Positions 1 through 64,000 of a DNA stretch of 64,000 nt are shown one piece after another. A program made the position numbers and the translations under genes. The DNA comes from Bacteroidales bacterium. GTDB taxonomy: Bacteria; Bacteroidota; Bacteroidia; Bacteroidales; P3. Each line of letters begins with the position of its first letter. Position 1 is the first letter of the stretch. Where the stretch lies: positions 1 through 64,000 of the forward strand of contig JAFVCE010000020.1 of the NCBI GenBank assembly GCA_017479385.1, given 5' to 3'. Below the pieces are notes generated by a model. That model made no database searches. It saw only the letters and a list, made by a program, of their open reading frames with translations, and was not told the origin of the DNA.

Positions 1-69
1 AAAGGTGGGGAAAAGGAGCACCGTGGGCGCGAATTGGGGAGGGTGAAAAACACCCCAAATTCGGCGGAT

Positions 70-125
70 AACTGCTTGATTGACAAGCGCTATTCGACCT
101 CAATACGACCTTAACCCCTCTTTAA
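70..125 (+). repeat. Dispersed repeat, copy A
   Basis: This copy has the extended left flank (AACTGCTTGA...CAAGC) followed by the core TTCGACCTCAATACGACC and one TTAACCCCTC unit. The same extended flank occurs at 53389-53460 and, inverted, at 37619-37681. It sits in a gap downstream of a minus-strand tRNA gene. Confidence 0.8.
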
Positions 126-262
126 TAGGTCTGTGGGCCTGGTTTTCAGGCTGTTGGGAGAACGGATTTTAGACGTTTTTTTCTCTGTTTGGAGGGGGTG
201 TGTTTGAAATCTGCCGCACACGGGGGATAGACCTTGCAACGTTTTGTTATTATTAAAGAATT

Positions 263-290
263 AAAGCGGCGACCCGGAGGCCGCCGCTTT
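263..290 (-). terminator. Hairpin terminator after the infB/tRNA-Arg operon
   Basis: AAAGCGGCG and CGCCGCTTT form a 9-bp perfect stem around a 10-nt loop. On the minus strand it follows the tRNA-Arg 3' end by one base and precedes a T-rich stretch (revcomp of 241-262), as expected for an intrinsic terminator of the rimP-nusA-infB-tRNA transcript. Confidence 0.6.
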
Positions 291-291
291 G

Positions 292-363
292 TACTCCCGT
301 AGGGAATCGAACCCTAATCAAAGGTTTAGGAAACCTCTATTCTATCCATTGAACTACAGGAGC
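292..363 (-). tRNA. tRNA-Arg (anticodon CCU)
   Basis: The minus strand folds as a cloverleaf. The acceptor GCTCCTG pairs with CGGGAGT, the anticodon stem GAGGT/ACCTT closes loop TTCCTAA with anticodon CCT, and the T arm TAGGG-TTCGATT-CCCTA is canonical. CCA is not encoded. It begins only 14 nt beyond the infB stop codon, so it is probably cotranscribed with infB. It reads AGG codons. Confidence 0.93.
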
Positions 364-377
364 ATTTTTTGATTTCT

Positions 378-3356
378 TTACAGTTTGCGCTTGATTTCTA
401 TCACTTCGTAGGCCTCGACGATGTCGCCGACCTTGATGTCGTTGTAGTTTTCGATGTTCAAGCCGCAATCTTGGCCGCTGACGACCTCTTTGACGTCGTC
501 TTTGAAGCGTTTGAGCGAGGCAAGTTTGCCGGTATAGACGACGATACCGTCGCGGATGATGCGGATGCTGCTTTGGCGGTTGATTTTGCCGTCGAGACAC
601 ATACAGCCAGCGATGGTGCCGACTTTGGAAATCTTGAATGTTTCGCGGATTTCGAGGTTGGCCACAATTTTCTCTTGCGTTTCGGGGGCGAGCATACCCT
701 CGATGGCGTCTTTGAGTTCGTTGATTGCGTCGTAGATAATGCTGTAGAGACGGATGTCGATGTGTTCGGTTTCGGCCATTCTGCGGGCACCAACCGAGGG
801 GCGGACTTGGAAGCCGATGATGATGGCGTCGGCGGTCATGGCCAGCATGACGTCGTTTTCGGAAATCTGACCCACAGCTTTGTGGATGACGTTGACTTGA
901 ACCTCTTCGTTGCCGAGCTTGATGAGCGAATCGCTAAGGGCTTCGACCGAGCCGTCGACGTCGCCTTTGACGATGATGTTAAGTTCCTTAAAGTTGCCGA
1001 GCGCGCGGCGACGGCCGATTTCTTCGAGTGTGAGGTGGTGCTGTGTGCGGATGCCTTGTTCGCGCTGCAGCTGGGTACGTTTGGCAGCGATGTCTTTGGC
1101 CTCCTTCTCGTTCTCCATAACGTTGAAGGTGTCGCCAGCCTGGCAAGCTCCGGTGAGGCCGAGCAGGAGCACCGGCTGCGATGGGCCAGCCGACATGACC
1201 TCTTGATTGCGTTCGTTATACATGGCACGAACCCTGCCGGCAACAGCGCCAGCCACGATGGGGTCGCCTTTGCGGATGGTGCCATCTTCGACAAGGATTT
1301 TGGCCACATAGCCACGGCCTTTGTCGAGTGTGCTCTCGATAACGGTGCCTTTGGCGCGCTTGTTGGGGTTGCCCTTCAGCTCCATGATGTCGGCCTGGAG
1401 GATAACCTTCTCTAACAGCTCTTCGACGTTGATACCTTTCTTGGCGCTGATGTCTTGGCTCTGGTATTTGCCTCCCCATTCCTCGACCAGCAGGTTCATG
1501 TTGGCCAACTCGGTCTTAATGCGGTCGGGGTCAGCGCCTGGTTTATCTATCTTATTGATAGCGAAGACGATTGGCACACCGGCCGACTGGGCGTGGTTGA
1601 TAGCCTCGACCGTTTGCGGCATGATTTTGTCGTCGGCGGCAATGACGATGATGGCAATATCGGTCATCTTGGCACCGCGGGCGCGCATGGCTGTGAAGGC
1701 CTCGTGGCCAGGGGTGTCGAGGAAGGTGATTTTGCGACCATCGGCGGTGGTCACCTCGTAGGCACCGATGTGCTGGGTTATGCCGCCAGCTTCGCCAGCT
1801 ATGACGTTGGTTTTGCGAATATAGTCGAGCAGCGACGTCTTGCCATGGTCGACATGGCCCATTACGGTGACGATTGGGTTGCGCGGGACGAGGTCTTCGG
1901 GACGGTCCTCCTCCTCGATTTGGTGGAGCGTGTTGACGACATCTTCGGAGGCAAAACTCACATCGAATCCAAACTCGTCGGCTATGAGCTTGATGGTTTC
2001 GGCGTCGAGGCGCTGGTTGATACTGACAAAGATGCCCACGCTCATGCAGGTGGCAATGATTTTGGTGACCGGCGTGTTCATCATCGTGGCCAATTCGTTG
2101 GCGGTGACGAACTCGGTTACCTGGAGCGTGTTTTTGCTCTCCATTTCGCGCAGCACCTCCTCTTCCATGTGGGCATGGACTTTTTGGCGCTTTTCGCGGT
2201 TGTGCTTCGAAGTCTTGGACTTGCCGAGTGGCGAGAGTCGGGCGAGGGTGTCGCGTATCTGCTTCTCGATTTCGTTGTCGTCTATCTCGACTTTCTTTTC
2301 GGCTTTGGCTTTATTCTTCTTCTTGGCTTCCGACTTTTTGTCGGTGCCTTTGGCTTGGTTTTTGTCGTTTTTGGACTGCTGGGCGGCCTCTTTCTTGGCT
2401 GCTTTTTGCTGCGAACCAGCCACGGCAGCAGCAGCGGCTTTTTCGGCCTCGGTTACCTTAACGCCCTCTTTTTTAACACGTTTGCGACGGCGGCGGTCGT
2501 CGTTTTTGGGCTTGGCAAATTGGCTGAGGTCGATTTTGTCGACCACCTTCGGGCCTTCGAGTTTCTGATATTTGGTCTCGATAAACTCTGGCTCTGGCTT
2601 GGCAGGGGCAGCAGTGGTTTCGGGCTTGACGGGCTCTTGGGGCTGGGCGTTAACCGTGGGCTGAGGCTCGGCAACAGGTGCGGGCTTGGCAGCGGGTTTG
2701 GACGCGGCGGGCTTGGCAACCTTATCGGCAGCAGCCTTGTCGGCCTTTTTCTTATCCTTCTTGCGGCGGTCGGGGCGGGTCTTGGTGTTGAGCGAACTGA
2801 GGTCGACCTTATCTATAATCTTCAACCCACCGATGACGGCTTGGGGCTCGACCGCGGGCTGTAGCGATTCGGGCTCTGGCTCAGGTTCGGGCTCTACAGC
2901 GACTGGTTCGGGCTCTGGCTCGGGCTGGACCGGAGTGGGCTCGGGTTGGGCCGGGGCGGGGGCAGGTTCGGGCTCGGGCTCGACGGCGATTGGTTCGGGT
3001 TCGGGCTGCTCCTCCTTGGGTTGAGGCGTGGCAGCGGGCTTGTTGGGCGAAGGATTGTAGTTTTTGATGATAATCTCTTCGGGCTCGCTGGGCGCAGGTG
3101 GTTGTGGTTCGTTGACGGCCACGGCGCGCTGGTTGGCGGTGGAGATGAGTTCGATTTTTTCGGCCTGTTCCTTGACGGCGCGTTCTTTTTGGAAGGCGGT
3201 GGCGAGCAGCTGGTACTGTTCGGGCGTGATTTTGGTGTTGGGGTTGGCGTCGACGTTATGGCCCCGGCGAGTGAGGTACTCGACGAGGTTGGAGATGCCA
3301 ACATTAAATTCTTTGGCGACTTTGTTCAGTCTGATATTTTTCGGTTCTTCTGCCAT
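378..3356 (-). CDS. infB: Translation initiation factor IF-2
   Basis: This is the GTPase that places initiator tRNA on the 30S subunit in the cytoplasm. The 992-residue protein starts with an IF2_N helix-bundle domain ([20 protein letters not shown]). A long low-complexity linker follows, rich in Pro-Glu repeats at about residues 85-170 and then in Lys/Ala, and after it a second IF2_N-like segment near 415-465. The G domain carries GHVDHGKT near residue 500, DTPGHE, and NKIDKP near 600, followed by the C-terminal beta-barrel and initiator-tRNA-binding domains. Long N-terminal extensions are usual in Bacteroidota IF-2. It is third in the rimP-nusA-infB operon, 130 nt downstream of nusA. The repetitive linker makes its exact length prone to strain variation. 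Confidence 0.98.
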
Positions 3357-3486
3357 GGTGCTTGGTTGCTCGTTACTGCCTGTTAATTAATCGGTTGAGG
3401 TTTTGTGTAGTGTTAAAAAGCTTTAACGGCAAAATATTTTAGTTTTTTGGGCGTTATTGCTTTTGTTTATGAAGAGTGACGTTTTT

Positions 3487-4725
3487 TTATTCGGCGAATT
3501 CGGCTTTGAGGATTTCGAGAACGTTGTCGATGGTCTCTTCTTCGAGGTCGGTGCGGGTGATGAGTTCCTCTTTGGGCAGTGCCAGCACGCTCTTGGCGGT
3601 GTCGCACCCAATCTTGACGAGCTCGTCGATGACCCACTGCTCGATTTCGTCGTTAAATTCTTGCAGGTCGACGTCGTCGTAGTCCTCGTCGGTGTCGCGA
3701 TAGACTTCGATTTCGTAGCCCACCAGTCTCGAAGCGAGGCGTATGTTGTAGCCGCCCTTGCCTATGGCCAGGCTCACTTGGTCGGGCTGCATAAAGACTT
3801 CGGCCTTCTTCTCCTCCTCGTTGATGCGGATGGAGCTGATTTTGGCGGGGTTGAGGGCGCGCTGAATCATCACATCTACGCGTGGAGTGTAGTTGATGAC
3901 GTCGATATTCTCTTTGCGCAGTTCGCGCACAATGCCATGGATGCGGCTACCTTTGACGCCGACACACGAGCCCACGGGGTCTATGCGGTCGTCGTAGCTC
4001 TCGACGGCCACTTTGGCTCTCTCGCCCGGCTGGCGCACTATGTTCTTGATGGTTATCAAGCCGTCGTAGATTTCGGGCACCTCGCTCTCGAGCAGACGCT
4101 CGAGGAAGATGGGGCTGGTGCGCGAAAGGATGATGACGGGGTTGTTGTTCTTCATCTCCACTTTGAGCACAATGGCGCGCACGGTGTCGCCCTTGCGGAA
4201 GTGGTCGCCCGGTATTTGCTCGCTCTTGGGGAGCAGGAGTTCTATCTTCTCCTCGTCGAGGATGAGCACCTCTTTGTTCCAGGGCTGGTAGACTTCGCCA
4301 ACGATGATTTCGCCAACCTTTTCGCGATATTTCTGGAAGACGAGCGATTTTTCGTAATCTTGAATCTTGGCCACGAGGTTCTGGCGTATGGTGAGAATCT
4401 CGCGACGGCCAAAAACTGACATCGATATGGGTTCAGACAGTTCTTCGCCGACCTCGAAGTCGGCTTCAATCTTGACAGCCTCGGAGAGCGCAATTTCGCG
4501 GCTCGGGTCGGTCACGTTGCCGTCCTCGACGATGGTGCGGTTGCGGAAAATTTCGAGGTCGCCTCTGTCGATATTGACGATGATGTCGAAGTTGTCTTCA
4601 GAGCCGAAGTGCTTGGCCAGCGCGGCGCGGAACACCTCCTCGAGAATGCGCATCAACGTCTCACGTTCGATGTTCTTAAAATCCTTGAACTCTTGGAAAG
4701 AATCGATAAGGTCCAATGTTTTCAT
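3487..4725 (-). CDS. nusA: Transcription termination/antitermination factor NusA
   Basis: NusA binds RNA polymerase and nascent RNA and modulates pausing, termination and antitermination. The protein from the chosen start MKTLDLIDSFQEFKDFKN has 412 residues. It shows the N-terminal RNAP-binding domain, an S1 domain, and tandem KH domains including GSCVGVKGSRIHGIVREL and LAIGKGGYNIRLASRL. A short acidic tail replaces the long C-terminal repeats of enterobacterial NusA, which fits the length known in Bacteroidales. An in-frame start 39 nt upstream (4764) would overlap rimP by 11 nt and adds residues not typical of the family, so I prefer 4725. It lies between rimP and infB. Confidence 0.96.
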   Translation of the reverse strand: MKTLDLIDSFQEFKDFKNIERETLMRILEEVFRAALAKHFGSEDNFDIIVNIDRGDLEIFRNRTIVEDGNVTDPSREIALSEAVKIEADFEVGEELSEPISMSVFGRREILTIRQNLVAKIQDYEKSLVFQKYREKVGEIIVGEVYQPWNKEVLILDEEKIELLLPKSEQIPGDHFRKGDTVRAIVLKVEMKNNNPVIILSRTSPIFLERLLESEVPEIYDGLITIKNIVRQPGERAKVAVESYDDRIDPVGSCVGVKGSRIHGIVRELRKENIDVINYTPRVDVMIQRALNPAKISSIRINEEEKKAEVFMQPDQVSLAIGKGGYNIRLASRLVGYEIEVYRDTDEDYDDVDLQEFNDEIEQWVIDELVKIGCDTAKSVLALPKEELITRTDLEEETIDNVLEILKAEFAE

Positions 4726-4753
4726 GGTGTCAGTTATTGTCGTGTCTATAAAT

Positions 4754-5194
4754 TCAAAAATCAATCAAAACTCGTGCGCTCTTCACATCGTCGAACTTCA
4801 GGTCGAGGCGCCGAGCTGGCTGTTTGCGGCTGCCAGGCACTTCGAGCACAAAGCCGCCGTCGGTAACCTCGGCCAACCGGCCTTCGCAGCGCTCGTCGTC
4901 GAGGTCGACGACTTCGAGCCTGCGGCCCACGTTCTTGCGATACTGGCGAGGGAACTTCAGCGGCGAGTCGGCACCAGCCGAACTGACGTTGAGCTCGAAA
5001 TCCTCAACGTCGCGGTCGAGCGACTTCTCGATAGCGCGGCTCAGCTCGATGCAATCGTCTATCGTCACACCGTTGTCGCCGTCAATGTCGACATAAATCT
5101 TATTGGCCGGCGTAACCTTCACACCCACAAGGAACTTGTCGCTCCCATCGAGCCAAGACTTGGCAATCTCAATTATTTTAGCTTTCTCAATCAT
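4754..5194 (-). CDS. rimP: Ribosome maturation factor RimP
   Basis: RimP assists maturation of the 30S subunit. The protein from MIEKAKIIEIAKSWLDG has about 146 residues and contains the family signature VDIDGDNGVTIDDCIELSRAIEKSLD followed by a small C-terminal SH3-like barrel. I chose 5194 because a start 27 nt upstream (5221) adds only MSSLLLYLV, which is not expected in the family. It is the first gene of the rimP-nusA-infB operon and has a well-formed promoter 50-80 nt upstream. Confidence 0.93.
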   Translation of the reverse strand: MIEKAKIIEIAKSWLDGSDKFLVGVKVTPANKIYVDIDGDNGVTIDDCIELSRAIEKSLDRDVEDFELNVSSAGADSPLKFPRQYRKNVGRRLEVVDLDDERCEGRLAEVTDGGFVLEVPGSRKQPARRLDLKFDDVKSARVLIDF

Positions 5195-5245
5195 AACTAA
5201 ATACAACAAGAGGGAACTCACGCTCCCTCATTCAAAAAACCGGTG

Positions 5246-5276
5246 CAAAGTTACGACATTTTTTCGGAACAGCAAA
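5246..5276 (-). promoter_or_regulatory. Promoter of the rimP-nusA-infB operon
   Basis: On the minus strand TTTG (5273-5276) is followed after 19 nt by TAACTTTG (5246-5253), matching the Bacteroidota housekeeping consensus TTTG-N19-21-TAnnTTTG. Confidence 0.7.
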
Positions 5277-5294
5277 ATTTTTTTTCTGTACAGA

Positions 5295-5321
5295 GGTGGC
5301 CGGCGCTGCGCGCCAGCCACC
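5295..5321. repeat. GC palindrome with TGC triloop (copy 1)
   Basis: GGTGGCCGGCGC and GCGCCAGCCACC form a 12-bp stem with one mismatch around a TGC loop. The centre GC-TGC-GC is shared with the palindromes at 30825-30855 and 55918-55950. Confidence 0.6.
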
Positions 5322-5373
5322 AAAACACTGAAAATCAATCGTTTATAAAAATATTCTTAAACCACTGATTTTC

Positions 5374-5425
5374 AGGGTTAAAGTCGGGTTAGGGTCGTAT
5401 TGAGGTCGTGTTGAGGTCGGTCGAA
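5374..5425 (-). repeat. Dispersed repeat, copy H
   Basis: The G-rich strand is on plus: GGGTTAAAGTCGGGTTAGGG followed by TCGTATTGAGGTCG and a second GTGTTGAGGTCG. This is the reverse complement of the repeat core at 70-125. It lies in a divergent promoter gap. Confidence 0.75.
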
Positions 5426-5583
5426 CGAAAAAAAATGGGCTTCACCACCCCACTTCGAACCCCTTTTTGCAGCGAAATCGACCGCGCCTGATACAATTTC
5501 GGCCATGTTCACACCAAGTGTCATAAACGTATACAAAAAGTCGAAAATGTTAAAAAAAATACAGCCAATTGCGAAAAAAAGTG

Positions 5584-5591
5584 TATCTTTG
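5584..5591 (+). promoter_or_regulatory. -7 box of the polysaccharide operon
   Basis: TATCTTTG fits the TAnnTTTG consensus. No exact TTTG is found 19-21 nt upstream. It would give a leader of roughly 115 nt before the export lipoprotein gene. Confidence 0.45.
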
Positions 5592-5710
5592 CAGCGATAT
5601 GTTGTGTACCAAAACCACGCCTAAACTGCCAATAACGACTGGCAACCAGGCGTTTACAGATACGCAATATAGCGTATATACATAGTAAAAAAGCGAAAAA
5701 CGACATAAAA

Positions 5711-6529
5711 ATGAGACCCAACAAAGCGATTTTAGCCTCGGCACTGCTGGCCGTCCTGCTGGCAGGATGCAAGACGACAGAACTGGCCTACGTCCAAGAC
5801 GCCACGCGCGACTCTGCCACCATCGTCAACGAGCACTTCCTCAAAGGTATACAGCCGAACGACATACTCTACATCTACATCGAGAGTGGCTCGCCCGAGT
5901 CTACCATCCCCTTCAACCAAGAGACCAACAAGGTGGCCATCGCGTCGGGCACTGTGATGAACCCTGGTTCGAGCGCCGTGACGGGCTATCTCGTTTCGGC
6001 CGACGGCTACATCACTTTCCCAGTGTTGGGCAAAATCAACGTCGTCGGGCTCACCCACAGCGAGTTGGCTCAAAGTCTCGAAAAGCGCTTGGTCGACGAA
6101 GGCCACATCATCGACCCCGTGGTCACCGTCAAGCTTATGAACTTCCGCGTCAGCGTGCTGGGCGAAGTTACCCGTCCTGGCCAAATCGAAGCCTCGGGCG
6201 AACGACTCACCATCTTCGAAGCCCTGGCTATGGTGGGCGACCTCACACTCTACGGCCGTCGCGACAACGTCACCGTGGTCCGTGAAGAGAACGGTATGCG
6301 CATTGTTGGCAACATCGACCTCACTTCGAAAGACGTATTCGAATCGCCATACTACTACCTCCACCAAAACGACATGGTCTACGTCGAGCCAAACATCCGC
6401 CGCAAACGCAACGCCAACCACGACCCCGTCATCCAGGGGTACGTCTCGATAGCCGTGTCCACACTCGGCACCATATCCACACTTATCTACCACATCATCC
6501 TCAGCCGCTCGTACCTCAAAAGAGGATAA
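5711..6529 (+). CDS. Polysaccharide export outer-membrane lipoprotein (Wza-like)
   Basis: This protein probably forms the outer-membrane exit channel for exopolysaccharide or capsule. The 272-residue product begins with a lipoprotein signal peptide with lipobox LLAGC (Cys20). It then has the polysaccharide biosynthesis/export domain (NDILYIYIESGSPE) and an SLBB-type segment (VSVLGEVTRPGQIEASGERLTIFEALAMVGDL). It ends with a hydrophobic helix (GYVSIAVSTLGTISTLIYHIIL) that could cross the outer membrane as in Wza. It is the first gene of a long plus-strand operon and precedes the tyrosine kinase by 37 nt, the usual Wza-Wzc order. A close alternative would be a paralogue serving O-antigen-like chains. 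Confidence 0.92.
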   Translation: MRPNKAILASALLAVLLAGCKTTELAYVQDATRDSATIVNEHFLKGIQPNDILYIYIESGSPESTIPFNQETNKVAIASGTVMNPGSSAVTGYLVSADGYITFPVLGKINVVGLTHSELAQSLEKRLVDEGHIIDPVVTVKLMNFRVSVLGEVTRPGQIEASGERLTIFEALAMVGDLTLYGRRDNVTVVREENGMRIVGNIDLTSKDVFESPYYYLHQNDMVYVEPNIRRKRNANHDPVIQGYVSIAVSTLGTISTLIYHIILSRSYLKRG

Positions 6530-6566
6530 TCTCGTAATCGCAAATCCATAAAACACCTCATACCCC

Positions 6567-9104
6567 ATGGACAACCAAATAAGCAATCAAAACTTGCAGC
6601 AACAGCCCGAATCCGAGAACACCATTTCTATCAAAGACATCATTTTCATCGTCATCAACAACTGGTACTGGTTCGCAATCTCGGTTGTAGTCTGCCTCGT
6701 CATCGCCGCCTTTGCCTACAAAGCCCAGCCCAAATCCTACTCGGCCTCGGGCACCATCATGGTTCGCGACAATGGCAAGAAAGTCTACTCTGGCGGCAAT
6801 ATGGACGCCATCTTCTCTAACCTCGGAATGGACAACAGCAGTCTCTCGCTCGAAAACGAGATATATATGCTTCGTTCCTCATCGCTCATGGACCAAGTGG
6901 TTATCCGCCTCGGCCTCGACCACCCCTGCTCGCGCCACGACCTCTTCCGCAAAATATCATACTACAAAGACGCTCCACTCTACCTCTCGGCTACAGGCAT
7001 CGGCTTCTCTCCCGACACCACCGACCTCGAAATCCATATAGACATAACGCCAAAAGACAATAATAAGTATGAATACAAAGTAAAAAATATCAACAATCCG
7101 CAAGTTGGTAAAGCGAAAGGAGAAGCATACTACAACGAACAGGTCGAACTAAACGGCGGCGTAACCTTCCTCGTCGAAAAGACTGCACACTACAACGACA
7201 ACTTCGAAGACGTCACCCTGAGTATGGCCGTCGTCCCCGTTCACCGCATGGCTCGCAATATGCTCAAAGACCTCCAAGTGGCTCGCGCCGACAAACTTGC
7301 CTCCATCCTCTCCATAACCTACAAAGACAACAACCCTCGTCGCGCCAACGAGATTGTCGATACACTCATCGCAGTATATAACTACGACGTCGTCAACGAC
7401 AAAAACAAGGTGGCCGAAAAAACCGAACAATTCATCTCAGAGCGCATAGCCCTCATCTCCGACGAACTGAGCAGCGTCGACGCTCAAGTGGCCGACATCA
7501 AGAAAAGCGCCCAAGTGCCCGACATCGACGCCGCCTCCGGCACCCTCGTCCAATCCGCCACACGCTATGGCGATGCCGTTGCCGCGGCCGAAGCCGAGCT
7601 CAACCTCATTCGCTACCTGCGCAACTACATGAACGACCCCCAGAACCAGGACAACCTGCTCCCGGCCCTCTCCGGACTTGGCGACAGCGGCATACAAAGC
7701 ATGATAGCAAGCTATAACCGCTCCGTCAACGAATACAACCGCATGATTTCGGCCGGTAGCAACAACCCACAGCGCAAGACTGCCAAACAGCAGATGGACA
7801 CCCAATTCGAGGCCATCCTCACCTCAATCAACAACCTCATCACCGCCACCGAAATACGGCTCCAAACCGCTCGCGACCAAGAGTCGCAAGCCAAGAACCG
7901 CATTTCGTCTGTCCCCACCCAAGCCAAAGCCGTCACCGAAATTGGCCGCCAACAAAAAATCAAAGAAGAACTCTACCTCTACCTGCTCAGCAAACGTGAA
8001 GAGACGGCCATGAACCTCGCCGTCACCGTGGCCAACGCCAAGGTTGTAGAACCCGCCATCGTAAAACTGGCTGGACCTCGCCTGCTCATGTTCGCCCTCG
8101 TGGCTGTGGTGCTGGGTATTGCCATCCCTGCTGGCATAATGTTCTGCATCACATTCTTCGACACCAAGTTGCGCTCCAAAAACGACGTTGAGCGTGCCAC
8201 GACCATACCAGTCCTCGGCGAGATACCCGAAAAGCCCGAAGAACGCGAAAACGACGAAATCATCGTCACCGCCAACGGCACCGACGTGGTCACCGAAGCC
8301 TTCCGAATACTACAGTCCAACATACCCTTCTTCCTCAACGGCAACGACAAAAAAGTCATCCAGACAGTCTCGACTGTCCCTGGCGAGGGCAAAAGCTACA
8401 CAGCGCTCAACCTTGCCCTCTCGCTCGCCTACTTGGGAAAGAAAACCATACTTGTCGACTTCGACCTGCGTAAGCGCTCGCTCTCCAAAACCATAGACCG
8501 CTCTAACCGCATTGGACTGATTCACTACCTGCTCGGCAAAGAGACCGACATCAACAACATCATCAAACACAGCGAAACATCAGACCACCTCGACTACATT
8601 GTGTGTGAAAAAACACCACCCAATGCAACCCAACTCCTACTGAGCGATAAACTTGACAACCTCACCGCCTTCCTCCGTGAGAACTACGACTACATAATCT
8701 TCGACTCTACTCCCGCCCAAATCGTGGCCGACGCTGCCGTTATCAACCGCATTGCCGACCTCACCACATACGTAATGCGTATCGGTTACCTCAACAAGAG
8801 CTCCCTGCCATTTATTCAAGAGCTGCAAGATAAAGGCAAGTTCAAGAACATGGCCATCATCCTGACCGACGTACCCCTCATTCGAAAAGGCTACGGCGGA
8901 CACTACGGCTATGGTTATGGGTATGGCTATGGATACGGCTATGGCTATGGTTACGGTTATGGCTACGGATATGGCTATGGTTACGGCTCTGACGAAGAAG
9001 AACAAGAGAAGCCCACCACAAAGCATAGGGGGGGGCAACAATCTAAAAACCAAATAAATACAACAAATGAAAGGCATCGTACTCGCCGGTGGTTCCGGAA
9101 CTAG
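6567..9104 (+). CDS. Wzc-like polysaccharide copolymerase / tyrosine kinase
   Basis: This inner-membrane protein controls chain length and export of polysaccharide through autophosphorylation. The 845-residue product has a first membrane helix near residues 31-50 and a Wzz domain. A long periplasmic coiled-coil region follows, then a second helix near 505-525. The cytoplasmic BY-kinase domain has Walker A VPGEGKS near 604-610, Walker A' [11 protein letters not shown], and Walker [10 protein letters not shown] near 710. The C-terminal tyrosine cluster is extreme: 14 consecutive Tyr-Gly pairs (8904-8987) followed by an acidic stretch. A G8 tract at 9028-9035 sits in the last codons, and the reading frame runs 38 nt into rfbA. 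One G fewer or more would end the protein before or near the rfbA start. Confidence 0.94.
8904..8987 (+). repeat. Tyr-Gly dipeptide repeat, 14 units
   Basis: Fourteen TAY-GGN codon pairs follow one another in the tyrosine kinase tail. The third codon positions vary (tac/tat, ggc/ggt/gga/ggg), so the DNA is not a perfect 6-nt tandem repeat. This suggests selection on the peptide rather than recent slippage alone. Confidence 0.95.
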
Positions 9105-9954
9105 ACTCTACCCCATCACCAAGGGGGTAAGCAAACAACTACTCCCTATCTACGACAAACCGATGGTGTACTACCCTATCTCGGTGCTAATGCTTGCTGG
9201 CATACGCGATATACTTATTATATCAACCCCACACGACTTGCCAAGCTTCCGCCGACTGCTGGGCGACGGCTCCGACTTTGGAGTAAACTTTTCATACGCA
9301 GAGCAGCCATCGCCCGATGGCTTGGCACAGGCATTCATCATTGGCGAAGAGTTTATAGGCAACGACTCGGTTTGCCTCGTCTTGGGCGACAACATCTTTC
9401 ATGGTAACGGACTGAGCAACCTGCTTCGCACCGCTGTGACCGATGCCGAACAGCACGCCAAAGCCACCGTCTTCGGCTACTGGGTTGCCGACCCAGAACG
9501 CTACGGTGTGGCCGCGTTCGACAACAAAGGCAACGTCACCTCTATCGAAGAAAAACCAGCCAACCCCAAAAGCAACTATGCCGTGGTTGGCCTCTACTTC
9601 TATCCCAACAAGGTGGTCAAAACAGCCAAAACCATCAAGCCCAGCGCACGTGGCGAACTCGAAATCACCTCTGTCAACCAAGCATTTCTCGACGACGGGG
9701 AACTAAAAGTGCAACTGCTTGGCCGCGGATTTGCATGGCTCGACACCGGCACACACGACTCACTTGCCGAAGCCTCCACATTCATCGAAGTCATCGAAAA
9801 ACGACAGGGCCTCAAGATTGCTTGCCTCGAAAGCATTGCCTACGAGAAAGGCTGGCTCTCGGCCGACGGCCTGCGCCGCGTGGCTCAACCTATGGCCAAA
9901 AACCAATATGGTCAATATCTACTCAACTTGGCAAATCAACCAACAGAAATGTAG
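9067..9954 (+). CDS. rfbA: Glucose-1-phosphate thymidylyltransferase
   Basis: RfbA makes dTDP-glucose from glucose-1-phosphate and dTTP, the first step toward dTDP-L-rhamnose. The 295-residue protein has the nucleotide-binding signature [20 protein letters not shown] at the N terminus, [26 protein letters not shown] and [14 protein letters not shown], all typical of RmlA. Its start lies inside the 3' end of the kinase reading frame. It is directly followed by rfbC and rfbD, but rfbB is not in the window. Confidence 0.97.
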
Positions 9955-10509
9955 ATGAACATCATAAACACAGACATAGAGGGCCTTATAATAATAGAGC
10001 CGAAAATTTTTGGCGACAGCCGCGGCTACTTCTTCGAAAGCTACAACGCCAACGACTTTGCTGCCTCAACCGGAAGAGCGATAACCTTTGTGCAAGACAA
10101 CGAGTCGAAATCGACCTACGGTGTTGTGCGCGGACTACACTTCCAAACGCCGCCCTACGCACAGAGCAAGTTGGTGCGCGTTGTATCTGGTATGGTACTC
10201 GATGTAGCCGTCGACTTGCGCCGCTCGTCGCCCACCTACGGCCGCTACGCGGCCGTAGTGCTCTCGGCCGACAGCCACCGACAACTCTTCTTACCCAAAG
10301 GCCTTGCACATGGATTCGCTGTACTAAGCCAAGAAGCTGTGTTTCAGTATAAATGCGACGAATTCTACCATCCCGAGGCCGAAGGTGCCATTGCTTGGGA
10401 CGACCCCACCCTGGCCATAGACTGGCAACTGCCGAAAGCCGACGTCAAACTGTCTGAAAAAGACAAAAATCACCCCCTACTCAAAAACTTCATAACACCC
10501 TTTGAATGA
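9955..10509 (+). CDS. rfbC: dTDP-4-dehydrorhamnose 3,5-epimerase
   Basis: RfbC epimerises dTDP-4-keto-6-deoxyglucose at C3 and C5. The 184-residue cupin-fold protein shows GDSRGYFFESYN, GVVRGLHFQ (catalytic His region), DLRRSSPTYG and LFLPKGLAHGFAVLS. Its ATG directly abuts the rfbA stop codon, indicating translational coupling. Its stop overlaps the start of rfbD by 4 nt. Confidence 0.97.
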   Translation: MNIINTDIEGLIIIEPKIFGDSRGYFFESYNANDFAASTGRAITFVQDNESKSTYGVVRGLHFQTPPYAQSKLVRVVSGMVLDVAVDLRRSSPTYGRYAAVVLSADSHRQLFLPKGLAHGFAVLSQEAVFQYKCDEFYHPEAEGAIAWDDPTLAIDWQLPKADVKLSEKDKNHPLLKNFITPFE

Positions 10510-11375
10510 ACCTTTTGGTAACAGGAGCAAACGGACAGTTGGGCACCCACTTGCGAATGGTATGCAACAAAACGACAATAAACTGTGTCTTTACAGATGT
10601 CGACGAACTTGACATTACCGACAGCGCGGCAGTAGACCGCCTCGTGCGACAAGCGGACATTGACATCATTGTGAATTGCGCAGCCTACACCAACGTAGAC
10701 CGAGCCGAGTCCGAACCCCAATTGGCCGACCGCCTCAACCACATCGGCGCTGCCAACTTGGCCCACGCCGCTCTCGATAACGGCGCAACCCTCGTCCATA
10801 TATCGACCGACTACGTATTTGGTGGAAACCAGGGCAACACCCCTCGCACCGAACTCGAGCCAACCAACCCAACCGGCGTATATGGCCAGACCAAACTGCT
10901 CGGCGAACAAGCCGTGATAGCTTCGGGCTGCAAAAACATAATAATCCGCACTGCTTGGCTCTACAGCGAGTTTGGCAAAAACTTTATGCGGACCATGCTC
11001 GACCTTTCTGCTCACAAAGACAGGCTAAAAGTAGTGTTCGACCAAGTGGGCACCCCCACCTACGCCGGCGACTTGGCAGCCGCCATTCTCACCATTATCA
11101 ACACCCCCGACCTCGACAACCACCTTGGCCTTTACCACTACAGCAACGAAGGCGTGTGCAGTTGGTACGACTTCGCTCACTTCATAGCCCAACAGGCTGG
11201 CCACACACATTGCCAAATCGAGCCCTGCCACAGCAACGAATTTCCGAGCAACGTGGTGCGCCCAAGCTACTCGGTACTCGACAAAAGCAAAATAAAACAA
11301 GCTTTCGCACTACACATACCTCACTGGACCCAAAGTGCCCAACTATGCCTCAAAAACCTGACAACGACCCAATGA
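10506..11375 (+). CDS. rfbD: dTDP-4-dehydrorhamnose reductase
   Basis: RfbD reduces dTDP-4-keto-L-rhamnose to dTDP-L-rhamnose using NAD(P)H. The 289-residue short-chain dehydrogenase has the Rossmann motif VTGANGQLGTHL at the N terminus, HISTDYVFGG, and the catalytic YGQTK motif. Overlaps with rfbC and wbpB (4 nt each) place it in the same operon. Confidence 0.96.
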   Translation: MNLLVTGANGQLGTHLRMVCNKTTINCVFTDVDELDITDSAAVDRLVRQADIDIIVNCAAYTNVDRAESEPQLADRLNHIGAANLAHAALDNGATLVHISTDYVFGGNQGNTPRTELEPTNPTGVYGQTKLLGEQAVIASGCKNIIIRTAWLYSEFGKNFMRTMLDLSAHKDRLKVVFDQVGTPTYAGDLAAAILTIINTPDLDNHLGLYHYSNEGVCSWYDFAHFIAQQAGHTHCQIEPCHSNEFPSNVVRPSYSVLDKSKIKQAFALHIPHWTQSAQLCLKNLTTTQ

Positions 11376-12337
11376 AACAATTCGCACTCATAGGCGTGGG
11401 GGGATACGTCGCCCAACGCCACTTGAAAGCTATACACGACACTGGCAACAACCTGCTGAGCGCCTACGACCGCAACGACAGCGTGGGCATTATCGACTCC
11501 TACTTCCCCGATGCCGCCTTCTTCACCGAGCAAGAACTCTTCGACCGACACAACACACGCCTACACGACCGCGGCACCGACATCGACTACGTTTCAGTTT
11601 GCACCCCCAACTACCTGCACGACGCACACACGCGCTACGGCCTACGCCTCGGCGCCGACGTTATTTGCGAAAAGCCCATGGTGCTAAGCCCCTGGAACAT
11701 AGATGCGCTCGAGAGCGTAGAGAACGCCACCGGCCACCGCGCCTACACCATACTCCAACTTCGACTCCACCCCTCGGTCCAGGCTTTGCGCCAACAGGTG
11801 CAGCAAGGCCCAGCCGACAAAGTCTACAACATAGACCTTACCTACATCACCCCACGCGGCAAATGGTACTACGCCTCTTGGAAAGGCGACGAGCGCAAAA
11901 GTGGCGGCATACCCACCAACATCGGCATACACTTCTACGATATGCTGATATGGATATTCGGCGCCGTGAAGAGCAACACCGTACACATCCTCACCCACGA
12001 CCGCGCGGCCGGATACATCGAACTCGAGAAAGCGCGCGTGCGCTACTTCCTAAGCATAAATGCCACTCATATGCCGACCGAAGCTCGCGAAGCCGGATTG
12101 AGAAGCTACCGCACCATACTCGTCGACGGGCAGGAATTTTCGTTTAGCGACGGCTTTACCGAACTGCACACCCGCAGCTACGAAGAAATCTTGGCCGGAC
12201 GAGGATTCCACATGACCGAGACCCGCCCCAGCATCGAACTCGTACACAACATACGCCACAGCACCCCTGTTGGCCTTTGCGGCGACTACCACCCAATGGC
12301 CAAATACCCACTAACCCCACACCCGTTCCAATGGTAA
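11372..12337 (+). CDS. wbpB: Gfo/Idh/MocA oxidoreductase, WbpB-like UDP-GlcNAcA 3-dehydrogenase
   Basis: By family and context this enzyme oxidises C3 of UDP-N-acetylglucosaminuronic acid using NAD+. The 321-residue protein from [21 protein letters not shown] has an N-terminal Rossmann fold, the catalytic [10 protein letters not shown] segment of the Gfo/Idh family, and [20 protein letters not shown] in the C-terminal domain, all matching the WbpB/WlbA group. I chose the start at 11372 because it gives an ATGA overlap with rfbD and begins at the nucleotide-binding strand. Longer in-frame extensions upstream run antifunctionally through rfbD. wbpD, wbpE and wbpA follow, completing the pathway. 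Confidence 0.92.
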
Positions 12338-12912
12338 ACGACACGTTCATACACGAGAGCTCCTACGTCGACGACGGCGCAACCATTGGCAGAGGCACCA
12401 AGGTGTGGCACTTCTGCCACGTACAGAGCGGCGCCACTATTGGCAGCAACTGCTCGCTCGGACAGAACGTCAACGTGGGCCCCAACGTCAAAATCGGCAA
12501 TGGGGTGAGGATACAGAACAACGTCTCCATCTACGACGGCGTGGAACTTGAAGACAACGTCTTTTGCGGGCCCTCGTGCGTGTTCACCAACGTCGCCACC
12601 CCGCGTGCCCATTTTCCAGCCAATGGGCACTACACCCACACCCTCATCTGCCAAGGAGCCTCGATAGGAGCCAACGCTACCATCGTCTGCGGTCACACCG
12701 TGGGTCGCTCGGCCCTCGTGGCAGCCGGAGCTGTGGTCACCCACGACGTGGCAGACTTTGCCCTCGTGGCTGGCATACCGGCACGACAAATTGGCTGGGT
12801 GTGCGAGTGTGGCACGAAACTTGATAGCACACTCAAGTGCAGCTGCGGCCGCACCTATAGATATAAAAACAGCGCCTACCCTGCGGCCGGACTGACCAAA
12901 AACGAACAATAA
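12331..12912 (+). CDS. wbpD: WbpD-like N-acetyltransferase (left-handed beta-helix)
   Basis: This enzyme is expected to acetylate the 3-amino group of UDP-2-acetamido-3-amino-2,3-dideoxy-glucuronic acid with acetyl-CoA. The 193-residue protein consists of hexapeptide repeats ([54 protein letters not shown]). A C-terminal tail carries four cysteines (CECGTKL...LKCSCG) resembling a small zinc ribbon, which is common in bacteroidal versions. The start at 12331 overlaps the wbpB stop. An in-frame ATG at 12277 lies inside wbpB and adds residues foreign to the family. Confidence 0.92.
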
Positions 12913-12918
12913 CCGCCC

Positions 12919-14046
12919 ATGCAATTCCGCGACCTGACACGCCAATACCAAGCCCTGCGCCCCGCCATCGACGAGGCCGTGGCCTCATGTATGGCCTCGG
13001 GCGCATTCATCCAGGGCGACCCCGTTGTCAAGCTCGAACAGCAACTGGCTCAATATGTTGGCACCGACCACTGCGTCAGTTGTGCCAACGGCACCGACGC
13101 CCTGCTGCTGGCCCTCAAGGTATGGCATATCGGGCCGGGCGACGCTGTGTTCGTGCCCGACTTCACCTTTTTCGCTTCGGCCGAAGTGGTGGCAGCACAA
13201 GGCGCAACACCAATTTTTGTCGAGGTCGACCCTCGCACTTTCAACCTCGACCCAGCGGCCCTCGAACGACGCATTGCCACCGTCAAAGAGCAGGGGCAGT
13301 TGCGTCCGCGCGCCATCATAGCAGTCGACCTCTTTGGCCAACCAGCCGACTTCGGCAGAATTGGCGCCATCGCCGAGCGCGAGCAACTACTTGTGCTCGA
13401 AGACGGTGCCCAGGGCTTTGGCGGAGCCATCGGTCAACGCCGAGCCTGCTCGTTCGGGCACATCGCCACAACCTCGTTCTTCCCTGCCAAACCACTGGGC
13501 TGCTACGGCGACGGCGGGGCCCTCTTCACCAACAACGCCGAGTGGGCCGCACACGCCCGCTCGCTCGCACAGCACGGCCGCGGACTTTCAAAATACGAAC
13601 ACAACGCCATAGGTCTCAACTCGCGCCTCGACACACTACAGGCAGCAATACTCAGCGTAAAACTCAAAGCATTCCAAAACAGCGAGTTGCAAGCCGTGAA
13701 CCACTTCGCCTCGCTCTACACCAACCTGCTCGACGGCGCGGTGCTCACCCCCTACCTGCCGCAAGGCTTCAGCTCCTCGTGGGCGCAATACACCGTGCTC
13801 TTTGCCAGCACCGCTCAACGCGACGCCGCCAAGCTACGTATGGCACAAGCTGGCATACCCACCATGATATATTACCCCTCCCCCATGCACCTCCAACCAG
13901 TGTTCGCTCACCTACCGGTTGACGAGGGGTTAACATCGGGTTGGGGTCGTATTAAGGTCTGCCTTTCGCTACCCATCCACCCCTACCTGACCGACGACGA
14001 GGTGGCCCACGTATGCTCCACCCTCAAACAAGCCATCAATGATTAA
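12919..14046 (+). CDS. wbpE: DegT/DnrJ/EryC1 aminotransferase, WbpE-like
   Basis: This PLP enzyme would transaminate the 3-keto sugar made by WbpB. The 375-residue protein has the family signatures GTDHCVSCANGTDALLLAL, VDLFGQPADF, EDGAQGFGG and TTSFFPAKPLGCYGDGGA, where the Lys of PAKPLG is the Schiff-base residue. Near the C terminus, at residues 336-347, the reading frame passes through a copy of the dispersed repeat (13924-13959), encoding EGLTSGWGRIKV just before the conserved SLPIHPYL. The homologous enzyme in Porphyromonas (PorR) is needed for anchoring T9SS cargo. It overlaps wbpA by 8 nt. Confidence 0.94.
   Translation: MQFRDLTRQYQALRPAIDEAVASCMASGAFIQGDPVVKLEQQLAQYVGTDHCVSCANGTDALLLALKVWHIGPGDAVFVPDFTFFASAEVVAAQGATPIFVEVDPRTFNLDPAALERRIATVKEQGQLRPRAIIAVDLFGQPADFGRIGAIAEREQLLVLEDGAQGFGGAIGQRRACSFGHIATTSFFPAKPLGCYGDGGALFTNNAEWAAHARSLAQHGRGLSKYEHNAIGLNSRLDTLQAAILSVKLKAFQNSELQAVNHFASLYTNLLDGAVLTPYLPQGFSSSWAQYTVLFASTAQRDAAKLRMAQAGIPTMIYYPSPMHLQPVFAHLPVDEGLTSGWGRIKVCLSLPIHPYLTDDEVAHVCSTLKQAIND
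13924..13959 (-). repeat. Dispersed repeat, copy I (inside wbpE)
   Basis: The plus strand reads GAGGGGTTAACATCGGG, TTGGGGTCGTATTAAGGTC. This is the G-rich strand of the repeat, in frame within wbpE. It translates as TSGWGRIKV, closely similar to the TSGQGRIEV encoded by copy K in the LRR protein. Confidence 0.7.
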
Positions 14047-15316
14047 CGACAGCGACATAAAAATATCCGTCATCGGCCTCGGCTACGTGGGGCTGCCAAT
14101 GGCAGTCCTCTTCGCCTCGCGCTACCAAGTGTTGGGGTTCGACCTCAACCCTGCACGAGTCGAAGAACTCGGCCGAGGCGTCGACAGCACCCTCGAGGTC
14201 GGTCCAGACCGCCTTGCCAACGCCATTGGCCACGGCCTCAGATTCACCACCGACAAGGCTCAACTCAAAAACTGCAATGTCTTTATAGTAGCCGTGCCAA
14301 CGCCCGTCGACGTCAACAATCGTCCCGACCTCACACCGCTGCTCGAAGCCTCATCCACCGTGGGCCAAGCCCTCGGCCACGGCAAGGTGGTGATATACGA
14401 ATCCACAGTCTACCCAGGCGTAACCGAGGAGGAATGTGTCCCCATGCTTGAGCGCACCTCGGGCCTGCGCTTCAACGACGACTTCTTTGTTGGGTACTCG
14501 CCAGAACGCATCAACCCCGGCGACCGCGAACACACCGTGGAGCGCATTGTCAAAGTCACCTCCGGCTCTACACCAGAGACGGCCGATTTCGTAGACCGCC
14601 TCTACCGCTCCGTGCTGCAGTGTGGCACCCACCGAGCCCCCTCCATACGAGTGGCCGAAGCCTCCAAGATTGTGGAAAACACCCAGCGCGACGTCAACAT
14701 TGCCTTCTTCAACGAGCTTGCCAAAGTGTTCAACGCCATGGGCATAGATACCCACGACGTTATCGAAGCCGCCTCCACCAAGTGGAACTTCATCAAACTC
14801 AGCCCCGGCCTTGTTGGCGGGCATTGCATTGGCGTAGACCCATACTACTTGATACAGAAAGCCCAAGTCTACGGTGTGTTGCCACGCATCATGTCCGACT
14901 CGCGCCGCCTCAACGACGGTATGGGCTACTACGTTGCCACACAAGTCATCCGCCACATGTGCCTCAAAGGCGTGAGGGTTAAGGATGCCCGCATACTCAT
15001 ACTGGGTTTCACCTTCAAAGAGAACTGCCCCGACATACGCAACACCAAAGTCCTCGACATAATCACCACCCTCGGCGAATACACCTCAAACCTGACTGTG
15101 GTCGACCCCTGGGCCGACCCAGCCAAAACAAAACGCGAATATGGCATAAATATTGTGCCGCAAGTCGAAACAAATATGCAGTTCGACGCAGCCATCCTCG
15201 CAGTGGCACACAGCGCCTTCGCCAACCTGCCACTGCGCCAAATGGTGCCCGAACCTGGCGTAATCTACGACGTGAAGGGATTTTTACCAAGACACATAAC
15301 AGATTCAAGATTATGA
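14039..15316 (+). CDS. wbpA: UDP-N-acetyl-D-glucosamine/mannosamine dehydrogenase, WbpA-like
   Basis: This enzyme oxidises C6 of a UDP-N-acetylhexosamine to the uronic acid in two NAD+-dependent steps. The 425-residue protein has the N-terminal Rossmann motif ISVIGLGYVGLPMAVLFA, the signature YSPERINPGDREHT, and the catalytic-cysteine motif GLVGGHCIGVDPYYL (Cys263). It ends with the C-terminal NAD/UDP-binding domain (LGFTFKENCPDIRNTKV). The NPGD and GHCIGVDPYYL motifs favour the UDP-HexNAc branch over UDP-glucose dehydrogenase. Together with wbpB, wbpE and wbpD it would make UDP-2,3-diacetamido-2,3-dideoxy-D-glucuronic acid. It overlaps the next gene by 4 nt. Confidence 0.94.
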   Translation: MINDSDIKISVIGLGYVGLPMAVLFASRYQVLGFDLNPARVEELGRGVDSTLEVGPDRLANAIGHGLRFTTDKAQLKNCNVFIVAVPTPVDVNNRPDLTPLLEASSTVGQALGHGKVVIYESTVYPGVTEEECVPMLERTSGLRFNDDFFVGYSPERINPGDREHTVERIVKVTSGSTPETADFVDRLYRSVLQCGTHRAPSIRVAEASKIVENTQRDVNIAFFNELAKVFNAMGIDTHDVIEAASTKWNFIKLSPGLVGGHCIGVDPYYLIQKAQVYGVLPRIMSDSRRLNDGMGYYVATQVIRHMCLKGVRVKDARILILGFTFKENCPDIRNTKVLDIITTLGEYTSNLTVVDPWADPAKTKREYGINIVPQVETNMQFDAAILAVAHSAFANLPLRQMVPEPGVIYDVKGFLPRHITDSRL

Positions 15317-17259
15317 AACAGCATTCTACAACTTTCTACAATCGATTAATATACAACCTCGTTAAGCGCTACCGCCACTCTACCATTCCGCGCTGGTCTG
15401 TGCTGCTTATGGATATGGTGCTCTTCCTGATAGCGTTCGTCATCATGGAAGCCTTTACCCAACACGGCTTCACCGAGGTGAGCCTCAAGCGCGCCAGCGT
15501 CGAACTAATAACCAGCATGGTCATCACCCTGCTCTTCTTCCTCAGCGTTGGCACCCATCGCAGCATGGTGCGCCACTTAGGCATCAAAGATGTGTCCAAC
15601 ATACTCATCGCCACCGCTGGCCCACTGGCGCTTTTCTGGATAGCCAACCTCATCAACAACAACATCAATCCCCACATCGTCCAAAGCCGTTTCCTGCTCT
15701 CATACCGCGAGTCGTTCATGCTCTACTCTATGCTGGCTGTCCTTATGATAATAATGCGCTTAGCAATGCAGAAAATCTATAACGACTACTTCCGCAAACG
15801 CAGGCCCGAGCTCAACGTGGTTATCTATGGTGCTGGTGCGGCAGGCATAATCACCGTCAACGCCCTCAAACAAGACCTACACTACGAATACAAGATTGTG
15901 GCCTTTATCGACGACGACCTCTCCAAGGTGAACCAAGAACTCGACGGCGTGCCGGTTATGCGCGCGCGCGCCGTGCTCAACCCCAAGTTCATCGAGCAAC
16001 GCAACGTCAAACAGCTCATCATAGCCATCCCCACCGTGCGCCAAATCCACAAACAGGCCATCTCGAACAAAGCCCTCGAGTTAGGTCTGATGGTGAAATC
16101 GGTGCCCCACATCCGCCACTGGATAAATGGCTCGTTCAGCGCCAACCAGATTGAGAACATCAAAATCGAAGACCTCCTCGAACGCGAAAGCATCAAACTC
16201 GACAACGTCAACCTCGTACGCGAGATTGCGGGCAAGACCATACTCGTCACCGGAGCCGCTGGCTCGATTGGCAGCGAGATATGCCGCCAACTCTTCCAAT
16301 ACCAGCCAGAGCGGGTCATAATGCTCGACCAAGCCGAAAGCCCCATGTACGACCTGCAGTTCGAGCTGCGCAACACCAAACCCTACAGCAACTCGGTAGA
16401 CCGCATGGAGTTCGTCATAGCCAACGTCAAAGACCAGCAGCGCATGGAGGAGGTGTTCAGCCACTTCCACCCACAACTGGTCTACCACGCGGCGGCCTAC
16501 AAGCATGTGCCATTCATGGAAGAGAACCCCTACGAGGCAGTATACGTCAACGTGTTTGGCACCCGCAACATTGCCGACCTCGCTATAAAATACGGCGCCG
16601 AAAAGTTCGTCATGGTATCTACCGACAAGGCCGTCAACCCAACCAACGTGATGGGTGCCACCAAGCGTATGGCCGAAATCTACATCCAGAGCCGCTCTAC
16701 CGAGCGCACCCACTTCGTCACCACACGCTTCGGCAATGTGCTGGGCTCGAACGGTTCGGTCATACCACTATTCAAGAAGCAGTTGGCCGCAGGTGGCCCG
16801 CTCACCGTTACCCACCGCGACATTATTCGCTACTTCATGACCATACCCGAAGCCTGCAACCTCGTGCTCGAAGCGGGTGCCATGGGCCAGGGAGGCGACA
16901 TCTTTGTGTTCGACATGGGCAAACCCGTCAAAATCTACGATATGGCGCGCAAGATGATTCAGCTCTCGGGCCAAACCAACATCGAAATCAAGGAGATAGG
17001 TCTTCGCCCAGGCGAGAAGCTCTACGAGGAGCTACTGGCCAACAAGGAGGCCACCATCCCCACCTACCACCCCAAGATTATGCGTGCCCAAGTGCGCACC
17101 TACTCCCTCGACGAGATAGACCGCGAATATGCCGACCTCTGGACCAAACTCGAAACCCTCGACCCTATGTCTATCGTGGCCAAGATGAAGGAGATTGTGC
17201 CCGAATTCATCTCGAACAACTCGGTCTACTGCCAACTCGACCACACCGACGCCCAATAG
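15313..17259 (+). CDS. Membrane nucleoside-diphosphate-sugar dehydratase/epimerase (WbpM/CapD-like)
   Basis: Proteins of this family convert UDP-GlcNAc to a 4-keto-6-deoxy intermediate used for rare amino sugars. The 648-residue product has about four N-terminal membrane helices (residues 25-150) and a CoA-binding-like Rossmann domain (VVIYGAGAAGIITVNAL). The catalytic SDR domain starts at ILVTGAAGSIGSEICRQL and contains STDKAVNPTNVMGATKRMAE, where MxxxK replaces the usual YxxxK as in WbpM. It is the last gene of the polysaccharide operon. No glycosyltransferase, flippase or polymerase gene accompanies it here, so chain assembly must be encoded elsewhere. Confidence 0.93.
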   Translation: MKQHSTTFYNRLIYNLVKRYRHSTIPRWSVLLMDMVLFLIAFVIMEAFTQHGFTEVSLKRASVELITSMVITLLFFLSVGTHRSMVRHLGIKDVSNILIATAGPLALFWIANLINNNINPHIVQSRFLLSYRESFMLYSMLAVLMIIMRLAMQKIYNDYFRKRRPELNVVIYGAGAAGIITVNALKQDLHYEYKIVAFIDDDLSKVNQELDGVPVMRARAVLNPKFIEQRNVKQLIIAIPTVRQIHKQAISNKALELGLMVKSVPHIRHWINGSFSANQIENIKIEDLLERESIKLDNVNLVREIAGKTILVTGAAGSIGSEICRQLFQYQPERVIMLDQAESPMYDLQFELRNTKPYSNSVDRMEFVIANVKDQQRMEEVFSHFHPQLVYHAAAYKHVPFMEENPYEAVYVNVFGTRNIADLAIKYGAEKFVMVSTDKAVNPTNVMGATKRMAEIYIQSRSTERTHFVTTRFGNVLGSNGSVIPLFKKQLAAGGPLTVTHRDIIRYFMTIPEACNLVLEAGAMGQGGDIFVFDMGKPVKIYDMARKMIQLSGQTNIEIKEIGLRPGEKLYEELLANKEATIPTYHPKIMRAQVRTYSLDEIDREYADLWTKLETLDPMSIVAKMKEIVPEFISNNSVYCQLDHTDAQ

Positions 17260-17397
17260 CCGCCACCCCCATTTGAGGCCTGAAAACGAGCGCCGTACCA
17301 CATAGGTAACCCCGCCGCAAGAGGACCCAACTATGGCGCCGAGTCAACTTTTTGTTAAAAAAGTTGAACAAACGGCGCGCATTCGGATTTTTTTTCG

Positions 17398-17405
17398 TAA
17401 TTTTG
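17398..17405 (+). promoter_or_regulatory. -7 box upstream of the C69 dipeptidase gene
   Basis: TAATTTTG matches TAnnTTTG and lies about 80 nt before the gene. A CAACTTTTT/AAAAAAGTTG hairpin (17345-17366) sits just upstream and may end transcription of the polysaccharide operon. No clear TTTG is found at the right spacing. Confidence 0.45.
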
Positions 17406-17486
17406 CACACGCGAAAAAAATATATCAGAACTCCGAACCAGACCACACGTCCCAAACCACACAAAAAACCAATAATCGCAACAAAA

Positions 17487-19076
17487 ATGAAAAGAACAGT
17501 CCTTCTACTAATAGCCCTACTCCCCCTACTGGCCGTGGCACAGCCGCTGCCCGACGACTACGAAGCCCAGTCGTGCACCTCAATCATGGTGGGCAAACGC
17601 GCCTCGACCGACGGCAGCGTCATTACCTCGCACACCTGCGACGGCCGCTACCGCACCTGGATGACCATAGAACCCGCCGCCGACCACAAGAAGGGCGACT
17701 ACCACCTGGTGCGCAAAGGCACTATGCACACCGTTTCGCCCACCGACACCACCGGCGTGCGGCTGGCCGGCAAGATTGCGCAAGCCGAGCACACCTACGC
17801 CTACCTCAACACCGCCTACCCCTGCCTCAACGAGCGCCAACTCGCCATTGGCGAAACCACCTTCGGCGGCCCCGACACACTGCGCAACCCCAACGCCATG
17901 TTCCAAATCGAGGAACTCGAGCGCGTGGCCCTGCAACGCTGCACCACCGCCCGCGCCGCCATTCAGCTCATTGCCAAACTGGTGGCCAAACATGGCTACT
18001 CTGACGGCGGCGAATGTATTACCATTGCCGACAAGAAAGAGGTGTGGCAGATGGAAATTATTGGCGAAGGCCCCGACCGCATTGGCGGCGTGTGGGTGGC
18101 ACAACGCGTGCCCGACGACCACGTGGCCGTGAGCGCCAACATACCGCGCATTGGCCGCCTGCAACGCTCCAACCCCGACTACTTTATGTGCTCCGACAAC
18201 GTCGAGGAAGTGGCCAAACGCTACGGCCTCTGGGACGGCGAGAGCGAGTTCGTCTTCTGGCGTGCCTACAACGCCTCTTACGCCAACGGCAAAAACTTCC
18301 GCGAACGCGAGTTCCACATACTCAGCACCCTCGCCCCCTCGCAAGGCTTCAGTATGGATATGGACGAGCTGCCCTTCTCGGTCAAACCCGACTCGCCTGT
18401 CGACGTAACCGACGTCATGCGCCTGCTCCGCTCCACCTACGAAGAGACCGACATGGATATGTGCCGCAACCTCAAAATCGTCGTCAACCGCAAACGCGAC
18501 GACGGCACCACCTACCCCGACACCGTGGTCAGCCCCGTGGCCAACCCCTGGCTCACCGGCACCATGCAGCAAACACTCAACCTCATTGCCCCCGGCACAG
18601 TCGACTTTCGTCGCACCGTCAGCGTGGCATGGTGCAGCTACAGCTTTGTGGCCCAACTGCGCGACTGGCTGCCCGACGCCGTGGGCGGAGTGTGCTGGGT
18701 GGCGGTAGACAACCCCGGCCAAAGCCCACGCATACCCATCTTCTGCGGCACAACCGAACTGCCCGAAGCCTTTGCCCGCTGTGGCCAAAAACAATACGAC
18801 CCCACCGCCCTACTATGGCAATACCGCCGCGCCAACAAACTCGCCACCGTGCAATGGCAACGCACAAAAAAACAGCACCTCAACGCCGTGCTCCACCACG
18901 AGGGCAAAGCCTTTAGTGGGCTCAACAACCTTGAACAAAACGTCGCGGCCGCCAAAAACGCCAAAGCCGCCAGCCGACTGCTCAACGACTACACCCGCCA
19001 AATCTACGACGGCACCGTAGCCGCATGGCTCGGCCTCGAAGCCGACTACTGGCAAATGTTCGGCATGGGATTCTAA
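17487..19076 (+). CDS. Secreted dipeptidase, peptidase family C69
   Basis: C69 dipeptidases are N-terminal-nucleophile hydrolases that release dipeptides or amino acids. The 529-residue protein begins with a Sec signal peptide (MKRTVLLLIALLPLLAVAQ). The conserved maturation site is QSCTSIMVGKRASTDGSVI, with nucleophile Cys30, followed by TSHTCDGRYRTWM. In this group removal of the leader exposes the catalytic Cys. The start at 17487 was chosen because it begins the signal peptide and lies after the promoter box; the upstream extension (from 17352) overlaps that box. An FMN-binding protein gene follows after 42 nt. Asaccharolytic Bacteroidales carry many such peptidases. Confidence 0.93.
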   Translation: MKRTVLLLIALLPLLAVAQPLPDDYEAQSCTSIMVGKRASTDGSVITSHTCDGRYRTWMTIEPAADHKKGDYHLVRKGTMHTVSPTDTTGVRLAGKIAQAEHTYAYLNTAYPCLNERQLAIGETTFGGPDTLRNPNAMFQIEELERVALQRCTTARAAIQLIAKLVAKHGYSDGGECITIADKKEVWQMEIIGEGPDRIGGVWVAQRVPDDHVAVSANIPRIGRLQRSNPDYFMCSDNVEEVAKRYGLWDGESEFVFWRAYNASYANGKNFREREFHILSTLAPSQGFSMDMDELPFSVKPDSPVDVTDVMRLLRSTYEETDMDMCRNLKIVVNRKRDDGTTYPDTVVSPVANPWLTGTMQQTLNLIAPGTVDFRRTVSVAWCSYSFVAQLRDWLPDAVGGVCWVAVDNPGQSPRIPIFCGTTELPEAFARCGQKQYDPTALLWQYRRANKLATVQWQRTKKQHLNAVLHHEGKAFSGLNNLEQNVAAAKNAKAASRLLNDYTRQIYDGTVAAWLGLEADYWQMFGMGF

Positions 19077-19118
19077 CCAACTATAAATCAATACTAAACA
19101 ACAAACACAATAACACCC

Positions 19119-19712
19119 ATGAAAAAGAAACTCGTCGTAGCCGCAGCCATGCTCCTCGCCCTTGGCACCGGCACCACCTTTGCTCAACACCCCCAAAACA
19201 ACGAGCGACCCAAACAACCCGGAACCTTCCAACAAGCCCCGCGCCAGCCACAACACCCCGGCCACGAAGAACTCAAAGCCGCAAAAAGCGGCCCCTCGGC
19301 CAAAGCCAAAGTCAAACGCCAGGGCCTCGACCCAGCCATAGTCAAAGCTTTCCCCACCGCCAAAACCATCACCAAAGGCGAAAAAATGACCCAAGTCTTC
19401 GACGCCAACCAGCAACTACTGGGCTACGTGGTCTACAGCCAACCCGCCAGCAGCTCCATCCGCGGCTACAATGGCGAAACCCCACTACTCATCGCCCTCA
19501 CAACCAAAAAGAAAATATCCTCTGTCCAACTGCTCGCCAACAGCGAAGGGCCACGCTACGTGCGCAGCGTAGAACAAGCCGGACTGCTCAAAAGCTGGGA
19601 CGGCCTCAAAATCAAAAAAGCACGCAAAAAGAAAGTCGACGCCGTCAGCGGAGCCACATTCACCTCGCGCTCCATCATCGAGAGCCTACGCGCTGCCCTC
19701 GCCGGCCTCTGA
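19119..19712 (+). CDS. Secreted FMN-binding domain protein
   Basis: The 197-residue protein has a signal peptide (MKKKLVVAAAMLLALGTGTTFAQ), a Pro/Gln/Lys-rich linker to about residue 65, and an FMN-binding domain. That domain ends in DAVSGATFTS (174-183), the motif where ApbE attaches FMN covalently to a Thr in NqrC/RnfG-type proteins. It is shorter than RnfG or NqrC and lacks an obvious membrane helix after the signal peptide, so it is probably a periplasmic flavin electron carrier. No other rnf or nqr gene is adjacent. A strong terminator follows. Its partner is unknown. Confidence 0.85.
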   Translation: MKKKLVVAAAMLLALGTGTTFAQHPQNNERPKQPGTFQQAPRQPQHPGHEELKAAKSGPSAKAKVKRQGLDPAIVKAFPTAKTITKGEKMTQVFDANQQLLGYVVYSQPASSSIRGYNGETPLLIALTTKKKISSVQLLANSEGPRYVRSVEQAGLLKSWDGLKIKKARKKKVDAVSGATFTSRSIIESLRAALAGL

Positions 19713-19737
19713 ACCATTCCAACCCCGACCAACTCCC

Positions 19738-19780
19738 CCGAGGCGGCTACTCAGGATTGAGCCGCCTCGAGGTTTTTTGT
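19738..19780 (+). terminator. Intrinsic terminator after the FMN-binding protein gene
   Basis: CGAGGCGGCT (19740-19749) pairs with AGCCGCCTCG (19760-19769) as a perfect 10-bp stem. It is followed by AGG and six T residues on the plus strand. Confidence 0.9.
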
Positions 19781-19898
19781 GGTCAAGGACACAATATTAA
19801 CTAATTAAAACAACTTTATTTTCATAACAAGGCCGCGCAACTCTAACCCGCGTCCGGGCAGTGTCGTGCCCACCACGAGCCAAGTCAGAACCAATACA

Positions 19899-19975
19899 AG
19901 GTCAAAGAGGGGTTAAGGAGGGGTTAAGGTCGTATTAACATCGAAGTTTCAACAAGTTTTCAACAACCTTAAGCA
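19899..19975 (-). repeat. Dispersed repeat, copy E (long form)
   Basis: The plus strand shows GGGGTTAAGGAGGGGTTAAGG, then TCGTATTAACATCGAAG and a tail AACAAGTTTTCAACA...TTAAGC. Copy F at 30727-30803 matches it nearly base for base over about 60 nt. It lies in a convergent gap between two transcription units. Confidence 0.85.
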
Positions 19976-19999
19976 CTTCTCAACACAACTCGAAGCCGA

Positions 20000-21469
20000 C
20001 TACTTCTCGCCCCCTTCGCGACGCAGAGCCAACTTGTACAGCTCTACCGAGCCGCCAATGCCCTTCTCCTTTGCCTGGTTACCATATTCATCCACATCAA
20101 CAATATTGCGCGGACTGTGGGTTATGCACAGCGGGCCGCCAATGCAACCCCCGTCGCAGGCCATACCTTCAAAGAAGTTGGCCGTCTGCTTCTTGGCCCT
20201 GAGCAGGGTCAAAGCCGTCCGACACTGGTCGATACCGTTCATAGCTATCGACCTAACTCCTTCAACACCAAGCTCCTGCGCCACGTGGGCCACACCCTGG
20301 GCCACCCCGCCACTTTTGGCAAAAATGCGTCCATAATACGAAGCATTGTCCAACTCCGTATCCTCACACTCGGTGGTAACAATGCCGCGCGCGTCGACAA
20401 AGGCTTGCAACTCCTCGAAACTCATAACGCTGTCTATCAAACCTTTGGTCTTTTCCAGAGTATACTCACCCTTCTTCGCCGCGCAGGGTCCGATAAAGAC
20501 CACCTTGGCCGTGGGGTCGCTGCTCTTGATGAGGCGGGCCGCCATCACCATGGGGGAAACCGACGACGAGACAGCCCCCTTCAGTTCAGGGAAATTCTTC
20601 TCCACAAAACTCACGAAAGCCGGGCAGCAACTGGTCGTCATCACAGCGTTGGGGTCGGCCTTTGTCTTCTCGGCAAACTCCAGCGCCTCATTGTATAGGG
20701 TTATGTCGGCGCCGAGGGCAGCTTCGACCACCTGGTGGAAGCCGAGGCGACGAATGGCGGTGACCACCTGCGTCACGCGGCCAAAGCGGCACTGGCTCAC
20801 GATGGCCGGGGCAACGACGGCGTAGACTCTGTAGCGACGGCCCTCGTCAGAGTTTTTCAATATATCGATTATGTCGAGCACCAAACTGCGGTCAGATATG
20901 GCTCCAAACGGACACTTGTATACGCAGGCGCCGCACGAAATACACTTGTTGTTGTCTATCACCGCCTTGTCGTCGGAGTTTATGCTGATGGCTTTCACCT
21001 TGCAACTCTTCATGCAAGGGCGTTTCTGCGCTATGATGGCGCTGTAGGGGCAAGCTTGCGCGCAGCGCCCACACTCTATGCAACGCGAGCGGTCTATCAC
21101 ACAACGGTGGCCAACAATGGTTATGGCGTCCTTGGGGCAGACGTCCTTGCAAGCGTGCATCATGCAGCCACGGCAAGCGTCGGTGACCATCATACCAGCT
21201 GCCGGGCACTCGTCGCACGCCGTCTCCATAACCTGCACCGGGTTGGGATTCTCCTTATTGCCGCCCATGGCCATGTGTATGCGTTCTTGCACCACGGCAC
21301 GCTCCTTATAAATGCAGCAGCGCAGTTCGGCCTTGGGGCCGGGCACTATGATTTTTGGAATTTCGACATAGGCATTCTCCAAGCCGCCCTCGTAGGCGCG
21401 GCGGATAACCTCCTTGAGGACCTTATATTTAATCCACTGCACATTGGTGTCGAAAAGTTTCTGTTCCAT
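20000..21469 (-). CDS. Group B (monomeric) [FeFe] hydrogenase
   Basis: This protein is predicted to interconvert protons and H2 with ferredoxin-type electron transfer. The 489-residue product has an N-terminal cysteine-rich region: CDECP (85-89), the cluster of Cys 99/102/107/111, and three further CxxCxxC groups forming ferredoxin-like [4Fe-4S] sites up to about residue 186. The H-cluster domain has L1 TSCCPAF (279-285), L2 GPCAAKK (327-333) and L3 EGMACDGGCIGG (434-445). AF instead of the group A PxW ending, together with the unusual N terminus, points to group B. Group B enzymes are poorly characterised biochemically. It is last in an operon with a phosphatase and a sensory hydrogenase. 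The maturases HydEFG are not in the window. Confidence 0.93.
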   Translation of the reverse strand: MEQKLFDTNVQWIKYKVLKEVIRRAYEGGLENAYVEIPKIIVPGPKAELRCCIYKERAVVQERIHMAMGGNKENPNPVQVMETACDECPAAGMMVTDACRGCMMHACKDVCPKDAITIVGHRCVIDRSRCIECGRCAQACPYSAIIAQKRPCMKSCKVKAISINSDDKAVIDNNKCISCGACVYKCPFGAISDRSLVLDIIDILKNSDEGRRYRVYAVVAPAIVSQCRFGRVTQVVTAIRRLGFHQVVEAALGADITLYNEALEFAEKTKADPNAVMTTSCCPAFVSFVEKNFPELKGAVSSSVSPMVMAARLIKSSDPTAKVVFIGPCAAKKGEYTLEKTKGLIDSVMSFEELQAFVDARGIVTTECEDTELDNASYYGRIFAKSGGVAQGVAHVAQELGVEGVRSIAMNGIDQCRTALTLLRAKKQTANFFEGMACDGGCIGGPLCITHSPRNIVDVDEYGNQAKEKGIGGSVELYKLALRREGGEK

Positions 21470-21512
21470 AGCTTAAAGAGTATTGTCTTTTTTTTCTATT
21501 CTGCTTTTTTAA

Positions 21513-22682
21513 TCAATCGTAGTTAACAGTTACCGTCTTGCCCATGTGGCGCAGGTTGTCGGCAATGTGTTCCACAAGCTTCAGCTTCATGGTTATATCG
21601 ATATCAAGACCTTGATGGGCGGCGTTCACATTCTGGCCAACGAAGAAGACAATATGCGTAGCCTCTTCGAAAACCAAATTGGCAAGCAGCGACCCTCCGT
21701 CGGTTTTGGTATAAGTCTTGGGCGTAAGGTCTTTGTCCGAGACATATTTTTCGGAGAGCGAAAGCAGTCTGCGCAGCGTGATGACCCCCTCGGTGGTGAG
21801 GTCGATACCCTCGATAAAGCCGATGGGTGGCACTTCGCGGTCGGGAAAATCGAAGCTGGTTTTGAGCGGTTTACCAATACAACGGGCAACGATTTGCGAA
21901 CTCGTTCCGCCGCAAACTATCAGTTTATCTGCACCTTGCATAAAGCGCTGCACGTAGTATGCGTCTTTCTCCTTATCGACCGGAGGACCGACCATTATGT
22001 GCACCTCCAACTTTGGCCTGACGCGAATGGCAGCCACTGTGGTGTCATCGCCCGGACGGTCGAGATACAGGTCATTGCACGCCGACGCCAAAAGGCAAGC
22101 CGCAGCACGGGCCGACATATGGGGGTTGACATTGCGGTCGAGGTGTTCCATTATCTCTTTGCGCTGCCAACCAAAGTTGAGGATTTGCCCAATTCCGGCA
22201 TGAATGCAGCCGTCGCTCATAACAAACACCAGGTCGCCGGCCTCGAGTGCCAACTCTGTGTGGTAAACACGTTTGCCACAGATGTCTAAAACCTCGCGGT
22301 TGGGGAAGTCGTTTGTGTGCCCATCATGGAACCAAATAGCTTCCGGATTATCGAATTCGAACATATGTCCACGTCCGGCATTATCGATATGGATGACCGA
22401 AAAAGTGCTGTAAGCCAGCTGGCGCTCCTTGCATACCGGCAGGGTTTCGATAATGGTGCCAACACAGTCTTCCATAGCCGCACCGCCGGCCACCATGGTA
22501 CATAAAATCTTGCTCGTCAGGGTCGATAGGATGTTGGCCTTGACGCCACTGCCCAACCCGTCGGCAAGCACAAGCGTTGTGTAGCCATCGGCCACAACAA
22601 GCTCGACGTTATCGCCACACAACTCTTCGCCCACGTGGTTGAGCGAGGTGTAGCCATACTCGACACAGAGCTCTTTGGTCAT
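21513..22682 (-). CDS. SpoIIE/PP2C-family serine phosphatase of the hydrogenase cluster
   Basis: The N-terminal 225 residues form a PP2C (SpoIIE-type) phosphatase domain with metal-binding aspartates in GDNVELVVADG and LVLADGLGSGVKAN, LVFVMSDGCIHAG, and DRPGDDTTVAAIRVR. The remaining 165 residues (GPPVDKEKDAYYVQRF, KLIVCGGTSSQIVARCIG) form a separate C-terminal domain that I do not recognise. The start codon overlaps the hydS stop codon (ATGA), so the two are translationally coupled. Phosphatases of this kind accompany group C sensory hydrogenases in other anaerobes, so it is probably the output partner of HydS. Its target is not evident, and no kinase or anti-sigma gene is adjacent. Confidence 0.88.
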   Translation of the reverse strand: MTKELCVEYGYTSLNHVGEELCGDNVELVVADGYTTLVLADGLGSGVKANILSTLTSKILCTMVAGGAAMEDCVGTIIETLPVCKERQLAYSTFSVIHIDNAGRGHMFEFDNPEAIWFHDGHTNDFPNREVLDICGKRVYHTELALEAGDLVFVMSDGCIHAGIGQILNFGWQRKEIMEHLDRNVNPHMSARAAACLLASACNDLYLDRPGDDTTVAAIRVRPKLEVHIMVGPPVDKEKDAYYVQRFMQGADKLIVCGGTSSQIVARCIGKPLKTSFDFPDREVPPIGFIEGIDLTTEGVITLRRLLSLSEKYVSDKDLTPKTYTKTDGGSLLANLVFEEATHIVFFVGQNVNAAHQGLDIDITMKLKLVEHIADNLRHMGKTVTVNYD

Positions 22683-24433
22683 TGCTCCTCCTTTCCCGAA
22701 ACCGAACTACTGAGCATATTCTTAAGGTTGAGCAGGGCCACCTTAGTCTCGGCAGTGGTTTCGCCAAGGAGCGAAGCAATCTCCTGTGCCACACGCATTT
22801 GCTTCATGATGACACTGTCGGTCGTGGCAATGGTATCAATCTTCACGCGGTCAAGTTTCTTGTCGTAGTTCACCTCGTCGCTAACGTCGGTCATCAACCC
22901 GAAAAGCAGATTTTGCTCGCTCAAGAGGCTCACCGTCAAACTCACATAGCGGTCGGTGGCACCAATATGAAGGCGCTTGTTTTCGGTTCGACGTTTTTGG
23001 GTGAATGAGTTGTAAAATTCGAGCGGTGGGAAAAAGTCGCTCAACGGTCGGCCGGCATTGGCCTCGGGCGAACCCGTCATGCCAAGCATTTTCATGGCTG
23101 TCGCGTTACAGTCGACGATGTTCATATCGGGGTCTACAAGCACCACGCCTTCGGGCGAGTTGCGCACAATATCGATAGCCAAACTCTCGGCTCGTTTGCG
23201 CATATAGGGCAGACATATATCGATATCGGCATTGCCATTGATGACAGCTTTTGCTTTCTCGCGGCAAGAATTGTAGCCACAGGCACCACAGTTCAGTTCG
23301 TCGGCGGCGGTAAACTTGCCAGTGCGGTGCAACACGGCCTCGATTTCCTTGTCAGATACCGGGCGATTTTTCGGCCTGAGGCGGGGATAGGCATGGGCTA
23401 AGGTCGTATTGAGGTCGGGTAAAGGACCAGGGCGACGCGTGGCGAGCTCGTGTTCGACATATTTTTCGACCGAGGTCGAGGCCTCAAGAATGCCGCCTTT
23501 GCTTGCTATTGCACACGGTCCTGCCACGCAACCACCAGCACAGATGTTGGCCTCGATAAACATATGGTCTAAACTTTCGATGTGTTCTAACACCTCGGCC
23601 AGGCGCGCTGCGCCGTCGACAGACATATAGCGGTAGCCTTCGGGCAGCTCGTCGAACGAGCGAATTATGCCACCAGTGATGGGGAAGATTTTGGCACGGT
23701 TAGCAGGAGGCTCGTCGGCGTCGATACTCAGGCGATTTATAGTATTTATATCGATATTATTCTCTTCGAGGAGCTGCATTAATTCGCCAAAAGTGAGCAC
23801 AGCGTCGATACCGTTCTCGCCCGCCTCGCGCTTTTTGGCAATGCAGGGGCCTATGAAAACCACCTTGAGGTCGGGGTCGGAACGACGGAGCATTTTGGCG
23901 TGTGCCACCATTGGGGAATCGACGGGGGCAAGATATGGCAAAGCCTTGGGATAGTACATCTGGATGAGCCAACACACTGCAGGACAAGCCGACGTAATGA
24001 AATTGCGCATCGGCTCGTTGCCACCTGGCAGGGCCGAGCCGGTGCCTTCGGTGGCAGAGAGCAGGCGCTTGTATTCTTCGACCACAGCTTTGGCTCCGAC
24101 GGCAGTTTCTTCGGCCATGACGAAGCCGAGCTTGGCTAAGGCTATGCGGAGCACCGCGAAGTCGCTCTGTTGCAGACTGCTGACAAACGAAGGGGCCACG
24201 CTGGCCGCCACACGGCCGCCACTTTTGAGGAGGGCACGAACCTCGTCGACCTCGCTGTGTTCGAGTTTGGCTTTTTGTGGGCAGATGGATGTGCAGTGGC
24301 CACAAAGTATGCACTGGTCCTCGATTATTTGCGCGTGGTGGTCTTTAACAGTTATGGCTTTGACCGGGCACTCGCGGAGGCAGCGATAGCAGTCTTTACA
24401 TTTTACGGGTTTGAATTCCAGATATTTAGGCAT
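22679..24433 (-). CDS. hydS: Group C sensory [FeFe] hydrogenase with PAS domain (HydS-like)
   Basis: This is a putative H2 or redox sensor. From MPKYLEFKPVKCKDC the protein has 584 residues. It has two ferredoxin-type [4Fe-4S] motifs (residues 12-51) and an H-cluster domain with L1 TSACPAV (148-154), L2 GPCIAKK (195-201) and L3 ANICAGGCVAGP (295-306). A Fes-type domain follows (Cys382, 385, 390, 407; CGACGYNSC), then a PAS domain (about 420-515) and a short C-terminal helix region. The proton-relay Cys of L1 is Ala, as in known sensory hydrogenases. Alternative in-frame starts at 24475 or 24508 would add 14 or 25 residues; I prefer 24433 because family members start just before the first cluster. 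Its linker (338-347) is encoded by a copy of the dispersed repeat. Confidence 0.92.
   Translation of the reverse strand: MPKYLEFKPVKCKDCYRCLRECPVKAITVKDHHAQIIEDQCILCGHCTSICPQKAKLEHSEVDEVRALLKSGGRVAASVAPSFVSSLQQSDFAVLRIALAKLGFVMAEETAVGAKAVVEEYKRLLSATEGTGSALPGGNEPMRNFITSACPAVCWLIQMYYPKALPYLAPVDSPMVAHAKMLRRSDPDLKVVFIGPCIAKKREAGENGIDAVLTFGELMQLLEENNIDINTINRLSIDADEPPANRAKIFPITGGIIRSFDELPEGYRYMSVDGAARLAEVLEHIESLDHMFIEANICAGGCVAGPCAIASKGGILEASTSVEKYVEHELATRRPGPLPDLNTTLAHAYPRLRPKNRPVSDKEIEAVLHRTGKFTAADELNCGACGYNSCREKAKAVINGNADIDICLPYMRKRAESLAIDIVRNSPEGVVLVDPDMNIVDCNATAMKMLGMTGSPEANAGRPLSDFFPPLEFYNSFTQKRRTENKRLHIGATDRYVSLTVSLLSEQNLLFGLMTDVSDEVNYDKKLDRVKIDTIATTDSVIMKQMRVAQEIASLLGETTAETKVALLNLKNMLSSSVSGKEEQ
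23399..23425 (-). repeat. Dispersed repeat, copy J (inside hydS)
   Basis: The plus strand reads TAAGGTCGTATTGAGGTCGGG, the reverse complement of the repeat core. Read in the hydS frame it encodes LPDLNTTLA in the linker between the H-cluster domain and the Fes domain, so the copy has been tolerated where sequence constraint is low. Confidence 0.65.
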
Positions 24434-24540
24434 GGCTGGCGTTTTCTTGTTTTGGTTTTTGTTGGCGTAAAACATCACCTTGCAGCCGTTATGGGTGTTT
24501 GGCCGCACGTAGGAATGGTTTTACTATGGTAGTTAGTGGT

Positions 24541-24840
24541 TTAGTTTATGTTGAGCGATGGGTATATTTCGTTGGCAAATAGTTCTTCGGCATTTTCCTC
24601 GTTGACGCCGTGGAGTATGAAGCCCTCGTCGGTGGGTTGAACCGCGGAGCCAGAGGCTGCTGGCTTGATGCCTTCGCAGCCGGCGTTGACCCCCTTGGCG
24701 CAGTGGCCAAGGCAGAAACTGGCCTGGAGGTCGACCAAGTCTTCGACGTCGTATTTTTTGAGCACTCGCTTGAATGCTTCGATGACGTCGTAGGACCCTT
24801 TTAAGTGGCACGAACTGCCTACACAAACCTTGATTATCAT
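24541..24840 (-). CDS. Thioredoxin-like [2Fe-2S] ferredoxin (NuoE-type)
   Basis: This 99-residue protein has the thioredoxin-like ferredoxin fold with ligand cysteines C6, C11, C43 and C47 (VCVGSSCHLKG and ASFCLGHCAKG), as in NuoE/HydC subunits but as a free-standing domain. It is probably an electron carrier for the hydrogenases encoded downstream. It is the first gene of the hydrogenase operon, with hydS 32-107 nt downstream depending on the hydS start. Similar small NuoE-like genes accompany sensory hydrogenases in Firmicutes. Confidence 0.88.
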   Translation of the reverse strand: MIIKVCVGSSCHLKGSYDVIEAFKRVLKKYDVEDLVDLQASFCLGHCAKGVNAGCEGIKPAASGSAVQPTDEGFILHGVNEENAEELFANEIYPSLNIN

Positions 24841-24930
24841 GGCTTGATTGTAGTTTTGAGGTTGGTTGTTTTTGTTTTACTCATTGTTTTACAGTCGATT
24901 ACAGAAAAATTCCTGTTTTGTTCGACTTTG

Positions 24931-24938
24931 CAAAGATA
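24931..24938 (-). promoter_or_regulatory. -7 box of the hydrogenase operon
   Basis: The minus strand reads TATCTTTG, matching TAnnTTTG, 90 nt upstream of the ferredoxin gene. The nearest TTTG is only 11 nt further upstream, so the -33 element is not consensus. Activator dependence is possible. Confidence 0.5.
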
Positions 24939-25019
24939 CAATCTTTTTTCAAATGTGTATTTTTTTATCGATAATTTTATGCTTAATTAATGTTAAATAG
25001 GTTAATAAAATGTTAATTG

Positions 25020-25062
25020 TTCGACCTCAATACGACCTTAACCCCTCCTTGACCCCTCTTTG
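25020..25062 (+). repeat. Dispersed repeat, copy D
   Basis: The core TTCGACCTCAATACGACC is followed by TTAACCCCTCCTTGACCCCTC. It is located between the two divergent promoters. Confidence 0.85.
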
Positions 25063-25195
25063 GTGGGTGGTGGAGGGTGGCTATTTTTTCGATAAAAAGA
25101 TAGCGGTTTTTGTTTATAATCGATAAAATTTGACCTAATTTGAAAAATTTTTGTCGCTGATTTTCAATATTTTACAATCGATAAGAAAAGATTTA

Positions 25196-25226
25196 TTTGG
25201 TAAGTTCGGTTATTTTTGTACTTTTG
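25196..25226 (+). promoter_or_regulatory. Promoter of the abfD-abfT-4hbd-sucD operon
   Basis: TTTG (25196-25199), a 19-nt spacer and TACTTTTG (25219-25226) match the Bacteroidota consensus. Transcription would leave a leader of about 70 nt before abfD. Confidence 0.8.
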
Positions 25227-25300
25227 CACATCGAAAAAGAGAGGTTCGCGCCTCGTTTTGACATTTAAATTTTTAATAACCTCAAAAAAAAGTCTGTCCT

Positions 25301-26749
25301 ATGATGACAAAAGAGCAATACATTGAAAGTCTCCGCAAACTGAAACTGAATGTGTGGTATATGGGTGAGAAGATTGAGAACCCGGTTGACCACCCAATGA
25401 TTCGTCCGTCGCTGAACTCGGTTGCCATGACCTACGAGTTGGCCGAGAAGCCTGAGTATCAGGACGTGATGACAGCCATTTCGAACCTTACCGGCAAGCG
25501 TATTAACCGTTTTTGCCACCTGCACCAGAGCACCGAGGATTTGGTGATGAAGGTTAAGATGCAGCGTCTGTGTGGCCAAAAGACTGCCGCCTGTTTCCAG
25601 CGCTGTGTGGGTATGGATGCTTTCAACGCTATTTTCAGCACCACTTACGAGATTGACCAGAAGTATGGTACCGAATATCACAAACGTTTTACCGAGTATC
25701 TTAAATATGTTCAGGACAACGACCTGACCATCGACGGCGCTATGACCGACCCGAAGGGCGACCGCAGCCTGAGTCCGAGCCAGCAGCCCGACCCCGACCT
25801 GTATCTGCATATTGCCGAAATTCGCCCCGACGGCATCGTGGTGCGTGGCGCCAAGGCCCACCAGACTGGTGCCGTGAACAGCCATGAGCACCTTATCATG
25901 CCCACCCAAGCCATGAAAGAGGAGGATAAGGCCTATGCTGTGAGCTTCGCCATCCCGTCAGACGCCGAGGGTATAACCATGATTTATGGTCGTCAGAGCT
26001 GCGATACCCGCAAACTGGAAGAGTATCGCGACATCGACCTGGGCAACTCGCAGTTTGGCGGTCACGAGGCGTTGGTTATTTTCGACAACGTTTTCATCCC
26101 CAATGAGCGCATCTTTATGTGCCAAGAGTATGATTTTGCAGGCATGATGGTCGAGCGCTTTGCCGGCTACCACCGCCAGAGTTATGGTGGCTGCAAGGTT
26201 GGCGTGGGCGATGTGCTGATTGGTGCCGCCGCGCTGGCAGCCGAGTATAACGGTGTGCCGAAGGCTAACCACATCAAGGACAAACTTATCGAGATGACCC
26301 ACCTGAACGAGACGCTCTACTCGTGTGGCATAGCCTGCTCGTGCGAAGGTTGCAAGATGGCTGCTGGCAACTATCAGATTGACTTGCTGTTGGCCAACGT
26401 ATGCAAGCAGAACGTTACTCGTCTTCCCTACGAAATTGCTCGTCTGGCCGAGGATATTGCTGGTGGCCTGATGGTTACCATGCCCAGCGAGGCCGACCTG
26501 CGCAGCAAGGAGATTGGTCACTACGTAGAAAAATATCTCAAAGGCGCCACCAACGTCAGCACTGAGGACCGTATGCGCATCTTGCGCCTCATCGAGAACC
26601 TCACACTTGGCACTGCCGCTGTGGGCTATCGCACCGAGAGTATGCACGGCGCCGGTTCGCCGCAGGCCCAGCGCATCATGATTTCGCGTCAGAGCGACCT
26701 CGAAAGCAAGAAGCAACTGGCCAAGAATATAGCCAAGATTAAAGACTAA
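25301..26749 (+). CDS. abfD: 4-hydroxybutyryl-CoA dehydratase / vinylacetyl-CoA isomerase
   Basis: AbfD dehydrates 4-hydroxybutyryl-CoA to crotonyl-CoA through a radical mechanism using FAD and a [4Fe-4S] cluster. The 482-residue protein keeps all known cluster ligands: Cys98 and Cys102 (CGQKTAACFQRCVGMDA), His291 and Cys298 (GYHRQSYGGCKV). These correspond to Cys99, Cys103, His292 and Cys299 of the Clostridium aminobutyricum enzyme. It is first in the operon and has the strongest promoter in the region. The enzyme is oxygen-sensitive, which fits a strict anaerobe. Confidence 0.98.
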   Translation: MMTKEQYIESLRKLKLNVWYMGEKIENPVDHPMIRPSLNSVAMTYELAEKPEYQDVMTAISNLTGKRINRFCHLHQSTEDLVMKVKMQRLCGQKTAACFQRCVGMDAFNAIFSTTYEIDQKYGTEYHKRFTEYLKYVQDNDLTIDGAMTDPKGDRSLSPSQQPDPDLYLHIAEIRPDGIVVRGAKAHQTGAVNSHEHLIMPTQAMKEEDKAYAVSFAIPSDAEGITMIYGRQSCDTRKLEEYRDIDLGNSQFGGHEALVIFDNVFIPNERIFMCQEYDFAGMMVERFAGYHRQSYGGCKVGVGDVLIGAAALAAEYNGVPKANHIKDKLIEMTHLNETLYSCGIACSCEGCKMAAGNYQIDLLLANVCKQNVTRLPYEIARLAEDIAGGLMVTMPSEADLRSKEIGHYVEKYLKGATNVSTEDRMRILRLIENLTLGTAAVGYRTESMHGAGSPQAQRIMISRQSDLESKKQLAKNIAKIKD

Positions 26750-26794
26750 ACGTCGTTTTCGTCCTTTTATTGTGCAATACCGAAAAAAAATTTT

Positions 26795-28093
26795 ATGGAC
26801 TGGAAAAACGAATACCGCAGCCGCTTGACCACTGCCGAGGAGGTGCTGAGCGCTATACACGACGGCGATACCATAGTCATGTCGGAATGCGCCGGAGTTC
26901 CCCGCACAATGGTGCAAACCCTGGCCGCGAACCACGAGCGGTTCAAAGGGGTGAAGATATACCATATGCTCACCCTGGGCGAGGGCGAATGTTTGGCTCC
27001 GGAATGTTACGAAAACTTTTGTCATCTTACTAATTTTGTCGGTGCCAACTCCAGACAAGCGGTCTGGAGTGGCTCCGGCTCCTTTTTTCCGGCCTACTTC
27101 AAAGACGTGCCAGCCATGCTTGGGCGCGAAATTGCGTGCGATGTGGCCATCATCACCGTCACCCCACCCGACGACTTTGGGTACTGCTCGGTAGGTCTGT
27201 CGTGCGACTACGCCGTCAGCGCCGCCCACAAAGCCAAGGTGGTCATTGCCGAAATGAACTCGCTGCTGCCCTACACCTCGGGTGGCACACTGCTGCACGT
27301 CAGCGAGCTGACCCACATAGTGCCCGTATGCTACCAACCTCCGACCCTCGCACCGGCCCACATCGGCCCCGTCGAGGAGGCTATTGGTCGCAACTGCGCC
27401 TCGCTCATTGCCGACGGCGACACCCTGCAACTCGGCATCGGCGCCATACCCGACGCCGTGCTGGCCGAACTGCGCGACAAGCAGCACATCGGTATCCACA
27501 CCGAGATGTTCTCGGACGGGGTGGTAGACCTTGTCGAAGCCGGCGTCATCGACGGCCAATGCAAGACCCTCCACAAAGGCAAACTGGTGGCCACCTTCCT
27601 CATGGGCACCCGAAAACTATACGACTTCGTCGACCACAACCCTATGGTCGAACTGTTTGGCGTCGACTACGTGAACGACCCCTGCGTCATTGCTCGCAAC
27701 AACAATATGGTTGCCATCAACTCTTGCATCGAGGTCGACCTGCAAGGTCAGGTAGCCTCGGAGAGTATGGGTACGCGCCAGTTTAGCGGCACCGGCGGGC
27801 AGGTCGACTATGTGCGTGGCGCTGCCATGTCGAAAGGCGGACGCAGCATTATGGCCATGCCCTCGACCGCGGCCCACGGCAAGGTGAGTCGCATTGTGGC
27901 CACCCTCGCCCCTGGCGCAGCCGTGACCACATCGCGCAACGATGTGGACTATGTTGTAACCGAATTTGGTATAGCCCACCTGCGTGGAAAGACCATCGAC
28001 CAGCGAGCCGAAGCACTTATTGGCATTGCTCACCCCGACTTCCGCGAAAAACTGAAGGACGACTACAACCAATGGTACAAAAACCTAAAATAA
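26795..28093 (+). CDS. abfT: 4-hydroxybutyrate CoA-transferase
   Basis: This enzyme activates 4-hydroxybutyrate by moving CoA from acetyl-CoA or butyryl-CoA. The 432-residue protein belongs to the Cat/AbfT family of CoA transferases. The catalytic glutamate is Glu237 in HIGIHTEMFSDG, and the CoA-binding glycine loop GTGGQVDYVRGA lies in the second half. It lies 45 nt after abfD. Its substrate comes from 4hbd, and its product feeds AbfD, consistent with the operon order. Confidence 0.95.
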   Translation: MDWKNEYRSRLTTAEEVLSAIHDGDTIVMSECAGVPRTMVQTLAANHERFKGVKIYHMLTLGEGECLAPECYENFCHLTNFVGANSRQAVWSGSGSFFPAYFKDVPAMLGREIACDVAIITVTPPDDFGYCSVGLSCDYAVSAAHKAKVVIAEMNSLLPYTSGGTLLHVSELTHIVPVCYQPPTLAPAHIGPVEEAIGRNCASLIADGDTLQLGIGAIPDAVLAELRDKQHIGIHTEMFSDGVVDLVEAGVIDGQCKTLHKGKLVATFLMGTRKLYDFVDHNPMVELFGVDYVNDPCVIARNNNMVAINSCIEVDLQGQVASESMGTRQFSGTGGQVDYVRGAAMSKGGRSIMAMPSTAAHGKVSRIVATLAPGAAVTTSRNDVDYVVTEFGIAHLRGKTIDQRAEALIGIAHPDFREKLKDDYNQWYKNLK

Positions 28094-28117
28094 ACCCAAC
28101 CCAAAACACTTTTCACC

Positions 28118-29233
28118 ATGTTTAGCGTCAAAACCAACATACACGAGTTCGAGACCTTCGAACTGTTTGCCAACCAGTTTCAGCTTGGCAAGGACGACTT
28201 GGTCATCACGCAGTCGTTTATCTACGAGCCCTACATCAAGCCACTTGGCCTGCCCTGCACCTTCGTCATGCAAGAGCGCTACGGCGCTGGCGAACCGAGC
28301 GACGAGATGATTCAGCACATGATGGACGACCTTGCCGACTGCCGCTACAACCGAGTGGTTGCTGTAGGCGGTGGCACCGTGATAGACATCTCGAAACTTT
28401 TTGCTCTCGGGCTGCTGTCGAACGTTACCGACGCATTCGAGCGTCGCATACCCATCGTCAAACTCAAACAACTGGTCATTGTTCCCACCACCTGCGGCAC
28501 TGGCAGCGAGGTTACCAACATCTCGATTGCCGAACTCAAGAGTCGCCACACCAAGCTGGGCTTGGCCGATAGCGCCATCCTGGCCGACGACGCAGTGCTC
28601 GTGCCCGAATTGCTGCGAACCCTACCTTTCGCCCCATTCGCGTTCAGCGCTATCGACGCCCTCATCCACGCCACAGAGAGCTATCTTTCGCCCAAGGCTA
28701 ATGCCTACACGCGCCTTTTCTCGGTCGAAGCCATGAGGCTCATCCTGCCCGTCTTCAAGGGCATTGCTGCCGAGGGCCCCGACTACCGTCTGGCCCACCT
28801 CGGAGCCATGTTGCGAGCCAGCAACTACGCCGGTATAGCGTTTGGCAACGCCGGTTGCGGAGCGGTTCACGCCCTCTCCTACCCTCTGGGTGGCACCTAC
28901 CATGTGGCACATGGCGAGAGCAACTACCAGTTCTTTACCCACATTTTGGGACTTTATGCACAGAAAAATCCCGACGGCTCCATCGCCGACCTCAACGCGC
29001 AATACGCCTCGCTCATTGGCTGCCCGGCCGACCCATCGGCACTCTACCCCGCCCTCGACCGCGTGCTGTCGTGTATGGTCAAAAAACGCCCCCTGCACGA
29101 GTATGGCATGAAGGCTGAAGAGTGCGCCTCGTTCACCGACAGCGTGCTCGCCACACAGCAACGCCTGCTGGCCAACAACTATGTGCCACTCTCGCGCGAG
29201 GACATCGAAGCCGTCTACAAAGCTCTGTATTGA
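28118..29233 (+). CDS. 4hbd: NAD-dependent 4-hydroxybutyrate dehydrogenase
   Basis: This enzyme reduces succinic semialdehyde to 4-hydroxybutyrate. The 371-residue iron-containing alcohol dehydrogenase has the nucleotide-binding GGGTVID (84-90) and metal ligands Asp180, His184, His251 and His265 (SAIDALIHATESYL; GAVHALSYPLGGTYHVAHGE). Family members of this length with these neighbours are 4-hydroxybutyrate dehydrogenases. A general short-chain alcohol dehydrogenase role is less likely in this context. It lies 24 nt after abfT. Confidence 0.94.
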   Translation: MFSVKTNIHEFETFELFANQFQLGKDDLVITQSFIYEPYIKPLGLPCTFVMQERYGAGEPSDEMIQHMMDDLADCRYNRVVAVGGGTVIDISKLFALGLLSNVTDAFERRIPIVKLKQLVIVPTTCGTGSEVTNISIAELKSRHTKLGLADSAILADDAVLVPELLRTLPFAPFAFSAIDALIHATESYLSPKANAYTRLFSVEAMRLILPVFKGIAAEGPDYRLAHLGAMLRASNYAGIAFGNAGCGAVHALSYPLGGTYHVAHGESNYQFFTHILGLYAQKNPDGSIADLNAQYASLIGCPADPSALYPALDRVLSCMVKKRPLHEYGMKAEECASFTDSVLATQQRLLANNYVPLSREDIEAVYKALY

Positions 29234-29269
29234 ACCTAATATAACAACCTTCATAACACACATAAATCA

Positions 29270-30628
29270 ATGACTGAAATCGAACAAATGATAGCAAAGG
29301 CCCGCGTGGCGCAGGCCATGTATGTACGCCACTTCGACCAAGACGACGTTGACTTGGCCGTGAAGATTGCCACCCACACCATTTATGAGCACGCCGAGGA
29401 ACTGGCTCGCATGGCCGTCGAAGAGACCCAGATGGGCGTCTATGAAGACAAGGTGGCCAAGAACCGCAACAAGTCGAAAGGCGTTTACTGGGACCTTAAG
29501 GGCAAGAAGTCGATGGGTATTCTGAACATCGACGAGCGCACCGGCCTCATCGAGATTGCCAAACCCATCGGCGTGGTGGCTGGCGTCACCCCCATGACCA
29601 ACCCCATTGTCACCCCTATGTCGAAGATTGCCTTCGCCCTTAAGAGCCGCAACGCCATCATCATTTCGCCACACCCCAAATCGCGCTTGTGCTCAGCCCG
29701 TGCTGTCGACCTCATTGTCGAGGCGTTGGCCCAGGTGAACCTGCCCGACGGCATGGTGCAGATTATTCGCGAGCCGTCGCTCGACAAGACACAGGAGCTT
29801 ATGCGCCTCTGCGACGTGACGGTGGCCACTGGCGGTATGCCCATGGTTAAGAGCGCATACAGCAGCGGCAAGCCCTCGTTTGGTGTCGGCGCCGGCAATG
29901 TGCAGGTTATTCTCGACCGCGACATAGACTACACGCTCGCCACTTCGAAGTTGGTTACCGGCCGTTCGTTCGACAACGGCATTATCTGCTCGGGCGAGCA
30001 GAGCTGCATCTACCCCTTCGAGCAGCGCGAGGCTGTGATGGCCGGTTTCCGTGCCAACCACGCCTATGTTTGCTCGGCCGAGGAGCGCGAGAAGATTATT
30101 GCCGCCATTTTCGAGGATGGCCACACGGCTCGCGATGTGGTGGGACAGTCGTGCCAAAAAATTGCCCGCAAGGCTGGTTTCGAGGTGCCCGACGATATTA
30201 AGGTGCTGGTGGTCGAGAGCAACGGCCACTTTGGCCCCGAAGACCCGATTAGCAAGGAGAAGATGTGCCCGGTGATGGGTGCGTTCCCCTACCAGTATTT
30301 CGAGCAGGCCATCGAGATTGCTCAGACCAACCTCAGCTACGAGGGCAAGGGCCACACCGCCGGATTGCACTCGAACAGCCAGGCCAACATCATCAAGGCT
30401 GGTAGCGAGCTGTCTGTGTCGCGCCTGATTGTGAACGCTATTTGCGCCACGACGGCCGGCGGAAGCATTCAGAATGGCTTGCCGGTGACCAACACGTTGG
30501 GTTGCGGCTCGTGGGGCGGCAACTCTATTAGCGAGAATTTTACGTTCAAGCACCTACTCAATATTACCCGTGTGGCTCCGCTGCAGACGCGTATGCGTGT
30601 GCCGAGCGACGACGAGATTTGGGCATAA
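29270..30628 (+). CDS. sucD: CoA-dependent succinate semialdehyde dehydrogenase
   Basis: SucD reduces succinyl-CoA to succinic semialdehyde with NAD(P)H, the entry step of the pathway. The 452-residue acylating aldehyde dehydrogenase has the catalytic Cys240 in FDNGIICSGEQS, PSFGVGAGNVQVILD, and IEIAKPIGVVAGVTPMTNP, matching the Porphyromonas gingivalis-type SucD rather than AdhE. It is the last gene of the operon, and an intrinsic terminator follows. Note that the name sucD is also used for succinyl-CoA synthetase alpha, which this is not. Confidence 0.95.
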   Translation: MTEIEQMIAKARVAQAMYVRHFDQDDVDLAVKIATHTIYEHAEELARMAVEETQMGVYEDKVAKNRNKSKGVYWDLKGKKSMGILNIDERTGLIEIAKPIGVVAGVTPMTNPIVTPMSKIAFALKSRNAIIISPHPKSRLCSARAVDLIVEALAQVNLPDGMVQIIREPSLDKTQELMRLCDVTVATGGMPMVKSAYSSGKPSFGVGAGNVQVILDRDIDYTLATSKLVTGRSFDNGIICSGEQSCIYPFEQREAVMAGFRANHAYVCSAEEREKIIAAIFEDGHTARDVVGQSCQKIARKAGFEVPDDIKVLVVESNGHFGPEDPISKEKMCPVMGAFPYQYFEQAIEIAQTNLSYEGKGHTAGLHSNSQANIIKAGSELSVSRLIVNAICATTAGGSIQNGLPVTNTLGCGSWGGNSISENFTFKHLLNITRVAPLQTRMRVPSDDEIWA

Positions 30629-30657
30629 CCGAGTTAAAAAGTAGTGACACCCAGCAA

Positions 30658-30686
30658 GGGGCCTCCTGGTGCGGAGGCCCTTTTTT
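30658..30686 (+). terminator. Intrinsic terminator of the 4-hydroxybutyrate operon
   Basis: GGGCCTCC (30659-30666) pairs with GGAGGCCC (30673-30680) around a 6-nt loop, followed directly by six T residues. Confidence 0.93.
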
Positions 30687-30726
30687 GGTTTCGATATGTG
30701 GCGTGGGTTGATTGTGTGGAATGGGG

Positions 30727-30803
30727 TTGGGTCGGGTTAAGGAGGGGTTAAGGTCGTATTAACATCGAAGAATGAACAAGTTTTCAACAGGGTTAAGCGC
30801 AGT
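30727..30803 (-). repeat. Dispersed repeat, copy F (long form)
   Basis: The plus strand carries GTTAAGGAGGGGTTAAGG, TCGTATTAACATCGAAG and the tail AACAAGTTTTCAACA...TTAAGC. It matches copy E (19899-19975) over about 60 nt, differing mainly in a 4-nt spacer (AATG against TTTC). Confidence 0.85.
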
Positions 30804-30824
30804 TGGGGGCGACGCTTTTTCGAT

Positions 30825-30855
30825 GGTGAGGCGGCCGCTGCGCGGCCGCCTCACC
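30825..30855. repeat. GC palindrome with TGC triloop (copy 2)
   Basis: GGTGAGGCGGCCGC (30825-30838) and GCGGCCGCCTCACC (30842-30855) are perfect reverse complements around TGC. No T tract follows on either strand, so a simple terminator role is not favoured. Confidence 0.85.
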
Positions 30856-30941
30856 TAACCCTTTCGACCCTTGCACGACCCTGCTTCAAGGCACTGTAGA
30901 CCCCTCTCGCAGCCCTATGGAACCCCAAATCGAGGCCCGCC

Positions 30942-32648
30942 TCACTGCTGGCGCTTGCCGCCGATGGCTTCGGAGACGTTGATGACGTAGTCGCCCAACT
31001 TTTCGTAGAGGGCATATAGCGAGCTGTAGGCGTTGCCGATGGCGTAGTTGTAGACGCCGAGCTTGACCGCGTCGAGGTGCTGTGCACGAAGCCTGTCGCG
31101 GAAGTGGTTGATTTGGCTTTCGGCCTCGTAGGCCGCGTCGAGGTCGATGTGGTCGTAGTCGTGCAGATTGCGGTCCATAATGTCGAGGGCGTTGCCCACG
31201 AGGGTGCTCATCTGGGCCAAGTTGGCGTTGAGCGTGTCGTCGAAGTGGACGGCATCCTCGCGCTTGTTTTTGCGTGTCATAGCTATTTGGTATACCGTGT
31301 CGCCAATCGACTCGAGGTTGTCTATTATCCTCAACATCGAGCTGATTCGCTCCGAGGCGTGCTGGCTCACGTCGCCGCTGCCCACGCGGGTAAGGAAGCG
31401 CGTAATCTCCATCTCCATACGGTCGGTTATGCCCTCATATTTGGCAATGCGGCTCATGGTGGCGTCGAACTCCTCTTCGCTGCTGGCTGTACGCAGGGTT
31501 GGGAGGAAGGTATACATACGCAGCACGCGCTTCGAGAACTCCTCGATTTCGCTCTTGGCGCTTTGCAGGTTGAGCTCGGCGGTAGAGAGGAGGTTGGGCT
31601 CGATGTAAGTGAGGCGGAACTCCTCCTCGCCCTCTTCGGCCTTGTCGGGCACCATCCACTCAACAATCTTAACTATCTGCGGAATGAAGAAAACCAGAAC
31701 GACCGTTGTGGCGACATTGAAGAGCGTATGGAAAATGGTGATAGCCAGCGGGTAGCGGTGTTGGTTGATGGGGTCGGCCGGGTTGTCGGTAATGCCCGTT
31801 GCGGCCATAATGCCGTTGCAGATGGGAGAAAACAGCAGCAGGCAAAGCAGCACACCAGCCACGTTGAACACCAAGTGGGCCCTGGCAGCGCGACGCCCTG
31901 TGGTGCCGGTGGTCATGGCCACCACCTGCGCGGTGAGTGTGGTGCCGAGGTTTTGGCCCATAACGAGCGACAGCGCCATCGGGAACTCTATCCACCCCTT
32001 GCTGGCCATGAGCAGGATGAGGGCCGTCATGGCGGCCGAGGTTTGCAGGACGATGGTGAGCACGGCGCCCACTACGACAAAGAGCAGCACCGACCAGAAA
32101 CCCCAGTGGCTCCAAGTGGCTATGGTCTGCACCACGCTGTCGCTCAGTGGCGGTATGGCACTCTCGAGCAGGTCCATACCCACCAGCAGCAGCGCCAGGC
32201 CGATGATGGTTTGGCCCAAGTACTGCATACGGTCTTTCTTACTAAAAATGAAGAAGAGGCTCAGCGCGCCGAGAAACATGGGCAGCGAGAACACCACCCC
32301 CTCTTGCGCTCCGCCGAGGCCAAAAAGGGCTATAATCCACGCCGTGATGGTGGTGCCGATGTTGGCACCCATCACCACCGCCACCGCCCCGTTGAGGGAG
32401 AGCAGGCCGGCACCAGCAAAACCCACCACCATGACCGTGGTGGCGGTGCTCGACTGTATTGCGGCCGTCACGGCTGCGCCGGCCGCAATGCCGCTCAAGG
32501 GTTTGCCCGTTATGCGGCTGAGAACGTGGCGCATATTCGAGCCGGCAAACTTTTGCAGCCCTTCGCTCATAAGCTTCATTGCAAAGAGGAAGATGGCCAG
32601 CGCGCCAGCCAAGTTGAGGACTATGCAGATTATATCCCAGGTTGTCAT
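30942..32648 (-). CDS. Na+/phosphate cotransporter family protein with PhoU-like domain
   Basis: The 568-residue inner-membrane protein has two NptA/Na-Pi repeats with the characteristic QSSTATTVMVVGFAGAGLLS and LQTSAAMTALILLMASKGW (QSS-type motifs). About nine membrane helices extend to residue 330, followed by a soluble helical PhoU-like domain. It would import phosphate with sodium or regulate phosphate export. It is a single gene with its own -7 box. YjbB-type exporters share this architecture, so the transport direction is not certain. Confidence 0.93.
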   Translation of the reverse strand: MTTWDIICIVLNLAGALAIFLFAMKLMSEGLQKFAGSNMRHVLSRITGKPLSGIAAGAAVTAAIQSSTATTVMVVGFAGAGLLSLNGAVAVVMGANIGTTITAWIIALFGLGGAQEGVVFSLPMFLGALSLFFIFSKKDRMQYLGQTIIGLALLLVGMDLLESAIPPLSDSVVQTIATWSHWGFWSVLLFVVVGAVLTIVLQTSAAMTALILLMASKGWIEFPMALSLVMGQNLGTTLTAQVVAMTTGTTGRRAARAHLVFNVAGVLLCLLLFSPICNGIMAATGITDNPADPINQHRYPLAITIFHTLFNVATTVVLVFFIPQIVKIVEWMVPDKAEEGEEEFRLTYIEPNLLSTAELNLQSAKSEIEEFSKRVLRMYTFLPTLRTASSEEEFDATMSRIAKYEGITDRMEMEITRFLTRVGSGDVSQHASERISSMLRIIDNLESIGDTVYQIAMTRKNKREDAVHFDDTLNANLAQMSTLVGNALDIMDRNLHDYDHIDLDAAYEAESQINHFRDRLRAQHLDAVKLGVYNYAIGNAYSSLYALYEKLGDYVINVSEAIGGKRQQ

Positions 32649-32709
32649 TTATCGTAAGATGTTGTTTGTCAGTTACTAATTATTTTTGCGAATAACTTCT
32701 ATCCGGTTG

Positions 32710-32717
32710 CAAAGATA
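32710..32717 (-). promoter_or_regulatory. -7 box of the Na+/phosphate symporter gene
   Basis: The minus strand reads TATCTTTG, 61 nt upstream of the start codon. No exact -33 TTTG is present at standard spacing. Confidence 0.5.
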
Positions 32718-32806
32718 CGATACTTATGCCAAACGGAATGTTACATTTTTGTTAAATTTTTCGAACGGCCGCACATTGCGTGCTAACTCCCTCAGTTGCA
32801 GCAGCA

Positions 32807-34213
32807 TTAGAGCAGCGGTGTGAGCAGGCGGGCCACCGACTCGAGCACCCTGCCGCCAAAAGGGCGGTGGGGCCACTGGACGGGGTCTACCTGTGTGCAG
32901 TCGGCCTGGTCGGCAAGGAAAATGTCGCGCTGGGTTTTGGCCGTGTCCGACGAGTATACAAAGACGTTGGCCTCGAAGTTTTGCTCGAGCGAACGGCTGT
33001 CGATGTTGGTCGAGCCAATGGTGACGAAATCGTCGTCGCACACCAGGGTCTTGGCGTGCAAGAAGCCCTTGTTGTAGAGGTAAATTTTGACGCCAGCCAC
33101 CATGGTTTCCTTAAAAAACGAGCGCGACGCGAAGAGCATTATCCGGCCGCGGTCGGGTTTGGCGGGCATCATTATGCGCACATCGACTCCGGCCAAGGCG
33201 GCGTTGCGCAACGCCAGAAGCAGGGGTTCGGTGGGCATAAAGTAGGGGGTCTGGATGTAGCAGTATTTGGTGCTCTGCGCAATGGCTTGCACCATGCCTT
33301 GCATGATGGTGTTCCACTCGTCCATGGGGCTCGAGGCCACCACTTGGCACAGCGCGTTGCCGGCTGGCGAAACGGGCGGGAAGTGGTTCGGACCGGCCTC
33401 TAACCGCTTGGTACAGAAGTACCAGTCGGCCAACAGCACAAGTTGCAGCTGGCTGACGGCTGGGCCCACGATGCGTATCTGCGTGTCGCGCCAAATGCCG
33501 CCGTCGATGCCATCGCGGTAGCGGCGTGCAATGTTCATGCCGCCAGTGTAGCCCACCCGGCCGTCGACAACAACAATTTTGCGGTGGGTGCGGCAGTTGA
33601 CGTCGCGCGAAATGACGCTCGGTACCACTTTGAGGAAGGGTTCCACCTTAACCCCACCCTCCTTCATGGCGCGGTAGTATCGACGGCTAACCTGCCAGTT
33701 GGCCAACGCGTCGTAGATGAGGCGCACCTCGACTCCGCTCTGCGCTTTGGCAATCAGCATATCGCTCAGAGCTTTGCCAACTTCGTCGTTTTCAATCTTA
33801 TAGAACTGCAGATGGATAAAGCTTTCGGCTTGGGCAATGTCGGCCATCATGGTATCGAACATAGAGCTGAACGAGGTGAAGATGCTCACCTCGTTGCCAG
33901 CGTAGAGGGGGGTGTGGTTGGCAGTGTCCATCATTTTGGTCAACTTGGCATAGCGAGGCGACTCGAGGGCGGAGAGTTCGGCGCTCTGGTTGGTGGTGTC
34001 GCGCAGCTGCTCCAACTGGGCCAACTTGTCGGCCTTGATGGTACGGCTAAACTTAAAGTTCTTGCCCACCAGCAGGTAGACTACCAGGCCCACGCCAGGC
34101 AACAAGGTGAGCAGCATGACCCAAAGCATAGCGTTTTTGGGATTACGATTTTCGAGTATGACGAGCGTCACCGAACTTGCAAGTATCAGAAAATATAATA
34201 TCTCAAAAAACAT
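32807..34213 (-). CDS. cls: Cardiolipin synthase (phospholipase D family)
   Basis: This membrane enzyme makes cardiolipin from phosphatidylglycerol. The 468-residue protein has two N-terminal membrane helices (MFFEILYFLILASSVTLVIL; NAMLWVMLLTLLPGVGLVVYLLVG) and two HKD catalytic motifs, HRKIVVVDGRVGYTGGMN and HAKTLVCDDDFVTIGSTN. The length and twin-helix start match ClsA-type enzymes. It is transcribed in the same direction as the symporter but separated from it by 158 nt and a promoter box. Confidence 0.95.
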   Translation of the reverse strand: MFFEILYFLILASSVTLVILENRNPKNAMLWVMLLTLLPGVGLVVYLLVGKNFKFSRTIKADKLAQLEQLRDTTNQSAELSALESPRYAKLTKMMDTANHTPLYAGNEVSIFTSFSSMFDTMMADIAQAESFIHLQFYKIENDEVGKALSDMLIAKAQSGVEVRLIYDALANWQVSRRYYRAMKEGGVKVEPFLKVVPSVISRDVNCRTHRKIVVVDGRVGYTGGMNIARRYRDGIDGGIWRDTQIRIVGPAVSQLQLVLLADWYFCTKRLEAGPNHFPPVSPAGNALCQVVASSPMDEWNTIMQGMVQAIAQSTKYCYIQTPYFMPTEPLLLALRNAALAGVDVRIMMPAKPDRGRIMLFASRSFFKETMVAGVKIYLYNKGFLHAKTLVCDDDFVTIGSTNIDSRSLEQNFEANVFVYSSDTAKTQRDIFLADQADCTQVDPVQWPHRPFGGRVLESVARLLTPLL

Positions 34214-34346
34214 TCTTTTTGTCGTTTCAAATAATATTTATAACGCAGAAAAAGTTTTTTTATTGCGCCCGGCACAATTTTTCTCACTTTTCTACCTTTT
34301 TGTGTATTTGTGGCAAAAAAAGTTGCAACGATTGAGATTTTTTGTT

Positions 34347-34354
34347 TAACTTTG
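34347..34354 (+). promoter_or_regulatory. -7 box of the shortened methyltransferase-like gene
   Basis: TAACTTTG ends only 6 nt before the ATG at 34361. With the usual start site a few bases downstream of the box, the transcript would have almost no leader. Confidence 0.55.
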
Positions 34355-34360
34355 CAATCG

Positions 34361-34747
34361 ATGAACAGGCTGCAGTTTTTTGTCAAGACGCTGACTATCT
34401 ACTCTGTACACTCGCCATCGCTCTACGCTTTGTGCGAGGGGGCGCTACGGGCTCGCCTTTCGCGTCGGGCTCGGCACCACCTCCACAGCCGCTATAGCCG
34501 CGTGGTCTACAAACTTTGTTGCTACAGCCACGCCGAACCGCACAAGTTGGCCCCAGGCCTGACCCAAATTGGCGACACAAACCCCATAGTGGTGGTCGAC
34601 AGGCCTCATTCTTCCACCCAAAACGAAGCCCGTTGGCGCGACCTTAAGGCCGACAGCCGCTACCGTGTGGCCATCGATACCTATCGCTACGGCTTGCTGC
34701 TCACCGACCCGCGGCTGCACCGTCAGCAACTGCTGCTCATGATTTGA
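34361..34747 (+). CDS. Shortened SAM-methyltransferase-like protein lacking the Rossmann core
   Basis: The 128-residue product starts MNRLQFFVKTLTIYSVHSPSLYALCEGALRAR. The HSP-containing N terminus resembles a Bacteroidota family of class I SAM-dependent methyltransferases (HSPF-Y motif). The C terminus (RPHSSTQNEARWRDLK, VAIDTYRYGLLLTD) resembles the end of the same family. The central SAM-binding region of about 110-130 residues is missing, with no glycine-rich motif I. It may be a remnant or a new small protein. The frame is intact and a promoter box sits just upstream, so it may still be expressed. Its 3' end overlaps the 3' end of the convergent pcm gene by 11 nt. The family assignment is by memory of motifs only. 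Confidence 0.6.
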   Translation: MNRLQFFVKTLTIYSVHSPSLYALCEGALRARLSRRARHHLHSRYSRVVYKLCCYSHAEPHKLAPGLTQIGDTNPIVVVDRPHSSTQNEARWRDLKADSRYRVAIDTYRYGLLLTDPRLHRQQLLLMI

Positions 34748-35405
34748 ACTGGCGACCGCCGAGCATGGGCACGAACTTGAAGTTGCCAAAGCGCTCCACC
34801 TCCCACTCGGCTTCGGTGGGGCCATGTTTGGTAATACGAAGCATCTCCTGCTGCTTCTCGCCCAGTGGGATGACCATGATGCCACCCGTGCGCAACGAAG
34901 CCATGAGTGCCGGCGGTACGAAGGGGGCGCCACAGGTGATGAGGACGCGGTCGTAGGGCGAGTAGTCGACCTCGGTCAAGCCCTGGTAGCCGTCGCCAAG
35001 AAAACACTTGGCCGTGTAGCGCAACTCGGAGAGGAGTTTCTTGGTGCGGACAAAAAGGGGCTGTTGGCGCTCGACAGAGAAGACTCTGGCCTTTAGCGCA
35101 CAGAGCACAGCCGTCTGGTAGCCGCTGCCGGTGCCAATTTCGAGCACCTTGAGGCCCGGTTCGAGGTTGAGCAGGTGGCTCTGCATGGCCACCGTCGAGG
35201 GGTGCGAGATGGTTTGGTCGCACCCAATGGGGAGGGCATCGTCGTCGTAGGCACGGGCGTCGAACGCCAGGTCGAGAAACAGGTGGCGCGGCACTTCGAG
35301 CATTGCCTTGAGCACACGCTCGTCGGTCATGCCCTTGCGACGCAGGTCGTCCACCATTGCTTGGCGCAAACCTTTGTGCCTATAGCTGTCTGCTGCGAGA
35401 GTCAT
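34737..35405 (-). CDS. pcm: Protein-L-isoaspartate O-methyltransferase
   Basis: Pcm methylates isoaspartyl residues in damaged proteins so they can be repaired. The 222-residue protein has RRKGMTDERVLKAMLEVPRHLF, the isoaspartate-recognition segment ALPIGCDQTISHPSTVAMQ, and SAM motif I VLEIGTGSGYQTAVL. It is followed after 8 nt upstream by thiL and probably shares that transcript. Confidence 0.96.
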   Translation of the reverse strand: MTLAADSYRHKGLRQAMVDDLRRKGMTDERVLKAMLEVPRHLFLDLAFDARAYDDDALPIGCDQTISHPSTVAMQSHLLNLEPGLKVLEIGTGSGYQTAVLCALKARVFSVERQQPLFVRTKKLLSELRYTAKCFLGDGYQGLTEVDYSPYDRVLITCGAPFVPPALMASLRTGGIMVIPLGEKQQEMLRITKHGPTEAEWEVERFGNFKFVPMLGGRQFKS

Positions 35406-35413
35406 AGCGGTGG

Positions 35414-36460
35414 TCAGTTTTTAAATCCTTGTGCGCGAAGGGTTATGGCGGTGTTTTGAGGGGTTACCATGATGGCCGGCGAGCCCGGCTCGGTGATGTG
35501 CCCGATGATGGTGATAGAGCGCTCGTCTTTGAGCTTGTCGTAGTCCTTTTGGTCTATGGTGAAAAGCAGCTCATAGTCCTCGCCGCCGTTGAGGGCACAA
35601 CTAACAGGGAGCATATTCTTGCTCATCTCGCTACACACGCGCGTGGTTTGGTAGTCGATGGGGAGGCGCTCTTCGTAAATCTCGCAGCCGCAGCCCGAAC
35701 GGTGGCAGATGTGGAGCAACTCGCTGGCCAACCCGTCGCTGACATCTATCATCGACGTGGGGACTACCCCTTTCTCGGCCAGCATACGCACGATGTCGGT
35801 GCGTGGTTCGGGTTTGAGGTAACGCTCGAGCACGTAGTCGAACCCGTCGAGGTCGGGTTGGAAGTTGGGGTCGGCCTGGAACGTAACCTTCTCGCGTTCA
35901 AGGACAAGTAGGCCACAGTAGGCGCTGCCCAGGTCGCCGCTGACGCATATAAGGTCGTGCAATTTGGCGCCGCTGCGGTAGCTCAAGGTGTCGGCATCGG
36001 CCTGCCCCAAGGCGGTGGTGTTTATCATCAAACCTGCGCGACTGGTGGTGATGTCGCCTCCCACGAGGTCCACGTCGTAGCGGTCGCAGCAGAGGCGTAT
36101 GCCGGCATAGAGCTCGTCCATGGCTTCGACCGAGAAGCGGTTGCTCGCCGCCAAGCTCACCAGCAGTTGCTGGGGCAGGGCGTTCATGGCGGTGATGTCG
36201 GCCAGGCTGATGGCGGCTGCTTTGTAGCCGAGGTGCTTGAGGGGGGTGTAGGTCATGTCGAACCCTACGCCCTCGACCAGGGTGTCGGTGGTGACGAGGG
36301 TGCGGGTTTTGCCGGTGCCGATGACGGCGCAGTCGTCGCCCACGCCGAGGGCTGTGGTGTCGTTGTGGCGCACGAAGCCTTCGGTCAGGCGGTCGATGAG
36401 GGCAAACTCGCCGAGGGTTTCGAGCTCGGTGCGACCCTCTTGATATTCAAGTTGTTCCAT
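35414..36460 (-). CDS. thiL: Thiamine-monophosphate kinase
   Basis: ThiL phosphorylates thiamine monophosphate to the active diphosphate with ATP. From MEQLEYQEGRTELETLGEFALIDRL the protein has 348 residues. It carries GVGDDCAVI, TTDTLVEGVGFDM, AAISLADITAMNALP, ISGDLGSA-like VSGDLGSAYCGL, SMIDVSDGLASEL and LNGGEDYELLFT, all family signatures. An in-frame extension to 36721 runs through the upstream methyltransferase gene and is not real. The chosen ATG lies 2 nt after that gene's stop codon, indicating an operon. Confidence 0.96.
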   Translation of the reverse strand: MEQLEYQEGRTELETLGEFALIDRLTEGFVRHNDTTALGVGDDCAVIGTGKTRTLVTTDTLVEGVGFDMTYTPLKHLGYKAAAISLADITAMNALPQQLLVSLAASNRFSVEAMDELYAGIRLCCDRYDVDLVGGDITTSRAGLMINTTALGQADADTLSYRSGAKLHDLICVSGDLGSAYCGLLVLEREKVTFQADPNFQPDLDGFDYVLERYLKPEPRTDIVRMLAEKGVVPTSMIDVSDGLASELLHICHRSGCGCEIYEERLPIDYQTTRVCSEMSKNMLPVSCALNGGEDYELLFTIDQKDYDKLKDERSITIIGHITEPGSPAIMVTPQNTAITLRAQGFKN

Positions 36461-36462
36461 TG

Positions 36463-37221
36463 TTACTGCAGGTTTTGATGATGGTGACGATAGAATTCGG
36501 AGCAGAGTATGGCGGTGGCCGAGGCGGCGTTGAGGCTCTCGGCGGTGCCGCCCACGTTGGGTATGGTGAGGCGCTGGCCGAGGGTGCGACGCACTGGGTC
36601 GGAGAGGCCTTGCGACTCGTTGCCGACCACCAGCGCGGCCAACTTGGGCAGGGGCGCGGTGTAGACGCTCGTGCCTTCGAGGTCGGCCCCACACACTGTG
36701 CGGCCCGAGGCGGCGAGCCATGTGGCAAGGTCGCCAACTCGCACCACGTTGGTGCGGAAGACGGCGCCCATCGACGACTGCACGGCTTTGGGGTTGAAGG
36801 GGCTGACGTTATCGGCCGAACAGACTATGTGGCGAATGCCGAACCAGTCGGCGGTGCGCATAATGGTGCCCAGATTGCCGGGGTCTTGCAGGTGGTCTAA
36901 AGCCAAGACGAGGGGGGCCTCGGTGGGGATGGGTTGGGGTTGTGGGCGGCCAATGAGCATCCACACTCCGCAGGGCGATTTTTGGAGGCTCAAACGTTCA
37001 AAATCGGCTTCAGAAAGCTCCTCGATTTCGGCAAAACGGACAGCCAGGCGGCCGTTTTGGGCCAGCCAAGCAGCGGTTGCGCAGCAGGTGCGGAGGTCGG
37101 CTCCGGCAGCCACAGCCTCGGTGGCCATTTTGGTGCCTTCTGCCACATACACAGCGAGTTCGTCGCATTTTTTAGGCAGGCGGAACGAGGCCAATTCTTT
37201 GAGTCGAGCTTTCGAAATCAT
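36463..37221 (-). CDS. SpoU/TrmH-family RNA 2'-O-methyltransferase
   Basis: The 252-residue SPOUT methyltransferase has the three family motifs: ALDHLQDPGNLGTIMRTADWFGI, ALVVGNESQGLSDPV and LTIPNVGGTAESLNAASATAIL. It would methylate rRNA or tRNA at a ribose 2' position; the exact target cannot be read from sequence. The -7 promoter box TAATTTTG (37226-37233) ends 4 nt before the ATG. It heads a trmH-thiL-pcm transcript. Confidence 0.94.
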   Translation of the reverse strand: MISKARLKELASFRLPKKCDELAVYVAEGTKMATEAVAAGADLRTCCATAAWLAQNGRLAVRFAEIEELSEADFERLSLQKSPCGVWMLIGRPQPQPIPTEAPLVLALDHLQDPGNLGTIMRTADWFGIRHIVCSADNVSPFNPKAVQSSMGAVFRTNVVRVGDLATWLAASGRTVCGADLEGTSVYTAPLPKLAALVVGNESQGLSDPVRRTLGQRLTIPNVGGTAESLNAASATAILCSEFYRHHHQNLQ

Positions 37222-37225
37222 GGTG

Positions 37226-37233
37226 CAAAATTA
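37226..37233 (-). promoter_or_regulatory. -7 box of the SpoU methyltransferase operon
   Basis: On the minus strand TAATTTTG ends 4 nt before the start codon. The transcript is therefore likely to be leaderless or nearly so. Confidence 0.55.
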
Positions 37234-37262
37234 CAAAAAAATCGTCAGACTTGAAAAAAAAT

Positions 37263-37293
37263 TTTGGTAATCCGAAAAAAAGTAGTAATTTTG
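37263..37293 (+). promoter_or_regulatory. Promoter of tRNA-His
   Basis: TTTG (37263-37266), a 19-nt spacer and TAATTTTG (37286-37293) match the Bacteroidota consensus. The mature tRNA starts about 34 nt downstream. Confidence 0.8.
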
Positions 37294-37326
37294 CAGCCGA
37301 TTTCGAGAGTTCGAAATTGGCTAAAC

Positions 37327-37401
37327 GGTGGGCGTAGTTCAGCTGGTTAGAGCGCCAGATTGTGGATCTGGAGGTCGTGGGTTCGAGCCCCACCTCCCAC
37401 C
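37327..37401 (+). tRNA. tRNA-His (anticodon GUG)
   Basis: The cloverleaf has the extra G-1 (37327) opposite C73, typical of tRNA-His. The acceptor is GTGGGCG, the anticodon stem CCAGA/TCTGG closes loop TTGTGGA with anticodon GTG, and the T arm is GTGGG-TTCGAGC-CCCAC. One acceptor pair (C6 against T67) is mismatched. CCA is not encoded. Confidence 0.95.
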
Positions 37402-37409
37402 CGAGGCAG

Positions 37410-37446
37410 AAAAGGACGACAAGAACGAGAGTTTGGTCGTCCTTTT
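37410..37446 (+). terminator. Terminator of tRNA-His
   Basis: AAAAGGACGAC (37410-37420) pairs with GTCGTCCTTTT (37436-37446), an 11-bp stem that ends in a T tract. Confidence 0.85.
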
Positions 37447-37618
37447 GCGTTTGGGGGTAGCTGGCCGCACAAGGGGGCAGCGTGGCACCCAACGGCAACT
37501 TTTGACCGACAATAGAACCTTGGGCTCTTGCAGCACGGCAATCGATAAAGCGAGCAACCCTTTTCGATAAAAATTGTGGCCGCAGCGCGCCTCGTAAGGG
37601 GCTGAAAAACAGTATTGT

Positions 37619-37681
37619 GGTCGGGTTAGGGTCGGGTTAGGGTCGTGTTGAGGTCGAATAAGCCTTGATGTTGAGGCAGTT
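37619..37681 (-). repeat. Dispersed repeat, copy C (G-quadruplex-capable)
   Basis: The plus strand carries GGGTTAGGGTCGGGTTAGGG (37623-37642), four G3 tracts with 3-nt loops. The core TCGTGTTGAGGTCGAATA and the inverted extended flank ending in GCAGTT follow. The flank matches copies A and B in reverse. Confidence 0.85.
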
Positions 37682-37784
37682 AACCCACCTCTACATAGGG
37701 GGTGTTTATCGATAAAAACAGGTCTTTTTATCGAATTGCAGGCGATGGTGTGGCGGTTATTGCCAAACCTTGCGGCCTTCGAAG

Positions 37785-38726
37785 TTAGACGGGGGTGGCT
37801 GCTACGAAGCGGGGATTGCCCCTAAAGTCGTGGCGCAGCTGGGCGTCGAAGCCCATGCTGGCTATGAGTTCGAGGGTTTCGCCAGATAGGGCGGCGTTGA
37901 TTTCGAGGGCGAGGAGGCCGCCGGGGGCGAGGTGTGCCTGGGCCACACGGCCTATGGCTTGGTAGAAAAGCAGCGGGCTGTCGTCGGGCACAAAGAGGGC
38001 CGCGTGGGGCTCATAGTCGAGCACATTGGGGCTCATGGCGGCGCTCTCGCTTTGCCGCACATAGGGCGGGTTCGAGACAATGAGGTCGGCCTTCGCACCC
38101 GCTGCCAGCCCAAGTTGGGCGGCAGGGCTGGGCTGCCAATCGGCTGCCAGCCCAGGCTGCTCGGCAGGCCATTGCAGGAGGTCGGCTTGGACAAAGGTAA
38201 CCTGGGCAGTGTTGGCCTCGGCGTTGCGGCGGGCGGTGGCGAGGGCTGTGGCCGAGAGGTCGAGGGCCGAGACCTGCGCCGCGGGCCAGGCACGCTTGAG
38301 GGCTATGGCTATGCAGCCGCTGCCGGTGCAGAGGTCGAGCACATGGCGCGGCCCTTCTTTGCCCCAACGGGGCGAACGGGCGAGGGCCGCGACCAGCTCT
38401 TCGGTCTCGGGCCGGGGAATGAGCACCGAGGGGCCGACTTCGATGTGGCAGCCGCAGAAGTCGACGTGGCCCACTATGTGCTGCACAGGCCGGTAGTGCT
38501 CCAGGTCGTGGAGCGCCCAATGCAGGCGCAGAAGGTCGCTTTGGTCGATGGTGTCGTGCCGAGCCAGCAGCAGGCGAGTGCGGTCCCAGCCGAGGAAAGC
38601 ACCGAAGAGTATCTCGACGAAGGCTTGCACCTCGGCGTGGCCATAGAGGGGGTCGAGCACGGTGTGGAACCGCACCACTATGTCGCTCACTTTGTTAGAC
38701 TTGAAGCTTATGGCCGTGGTGTTCAT
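37785..38726 (-). CDS. prmC: Peptide chain release factor N5-glutamine methyltransferase
   Basis: PrmC methylates the GGQ glutamine of release factors. The 313-residue protein has the helical N-terminal domain, VLDLCTGSGCIAIALKRAWPAAQV (SAM motif I) and the catalytic NPPY in LIVSNPPYVRQSE. Between QADLLQW and KADLIVSNPPY it carries an extra Gly/Ala/Pro-rich segment of about 25 residues with two imperfect copies of GLAA. At the DNA level this is two GCTGCCAGCCCA repeats 42 nt apart (38101 and 38143). The start at 38726 lies 7 nt from a -7 box. Confidence 0.94.
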   Translation of the reverse strand: MNTTAISFKSNKVSDIVVRFHTVLDPLYGHAEVQAFVEILFGAFLGWDRTRLLLARHDTIDQSDLLRLHWALHDLEHYRPVQHIVGHVDFCGCHIEVGPSVLIPRPETEELVAALARSPRWGKEGPRHVLDLCTGSGCIAIALKRAWPAAQVSALDLSATALATARRNAEANTAQVTFVQADLLQWPAEQPGLAADWQPSPAAQLGLAAGAKADLIVSNPPYVRQSESAAMSPNVLDYEPHAALFVPDDSPLLFYQAIGRVAQAHLAPGGLLALEINAALSGETLELIASMGFDAQLRHDFRGNPRFVAATPV

Positions 38727-38733
38727 AGTGGTG

Positions 38734-38741
38734 CAAAGTTA
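38734..38741 (-). promoter_or_regulatory. -7 box of prmC
   Basis: On the minus strand TAACTTTG ends 7 nt before the prmC ATG, predicting a leader of at most a few nucleotides. No consensus -33 is seen. Confidence 0.5.
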
Positions 38742-38792
38742 CGCTTTTTTTCCGAAATGGCGACTATTTTTTTTGGCTTTTTTGGTGTCGCG

Positions 38793-41327
38793 TTAGCGGA
38801 GCAGGGTAACGAGGCCGCGGCCGGTGAGCACGGTGTGGTCGCTGTTGTCGAAGCCCAAGCGGTAGGTGTAGGCATAGGCACCTTGTGGGCATGGTTTGCC
38901 GCCGCTGGTGCCGTCCCACAAGGTGGCGGGGTCTGTGGTTTGGAAGACGAGCTGCCCTTGGCGGTTGTAGATATAGAGGTCGTAAACCTCGAGCGGCACC
39001 GAGGTGACCACGCCAAAGCGGTTGTTGGCGTCGGCCGCCGGCATGAAGACGTTGGGAAAGTAGTGCGAAAAAATCTTCACCCCGATGGTTTGCGTGGTGT
39101 CGGCACAGCAGTTGGCTTTGTTGCACGAGGTCATGTGTACCTCGAACTCGGCTTCGGGCTCGACAACGTCGAGAATGTGGTTAAGCTGTGGCCCGACGTA
39201 GGTGTAGCCGTCAGACAGTTCCCAATAGGTGGTGTAGCGGTAGGGCGAGGCGTCGATGGCCGATACGGCTGGGGCGTCGAAGTTGATGTAGGGGTTCTCG
39301 AACTCGATGAGCGGCACCGGCACTGGCAGCACTTCGACGAAGATAGATTGTTGGGTGCTGTTGCAGCGGTTGGTTGCCGGGGCCAGTATGGTGTAGAGGG
39401 TCGAGGTGTCGGGGGTGACTACGATGGTGGCTTGGCCCTGCTGCGAGTCGATGGTGGTGTCGCGCGGGGTAGCGAGCCAGTTGTAGGAGGGCACACCGGC
39501 GGCGGTTATGGTGACGCTTTGTCCGAGGCAGACGGGGCCACTTGGGTCTGCGGTCATAAGCGGCACACCGTGGGTAAAAATCGTGTCGCGATAGGTATTG
39601 GTGCAGCCTCTGGCGTCCCACACAGTGAGCTCTATTGGGGTTGGGCCCACGCGGAGAGGGAACACCGTGTCGAGGTCGGCTGCCGGCCTGTCGTGGCGCA
39701 CCCAGCGCCCGTCGATGCTCAGGTTCATCGAGTCGGCATATTGTTGGCGAACAAAGAGCACAGCCTCTTCGCCCTCGCAGTGCGAACGGTCGTCGAGGGT
39801 TAGGTGGCCGATTGGCACTGGCGGAACATAGTGGTTGAAGGTGTGGAGCGTGGCGCAGTCGGCCATACCATTATAAACGAGCATCTGCACGGCATAGTTG
39901 CCCGCTTCGGGAAAGGTGTAGCTCACAGTGCGGCCAACGAGCGTGTCGATGGGGGCGCTGTTGGTGAGCGAGTCGCCATAGATAAACCACTGGGTGCGAG
40001 TGAAGTCGATTGGGTCGTTGCAGAAAGTGACGCTCTGGTCGGTAAAGGTGGCCGTGTTTTGGCAATCGATGTCGCTGGTGTAGCGCACAACTGGCGAGCG
40101 GTTCACAACGTCGACATAGAGCGACGACTCGAACGGTTTGGCGGGGTCGAGGGCCGAGGTGAGCACACAGCGCATGGTGCGTATGCCGAGGGTGTCGCCG
40201 TTGCTGTTGACGAAGTGGCTCAACTGTGGGGTGAAGATGTTGCTCGTAGTCGAAGTGTAGAGGTACTGCCAAGTAGCGTTGTCGTAGCTGTCTATATCCA
40301 CTTCGCCCTCCTCGGCTCCATACCACTCATACGACAGCATGCCCACTGGTGCCACGAGGGTGTCGATAACGTTCGAGCCTGGCTGTGGGCAGCCCTTCGT
40401 GTTAATAATCATGGGCACATAGTCGCCACAAATATAGGCATAAAGACCGTCGAAATCGTATATACAATCCGAGGTATACATCTCGACTCGAACCTTTTCG
40501 CCCTTATATTGCGCCAGGCTGACGGCCACGGTGGTCCAGGGTTTGTAGCAGAACGATGTGGCTTGCCCGTTCTCGGCGCCTTGCTGCCACGGGGCGGGCA
40601 GGTCTCCCTCGAATGTGGGGGCGTCGACTTTGTACCACAGGTTGTCGTTGATTGGGGCGTTGGGCCACGTGCCATCTAAGTTTTGTTTCACCACGCGGAT
40701 AATGAACTCGCCCGCATCGTAGGCAGTGTGCGAGTACTTGCGAGCCACGATGGCGTAGTTGATGAGCAGCAGCGAGTTGCGGTCGTTTACGGTCATGGTG
40801 TAGAACAAGGCCTCGGAGCCTTTGGCATTGCTACCGCTGCCACAGGTGTACATATCGCCCAATTTGATTGAGGTGAGGTAGCCATCGGGCACGCGTTTCA
40901 GTCCGGTTCCGTTGTGGTAGGTAAGAGAGTCGAAGCCTTGCTGCTCGAGGGTATAGATAACGAACCTGCTGTGCGAAAAATCGATACTGTTCATCAAATC
41001 TCCATCGGCGGAGGCATACATATTGGCACAACTTTCGGGAGAGTCGAAAGTGGGGTTCAAGATGTTGTTGGCCTGAATGTCGTCGGCATCGACGCAGGTT
41101 GTCATCAGGTGTGTGGCTGTGGTTGTATCGGCTTGCGAAGTAGGCCGGCCTCTATCGCCTACGCGTGCCGTCCAAAAGAAATCGGAATTGTAGGTTTCGA
41201 ACATAATGGGGTTGAGCCAGCCTGGGCAGTCTTGAGCCTCGGCCGCTGGCACCGCCGCGAAAACCAACAGCAATAGAGCCACCACGTGGCCCAAAATGGC
41301 GAGTAGAAAAGAGGTTAACCTATTCAT
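38793..41327 (-). CDS. T9SS type B cargo protein with gliding-motility-associated C-terminal domain
   Basis: This is a large secreted surface protein, exported by Sec and then T9SS. The 844-residue product starts with a signal peptide (LLLLVFAAVPAAEAQ). A long beta-rich region follows, containing PKD/Ig-like segments (VIDTLVAPVGMLSYEWYGAEEG; GNYAVQMLVYNG). It ends in the CHU_C-type domain, FPNVFMPAADANNRFGV ... VYDLYIYNRQGQLVFQT ... WDGTSGGKPCPQGAYAYTYRLG, the signature of type B T9SS sorting. The binding target is unknown. Such proteins are often adhesins or matrix components. Confidence 0.92.
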   Translation of the reverse strand: MNRLTSFLLAILGHVVALLLLVFAAVPAAEAQDCPGWLNPIMFETYNSDFFWTARVGDRGRPTSQADTTTATHLMTTCVDADDIQANNILNPTFDSPESCANMYASADGDLMNSIDFSHSRFVIYTLEQQGFDSLTYHNGTGLKRVPDGYLTSIKLGDMYTCGSGSNAKGSEALFYTMTVNDRNSLLLINYAIVARKYSHTAYDAGEFIIRVVKQNLDGTWPNAPINDNLWYKVDAPTFEGDLPAPWQQGAENGQATSFCYKPWTTVAVSLAQYKGEKVRVEMYTSDCIYDFDGLYAYICGDYVPMIINTKGCPQPGSNVIDTLVAPVGMLSYEWYGAEEGEVDIDSYDNATWQYLYTSTTSNIFTPQLSHFVNSNGDTLGIRTMRCVLTSALDPAKPFESSLYVDVVNRSPVVRYTSDIDCQNTATFTDQSVTFCNDPIDFTRTQWFIYGDSLTNSAPIDTLVGRTVSYTFPEAGNYAVQMLVYNGMADCATLHTFNHYVPPVPIGHLTLDDRSHCEGEEAVLFVRQQYADSMNLSIDGRWVRHDRPAADLDTVFPLRVGPTPIELTVWDARGCTNTYRDTIFTHGVPLMTADPSGPVCLGQSVTITAAGVPSYNWLATPRDTTIDSQQGQATIVVTPDTSTLYTILAPATNRCNSTQQSIFVEVLPVPVPLIEFENPYINFDAPAVSAIDASPYRYTTYWELSDGYTYVGPQLNHILDVVEPEAEFEVHMTSCNKANCCADTTQTIGVKIFSHYFPNVFMPAADANNRFGVVTSVPLEVYDLYIYNRQGQLVFQTTDPATLWDGTSGGKPCPQGAYAYTYRLGFDNSDHTVLTGRGLVTLLR

Positions 41328-41483
41328 TGCTACATTCTAATTTTCAATTGTTTATATGTTTTTTTCCGAGGACCTGTAGCAGTGTTGGTAGTTAACCCAA
41401 CGGGCGAGCGCAGATAGTGGGTAGAGTGTGCGGTCCTAATATTGGTAACGCAAAAAGGGTGTTTTTATTGTGCGTTTTTTAAA

Positions 41484-42962
41484 TTATTTTTTATTAGGCC
41501 GTTTCCACGAGGGGAGCAAGATGACTGCCGATACGGCCAGTCCATAGTAGAGCGCGTCGGCCGGCAGGCGCAACAGGCTGGCTATCAGCATTGCCGCAAC
41601 GCCGGCAACCATGGCAGCCACTACCGCGCGCTGGCCGAAACACCCCGGCAGCCACAACGCCGCGGCGAGAGGCAGCAGCAAAGCCACAGCTCGCAGGCCG
41701 AGCGAGAGGTAGCCCAAGTCGTTGATAAAGGTGCCTGCTGCGAAACTGGCCACCACTGCCGAAAGCACGAGCAGGGCCATGATGGTGACACGTGTGGCGA
41801 GAAGTTCGCGGCGGCTGTCGCCCATGCGCAACACATCGCGCACCACCACGGTCGAGGCGCCGAGCACCAATCCGCTGCCACTGCCCAAGATGTTGACTAC
41901 CAGTGTGCCAAGCACTATGCCACCAAACCAAGCCGGCATATGCCGCAAGACGAAGACGGGGAAAGCCTGTAGCGAGTCTGCAATAACCCCAACGCCGGCA
42001 GGTAGGGCCTCGCCGGCAGCGCCTACGGCAGCAGCCTCGGCAGCGGTTACGTAATGGCCTCGCATATAGAGGCCTACCAGTGTGCTGGCAGCACCTATGA
42101 GCGGTATAAGGGCAGCACAGTAGAGGGCTCCACGGCGGGCTTTGCGAGTGGTAGCAGCCGAGAGTATGGCTTGGGCGTAGGTTTGGGTGCAAACCACTCC
42201 GAGCGCGAGCGAGAGGCAACCGCCGAGGTCTTTGAGCGGGCCTCGAGCAAGGAACGAGCTGTAGCGAGAATGGACGTCGGCCGCGCTCTCCATGGCCCCG
42301 AGCGAACGCAAGGTTGGCGACTGGTAAATAGTGTCGACCGAGCCCCACAATCCGTTTATGCCATTGCCCAAACGCCACACCAATACGCCTGCCACGACCG
42401 AACTGACATAGAGCAGAACCAACTTGACAATGCCGCCAGCGCCGGCGCTTTTTATGCCTCCGACACACACCAGCAGGCCTATCAGCACCACGCCAACGGC
42501 CAACGCCGCAGCCATTGGCAGGCCAAAGAGGCTACCCAGTAGGGCGGCCGACGAGAGTTGTTGAGACACAATGCTGATAAATATGCCTACAAGGAAAAGC
42601 ATAGAGCCGACGGCCTCGGCTTTGGGCCCGAACTCGGCTCGCACAACCTCCATCAGTGTGGTGCAGCCGCTGCGACGTAACGGCCCGGCATAGACCATGC
42701 CGAGCAGCACCGCACCAATTGCAGCCCCGAGGGTGAACCACCAGGCCGAAAGGCCGAAACTGAAAGCCAACTGGGCGGTGCCGATGGTGCTTTGCCCACC
42801 GACAAGGGTTCCGAGAATGGTGCCACACACCAACCACGAACCGTTATTGCCACCTGCGGCAAAGCTTTTGGCATCCTTCACCTTGCGGCCCGAAAGTATG
42901 CCCACCGCAACCAAAATGGCCACGGTGAAAACCACTCCTACTATGTGTATCGCACTGAGCAT
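41484..42962 (-). CDS. Sodium:solute symporter family transporter
   Basis: The protein from MLSAIHIVGVVFTVAILVAVG has 492 residues and about thirteen membrane helices. It contains the SSS-family segment GTILGTLVGGQSTIGTAQLAFSFGLSAWWFTLG and VVGGIKSAG-like VCVGGIKSAGAGG. It imports an unidentified solute with Na+. A longer in-frame start at 43004 overlaps the -7 box at 43002-43009, so 42962 is preferred. No metabolic partner gene lies beside it. Confidence 0.9.
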   Translation of the reverse strand: MLSAIHIVGVVFTVAILVAVGILSGRKVKDAKSFAAGGNNGSWLVCGTILGTLVGGQSTIGTAQLAFSFGLSAWWFTLGAAIGAVLLGMVYAGPLRRSGCTTLMEVVRAEFGPKAEAVGSMLFLVGIFISIVSQQLSSAALLGSLFGLPMAAALAVGVVLIGLLVCVGGIKSAGAGGIVKLVLLYVSSVVAGVLVWRLGNGINGLWGSVDTIYQSPTLRSLGAMESAADVHSRYSSFLARGPLKDLGGCLSLALGVVCTQTYAQAILSAATTRKARRGALYCAALIPLIGAASTLVGLYMRGHYVTAAEAAAVGAAGEALPAGVGVIADSLQAFPVFVLRHMPAWFGGIVLGTLVVNILGSGSGLVLGASTVVVRDVLRMGDSRRELLATRVTIMALLVLSAVVASFAAGTFINDLGYLSLGLRAVALLLPLAAALWLPGCFGQRAVVAAMVAGVAAMLIASLLRLPADALYYGLAVSAVILLPSWKRPNKK

Positions 42963-43001
42963 AATACTGTTGCGGCCAAGACCGCTCTCAAAATTGCGTT
43001 G

Positions 43002-43009
43002 CAAAGATA
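43002..43009 (-). promoter_or_regulatory. -7 box of the sodium:solute symporter gene
   Basis: The minus strand reads TATCTTTG 39 nt upstream of the preferred start codon. It argues against the longer reading frame that begins at 43004. Confidence 0.55.
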
Positions 43010-43083
43010 ACTAAAAAAACATTACGGCGCAACTTTATTTTTAGTTCGGCAACGCTGAGCGGTGGCTACGAACCATTTAAGAC

Positions 43084-43126
43084 AAAAAAAACGGGCTGCA
43101 AAACTTGCGCTTCGCAGCCCGTTTTG
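43084..43126 (-). terminator. Terminator of iorAB
   Basis: GCAGCCCGT (43114-43122) and ACGGGCTGC (43091-43099) form a perfect 9-bp stem. On the minus strand it is followed by a run of seven T residues (plus-strand A 43084-43090). Confidence 0.9.
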
Positions 43127-43150
43127 GTGTGGTTTGTGTTGGTGGGGACG

Positions 43151-43714
43151 TTATTTGGCGTCGCGGCCAGCACGTATGGCTTTGATGTTGGTCTCGACCA
43201 CTTCGTCGCCCTTGCGGCCAAAGATAGCCTTGATGGCTTTCTCTAACTCTTCGAACTCGATTTCGAGGTAGGGGGCGGCGGCACCGAGCAGCACCATGTT
43301 GCCACGGGCGTTGAGCTCTTTGGCAATGGCGTTGGCGTTGAAACAGACCAACTTGGGCAGTTTTTTGAGCTCGGCATACACTTTGTCGATTTCAGGGTAG
43401 TTGCTGATGTTGACAAAGGGGTCGCTGTTGGTAATCACTGCGCCGTCGGGGGCGAGGAAGGTGAGGTAGCGAAGGGCCTCCATAGGCTCGGAACTGAGAA
43501 TGATGTCGGCCTTGCCCTCGGGGATGACGTCGGCAAAGATGGGTTCGGAGCTAACGCGCAGGTGGCTGAACACGCTGCCGCCACGCTGGCTCATGCCGTG
43601 AATTTCGCTCTGTTTGACGTTGAGGCCAAGGTTGAGCGCGGCGTCGCTAATGATTTTGGCCACAGAGACGATACCGTCGCCACCCACGCCGCAGAGTATG
43701 ATGTCTTTTTTCAT
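43151..43714 (-). CDS. iorB: Indolepyruvate:ferredoxin oxidoreductase, beta subunit
   Basis: IorB is the small subunit of the enzyme that oxidatively decarboxylates aryl pyruvates to acyl-CoA while reducing ferredoxin. From MKKDIILCGVGGDGIVSVAKI the protein has 187 residues with the gamma/beta-type POR domain (GVGGDG, SEIHGMSQRGGSVFSHLRV). A start at 43747 would overlap iorA and adds unrelated residues. The gene lies 16 nt after iorA and before a terminator. Confidence 0.95.
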   Translation of the reverse strand: MKKDIILCGVGGDGIVSVAKIISDAALNLGLNVKQSEIHGMSQRGGSVFSHLRVSSEPIFADVIPEGKADIILSSEPMEALRYLTFLAPDGAVITNSDPFVNISNYPEIDKVYAELKKLPKLVCFNANAIAKELNARGNMVLLGAAAPYLEIEFEELEKAIKAIFGRKGDEVVETNIKAIRAGRDAK

Positions 43715-43730
43715 GGTTGTGCTGTTTTGG

Positions 43731-45317
43731 TTATTTTTTTGCTGCAATACGTTTTTTGTTCTCGACGATGCAAACGCGCTGCGGTATGATGACGCTCACG
43801 CCGTTGTAGGCAATTTCTTCTTCGAGGATTTTCATAAACTCGTCGTGGTTCTTCTTGAGCGGGACGATGGTGCGGATGTGGTCGGGGTCGACACCGAGGC
43901 CTTTGCAGATGTTGAACAGCTTCATGTTGGCGCTGCTGGGCTGGCCACCGGTCATGGCGGTGATGTCGTTGTCGAGAATAATGATGACGACGTTGGCTTT
44001 TTCGTTGACGCAGTCGAGCAGACCGGTCATGCCGCTATGGCCAAATGTGCCGTCGCCAATGACGCCTATGCTGGGGAAGATACCCATCTCGGCGGCGCCT
44101 TTGGCCATGGTGACACTGGCACCCATGCAGACGGTGGTGTTGATGGCACCCATGTTGAAGCCGAGGGTGTAGCATCCGATGTCGCCAAAGACACGGCCGT
44201 CGGGATACTTCTTCATCACGTCTATGACGGCTTCGTAGCTGTCGATATGGGGGCAACCAACGCAAAGGGCTGGCGGGCGGTTGGTGACCACTTCGGGCAC
44301 AGCAGGGCCTTTGGGCATGGGTTTGCCGAGGGCTATGGCCACCTTCTCGGCGTTGAGCTCGCCATCGCGGCGTATGGTCTCGTCGAGGCGACCGTGGACG
44401 GGTTTGCCTTTGCCGAGGAAGCCTTTGATATGCTCTTCGACGAAGGGCTGACCATCTTCGAGCACGAGCAGTTCGTCGACCTCGTCATAGAGCTTGTTGA
44501 GCATATTGAACGGCAGGGGATACTGCGTAATCTTGACCACCGGATAGGGGCATTTGCCACCGGGGAAATTCTCTTGCAGGTAGTTGAAGGCGATACCGGT
44601 GGTGATTATGCCACGGCTGTGGTCGGGGCCTTCGATAAACTGGTTGTAGCCACTCTCTTCGCTGCATTTGGTGAACTGGGGTTGCTTGTCGATAAGGTCG
44701 CGATAGAGGCGCTTGGCGTTGACCGGGAGCAGAACGTAGCTCTTGGGGTCGCTGGGGCTGCTGATGGGGTTTTGTGGGCGGACAGGTTTGCGCTCCACGC
44801 CGGCACGGCTGTGGGCCAAGCGGGTGGGGATGCGCATAAGGACCGGGGTGCCGAGCTGCTCGCTCAGGTCGTAGCCCGAGAAGACCATGTCGTAGGCCTC
44901 TTGCTGGTTGCTGGGCTCGAGCATGGGTATCATGGCCCAATGACCGTAGTAGCGGCTGTCCTGCTCGTCTTGGCTGGAGAACATAGAGGGGTCGTCGGCC
45001 ACAACGATGAGCACACCCTTGGTGCCGATGATAGAAGCGTTCATGAAGGGGTCGCCACAAACGTTGAGGCCCACATGCTTCATGCAGGTCATGGCACGCT
45101 TACCGGCATAGGCTACGCCTATGCTGGCCTCGAGGGCGGTTTTTTCGTTGGCGCACCAGTTGGCCACCACGCCCTGCTCGCGGGCCTGCTTCGATTTCAT
45201 CACATATTCGGTGATTTGGGTCGACGGGGTGCCAGGATAGCTGTTGATGGCGCTGCCACCGGCATCGATAAAGGCCTGGGCTATGGCCTCGTCGCCGAGT
45301 AAAAGTAATTTGGACAT
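43731..45317 (-). CDS. iorA: Indolepyruvate:ferredoxin oxidoreductase, alpha subunit
   Basis: IorA carries the thiamine diphosphate site for oxidising aromatic 2-oxo acids from amino acid fermentation. The 528-residue protein has the pyrimidine-binding domain (GDEAIAQAFIDAGGSAINSYPGTPSTQITEYV) and the TPP motif IGDGTFGHSGMTGLLD...NDITAMTGGQ. It ends at CIVENKKRIAAKK and so lacks the C-terminal 2[4Fe-4S] ferredoxin domain found in archaeal IorA. Electrons must therefore pass by another route. Short IorA of this kind is, to my knowledge, common in Bacteroidales. A full promoter lies upstream. Confidence 0.95.
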   Translation of the reverse strand: MSKLLLLGDEAIAQAFIDAGGSAINSYPGTPSTQITEYVMKSKQAREQGVVANWCANEKTALEASIGVAYAGKRAMTCMKHVGLNVCGDPFMNASIIGTKGVLIVVADDPSMFSSQDEQDSRYYGHWAMIPMLEPSNQQEAYDMVFSGYDLSEQLGTPVLMRIPTRLAHSRAGVERKPVRPQNPISSPSDPKSYVLLPVNAKRLYRDLIDKQPQFTKCSEESGYNQFIEGPDHSRGIITTGIAFNYLQENFPGGKCPYPVVKITQYPLPFNMLNKLYDEVDELLVLEDGQPFVEEHIKGFLGKGKPVHGRLDETIRRDGELNAEKVAIALGKPMPKGPAVPEVVTNRPPALCVGCPHIDSYEAVIDVMKKYPDGRVFGDIGCYTLGFNMGAINTTVCMGASVTMAKGAAEMGIFPSIGVIGDGTFGHSGMTGLLDCVNEKANVVIIILDNDITAMTGGQPSSANMKLFNICKGLGVDPDHIRTIVPLKKNHDEFMKILEEEIAYNGVSVIIPQRVCIVENKKRIAAKK

Positions 45318-45367
45318 CTCTTTTTGAATATTTTATTTGTTACTATATTTTTTTAAAATTGATTTTG

Positions 45368-45400
45368 CAAAGATAATAAAAAATTCCATACTTTTGCAAA
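45368..45400 (-). promoter_or_regulatory. Promoter of iorAB
   Basis: On the minus strand TTTG (45397-45400), a 21-nt spacer and TATCTTTG (45368-45375) match the consensus, giving a leader of about 45 nt. Confidence 0.75.
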
Positions 45401-45451
45401 TAATTTACAACAATCTGGTTTTCAGTGCAGAACAAAGCAGTTTAGGGGCAA

Positions 45452-45487
45452 AAAAAGGAGAAACCCGGGGCGGGGTTTCTCCTTTTT
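45452..45487 (-). terminator. Terminator of the LRR protein gene
   Basis: AAAAAGGAGAAACCC (45452-45466) and GGGTTTCTCCTTTTT (45473-45487) form a perfect 15-bp stem. The A/T ends allow termination in both directions; the minus-strand LRR gene ends 28 nt upstream of it. Confidence 0.9.
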
Positions 45488-45515
45488 GGCAACGTTGTGG
45501 GCTCCTTTTGGAGGG

Positions 45516-48500
45516 TTAACGGAGCACTGTTAGCTTGCGGGCAGGGAGGGTGCCTACTCGCAGCAGGTAGGTGCCCGAGGCGGGGACCTCGAGGGTGAGC
45601 CTCGACTCGGCTTCGGCCACCGAGCGCAGCAGGCGGCCCGCAAGGTCGTAGAGTAACACGCTCTGTCCCAGCGCTCCTTCGACCTCAATACGACCCTGAC
45701 CCGATGTTATCCTGATGTTGAGGCCGTTAGCAGCGTCGATTGCTTGGTTTTCGACCACCACGGTGTCGTGGACGACGATGGTGTCGTACACAACGAGGGT
45801 ATCGTAGAGCACAACAGTGTCGGTAGCGATGTAGATGGTATCTATTCTCTGTTGCCACACCGTGTCGTGCACCGCGCCGGCGCCCGAGGCGAAGTTGGCC
45901 GTGAACTGCGCACTGCCGTTGACGAGCACCAGGCGCGGATTGTCGGTAGCGCCGTCGGCCCAACCAGCAAAGGCGTAGCCCATACGCGGAGCGGCGGTGA
46001 GGGTGGCAACATTGCCCAACGAGTAGCGTCCGCCGCCACTAACCGAGCCCATGTTGGCGTCGTTGGGCGTGGCGGTGATGAGCATATAGCACGAGGGGTC
46101 TTCGGCCATGCGGGTCAGGGAGTTCCAATAGGGCGCGTCTTGGTAGTCTTGAAGTGTTCCGCAGGGCACCATCACCTTGGCGTTGGTGGGCATACGCTCG
46201 AAAGTGGTGGCGGTGATGGTGGGCGGCACCTGAGCTAAAACAAAGATGGTGTCAGGGTTGGTCATACCACTAAAAGCCGCGGCGCCAATGTTAACCACGT
46301 TGGGGCCGATAACAACGCGGCGCAGGGTGGATACATCTTCAAAACATCTGTTGCCAATGCTCTTAACGGTATTGCCCAGCGTGACTTTTGAGAGGCCCGA
46401 CCTACTAAATGCCATGTCGCCTATCTCGGTGAAGGCGCTATCGCCATCGAGGAATAGTACTTCTTGCAAATTGCTGCAGCTATAAAATGCGTATCGTCCA
46501 ACCTGCTTCACACTGCTGGGGATGGTGATATTAGTTAAATTACGGCAGATGCCAAAAGCCTCTTCCCCAATATCTTCGAGCGAATCGGGCAACGCGACGC
46601 TTTCTATATTCATCTCGGCGAATATAGCGGTTGGCAGACTTTTGACGTTAGAACCAATATAGAGGTGTTGCTGGGCAACCTCTATGGAGTCGTATACCGT
46701 TCTCTCGCTTTCATCATCGTAGTATTCCTTATAAGGAGAGGAGGCCCCAAACACATTGTCGTTGTTATGACTGGCGTTGGTGGCGTTATAGTTGATTGTG
46801 GCGAGGGTGGGAATGTTAGCGAAAGCCTCGTTGCCGAGATATTTCATCCGAGGGGGAATGGTAACCTCGGTGAGGCGGGTGTCATAGAAAGCTTTCCCCT
46901 CGATGGTATCTATATTGAGTGGCAAAGTGAGTGTTGTGAGGTTGGTGTCGCCAGAGAAAGCATATCGGCCAATAGTGCGAACCGAATCGCTTATGGTTAG
47001 CGACCGCAGCGCTCTGTTTCTATACAGAAAATAATCGGGCACACTACCATGGTCGCCAATGGTAACGGTGGCGATTGGAGAGCCTTCGAACATGAGTTTG
47101 GGATTATAGTAATACTCATCACTCGACTGCAACGGTGCAAGCTCTGCGTCAAATTCTAACGTAGTGAGATTGGGGCAAGAAGCGAAGGCTTTCTCACCCA
47201 CATATTTTAGGGTATGGGGCAGAGTGAGGCTGGTAAGGCCCGTGCCGTAGAAGGCGCTCGCACCGATGCTGTCGAGGGTTGCGGGAATGGAGAGCTCGGT
47301 GAGGAGGCTGTCGCCAGAGAGCAGTTCCGGGGGGAAATAGCGAACGTGCTCGCCGATGGTGAGTTGAGATATGGGGTCAGTGGCGTATACAGCCTCGTCA
47401 TTTAAACCTATTCTCATTTTTAGTGCGTAGGGCGATATGCTACTACCTGTTCTGCGGCCATATCTATCGTAAGAGTCTGCAGGGGTTACCACATCATAAT
47501 GCAGGGTAGTGAGGTTGGGGCAAGCAAAAGCTTCGGCACCAATATATTTTATAGAATGGGGCAGAGTGAGGCTGGTAAGGCCTGTGCCGTAGAAGGCGCT
47601 CGCACCGATGCTGTCGAGGGTTGCGGGAATGGTGAGCTCGGTGAGGAGACTGTCGCCATTGAGCAAATTGTCGGGTATACGGCGAGCGTGTTCGCCAATA
47701 TTGAAATGGGCAATGGGGGCAATCCAGGTGCCATTATCGACCTCAAACCTGAACGCATCGTATACATAATAACTATCATCATACCTGCTATACGTACCAG
47801 ATACCATGTCCCAATTTACTGTGGTGAGGTCGGGGCAAGCAAAAGCCACATAACCGATATGGCGCACAGAACTGGGGATAGACACCGAAGTGATGCCGCT
47901 TTGACCATAGAAGGCCCATGAGCGGATGGTGGTTACGGTATTGGGTACGTTTACGGCAGTGAGCGAAAGCGAGCCGCCGTTGAGGGTGGTCTTTGCCGAG
48001 TCGGCATAATAGAGGCCGTTTTCGGCATACTTGCACAGGATAACATTATCATAAAAATGAAGATTCCTATCACCACCATATATTACATATATGTTTTTTT
48101 CACCGTAGAACGCATAGCTATCGCAGTACTGTATACTATTGGGCAGCTCAATGCTGTGGATGTTGTTGCAGCCACTGAAGGCGTATTCACCGATTGCAAT
48201 AACGGTGCTGGGAATGTGGATAGAAGTGATGTCGGTGCACCCGGCAAAGGCGCCATCGGCGATGCCGGTGACGGTGTAGGTCACGCCTGCCACCTCGATG
48301 GTGGAGGGGATGTTGATAGCGCCGTGTGGCTTGGTGTAGTCGCCATAGCAACCGTTTGTATTGTCGTAGCAATCGCCCAATGGGGCTACTACGTTGGCTT
48401 TGTAGCCATCGTTATAGTAGACTCGAAAGTAGAGCGAGTCGTAGTGGAACAACGTGTGGTCTGGGTCGAGCCATTCCTGCGAGTAGGCTGTGCCGCCCGC

Positions 48501-48542
48501 GGCAAAGAGCGCCGCGATGATAATGAGCAATCGTTTTGTCAT
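45516..48542 (-). CDS. BspA-like leucine-rich-repeat surface protein with T9SS sorting domain
   Basis: From MTKRLLIIIAALFAAGGTAYSQ (signal peptide) the protein has 1008 residues. It contains about ten or more LRR_5/BspA-type repeats (IGEYAFSGCNNIHSIELP; IGASAFYGTGLTSLTLP), followed by an InlB-type B-repeat-like segment (ITATPNDANMGSVSGGG...YAFAGWADGATDNP). A Thr/Val/Asp linker with repeated DT[IV]V and a type A T9SS C-terminal domain (VLLYDLAGRLLRSV...GTYLLRVGTLPARKLTVLR) complete it. It is probably exported and anchored at the cell surface. A start at 48731 adds residues before the signal peptide and is rejected. The sorting domain contains dispersed repeat copy K. Confidence 0.93.
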   Translation of the reverse strand: MTKRLLIIIAALFAAGGTAYSQEWLDPDHTLFHYDSLYFRVYYNDGYKANVVAPLGDCYDNTNGCYGDYTKPHGAINIPSTIEVAGVTYTVTGIADGAFAGCTDITSIHIPSTVIAIGEYAFSGCNNIHSIELPNSIQYCDSYAFYGEKNIYVIYGGDRNLHFYDNVILCKYAENGLYYADSAKTTLNGGSLSLTAVNVPNTVTTIRSWAFYGQSGITSVSIPSSVRHIGYVAFACPDLTTVNWDMVSGTYSRYDDSYYVYDAFRFEVDNGTWIAPIAHFNIGEHARRIPDNLLNGDSLLTELTIPATLDSIGASAFYGTGLTSLTLPHSIKYIGAEAFACPNLTTLHYDVVTPADSYDRYGRRTGSSISPYALKMRIGLNDEAVYATDPISQLTIGEHVRYFPPELLSGDSLLTELSIPATLDSIGASAFYGTGLTSLTLPHTLKYVGEKAFASCPNLTTLEFDAELAPLQSSDEYYYNPKLMFEGSPIATVTIGDHGSVPDYFLYRNRALRSLTISDSVRTIGRYAFSGDTNLTTLTLPLNIDTIEGKAFYDTRLTEVTIPPRMKYLGNEAFANIPTLATINYNATNASHNNDNVFGASSPYKEYYDDESERTVYDSIEVAQQHLYIGSNVKSLPTAIFAEMNIESVALPDSLEDIGEEAFGICRNLTNITIPSSVKQVGRYAFYSCSNLQEVLFLDGDSAFTEIGDMAFSRSGLSKVTLGNTVKSIGNRCFEDVSTLRRVVIGPNVVNIGAAAFSGMTNPDTIFVLAQVPPTITATTFERMPTNAKVMVPCGTLQDYQDAPYWNSLTRMAEDPSCYMLITATPNDANMGSVSGGGRYSLGNVATLTAAPRMGYAFAGWADGATDNPRLVLVNGSAQFTANFASGAGAVHDTVWQQRIDTIYIATDTVVLYDTLVVYDTIVVHDTVVVENQAIDAANGLNIRITSGQGRIEVEGALGQSVLLYDLAGRLLRSVAEAESRLTLEVPASGTYLLRVGTLPARKLTVLR
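45678..45703 (+). repeat. Dispersed repeat, copy K (inside the LRR gene)
   Basis: TTCGACCTCAATACGACC is followed by CTGACCCG. In the LRR reading frame (minus strand) it encodes TSGQGRIEV, at the start of the T9SS sorting domain. Confidence 0.7.
47214..47322 (-). repeat. Near-identical LRR DNA block, unit 1
   Basis: About 109 bases match 47556-47664 with only a handful of differences, at a spacing of 342 nt (114 codons). The encoded units share LTELxIPATLDSIGASAFYG and GTGLTSLTLPH. Confidence 0.85.
47556..47664 (-). repeat. Near-identical LRR DNA block, unit 2
   Basis: This is the partner of 47214-47322. Such identity within an LRR gene points to recent duplication or gene conversion and can mediate length change by recombination. 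Confidence 0.85.
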
Positions 48543-49049
48543 TGCATTTGATTGTTTTTTGGTCGCCGCCAAACTCCAGAGCGGCTGGTTGTTGTTTTTA
48601 TGTCTATTTTTTCTTAGTTTTGCAGAACACAGAGCAAAAAAAGCGCGGGAGTCTGTCACTTTGCTTATCCCGCTGTTTCGGGCCTTCGCATTGCCCTTGA
48701 TACTGAATAAGCAATGCCGAAGCCCACGCATATTTGGAATACATTGTTAACTGCTATGTTTATGTATGCCAAAACCATAGACACGGAACATTGCGTTATC
48801 GCGGTATCAAGTTCAGAAGTTGCGAAGTTCGAAACAGCCGCAGACAAACGCTGTTACACGTTTCTTTTTCAATATGTTCTACCGTCCTCACGTTGCTTGG
48901 CTCGAAGCAAAAATCTCGCCTTGTTTCGGAAAGAACGGCGCTGCAAAAGTACAACTTTTTTTGTTATCGGCACAAGATATTAACAAATATTAACGTATGT
49001 CAACGTAATATTTTTTGTCTGTGCCCGTTTTTTTAGGGTTGAGCGTTGG
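48543..49049. other. Long gap upstream of the LRR gene with possible structured leader or small RNA
   Basis: No convincing gene is seen in these 507 bases. A minus-strand -7 box lies at 48944-48951, a plus-strand TAGTTTTG box at 48615-48622, and an imperfect hairpin joins GGGCCTTCGCATTGC and GCAATGCCGAAGCCC (about 48680-48725). A GCGGGA/TCCCGC stem lies at about 48644-48673. Either the LRR mRNA has a leader of nearly 400 nt or a small RNA is encoded. Short reading frames here have no recognisable family. Confidence 0.4.
48944..48951 (-). promoter_or_regulatory. -7 box upstream of the LRR gene
   Basis: The minus strand reads TACTTTTG, fitting TAnnTTTG. It is the only good box I see between gldD and the LRR start and would give a leader of about 400 nt. 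Confidence 0.4.
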
Positions 49050-49634
49050 CTACCGCCAGGAGAGAGTCTCGATAAGGTGGTCGACGTCGGCCTGCAGGTA
49101 GTCGAGCACCGGCGCCAGCGAGTCGTTGTTGGGGCTTTTGTTGATGTACATAGCTCCGCGGAGGAAGTGGCGCACGCTGTCGGTGGCCCAGAACTGGTAG
49201 GTCGAGGCCACACGGTTGCCCTTGATGTGGTAGGTGGTGGCGTAGAGGTGCGAGGTAGGGTTCTCGTAGGCCTGTTCCTCGACACCCGACGAGAAGTTAA
49301 AGTGCTGTTCGAGCAGTCGGTAGGCGGTGTCGACCTGGCCTGGCAACTCGCTGGGATTGGCCATGCGGCGGTAGGTGAGGAAGACCACACCGTCGAGCGA
49401 CGGGTACTGGAGGTCTATCCAGCTCTCGAGGCGGCTGGTTTGTTTGACCACAACCTGGCAGTCGGCGGCTTTTTCGAACACGAAAGGCAGGGCAGCGGTG
49501 TCGAGCAGGGCATAATCCTTAGCAGGGAGGTCGATTCGCAGGTAGGCAGCGGGCTTGGGAGCGTAGTCGCCTCCACACGAAGCAAGAAGCAACGCGACAA
49601 CGGCGACGATGAGCATACGTGGGTTGATAGTCAT
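49050..49634 (-). CDS. gldD: Gliding motility lipoprotein GldD
   Basis: GldD is a lipoprotein needed for gliding or T9SS-related function in Bacteroidota. From MTINPRMLIVAVVALLLASCGG the protein has 194 residues with lipobox LLASC (Cys20), followed by the GldD signature DYAPKPAAYLRIDLPAKDY. The central ESWIDLQYPSLDGVVFLTYR and the C-terminal ATDSVRHFLRGAMYINKSPNNDSLAPVLDYLQADVDHLIETL are also family-typical. A longer start at 49739 would add residues before the lipoprotein signal and is unlikely. No other gld or por gene is adjacent. Confidence 0.92.
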   Translation of the reverse strand: MTINPRMLIVAVVALLLASCGGDYAPKPAAYLRIDLPAKDYALLDTAALPFVFEKAADCQVVVKQTSRLESWIDLQYPSLDGVVFLTYRRMANPSELPGQVDTAYRLLEQHFNFSSGVEEQAYENPTSHLYATTYHIKGNRVASTYQFWATDSVRHFLRGAMYINKSPNNDSLAPVLDYLQADVDHLIETLSWR

Positions 49635-49702
49635 AACAATATTAGAAACGTAAAATGTTGTTAAAAATTGTGTCGTCGTGGCTAAAAAATAAAAAAAAGT
49701 TG

Positions 49703-49710
49703 TAACTTTG
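49703..49710 (+). promoter_or_regulatory. -7 box of the nucleotidyltransferase-addB operon
   Basis: TAACTTTG matches the consensus, 57 nt upstream of the ATG at 49768. No exact -33 TTTG is found at 19-21 nt. Confidence 0.5.
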
Positions 49711-49767
49711 CACAATGGTTCGGTTTTGGCCAACCACACGTATAGAACTAAAAATTAGTCAACAACG

Positions 49768-50499
49768 ATGCAAGCACTGCTACTATCGGCTGGATTAGGA
49801 ACGCGCCTGCGCCCGCTCACCGACCATCGGCCCAAAGCGCTGGTCGAGGTGGGAGGCATGACCCTGCTCGAGCGCAACTTGCTGAACCTCAGCCGCCAGG
49901 GCGCTACTCGCGTGGTGGTCAATGTTCACCACTTTGCCAACCAGGTCGAGGCCTACCTCGCCAGCCACCGATGGGGTACCGAAGTGCTGGTGAGCGACGA
50001 GCGGCGCCAGCTGCTCGATACCGGCGGTGCCATAGGCGCCGCCGCACACCTCTTCGAAAGCACGATGAACATTGCCGTACACAATGTCGACGTGCTCTCT
50101 ACCCTGCGCCTGCTCGACCTCGAGCTGCACATGGCCGCCACGGGGGCCGACGCCGTGCTGGCCGTGAGCCGCCGGCAAACCTCGCGACAACTGCTTTTCG
50201 ACGCCAACGGCCACCTGGCCGGCTGGCGCAACGCCGCCACAGGCGAAGAACGTTGGGTCGACGCACCGCAACCGCTCTGCACACCACTGGCTTTCAGCGG
50301 AATAGCGCTCTACACACCCCACCTCGTTGCCCAACTACCCAAGACCGGCCTCCCCTACCCCATAGTGCCCGAACTGCTGCGCTTGGCCCGCACCAACGTC
50401 GTGGTGGCCTACGAACACGCGGCCAGCGAGTGGCTCGACGTGGGCAAACCCGAGACCCTGCCTTTGGCCGAACAATTCATAACCTCTCACCTGCTATGA
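49768..50499 (+). CDS. NTP-transferase-family nucleotidyltransferase
   Basis: The 243-residue protein has the nucleotidyltransferase motif LLLSAGLGTRLRPLTDHRPKALVEVGG at its start and LLDTGGAIGAAAHLF, as in MurU/ManC-type enzymes that make NDP-sugars. The substrate could be MurNAc-1-phosphate (MurU-like cell-wall recycling) or mannose-1-phosphate; the short length without extra domains favours the MurU type. The usual NGD motif is replaced by NVDVLST. It overlaps the next gene by 4 nt. Confidence 0.9.
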   Translation: MQALLLSAGLGTRLRPLTDHRPKALVEVGGMTLLERNLLNLSRQGATRVVVNVHHFANQVEAYLASHRWGTEVLVSDERRQLLDTGGAIGAAAHLFESTMNIAVHNVDVLSTLRLLDLELHMAATGADAVLAVSRRQTSRQLLFDANGHLAGWRNAATGEERWVDAPQPLCTPLAFSGIALYTPHLVAQLPKTGLPYPIVPELLRLARTNVVVAYEHAASEWLDVGKPETLPLAEQFITSHLL

Positions 50500-53291
50500 A
50501 ACCATTCCTGCAAGAAACAGCCGAGCTCATCATGCGCGAGCACCCGACCGACGCCGACCGTGTGGCCGTGGTGTTCAACAACCGCCGTTCGGGCCTCTTT
50601 TTGCGCAAACATTTTGCACAGATTGACCGCACAAGCTTTTTCTTGCCCCAGATAACTGTTATCGACGACCTCGTGGCACGCCTCGGCAGACTCGAGACGG
50701 TGCAACACGAATTCCTGCTCTTCGAACTATACGACATTCACTGCCAGATTGGCGGTCCCGACCGCAAGTATGCCACATTCCAAGACTTCATCTCGTTCGG
50801 CGAGATGATGCTGGCCGACTTTTCGGAGATAGACCTCTACATGGTCGACGCGCGCCAGCTGTTTGCCAACCTCCACGACGACAAGGCCATCGAGCAGTGG
50901 AACGTAGACGGCCAAGCCCCCACCCCGTTCCAAGAGAACTACCTGGCCTTCTACGGTTCGCTCTACCAATACTACGACCTGTTGCGCCAACGCCTCGCTG
51001 CCACAGGCAAAGCCTATTCGGGCATGGCCTACCGCAACGTGGCCGAAAACATAGAGACACTTGTAGACCAGTCGCCTTGGGACTATGTATACTTTGTTGG
51101 TTTCAACGTCTTGTCGCGTTGCGAAGAGGCCATTATCCGCGCCTACTGCAACCGAGGGCTGGGCACCCTGCTCACCGACGGCGACCCCTACTACTACGAC
51201 GACCCACGCCAGGAGGCAGGCCTCTTTCTGCGCCGCCACAGCCGCAACTTTGGCTCGATTGGGCACTACGCTTCGCACTTCGACCAGGGGCGCAAACAAA
51301 TACACATAGTGAGCTGCCCCGAGCGCGTGTTGCAATGCAAGTTTGCTGGCCAACTGCTGAGCCAACACCCCGAATGGAACGACGACAACACACAAACGGC
51401 CATCGTTCTGGCCGACGAGAAGTTGCTCCTCCCCACCCTCAACTCGCTTCCCGAAGAGGTTACCACCGCCAACGTCACCATGGGCTATCCCTACGCCGAC
51501 AGCAACATTCACGAAACGGTGCTCAAACTCTTCGACCTCTATGCTCGCGCACGTGGCCAACGGTTCCACCACACCGAGTTGCTCGACCTGCTGACCGACT
51601 ACCACATAGCCCACCTGATAGGAGGCGCGTCGCTGCGCTCGCGCCTCGCCCGCCGCTTGGCCGCCGACGGCATTGTCTTTGCCAGCTGCGAAACTGCCGA
51701 ACAGCTGCTTGCCGACGAGGGCATAGACCCGCAGGTGCTGCACTTCGTTCTCGGACAAGACCCCACCACGGCGGTCGACGCCTTTTGGGACATCTGCCGC
51801 ACCCTCGCCGCGCGCCTGCTGGCCAACGACAGCCTGCTCAACCACAAGGAGCGCGAAGCCCTCGGCGCTATGGTCGAGATGGCCAACTACCTGGCCGACC
51901 TCCAAGCCGAACACCACGTGGTGACCAACCTCGACACCCTACAGAAAATATACTCGCGCCTCGCCCGACGACACTCTATATCCTTTTTCGGCCAGCCACT
52001 CTCGGGGTTGCAAATTCTCGGTATGCTCGAAACACGCAACCTCGACTTCCGCCGCGTCGTTCTGCTCTCGACCAACGAGGGCACGCTGCCTGCCGGCCGC
52101 ACACCAGCCACCCTCGTGCCTCACGACCTGAAGAAAAGCTTCGGCCTGCCCACCTACCACGAAAAAGATGCCGTCTTCGCCTACCACTTCTACCGCCTGC
52201 TGCAACGCGCCGAGGAGGTATGGCTCGTGTGTAGCACCGAGACCAACGCCAACGGCAAAGGCGAACCCAGCCGCTTCATCATGCAGGTCGAACAAGAACT
52301 GGCCCCACGCTTTGCAGCCAACATCGAGGTGAGCCGCCAGGTGGTCGAGACCGAGTTTGCCCCCACAACGCTACACAGCCGCACCGAGGCCGCCAAAGAC
52401 GACCTGGCACTGCAACGACTCGAAGCCATCAACGCCCGCGGATTCTCGCCCTCGGCGCTGAACAACTACCGCGCCTGTCCGCTCAAATTCTACTTCGAGA
52501 ACGTGCTCGGCATTCGCAAACCCGACGAGGTGAGCGAAGACCTGGACCAGTCTGACCTCGGCACCTGCATACACGAAACCTTGCAGGCAATATTTGCTCC
52601 GGTTCAGGGCCGCCAACTGCAGGCCGACGACCTGCGCACAGCACTCGACAGCCTCGACACCACGCTCCAGGCCCGCTTCGCCTCGCTCTTTAGCGACGGC
52701 CACGCCATCGAGGGGCGCAACCACCTGCTCTACTCCATAGCCCGAACCCAAGTGGCCAACCTGCTGCGGCTCGAACTCGCCGAGCTCGAACAGGGCCGCC
52801 ACATCGACATTATAGGGCTCGAACTACCCCTGCAACACAGCCTCCAGGCCGGCCCCGTGGCGGTGAACCTGGCAGGCATTGCAGACCGCATTGACCGCCG
52901 CGCCGGCGTGGTGCGCATTTGCGACTACAAAACGGGCAAGGTGGAGCCGGCCGACCTCGTTATGACCGACAGCAAATGGCGCGACGGCAAAATGCCCGAC
53001 AAATGGTTCCAGGTAATGTTCTACGCCCTGCTCTACAACCGCACCACGCGCACCACCGAGCCCACCCTCTCGGGCATATACCCTTTGCGCCACCTGGGCC
53101 GCACCTTTATGAGCGCCACCTGGGAGGGCGAAGCCATAATAGAAGAGCCGCTGCTTGACCAGTTCGAGGCCTACGTGGCCGACCTCGCGGCCGAGGCACT
53201 GAACCCAGCCATACCATTCGTGGCCGCCGAGGGCTGCAAAGTGTGCCGCTACTGCCCCGTGCAATACACCTGCCCTAAATCGACAGCCTGA
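50496..53291 (+). CDS. AddB-like PD-(D/E)XK nuclease family protein
   Basis: This protein is probably part of an AddAB-type recombinational repair enzyme. From MKPFLQETAELIMREHPTD it has 931 residues. The N-terminal helicase-like part lacks a clear Walker A, as in AddB. The C-terminal nuclease domain begins GFSPSALNNYRACPLKFYFENVLGI, contains DLGTCIHETLQ and VRICDYKTGKVE (catalytic D and K), and ends with CKVCRYCPVQYTC. Those cysteines plus the one in RACPLKFY form the iron-sulphur staple of AddB nucleases. An extension of the frame upstream to 49971 runs through the nucleotidyltransferase and is rejected. The addA partner is not in the window. Confidence 0.9.
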   Translation: MKPFLQETAELIMREHPTDADRVAVVFNNRRSGLFLRKHFAQIDRTSFFLPQITVIDDLVARLGRLETVQHEFLLFELYDIHCQIGGPDRKYATFQDFISFGEMMLADFSEIDLYMVDARQLFANLHDDKAIEQWNVDGQAPTPFQENYLAFYGSLYQYYDLLRQRLAATGKAYSGMAYRNVAENIETLVDQSPWDYVYFVGFNVLSRCEEAIIRAYCNRGLGTLLTDGDPYYYDDPRQEAGLFLRRHSRNFGSIGHYASHFDQGRKQIHIVSCPERVLQCKFAGQLLSQHPEWNDDNTQTAIVLADEKLLLPTLNSLPEEVTTANVTMGYPYADSNIHETVLKLFDLYARARGQRFHHTELLDLLTDYHIAHLIGGASLRSRLARRLAADGIVFASCETAEQLLADEGIDPQVLHFVLGQDPTTAVDAFWDICRTLAARLLANDSLLNHKEREALGAMVEMANYLADLQAEHHVVTNLDTLQKIYSRLARRHSISFFGQPLSGLQILGMLETRNLDFRRVVLLSTNEGTLPAGRTPATLVPHDLKKSFGLPTYHEKDAVFAYHFYRLLQRAEEVWLVCSTETNANGKGEPSRFIMQVEQELAPRFAANIEVSRQVVETEFAPTTLHSRTEAAKDDLALQRLEAINARGFSPSALNNYRACPLKFYFENVLGIRKPDEVSEDLDQSDLGTCIHETLQAIFAPVQGRQLQADDLRTALDSLDTTLQARFASLFSDGHAIEGRNHLLYSIARTQVANLLRLELAELEQGRHIDIIGLELPLQHSLQAGPVAVNLAGIADRIDRRAGVVRICDYKTGKVEPADLVMTDSKWRDGKMPDKWFQVMFYALLYNRTTRTTEPTLSGIYPLRHLGRTFMSATWEGEAIIEEPLLDQFEAYVADLAAEALNPAIPFVAAEGCKVCRYCPVQYTCPKSTA

Positions 53292-53388
53292 ACCCCACCC
53301 CACCGCCACAACATCCGGCAAACATCTGATAGGCAACGCCTTAGCTTCGAATTTCGATAGAAGAAAGGGCGATTTTTTGCCGATTTGT

Positions 53389-53460
53389 AACTGCTTGAAT
53401 ATCAAGCCTTATTCGACCTCAATACGACCCTAACCCCTCTCTAACCCCTCCTTAACCCTA
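53389..53460 (+). repeat. Dispersed repeat, copy B (type copy)
   Basis: This is the fullest copy: flank AACTGCTTGAATATCAAGCC, core TTATTCGACCTCAATACGACC, then CTAACCCCTCTCTAACCCC and TCCTTAACCC. On the minus strand it has four G3-G4 tracts. It lies in a convergent gap of 248 nt with no gene. Confidence 0.9.
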
Positions 53461-53539
53461 TGTACAAATTGAATATCAGCAACTTACAACCAAAATCAGT
53501 TGCAGGAACCAAAGCAAACAAGAAAGAATAGCAGTGGCC

Positions 53540-54745
53540 TCAATTTTCTGTTCTCAATGCCCCTACGGCCAAGAGCAGGGCGCAGACGCTGACAGCTTGG
53601 GCGCGGTAGGTGAACCACGAGTGGAGGTAGCTGTGGTTGGCCGCCATGAGGTACCAGGCGTAGGGCAACAGGGCCACGACCACGAAGAGCAGCGACTTGA
53701 CCCACCTGCGAGGCGAGAAACGCACCAATGCCACCACGACGAAGGCGGCCAAGATGAGCAGCAGGTAGCTCCAGGGCAGCACTTTGAGGTTGACTGCAAT
53801 GGCGTCGAGACGGCTCCACGACTCGATGTCGGAGGTGCGGTAGCCGATGGTGTTGAAGGCGTCGGCAAAGACATTGTCGGGCAGCACAAGGCTTGCAATG
53901 AGCCATTTGGCGGCCCAAGTGGCTACGTAGGCCACGGCCCATACGGCAGTCAAAACAGCCACGTGGCGCAGCCCACGACGCAAGCCGGTGTCGTTGGGCA
54001 TGAACCAGATGGCGGCGCAGAGCGGCAGGCCGAGGGTGAGCACGGGGGCGGTGAGCAGGTCGAAAAAAGCAGTGAGCGAGCCCGCCACGAGCATCACGGC
54101 CTGTTCGTGGCCCCTGGTTCGGGGCAAGGCGAGGGCGGTGGCAGCCACAACGGCAATGGCCACCACAGGCAGCAGCTGGAGCGAGAACTGGGCGACAAAC
54201 ACCCTGACAGCCAACAGGGCTGCAGCGGCGGCCACCACTGGCAGCCAACCGGCACGCCGCCAGACCACGACGGCTGCCGCAACGAAGAGTAGCGAGCTGA
54301 CGAAGTAGAGCAGGTAGCGTATGGCGGTGTAGTCGAGCGCCAAGAGCAGGCAGCGCGCCACGAAGGTAGAGCCGTGCCAATAGCGGGCATAGCGGTCTGT
54401 GGCCTCGGCGTGGCCGGCAACGAGGTTGGCCAACACCTCGGTCGAGGCGTTGCCGATGGTGGAGTGGCTGTTGCCGAAGGCCGAACGCAGCAGGCTGTCG
54501 CGGCTGCAGAGGTAGGCTTGGTTGAGTATGAGGGCGTCGGTGTAGTTATCGAGCTGGCACTCGGAGCGCGGCATTATGGCGCGCGGATAGTCTGCTTGCA
54601 GGTCGCCACGCTCGAGGGTCTGGACCACATGGCGCTTGACCGGCTCGTCGGGCAGCAGGCAGGCACCGATGGCGAAGAGGCTGTAGGCCACAATGAGCAG
54701 GACTAACAGCAGGGCGAGGCGGGCTATGGGGTTGAGCTTTTTCAT
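53540..54745 (-). CDS. Polytopic membrane protein (DUF6056-like)
   Basis: The 401-residue protein has roughly nine to ten hydrophobic helices, starting with LALLLVLLIVAYSLFAIGACLLP. A conserved loop after the first helix contains DALILNQAYLCSRDSLLRSAFGNS. It resembles GtrII/DUF6056 glycosyltransferase-like membrane proteins that use polyprenyl-linked sugars, but no catalytic motif is certain. It lies 24 nt upstream-to-downstream from the family 2 glycosyltransferase on the same strand, a pairing consistent with glycan decoration. Function is inferred from context. Confidence 0.75.
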   Translation of the reverse strand: MKKLNPIARLALLLVLLIVAYSLFAIGACLLPDEPVKRHVVQTLERGDLQADYPRAIMPRSECQLDNYTDALILNQAYLCSRDSLLRSAFGNSHSTIGNASTEVLANLVAGHAEATDRYARYWHGSTFVARCLLLALDYTAIRYLLYFVSSLLFVAAAVVVWRRAGWLPVVAAAAALLAVRVFVAQFSLQLLPVVAIAVVAATALALPRTRGHEQAVMLVAGSLTAFFDLLTAPVLTLGLPLCAAIWFMPNDTGLRRGLRHVAVLTAVWAVAYVATWAAKWLIASLVLPDNVFADAFNTIGYRTSDIESWSRLDAIAVNLKVLPWSYLLLILAAFVVVALVRFSPRRWVKSLLFVVVALLPYAWYLMAANHSYLHSWFTYRAQAVSVCALLLAVGALRTEN

Positions 54746-54769
54746 GGGTGGGCAGAACGGCTATGGGGG

Positions 54770-55699
54770 TTAGGCCTGGCGTTGGCGCTCTTCGTACTCG
54801 ACCAGTCGCAGCTCGTAGTTACGGCGTTCGCGGCCGGCAATGGTGTCGAGGCAAAGGCCGGTGAAGAGGCTCTGCATGGCGCCAAGCAGCAGCACGAGGG
54901 CGAGGATGAGGGTTGGGAAACGAGGCACGAGGCCGGTGGCGAAATATTCGAGCACGACGGGCACCAGCAACACCACGCCCAGCAGGGCAAGCAGCAGGGC
55001 AAGCCAGCCGTAGAAGCCTAAGGGTTTGTAGTCTTTGAAGAGTATGAAGATGGTGCGCAGCACCTTGAGGCCGTCGCTCACGGTGTTGAGCTTGGAGGTG
55101 CTGCCCTCGGGGCGGTCGCGGTAGGTAATGGGTATTTCGGCCAGAACGAAGCGGCGGTCGAGGGCGTGTAGCGTCATCTCGGTCTCGATTTCGAACCCGA
55201 GCGACATGACGGGGAAGAGCTTAACAAAACGTCGGCTAAAGGCTCGGTAGCCGGTCATGATGTCGTGGATATTGGTGTGGTATAGGTGGCGAATGAGGAA
55301 GCGCACCAAGCGGTTGCCGCTGCCGTGCATGGGGCGATGGTTCTGCTCGAAGTATGTAGACGAAAGGCGGTCGCCCACCACCATGTCGGCTCCGTCGGCC
55401 ACAGCTTGGACCATGGCGCGGGCGGCGTCGGCCGGGTAGGTGTCGTCGGCGTCGACCATGAGGTAGCACTGCGCGTCGACCTCGCGAAACATACGGCGAA
55501 TGACGTTGCCTTTGCCCTGCAGCGGCTCGTGGCAGACGGTGGCTCCGGCTTCGGCGGCGAGGGCGGCCGAGTTGTCGGTGGAGTTGTTGTCGTAGACGTA
55601 CACGGTGGCTTCGGGCAGGGCGTGGCGGAAGTCGGTCACCACTTTGGCAATGGTGGCAGCCTCGTTGTAGCAGGGTATTATGACGGCAATGCGGTCCAT
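54770..55699 (-). CDS. Family 2 glycosyltransferase, dolichol-phosphate-mannose-synthase-like
   Basis: This enzyme probably transfers a sugar to a polyprenyl phosphate carrier. The 309-residue protein has VIIPCYNEAATIAKVV, CYLMVDADDTYPADAAR (DxD region) and MTGYRAFSRRFVKLFP, with two C-terminal membrane helices (FYGWLALLLALLGVVLLVPVVL; PTLILALVLLLGAMQSLFTGL). The following membrane protein (53540-54745) may use the polyprenyl sugar. A -7 box precedes the gene. Confidence 0.92.
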   Translation of the reverse strand: MDRIAVIIPCYNEAATIAKVVTDFRHALPEATVYVYDNNSTDNSAALAAEAGATVCHEPLQGKGNVIRRMFREVDAQCYLMVDADDTYPADAARAMVQAVADGADMVVGDRLSSTYFEQNHRPMHGSGNRLVRFLIRHLYHTNIHDIMTGYRAFSRRFVKLFPVMSLGFEIETEMTLHALDRRFVLAEIPITYRDRPEGSTSKLNTVSDGLKVLRTIFILFKDYKPLGFYGWLALLLALLGVVLLVPVVLEYFATGLVPRFPTLILALVLLLGAMQSLFTGLCLDTIAGRERRNYELRLVEYEERQRQA

Positions 55700-55721
55700 A
55701 GTTATGGCTCGTTTTGGGCTG

Positions 55722-55729
55722 CAAAGTTA
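55722..55729 (-). promoter_or_regulatory. -7 box of the glycosyltransferase gene
   Basis: The minus strand reads TAACTTTG, 22 nt upstream of the start codon. No exact -33 element is seen. Confidence 0.5.
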
Positions 55730-55917
55730 CATAAATTTATTGAATTATCGGCTCGGTGGCACAATTTATTTTGTAGTAGCCAGATTTCTACGTGGTTAAG
55801 CCGAAGGCTTTGTGGCGATTGTGCGCTTTTGCGCTCTTTTGCGCAGCGGGCGATGGTGGGTCTGGGGGGTGGTTTTTTTCTGGAGGAGGGGTGGAGTGGG
55901 GAGGTGCTGGGGTTAGA

Positions 55918-55950
55918 ATTAGGGCCGGCCGCTGCGCGGCCGGCCCTAAT
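55918..55950. repeat. GC palindrome with TGC triloop (copy 3)
   Basis: ATTAGGGCCGGCCGC (55918-55932) and GCGGCCGGCCCTAAT (55936-55950) are perfect 15-bp reverse complements around TGC. It lies 33 nt past the 3' end of the small lipoprotein gene and could also act as its terminator, although no long T tract follows. Confidence 0.85.
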
Positions 55951-55982
55951 GGGGTCTATAATCCGGTTATTGGCAAAGAGGA

Positions 55983-56189
55983 TTATTCGGCAACTTCGGT
56001 AGCCTCGGTCTCGGCAGCACCGTCGCATTCGGTGGCAATCTCTTCGACGTTCGACTCGTCGACGATTTCGTCGGCAACGTTCTCGATAGCCTCTTCTTCG
56101 GCTATGGGTTCGGCGGCGTTCTTATTGTTGTTGCAGGCGGCAAAACTCATCATGCCAGCCACGGCCAAAAGCATAAATACTTTTTTCAT
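55983..56189 (-). CDS. Small acidic lipoprotein
   Basis: This 68-residue protein has a lipoprotein signal peptide (MKKVFMLLAVAGMMSFAAC, lipobox SFAAC at Cys19), a short Asn/Lys stretch and a highly acidic Glu/Ala/Val-rich tail. Such tiny acidic lipoproteins are frequent in Bacteroidales and have no known function. It is monocistronic, with its own -7 box. Confidence 0.85.
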   Translation of the reverse strand: MKKVFMLLAVAGMMSFAACNNNKNAAEPIAEEEAIENVADEIVDESNVEEIATECDGAAETEATEVAE

Positions 56190-56244
56190 CTTGTTCTAAA
56201 TTTTAAAGGTTGTTTTGATTCTTTTTCTGTCTTAAAAACTTTTG

Positions 56245-56252
56245 CAAAAGTA
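56245..56252 (-). promoter_or_regulatory. -7 box of the small lipoprotein gene
   Basis: The minus strand reads TACTTTTG, 55 nt upstream of the start codon. A near-match GTTG rather than TTTG lies at the -33 position. Confidence 0.55.
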
Positions 56253-56360
56253 TAACATTTCTTACAACCAGCAACAATAAAAATATGTAAAAAATGTTAA
56301 ACGCCTCATATAACACTGTTTTTCAACAATTTATAGCCAGTGCAACCAGCGTCTAAAAAT

Positions 56361-56384
56361 AAAAAAACCGCTCGATGAGCGGTT
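56361..56384 (-). terminator. Terminator of rnfA
   Basis: AACCGCTC (56366-56373) and GAGCGGTT (56377-56384) form an 8-bp stem with a 3-nt loop. On the minus strand it is followed by seven T residues. Confidence 0.9.
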
Positions 56385-56419
56385 ATAGAATATGTTAAAT
56401 TTAACATTTTTTTTCGTCC

Positions 56420-57007
56420 TTACGGGAGGGGTACCAATCCGTTAAATCCCATGAAAGCCATGGCGAGAATGCCAGCCGTGACCAAGGCGATGGGCACACC
56501 TTTCATGCCACGCGGCACACCGGTGAGCTCCATCTGCTCGCGAATGCCGGCAAAGATAACCAGCGCGAGGGTAAAGCCAACGGCAATGCTGGCCGAGTAG
56601 ACCACACTCTCGAGGAGGTTCATGTTTTTCTGAATAACCAGCAGGGCAACACCAAGCACTGCGCAGTTGGTGGTAATCAGCGGCAGGAAAACACCGAGGG
56701 CTTGATAGAGTGAGGGTGCAATTTTTTTGAGCACAATCTCTACCATCTGCACCAAACCGGCAATAACGAGGATGTAGGCGATGGTTTGCAGGTATTCCAA
56801 ATGGAGCGGAACGAGGATGTAATTCATCACAAGATAGGTCACAAAAGTGGCCAACAACATGACAAAAAGGACGGCTCCGCCCATGCCGACCGAACTCTTA
56901 ACATCCTTACTTACACCAAGAAAGGGGCAAATGCCAAGAAACTGGGCGAGAACAACATTGTTTACAAAAATGGCTCCGATGATGAGCGCGAAAATACTAA
57001 TTCCCAT
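56420..57007 (-). CDS. rnfA: Electron transport complex subunit RnfA
   Basis: RnfA is a six-helix inner-membrane subunit of the Rnf complex, which couples ferredoxin:NAD+ electron transfer to ion pumping. The 195-residue protein has NNVVLAQFLGICPFLGVSKD and ITTNCAVLGVALLV, both typical of RnfA and holding the membrane cysteines that bind an iron-sulphur centre. It has its own promoter and terminator, and no other rnf gene lies within 6 kb on either side, which is unusual because rnf genes are normally one operon. NqrE is the closest alternative, but the FLGICPFLGVSK motif favours RnfA. Confidence 0.92.
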   Translation of the reverse strand: MGISIFALIIGAIFVNNVVLAQFLGICPFLGVSKDVKSSVGMGGAVLFVMLLATFVTYLVMNYILVPLHLEYLQTIAYILVIAGLVQMVEIVLKKIAPSLYQALGVFLPLITTNCAVLGVALLVIQKNMNLLESVVYSASIAVGFTLALVIFAGIREQMELTGVPRGMKGVPIALVTAGILAMAFMGFNGLVPLP

Positions 57008-57034
57008 AGTTCATTAATGGTTAAAATCGAAATG

Positions 57035-57066
57035 CAAAGATACACCTTTTTTCGAGACCGGGCAAA
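57035..57066 (-). promoter_or_regulatory. Promoter of rnfA
   Basis: On the minus strand TTTG (57063-57066), a 20-nt spacer and TATCTTTG (57035-57042) match the consensus. It shows that rnfA is expressed on its own. Confidence 0.75.
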
Positions 57067-57073
57067 TTTTTTT

Positions 57074-58612
57074 TCATTTTCCCCAATTATCGCGGTCCAA
57101 ACTGCGGTATGTTATGGCCTCTTGCAGGTGGTGCGGACGTAGGTCGGCGCTGCCTTCGAGGTCGGCTATGGTGCGCCCAACTTTTAGTATGCGGTCGTAG
57201 GCGCGCGCCGAAAGGCCAAGACGGTTCATAACCTGCTCCATGACGAGGCGACATTGGTCGTCGAGCCCACAATGTTGGCGAGTGAGGCGCGTGGTCATCT
57301 GCGCATTGCAGTGAACCCCAGGCTCGTTGGCAAAGCGTGCCGTCTGCACCGCACGCGCAGCAATAACACGTTGGCGGATGGCGTCGCTACCCTCGGCTTG
57401 GGCCGTGTGGTTGAGCTGGCTCACCGGCACAGGGGTAACTTCGATGTGGAGGTCGATGCGGTCCATGAGCGGGCCACTCACCTTGCCCAGATAGCGGCGC
57501 ACTGCGCCCGGAGCGCAGGTACACTCTACCGTGGGGTGGTTGTAGTAGCCGCAGGGGCAGGGGTTCATAGCAGCCACAAGCATGAACGAAGCAGGGTAGT
57601 CTATTGTGAGTTTGGCGCGGCTGATGGTTACGCGGCGCTCCTCCATGGGTTGGCGAAGCACTTCGAGGGCGGTTCGCTTAAACTCTGGCAACTCGTCGAG
57701 GAAGAGCACTCCGTTGTGGGCAAGACTAATCTCGCCCGGCTTGGGGTTGGCTCCGCCGCCAACGAGGGCTACATCGCTTATGGTGTGGTGTGGCGAGCGG
57801 AAAGGACGGACGGCAATGAGCGAGTCTTCGCTCCGCATAAGGCCTGCCACAGAGTGGATTTGGGTTGTTTCGAGGCTTTCGCTCAAGGTGAGTGGAGGCA
57901 GTATGCCCGGTATGCGCTTGGCCAGCATGGTTTTGCCACTGCCTGGAGGGCCAATCATAATGGCGTTGTGGCCGCCAGCAGCAGCTATTTCGAGGGCGCG
58001 CTTTACGCTGTCTTGCCCCTTAACGTCGGCAAAATCGTATTCGTAGGCTCCCAACGAGCGGGCAAATTCGGCACGGGTATCGACCACCGTGGGGGACATA
58101 GGCTCGGTGCCGTCGAGGTGGTTTACCACCTGCTTTAAGCAGGTGGCGCCGTAGACTTCGAGGTTGTTGACAATGGCGGCTTCGCGAGCGTTGGAGGCAG
58201 GCACAATAAGGCCTTTGCAGCCACGCCGGCGGGCTTCGATAGCGATGGGGAGCACACCTTTGATTGGGCGCAGGCTGCCATCGAGGCCCAGCTCGCCCAT
58301 AATGACGTAGCGCTCCAGCTCGGCAGCGTCGAGAGCGCCATCGGCTCCGAGCAGTCCGATAGCTATTGGTAGGTCGTAGGCGGTGCCTTCCTTGCGGAGG
58401 TCGGCTGGAGCGAGGTTGATGAGTATGCCTTTGCCTGGCACACGGTAGCCGCTTTGTTCGAAGGCCGAAGCTATGCGCTGTGTGCTTTCGCGCACGGCCG
58501 AGTCGGGCAGGCCCACCATGTTGAACCCAACACCGCTGTATACGCTCACTTCGATGGTAACGGTTACCGCCTTGACGCCGATTATGGCACTGCCGTAGGT
58601 TTTGACTAACAT
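57074..58612 (-). CDS. YifB-family Mg-chelatase-like AAA+ ATPase
   Basis: The 512-residue protein has the N-terminal Lon-protease-like ChlI domain (VEVSVYSGVGFNMVGLPDSAVRES), the AAA+ Walker A GPPGSGKTMLAKRIPGILPP, and Walker B LFLDELPEF. The C-terminal ChlI domain contains MNPCPCGYYNHP with a zinc-like cysteine pattern. Members are sometimes annotated as competence protein ComM, a branch-migration helicase for natural transformation; that role is plausible but not shown here. Confidence 0.94.
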   Translation of the reverse strand: MLVKTYGSAIIGVKAVTVTIEVSVYSGVGFNMVGLPDSAVRESTQRIASAFEQSGYRVPGKGILINLAPADLRKEGTAYDLPIAIGLLGADGALDAAELERYVIMGELGLDGSLRPIKGVLPIAIEARRRGCKGLIVPASNAREAAIVNNLEVYGATCLKQVVNHLDGTEPMSPTVVDTRAEFARSLGAYEYDFADVKGQDSVKRALEIAAAGGHNAIMIGPPGSGKTMLAKRIPGILPPLTLSESLETTQIHSVAGLMRSEDSLIAVRPFRSPHHTISDVALVGGGANPKPGEISLAHNGVLFLDELPEFKRTALEVLRQPMEERRVTISRAKLTIDYPASFMLVAAMNPCPCGYYNHPTVECTCAPGAVRRYLGKVSGPLMDRIDLHIEVTPVPVSQLNHTAQAEGSDAIRQRVIAARAVQTARFANEPGVHCNAQMTTRLTRQHCGLDDQCRLVMEQVMNRLGLSARAYDRILKVGRTIADLEGSADLRPHHLQEAITYRSLDRDNWGK

Positions 58613-58634
58613 GGGTTTACGTTCTTCTTTTTGT

Positions 58635-59042
58635 TTAGTAGTTCATCACATTGAAGGCGTTGCGGATGAGGCTGGTCTCGCTGCTGCCGTCGCTGCTGAG
58701 GACAACGGTGACAATGTCGAACCTCGTGGCGCCAAGCCACTTGTGAGAGACGACATAGTGGTTGGCGACTTTAATCAGGCGCTGACGTTTTTGGTGGTCG
58801 ACCGCCGACTCGGGCGGAGCGATGGGGTTGGAGCGCGTTTTGACCTCGACGATAACCAGTTCGTCGCCGTCCATGGCCACGATGTCGACCTCGTTCTTGC
58901 CGTAGCGATAGTTTCTCTCCACCACTATGTAGCCGAGGCGCTGTAGGTACAGCGAGGCCTGCTGCTCGCCATCGTTGCCGGTGGCAAGTGTGGCTTGCCG
59001 GTTGGCCTGTCTGGTTGGGTGGGGAAATTTGATGGTTGGCAT
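58635..59042 (-). CDS. yraN: YraN/UPF0102 endonuclease-fold protein
   Basis: The 135-residue protein has GNDGEQQASLYLQRLGYIVVERNYRYGKNEVDIVAMDG followed by ELVIVEVKTRSN, the conserved restriction-endonuclease-like core of UPF0102 (D and ExK). Its biological substrate is unknown. It is transcribed in the same direction as yifB, 22 nt upstream of it. Confidence 0.92.
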   Translation of the reverse strand: MPTIKFPHPTRQANRQATLATGNDGEQQASLYLQRLGYIVVERNYRYGKNEVDIVAMDGDELVIVEVKTRSNPIAPPESAVDHQKRQRLIKVANHYVVSHKWLGATRFDIVTVVLSSDGSSETSLIRNAFNVMNY

Positions 59043-59059
59043 GGTGGTTTATGGTGCTT

Positions 59060-59105
59060 TTATTCGATGTTAATACGACCTTAACCCCTCCTTAACCCCT
59101 CTTCA
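59060..59105 (+). repeat. Dispersed repeat, copy G
   Basis: The core TTCGATGTTAATACGACC is followed by TTAACCCCTCCTTAACCCCTC. This is the GATGTTAA subtype also seen in copies E and F. It occupies most of the 65-nt gap between yraN and the next gene. Confidence 0.85.
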
Positions 59106-59107
59106 AG

Positions 59108-59653
59108 CTATGCGTAGAGTTGGCGGAGTTCGGCCTTGAGCGAGTCGAGTGCGAGGTCGGTCGGGGTCCCGTTCTTGGTGGCTGTGGCAAAGATGTTGGC
59201 TGCCAGTGTCGAGGGGTCGGTGGTGGGGTCGAGAACGGCACCAGTCGAGTTGACGAGGTTTATCATCTCGTCTTTGGCTTGACGTATTACTGTCCACACT
59301 TCGGACGAGAGGTAGACCTGCTGCGAGAGGTTGTGTTCCCATTCGTCGCGTATGTTCTTGGTCATCACACCCTGCAGCAGTCGCAGGTCCATGCCAGGCT
59401 GATAGCAGCGCAGCACGAGGCTCGAGGGCGAGATGCGCTCGAGGAAGAGGGCCATGCGCTCGTAGGCTTGCAGACGTATGGGGGTGACGGTGCGCAGGGT
59501 TTCGCGGCGCTCGTCGAGCTTCATCTGGAGCAGGGCTTGCTTCTGACGCGAGTCGGCCACGCGGCGCACTATGGCGTAGGCTACCCAGCCCATGATGGCC
59601 ATGGCGGATAGGAGCGAGATTGAGAGGATGAGGATTGTGGCAAGTGGTGTCAT
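59108..59653 (-). CDS. Conserved Bacteroidota membrane-anchored protein of unknown function
   Basis: The 181-residue protein has one N-terminal membrane helix (ILILSISLLSAMAIMGWVAYAIV), then a predicted helical cytoplasmic part with LRLQAYERMALFLERISPSSLVLR-like and EWEHNLSQQVYLSSEVWTVIRQAKDEMINLVN. The QAYERMALFLERI segment is a hallmark of a conserved hypothetical family in Bacteroidota (DUF7935-like, from memory). No function is known. It sits between the sirtuin gene and yraN on the same strand. Confidence 0.8.
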   Translation of the reverse strand: MTPLATILILSISLLSAMAIMGWVAYAIVRRVADSRQKQALLQMKLDERRETLRTVTPIRLQAYERMALFLERISPSSLVLRCYQPGMDLRLLQGVMTKNIRDEWEHNLSQQVYLSSEVWTVIRQAKDEMINLVNSTGAVLDPTTDPSTLAANIFATATKNGTPTDLALDSLKAELRQLYA

Positions 59654-59687
59654 TGGTTGATGTTTGTTTTTGGCGGTTAAGATTGAT

Positions 59688-60377
59688 TTACTGGCGGTTG
59701 AGTATTTGGTCTACGACCCTGGTCACGCCCGAAGAGGCTGGCTCGCGGTAGTAGTGAACCTGGCGGCTGACGGGAACCTCCTTTGGGTCGACCACAAAGC
59801 ACTCGGCCTTTCGGGGCACGTAGTGTATGAGGCCTGCGGCGGGGTAGACATTCATCGAGGTTCCGACAACGATAAAGATGTCGGCACTGGTGCAGAGTTC
59901 GGCGGCTGGCTCGATGTTGGGCACAGCCTCGCCAAACCACACTATGTGTGGGCGGAGTTGTGTGCCGTCGGGCGCGAGCTGGCCGAGGTTGATGTCGTTG
60001 TAGCCGATGTCGACCAGCGTCTCTGTGTCGCGCTGCCCACGGGCTTGGGTGAGCAGGCCGTGAAGGTGGATAACGTTGGTCGAGCCGGCGCGTTCATGCA
60101 GGTTGTCAACGTTTTGCGTCACCACGGTAACGTTGTGTCGTTGTTCGAGGCGCACCAGCTGGCGATGGGCCTCGTTGGGTTCTACAGACGCTAACTGGCG
60201 GCGGCGTTGGTTATAGAAATCGAGTACCAGCTTGGGGTTTCGGGCAAAACCTTCGGGTGTGGCAACATCTTCGACGCGGTGCTGTTCCCACAGGCCATCG
60301 CTGTCGCGGAAGGTGCTTATGCCCGACTCGGCCGAAATGCCGGCTCCTGTTAGGACTACTATGTTGAGTTTATTCAT
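59688..60377 (-). CDS. cobB: Sir2-family NAD-dependent protein deacylase without zinc cysteines
   Basis: Sirtuins remove acyl groups from lysines using NAD+. From MNKLNIVVLTGAGISAESGISTF the protein has 229 residues with the NAD motifs GAGISAESGISTFRDSDGLW, TQNVDNLHERAGS and catalytic His in VIHLHG, and RPHIVWFGEAVP. The zinc-ribbon region between HLHG and RPHIVWFGE contains no cysteine at all. A six-residue longer start (60395) is possible. The absence of zinc ligands is seen, to my knowledge, in other Bacteroidota members, so the enzyme may still be active. Confidence 0.92.
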   Translation of the reverse strand: MNKLNIVVLTGAGISAESGISTFRDSDGLWEQHRVEDVATPEGFARNPKLVLDFYNQRRRQLASVEPNEAHRQLVRLEQRHNVTVVTQNVDNLHERAGSTNVIHLHGLLTQARGQRDTETLVDIGYNDINLGQLAPDGTQLRPHIVWFGEAVPNIEPAAELCTSADIFIVVGTSMNVYPAAGLIHYVPRKAECFVVDPKEVPVSRQVHYYREPASSGVTRVVDQILNRQ

Positions 60378-60407
60378 ACTGCGCGTGCTATTCATTATTT
60401 ATTATGT

Positions 60408-61988
60408 TCAACGACGGGTGACTGTTGTACGGCGATTGAGGGCGCGCCCCTCGGGAGTGGCGTTGGTGGCCACTGGTTGCGACGAGCCATAGCCGCGGGC
60501 AGTGAGCCGCGACTGAGCAACGCCGCGCTCCACCAAGTAGTCGCGCACCACAGTTGCGCGCTGCGCGCTGAGGCGCTGGTTGGTCTCGTCGCTGCCGGTC
60601 GAGTCGGTGTGGCCGCCAATTTCTATCTCGATTTCGGGGCGCGAGAGAAGCAACTCGGCCAGGCGGTCGAGCTCGGCCTGCGAGGTCTCGACGAGCGTAG
60701 CTTTGGCCGTTTCGAAGTATACGCTGCGCAGGGTGAGTGTGTCGCCTGGGTGCTGGAGCGGGGCCGCGGCGGTAAGTGGCTCGATGTAGCGCACCGGTTC
60801 GGGTCTGACGGCTGGCGGCAGCTGGAACGAGTAGAGGTCCTGCTTGCCATAGCCCTCGTAGCGGTCGCTCGAAAAGAGGGCGGTTCGGCCGTCGGGCGAG
60901 ACTATGAGGTTATTTTCGTCGGCACTGGTGTTGATGGGGTAACCCAGGTTGCGAGGCTCACTCCACGAGGTGTCGTCGGCGTTGCGACGCACCACAAAGA
61001 GGTCGCTCCCACCCATGCCGAGATGACCAGTCGAGGCAAAGTAGAGCGTGCGGTTGTCGAAGTGGATGAAAGGGGCCGTTTCGTCGCCAGGGGTGTTGAT
61101 GGTTGGGCCGAGGTTGCGTGGGGTTGTCCAATGGCCGTCAATGTAGTCGGTAGCCCAAATATCGCTCCCACCATAGCCGCCACGGCGATTGCTTACAAAG
61201 TAGAGGGTGCGGCCATCGACCGAGAGCGAAGGTTGAGCCTCCCAAGCACCGGTATTGACCACGGGGCCGAGATTGTGTGGCCGCCCCCATTTCTCGCCAC
61301 GGCGAACACTAATATAGAGGTCGCAACGGCCATGGCCATCGCGCCGGTTACATGCGGTGAAGACCATAATGCGGCCGTCGAACGAGATGGTCTGAGCCCC
61401 CTCGTTATCTGTACTGTTGAGCGGTTCGGGCATACGAGCGGCCTTTCCCCAGCCCAACTCGACGGTGTCGTAGGCCGAGATGTAGAAGTCCTCCTCGTAG
61501 GGTGTTTCGGCAGTGGTGGAGGGGCGACGCGGAAGGCGACGGGTAAAGATTAGGGTATGGTCGTCGGCCGTGAGCGATGGCAGATACTCGTCGTCGGCCG
61601 TGTTGATGTTAGGCCCAAGATTTATTGGCTTGAATGGCACAGGGTTGGCCATTGCTTGCAGCCTGAAGCGTGCAGTTGCCAGCCCAAGCTCGGCCTCACG
61701 GTCCCACAGGCTGTTGCGCCCTTTTTGACGGAAGTAGGCTTCGTATTCGTCAATGGCCACTTGATTATTGCCGCGGCGCAACTCGATGGTGCCGAGCAGC
61801 AACTGGGCCTCGGTGTTGGAGGGGTCGAGGTCGAGCGCACGGCGTAGTGCTGTGGCGGCAGCATCGTTGTCGCCACGGGCAGCGGCCTCGGTGGCGCGCT
61901 CGAATTGGGCCACGCTCTTCTTGTTTTGGCCTACGGCCACGAGCGGCAAGAGCATGATTGCCAGTAAGATATATCGTCGAAAGGTCAT
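60408..61988 (-). CDS. TPR-PD40-OmpA envelope protein, PorE-like
   Basis: From MTFRRYILLAIMLLPLVAVGQ (signal peptide without a lipobox) the protein has 526 residues. Domains run in order: TPR-like helices (AAATALRRALDLDPSNTEAQLLLGTIELRRG), a WD40/PD40 beta-propeller (ISFDGRIMVFTACNRRDG; LSVDGRTLYFVSNRRGGYGGSDIWA), and an OmpA-like peptidoglycan-binding domain (IEIGGHTDSTGSDETNQRLSAQRA). This order matches PorE, a T9SS envelope component of Porphyromonas, but similar proteins exist in several envelope roles. The longer frame from 62087 is rejected because it runs over the -7 box at 62011-62018. Confidence 0.88.
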   Translation of the reverse strand: MTFRRYILLAIMLLPLVAVGQNKKSVAQFERATEAAARGDNDAAATALRRALDLDPSNTEAQLLLGTIELRRGNNQVAIDEYEAYFRQKGRNSLWDREAELGLATARFRLQAMANPVPFKPINLGPNINTADDEYLPSLTADDHTLIFTRRLPRRPSTTAETPYEEDFYISAYDTVELGWGKAARMPEPLNSTDNEGAQTISFDGRIMVFTACNRRDGHGRCDLYISVRRGEKWGRPHNLGPVVNTGAWEAQPSLSVDGRTLYFVSNRRGGYGGSDIWATDYIDGHWTTPRNLGPTINTPGDETAPFIHFDNRTLYFASTGHLGMGGSDLFVVRRNADDTSWSEPRNLGYPINTSADENNLIVSPDGRTALFSSDRYEGYGKQDLYSFQLPPAVRPEPVRYIEPLTAAAPLQHPGDTLTLRSVYFETAKATLVETSQAELDRLAELLLSRPEIEIEIGGHTDSTGSDETNQRLSAQRATVVRDYLVERGVAQSRLTARGYGSSQPVATNATPEGRALNRRTTVTRR

Positions 61989-62010
61989 TACACAGTTTAT
62001 AATTTGACTG

Positions 62011-62018
62011 CAAAGATA
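62011..62018 (-). promoter_or_regulatory. -7 box of the PorE-like gene
   Basis: The minus strand reads TATCTTTG, 22 nt upstream of the start codon. It supports the shorter start at 61988. Confidence 0.5.
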
Positions 62019-62049
62019 CAAAAAAATAATGATTCTGGCGAAAAATATA

Positions 62050-62080
62050 TTTGCACATTTCGAAAATGTTCGTAACTTTG
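62050..62080 (+). promoter_or_regulatory. Promoter of the leucine-rich lipoprotein gene
   Basis: TTTG (62050-62053), a 19-nt spacer and TAACTTTG (62073-62080) match the consensus. It overlaps the divergent promoter region of the PorE-like gene. Confidence 0.75.
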
Positions 62081-62116
62081 CAGACACTTTAATTTTCGAA
62101 CAGAGAGGGTAAAACT

Positions 62117-63235
62117 ATGAAAAATAGATACATTGTATGCTACCACGTTGCCATGCTCGGGCTCGTGGCCATATTGTTTGCAGCGTGTGCCACCCAGCGC
62201 CATGCTGCCGAGGCGAGTGCAGCGGTTCCCGACCGCGCTTTTCGCACTTTTCTTGTCGAAAATGGCTACGCCACACGCGTCTTTGGCCAACGCATGAAGC
62301 CAACTGCAGCAGGCCGGGCCGCCACAGAGCTATCCTGCTACAACAAGGGAATTGTGTCGCTCAAAGGCATAGAGATGTTTCCACAGCTGACAAGCCTCGT
62401 ATGCAGCGGCAACCCCATCGAGGAACTCGACCTCAACACCCTGCCGCGCTTGGAGGAGCTTTATGGGATTCTTATGCCGCTACGCCGGCTCGAAATCGAC
62501 AACTGCCACCACCTGAAAACTATCGAGCTGAGTTACAACAGCCTCGACCACTTCGACCTCAGCCCTTTCCCCGAACTTTCTTACTTTTTTTGCATATTCT
62601 CGCCACTCACAAGCCTCGACCTTGCGCCTTGCCCACAGTTGAAGCACCTCTACATTCGTGGCACAAAAATTGGCGACGTGGACCTCACTCACTGCACCAA
62701 CTTCCTCCAACTACACGCCACAGACACACCGTTGCGCACCATCCGTATAACTACCGAGCAGTACGAGCAGAACATCCAAATTTCGTGCAGCGACACCGCG
62801 GCCATCATTATAGAACCCTGGCCCCCGCTGCTGCAACTGCGCAGCCGAGCCGTTCTGCTGCCCGAAGCCGCAGAACTCGGACTGACTCTCGACTCTATGG
62901 AGCACCACTACCCCAACGGTATGCAACTGCTTGGCGACAGCATCCCGCAAGCCTATATGCAGTCGTGGATGGCCTTCGTGCAGGGGTTGAGCCAAGCCCT
63001 ACGCGAAGCGGGTATTGACTGGACCGAGAACTATCGCCTTTGGGGGCGCGCCTTCTTCGCACCAGACGGGTCGGTGGACCACTACTTCTACAATTGGACA
63101 TTGCCCCCCGACGAGGAGTGGCAGGCCCAATTTCGCGCAGTGCTCGAGGAATACCTATCCACCTTCCGCTTTCAATACCCAATGCGCCAACGCTTTGCAC
63201 AATGCGGTGGCATTCGCCTCACCCCAGCCTCCTGA
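62117..63235 (+). CDS. Leucine-rich-repeat lipoprotein
   Basis: The 372-residue protein starts with a lipoprotein signal peptide (VAMLGLVAILFAAC, lipobox LFAAC). An LRR region with about six units follows (KGIEMFPQLTSLVCSGNPIEELDL; LKTIELSYNSLDHFDLSPFPEL). The C-terminal part, of about 130 residues, has WTENYRLWGRAFFAPDGSVDHYFYNW, which loosely resembles TonB-C-like domains of Bacteroidota lipoproteins. Its function is not known. It is monocistronic with a consensus promoter. Confidence 0.85.
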   Translation: MKNRYIVCYHVAMLGLVAILFAACATQRHAAEASAAVPDRAFRTFLVENGYATRVFGQRMKPTAAGRAATELSCYNKGIVSLKGIEMFPQLTSLVCSGNPIEELDLNTLPRLEELYGILMPLRRLEIDNCHHLKTIELSYNSLDHFDLSPFPELSYFFCIFSPLTSLDLAPCPQLKHLYIRGTKIGDVDLTHCTNFLQLHATDTPLRTIRITTEQYEQNIQISCSDTAAIIIEPWPPLLQLRSRAVLLPEAAELGLTLDSMEHHYPNGMQLLGDSIPQAYMQSWMAFVQGLSQALREAGIDWTENYRLWGRAFFAPDGSVDHYFYNWTLPPDEEWQAQFRAVLEEYLSTFRFQYPMRQRFAQCGGIRLTPAS

Positions 63236-63328
63236 CATACAGACCGCAACACTTTTGCAAGCCACGAAAAATTAAGGAGGTTATTCTTAAGCATATTAAA
63301 AAAATTCCCATAATTCAGAATTATTTTG

Positions 63329-63336
63329 TATTTTTG
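63329..63336 (+). promoter_or_regulatory. -7 box of higBA
   Basis: TATTTTTG fits TAnnTTTG and ends 14 nt before the ATG at 63351. No exact -33 element is seen. Confidence 0.5.
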
Positions 63337-63350
63337 CAAAAACATGACGA

Positions 63351-63665
63351 ATGAAAGTAACGTTCGAAGATGCTGAATTAGAGAGCCTTGTACTAACTCA
63401 CCACAGCAAAAAGTACAAGAAATACACGCGAGACAGCAAGTTTCTTGCAGCCCTCGACCGAGTGTATGATGACTTGCGCGATGTAACGAAAACATCCGAC
63501 CTTCGACTTCTTAGTTATATGCACTACGAGAAACTAAAAGGCATCGATATGAGTTCGGTGAGAATAATGAACCGCAGGGTCGAGCGGCTACTCTTCCACG
63601 AATACGAAGACGGCATTGAAATATCATTAATCGAAATAGACGATACCCACTATGGACAACGATAG
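63351..63665 (+). CDS. higB: HigB-like toxin of a type II toxin-antitoxin pair
   Basis: The 104-residue protein resembles RelE/HigB mRNA interferases (FLAALDRVYDDLRDVTKTSDLRLLSYMHYEKLKGID...RLLFHEYEDGIEISLIEIDDTHYG). Toxin before antitoxin is the usual higBA order. The gene overlaps the antitoxin gene by 14 nt. The catalytic residues cannot be assigned with certainty from sequence alone. Confidence 0.85.
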   Translation: MKVTFEDAELESLVLTHHSKKYKKYTRDSKFLAALDRVYDDLRDVTKTSDLRLLSYMHYEKLKGIDMSSVRIMNRRVERLLFHEYEDGIEISLIEIDDTHYGQR

Positions 63666-63987
63666 AATCACCGGATTCCGCGCTGTACATCCAGGCGAGA
63701 CCCTCAACGAGGAACTGAAAGAACGCGGAATAAAGCAAAAAGAGCTCGCCGCAAAGATTGGTATGCGCCCCAGCCACCTCAACGAGTTGATTAAAGGCAA
63801 GCGCAGTTTCACCGTCGAAGTCGCCATGGCTCTGGAAAAAGAGCTCGGCATTCCATACGATTTTTGGATGCGTCGGCAGTACCACTATGAACACGACCTG
63901 CTCGTCATTGCCCAACGAGAGGTGGAGCACCAGCAACAAACTCGCCGTGAAAACTCCGACTTGCGCCGTGTAGCCGCTATGCTTTGA
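63652..63987 (+). CDS. higA: HigA-like antitoxin (XRE family HTH)
   Basis: The 111-residue protein has the HigA signature HPGETLNEELKERGIKQKELAAKIGMRPSHLNELIKGKRSFTVEVAMALEKELGIPYDFWM, a helix-turn-helix domain. It would neutralise HigB and autorepress the operon. The stop codon lies 13 nt before the window end. Confidence 0.92.
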   Translation: MDNDRITGFRAVHPGETLNEELKERGIKQKELAAKIGMRPSHLNELIKGKRSFTVEVAMALEKELGIPYDFWMRRQYHYEHDLLVIAQREVEHQQQTRRENSDLRRVAAML

Positions 63988-64000
63988 GCACAAAGATGCT

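What the first reader, a model, noticed from the sequence alone, without database searches (positions are those of the whole stretch)
53389..53460. A dispersed, telomere-like DNA repeat family with at least 11 copies in 64 kb
Copies at 70-125, 5374-5425, 13924-13959, 19899-19975, 23399-23425, 25020-25062, 30727-30803, 37619-37681, 45678-45703, 53389-53460 and 59060-59105 share a core TTCGA(CCTC or TGTT)AATACGACC followed by tandem TAACCCCTC or TAACCCGAC units. Both orientations occur. Four copies (C, B, E, F) sit in convergent gaps, D and H in divergent gaps, and there are two flank subtypes. I do not recognise this as a known REP, BIME or insertion element. It could be a mobile non-autonomous element, a chromosome-organisation site or a transcription-stop signal.
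Basis: seen in the sequence. Interest (0 to 1): 0.8.

Follow-up and report, generated by a model that had tools for sequence, protein, structure and literature searches.

The report
Evenly spaced chromosome repeat in Bacteroidales
Three related Bacteroidales species carry a short DNA signal about once every 9,000 bases, mostly where two genes end facing each other and rarely close to another copy, which looks more like a set of chromosome marker sites than a jumping element.

Summary
The repeat is real: all 11 copies confirmed; 322 hits genome-wide against 1 for the reversed pattern. It is an array of 11-bp units; the better-scoring half also shows palindrome-like arms. Among 190 family genomes only G000, G070 and G106, closest by GyrA, carry it in numbers, each in its own dialect.

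(2) Spacing is regular, mean about 9 kb, with a zone of about 4 kb usually free of a second copy, which gene layout does not explain (0 of 5000 simulations each); exceptions 5 of 98 and 1 of 50 spacings. (3) In-gene copies sit far from intergenic ones (8 of 9 and 4 of 5 beyond 4 kb; chance 27-28%); one arose by substitution without an indel.

REP/RAYT, MITE, terminator and classical uptake-sequence readings each fail a test. Best reading: duplex-DNA sites for an unknown protein needed about every 9 kb, probably chromosome architecture or topology. Protein and function are not shown.

The parts
70..159 (+). High-scoring copy (arm plus 11-bp array) at the start of contig C8
   Evidence: matrix score 85
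5344..5430 (-). Array copy with an extra CGACCTCAACA unit, in the divergent gap between the RimP gene (4754-5194, -) and a polysaccharide-export gene (5711-6529, +)
   Evidence: score 54
13896..13975 (-). In-gene copy in the DegT-type aminotransferase gene 12919-14046 (+), about 110 bp from its 3' end; the four PDB alignments shown have a gap of at most one or two residues there
   Evidence: score 19
19879..19975 (-). Copy in the convergent gap between 19119-19712 (+) and the Fe-hydrogenase-type gene 20000-21469 (-)
   Evidence: score 69
23353..23432 (-). In-gene copy in the Fe-hydrogenase-type gene 22679-24475 (-), between two domains; codes LPDLNTTLA, and 19 of 19 other loci compared align there without a gap
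   Evidence: score 41
25007..25086 (+). Copy in the divergent gap 24841-25300
   Evidence: score 68
30703..30800 (-). Copy in the convergent gap between 29270-30628 (+) and the Na/Pi-cotransporter gene 30942-32648 (-)
   Evidence: score 59
37592..37695 (-). High-scoring copy in the co-directional gap 37222-37784
   Evidence: score 91
45665..45744 (+). In-gene copy near the 3' end of the BspA-type LRR protein gene 45516-48542 (-); read on the gene strand it codes SGQGRIEV
   Evidence: score 35
53388..53490 (+). High-scoring copy (the finding's site) in the convergent gap between 50496-53291 (+) and 53540-54745 (-)
   Evidence: score 95
59050..59129 (+). Copy in the co-directional gap 59043-59107; the array ends at about the border of the gene 59108-59653 (-)
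   Evidence: score 51

Best explanation
A chromosome-wide set of duplex-DNA recognition sites for an unidentified sequence-specific protein of this three-species clade. Each site is a head-to-tail array of a few units of 11 bp (about one helical turn, so copies of a protein could line up on one face of the DNA), in many G000 copies with palindrome-like arms (TGA-N3-TCA type) on either side. The cell needs roughly one site per 4-15 kb. Sites are kept where they do least harm: mostly convergent gaps, then co-directional gaps, then tolerant places inside genes. The likely job is chromosome architecture or topology: marking or anchoring domains of about 9 kb, or loading a factor where convergent transcription piles up positive supercoils. 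Shown: sequence, dialects, restriction to three species in the samples searched, gap preference, spacing rule, no fold signal, one origin in place by substitution. Inferred: the protein, its co-evolution with the site, the need for spacing, and the architectural role.
For: Spacing: gap-located copies CV 0.456 in G000 (n=66) and 0.483 in G070 (n=51), none under 4 kb, against nulls with the same number per gap class of 0.847 and 0.803 with 17.2 and 10.8 expected under 4 kb; 0 of 5000 simulations each. Filling: 1 of 31 and 0 of 15 occupied co-directional or divergent gaps lie under 4 kb from another copy, random 16.8 and 8.1. In-gene copies: 8 of 9 and 4 of 5 lie over 4 kb from any intergenic copy, random 28% and 27%, P=0.00024 and 0.02. 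Substitution origin in the hydrogenase-type gene. The array is the most conserved part. No RNA fold or covariation. Dialects in sister species. Four orthologous convergent gaps hold a copy in both G000 and G070, two of them in opposite orientation. Published context: positive supercoils and yeast cohesin gather between convergent genes (PMC8360656, passages).
Against: No binding protein was found; OmpR-type domains, which would suit 11-bp direct repeats, number 2-3 in each of the three species and 1-3 in five genus mates, so none is clade-specific by count. The spacing is not absolute: 5 of 98 spacings in G000 and 1 of 50 in G070 are under 4 kb, including two high-scoring copies 1538 bp apart on C3, and G106 has an opposed pair about 100 bp apart. 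There are long intervals: up to 26.5 kb on C1 (where two genes of over 11 kb lie), 24.2 kb on C1 and 22.4 kb on C12, and no copy in the first 28 kb and last 18.6 kb of C2. The genus mates sampled live without it. Some in-gene copies look like in-frame insertions: FolC has about 24 extra residues there. Everything rests on sequence statistics from draft assemblies and my own gene caller.
Confidence: 0.45

Rival explanations
1. Uptake- or recombination-guiding sequence: the sites build up by molecular drive because DNA fragments carrying one are preferentially taken up or recombined. Drive would be weak close to an existing site, giving even spacing, and dialects would keep species apart.
For: Dialects between sister species, origin by substitution inside a gene, even distribution, and none in the foreign part of C3 all resemble DUS/USS behaviour (PMC7811141, PMC1939737, PMC3630211, passages). 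ComEC is present.
Against: No PilT/PilB-type ATPase (PF00437) over cut-off in any of 8 genomes including all three species (other pilus parts were not searched), and ComEC is also in five of five genus mates without the repeat. H. influenzae uptake sequences lie about 1 kb apart on average and 23% of USS10s are within 100 bp of another (PMC7811141, passages); their cores are short, 9-12 bp (recalled). Here the site is about 45-95 bp, one per 9 kb, mostly intergenic.
Confidence: 0.2
2. Non-autonomous mobile repeat (MITE/BOX/Correia-like) moved in trans, with target immunity keeping copies apart and selection removing harmful insertions.
For: 53 copies share about 95 bp with inverted arms in their consensus. 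Two co-directional gaps hold a copy in G070 but not in G000. FolC carries about 24 extra residues at its copy. The repeat is confined to one clade in the samples.
Against: The interior array is better conserved than the ends, and the lower-scoring half shows no arms in its consensus. No Y1/RAYT transposase in G000 or G070 (other transposase families were not searched). The hydrogenase-type copy arose without an indel. In orthologous gaps the two species hold different dialects, positions and, in two of four, orientations. In-gene copies sit where other copies are far.
Confidence: 0.15
3. Operator array for a conventional regulator, for example an OmpR/PhoB-family response regulator; an 11-bp TTAAC direct repeat recalls CtrA and cyanobacterial Pho boxes (recalled, from no call).
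For: 11-bp head-to-tail period; OmpR-type domains exist in all three species.
Against: Sites are rare in divergent gaps, which carry promoters: 5 of 58 of 100 bp or more in G000 and 1 of 49 in G070. They favour convergent gaps, which have no promoter for either gene. Regulation does not predict a spacing rule.
Confidence: 0.08
4. Transcription terminator or 3'-end element (hairpin, or Rho site on the C-rich strand).
For: Strong preference for convergent gaps; a C-rich strand with an 11-nt period would suit a Rho site (recalled).
Against: Copies inside coding genes, including ftsZ of G070 (linker after the FtsZ_C domain) and folC of G000. Fold z about 0 on both strands in 25 of 53 high-scoring copies. 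Orientation relative to co-directional genes mixed and leaning opposite ways in the two species (12 same/22 opposite; 10 same/4 opposite). Terminators need not avoid each other.
Confidence: 0.05

Closest known systems
DNA uptake sequences (DUS/USS) of Neisseriaceae and Pasteurellaceae
   Same: Many dispersed copies, species dialects, relatively even distribution, copies inside genes (passages)
   Different: Those lie about 1 kb apart in H. influenzae, often much closer, with short cores (recalled); here arrays of about 45-95 bp, one per 9 kb, usually no second copy within 4 kb, and no type IV pilus-type motor ATPase found
REP/BIME elements (GTAG and CGTC REPs) with RAYT
   Same: Mainly between convergent and unidirectional genes, some copies inside genes; E. 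coli REPs are gyrase targets (PMC3733652, passages)
   Different: No fold signal, no Y1/RAYT gene in G000 or G070; regular spacing here
BOX, Correia and RUP type MITEs (recalled)
   Same: About 100 bp, of the order of 100 copies, inverted terminal arms, variable internal modules
   Different: Interior better conserved than the ends, an in-gene copy made by substitution, spacing rule
Sequence-specific chromosome-organising sites (matS, parS, Noc and SlmA sites; recalled)
   Same: Dispersed duplex protein-binding sites with a chromosome-scale layout
   Different: Those are short, fewer and restricted or graded along the chromosome; here about 250 sites (extrapolated) at fairly regular steps, tied to convergent junctions
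Yeast cohesin at convergent genes / GapR at positive supercoils (PMC8360656, passages)
   Same: Gathering at convergent gene ends
   Different: There transcription and supercoiling place the protein; here a repeated DNA sequence marks the place

Membership tests
REP/BIME with RAYT | Short palindrome able to fold as a hairpin | tested here: not met
   Fold z -0.07 and -0.37 (25 of 53 high-scoring copies, mononucleotide shuffles); no helix-like covarying pairs among the 25 top column pairs in the 53
REP/BIME with RAYT | RAYT (Y1_Tnp) gene in the genome | tested here: not met
   PF01797: 0 in G000, 0 in G070, 1 in G106, present in 5 of 5 genus mates without the repeat
MITE | Conserved terminal inverted repeats as the best-kept part | tested here: not met
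   Array core best conserved; the consensus of the lower-scoring copies shows no arms; an exact TGA-N3-TCA right arm in 18 of 53 high-scoring and 8 of 51 lower-scoring copies
MITE | Insertion with target duplication at empty sites | tested here: inconclusive
   Two gaps with a copy in G070 only, flanks too diverged to define ends; hydrogenase-type copy without indel; FolC with an in-frame insert
DNA uptake sequence | Strong over-representation with species dialects | tested here: met
DNA uptake sequence | Type IV pilus-type uptake machinery | tested here: not met
   Only the motor ATPase was tested: PF00437 over cut-off in 0 of 8 genomes; ComEC present in 8 of 8
DNA uptake sequence | Raises DNA uptake | not testable with these tools
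   needs a culture
Intrinsic terminator | Stable hairpin, outside coding sequence | tested here: not met
   No fold signal; in-gene copies
Chromosome-organising binding site | Non-random chromosome-scale layout not explained by gene classes | tested here: met
Chromosome-organising binding site | Bound by an architectural protein in the cell | not testable with these tools
   needs pull-down or ChIP

The most novel reading that the evidence does not exclude
A bacterial chromosome ruler: a sequence-coded set of about 250 anchor sites, one per chromosome segment of about 9 kb, mostly at convergent gene junctions, read by a dedicated fast-evolving DNA-binding protein. It would be a DNA-encoded counterpart of the convergent junctions where cohesin gathers in yeast, arisen in one small clade of Bacteroidales and retuned into a new dialect in each species.
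Probability: 0.35. Interest if true: 0.93.

Novelty: categorically new. Interest (0 to 1): 0.8.

Why it matters
Bacterial chromosome domains of about 10 kb have been inferred for decades without a sequence that sets them (recalled). A genome-wide site family with regular spacing, a zone usually free of a second copy, and in-gene copies where a site is otherwise missing makes the question directly testable: find the protein, map its binding, move a site. The dialects in three sister species give natural controls, and the genus mates without it show what changes when such a system appears. Even if it proves to guide DNA uptake or recombination, it would extend that idea to Bacteroidales without the usual type IV pilus motor.

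Tried and rejected
Rejected readings and why: REP/RAYT, MITE, terminator, classical DUS and promoter operator (see rivals). A phage link: 0 matches in viral contigs, exact pattern, own records possibly left out. An 11-bp array of another sequence in other genus mates: the most repeated 11-mers in 100 kb each of G094, G100 and G118 showed no such family, only unrelated short-phrase arrays. A replication-orientation rule: a weak link to local GC skew and to local gene strand in G000 (p=0.006 and 0.005), none in G070 (p=0.41 and 1); the chromosome is not closed, so this is not decided. Rearrangement sites: consecutive orthologues whose order is broken between G000 and G070 have a copy between them more often (10 of 19 breaks against 7 of 93 non-breaks; 8 of 14 against 5 of 92), but both may simply avoid operons, and several contigs end near copies, so I give it little weight. 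Element-free C3:1-98 kb first looked like an island, then proved foreign (second PheT, 69% identical).

Led nowhere: orthologue gap comparison through P0002 (the loci shown have another gene downstream); OmpR family count; early synteny with too little sequence. One search used a wrongly joined pattern and found nothing.

Rows dropped or limited: the spacing tests use window+C5+C1 for G000; and the test add C12 and C2 and leave out C3 because of its foreign part. C3's 15 native copies, including two spacings under 4 kb, are counted. One search aligned 103 of 104 G000 copies (one too near a contig end). One search compared the 19 other loci fetched of 59 other genomes that matched. Hits within 100 bp (G000, G070) or 150 bp (G106) were merged into one site. 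In-gene copies with at most one mismatch were among the seeds of the matrix, which slightly raises their scores. One of the five in-gene copies of G070 rests on a poorly scored gene call.

Full report
What was checked. The window is G000:C8:1-64000 of a 2.28 Mb, 24-contig draft genome. The repeat unit is 11 bp, and a typical array runs CGACCTCAATA / CGACCTTAACC / CCTCTTTAACC / CCTCCTCAACC. Genome-wide there are 322 hits at up to 3 mismatches and 1 for the reversed pattern (overlapping registers of one array count separately, so this is not a count of sites). In the 1,055,606 bp that I read, a weight matrix finds 104 sites, one per 9.2 kb once a foreign stretch is left out. That extrapolates to roughly 250 sites in the genome (inference). 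The matrix gives 0 hits over threshold in shuffled sequence and in 300 kb of three genus mates.

Anatomy. 53 G000 copies score 75 or more; their consensus is a left arm TAAnTGCcTGAaTATCAAG, a short spacer TTGTT, about four 11-bp units, and a right arm CTGatTATCAGgca.TTA. The other 51 score lower, and the consensus of the 50 that could be aligned shows the array only. The arms are loose: an exact TGA-N3-TCA right arm stands in 18 of 53 high-scoring and 8 of 51 lower-scoring copies. The array is the best conserved part, with many columns near the 2-bit limit. Folding of 25 of the 53 gives mean z of -0.07 and -0.37 on the two strands, and the top covarying column pairs do not form a helix. So this looks like a duplex-DNA signal, not an RNA or hairpin.

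Who has it. Of 190 genomes of the family searched, five have any hit: G000 (322), G070 (220), G106 (49), G064 (3, at 3 mismatches) and G037 (1, on a 4,079-bp contig, probably a stray contig). In 393 genomes sampled across the order, with up to 2 mismatches, only G000 and one single hit in G268 appear. By GyrA, G106 (89%) and G070 (88%) are the nearest among the 107 other genomes of 120 that matched; other full-length matches reach 79% at most, and one partial match, G018 over 390 residues, 83%. Each species has its own dialect: in G070 typically CCGAACCCTACCCGACCTCAACCCGACCTTAACCCGAACCTAACC, in G106 for example CCGAACCAAGGCCGATGTAAGGCCGACCCAAACCCGACCCGAACCT-like arrays.

Where the copies sit. 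By my own codon-usage gene caller, in gaps of at least 100 bp: G000 (window, C5, C1, C12, C2) convergent 44 of 51, co-directional 26 of 174, divergent 5 of 58; G070 (530 kb) convergent 34 of 38, co-directional 14 of 117, divergent 1 of 49.

The spacing rule. In G000 (window, C5, C1) the 66 gap-located copies have a spacing CV of 0.456 with none closer than 4 kb. Placing the same number per gap class at random gives CV 0.847 (sd 0.091) and 17.2 spacings under 4 kb; 0 of 5000 simulations reach either value. In G070, 51 copies: CV 0.483, none under 4 kb, null 0.803 and 10.8, 0 of 5000. So the places of convergent gaps alone do not explain it. Holding the convergent copies fixed, the co-directional and divergent copies avoid them and each other: 1 of 31 lies under 4 kb from another copy (random 16.8) in G000, and 0 of 15 (random 8.1) in G070. 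Exceptions: over all classes and contigs 5 of 98 spacings in G000 are under 4 kb (1538, 1654, 2839, 3474, 3647), one pair being two high-scoring copies on C3, and 1 of 50 in G070 (2610). The longest G000 spacings are 22.4, 24.2 and 26.5 kb, and C2 has no copy in its first 28 kb or last 18.6 kb, stretches with very long genes. In 118 kb of G106 eight spacings between pattern clusters are 4.0 to 13.4 kb, at a loose threshold that merged an opposed pair about 100 bp apart. Convergent gaps within 4 kb of each other are too few to test alone (3 and 2 pairs, none doubly occupied, expected 2.2 and 1.6).

Copies inside genes. Nine copies in G000 and five in G070 lie inside called genes, mostly with low scores (10-63 and 13-35). 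Eight of nine and four of five are over 4 kb from any intergenic copy, against 28% and 27% of random coding positions (P=0.00024 and 0.02). They therefore tend to occur where the chromosome otherwise lacks a site. In the Fe-hydrogenase-type gene (window 22679-24475; Pfam) the copy lies between two domains and codes PLPDLNTTLAHAYPRL; in all 19 other loci compared the same stretch aligns without a gap, for example as PAPDAGVSLAYAHPRL, so the site was made by substitution. That copy is also the one that breaks the spacing rule in the window. In the DegT-type aminotransferase the four PDB alignments shown have a gap of at most one or two residues there. In FolC, by contrast, about 24 residues are extra at the site, so arrays also enter or grow in frame. 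Another copy lies in the linker of ftsZ of G070.

Orthologous gaps. With 133 reciprocal best hits between the parts of G000 and G070 in hand, four convergent gaps with a copy are matched in both species. All four hold a copy in both (one with a low score, 16), but in the local dialect, at another place in the gap, and in two of four cases in the opposite orientation. Two matched convergent gaps without a copy lack it in both. Two co-directional gaps hold a copy in G070 only. This looks like maintenance of a site with turnover of its sequence.

A built-in control. The first 98 kb of contig C3 has lower GC, poor codon scores and no copy. It carries a second PheT, 69% identical to the native one on C5, so it is foreign DNA, most likely a chimeric contig. 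About 11 copies would be expected there at the usual density.

Tests of known kinds. Y1/RAYT transposase: none in G000 or G070, one in G106, present in 5 of 5 genus mates without the repeat. PilT/PilB-type ATPase: none over cut-off in 8 genomes; ComEC in all 8. Viral contigs: 0 exact matches. OmpR-type DNA-binding domains: 2-3 in each of the three species and 1-3 in five mates. Orientation in co-directional gaps: 12 same and 22 opposite in G000, 10 same and 4 opposite in G070; a weak link of orientation with local GC skew in G000 only.

Literature. I ran seven full-text searches and saw their listings, some of them cut to the best 10 or 15, plus passages of PMC7811141, PMC1939737, PMC3733652, PMC8360656 and PMC3630211. 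Nothing listed showed this element or a bacterial repeat with such a spacing rule. The nearest published idea is the relatively even distribution of uptake sequences, once read as a sign of a role in replication, repair or compaction (PMC1939737, passage citing Karlin et al.), and explained by molecular drive (PMC7811141, passage). The held library lacks most subscription journals, so absence from print is not shown.

Reading. The facts shown are a dialect-forming, duplex-type DNA site, confined to three sister species in the samples searched, with a spacing rule and at least one origin in place. The reading that joins them is a set of binding sites of which the cell needs one every several kilobases. 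Convergent gaps are preferred either because they are the least harmful places or because that is where the function lies; the data do not separate these. I put chromosome architecture or topology first (0.45), uptake or recombination guidance second (0.2), a mobile repeat with immunity third (0.15). I rate it categorically new because each known kind that I tested fails on a tested feature and I know of no bacterial site family with this layout. That rating would fall to 'new variant' if the uptake reading won, and to 'new member' if mobility were shown.

Noticed in passing
L211-L215 (G000:C3:1-98000): Foreign stretch in the draft genome: low GC, poor codon fit, second PheT at 69% identity, and other genes such as a UvrA-type protein, a BipA-type GTPase and an HSP70 fragment. 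Probably a chimeric contig; the change of composition lies near a copy of the repeat at 98.3 kb.
   Followed up: partly
L143-L147 (G100:C7, e.g. 13391-20112 and 65364-72563): A genus mate without this repeat has many arrays of short phrases (TTGAACC, CTATAAA, CTGAAAC types, about 7-8 bp), strongly clustered; unexplained and unrelated in sequence.
   Followed up: no
L031 (G037:C34): A 4,079-bp contig of another genus mate carries one copy in the G000 dialect; the pattern search found no other in that genome, so it is probably a stray contig in the bin.
   Followed up: no
window 1-159; L088:46-125; L087 end: Several contigs of the draft begin or end within a few hundred bases of a copy (C1, C5, C7, C8), so the repeat may break or misjoin assemblies.
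   Followed up: partly
L191-L210 and L099-L107 against L068-L098 and L211-L230: Gene order between G000 and G070 is scrambled in blocks, and breaks have a copy between them more often than non-breaks (10 of 19 against 7 of 93). It may be biology, shared avoidance of operons, or assembly.
   Followed up: partly
window 45516-48542, repeats at 47180-47379 and 47522-47721: Gene for a large BspA-type leucine-rich repeat protein with an internal 200-bp direct repeat (82% identity).
   Followed up: no
window 8884-8991: A 12-bp tandem repeat within the gene 6567-9104 (units like GGCTATGGTTAT, coding Gly-Tyr).
   Followed up: no
window 5242, 32706, 38730, 48940, 57031: Dispersed TGCAAAGNTAC-type motif, upstream of minus-strand genes in at least four of the five places; like the Bacteroidetes -7 promoter element (recalled).
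   Followed up: no
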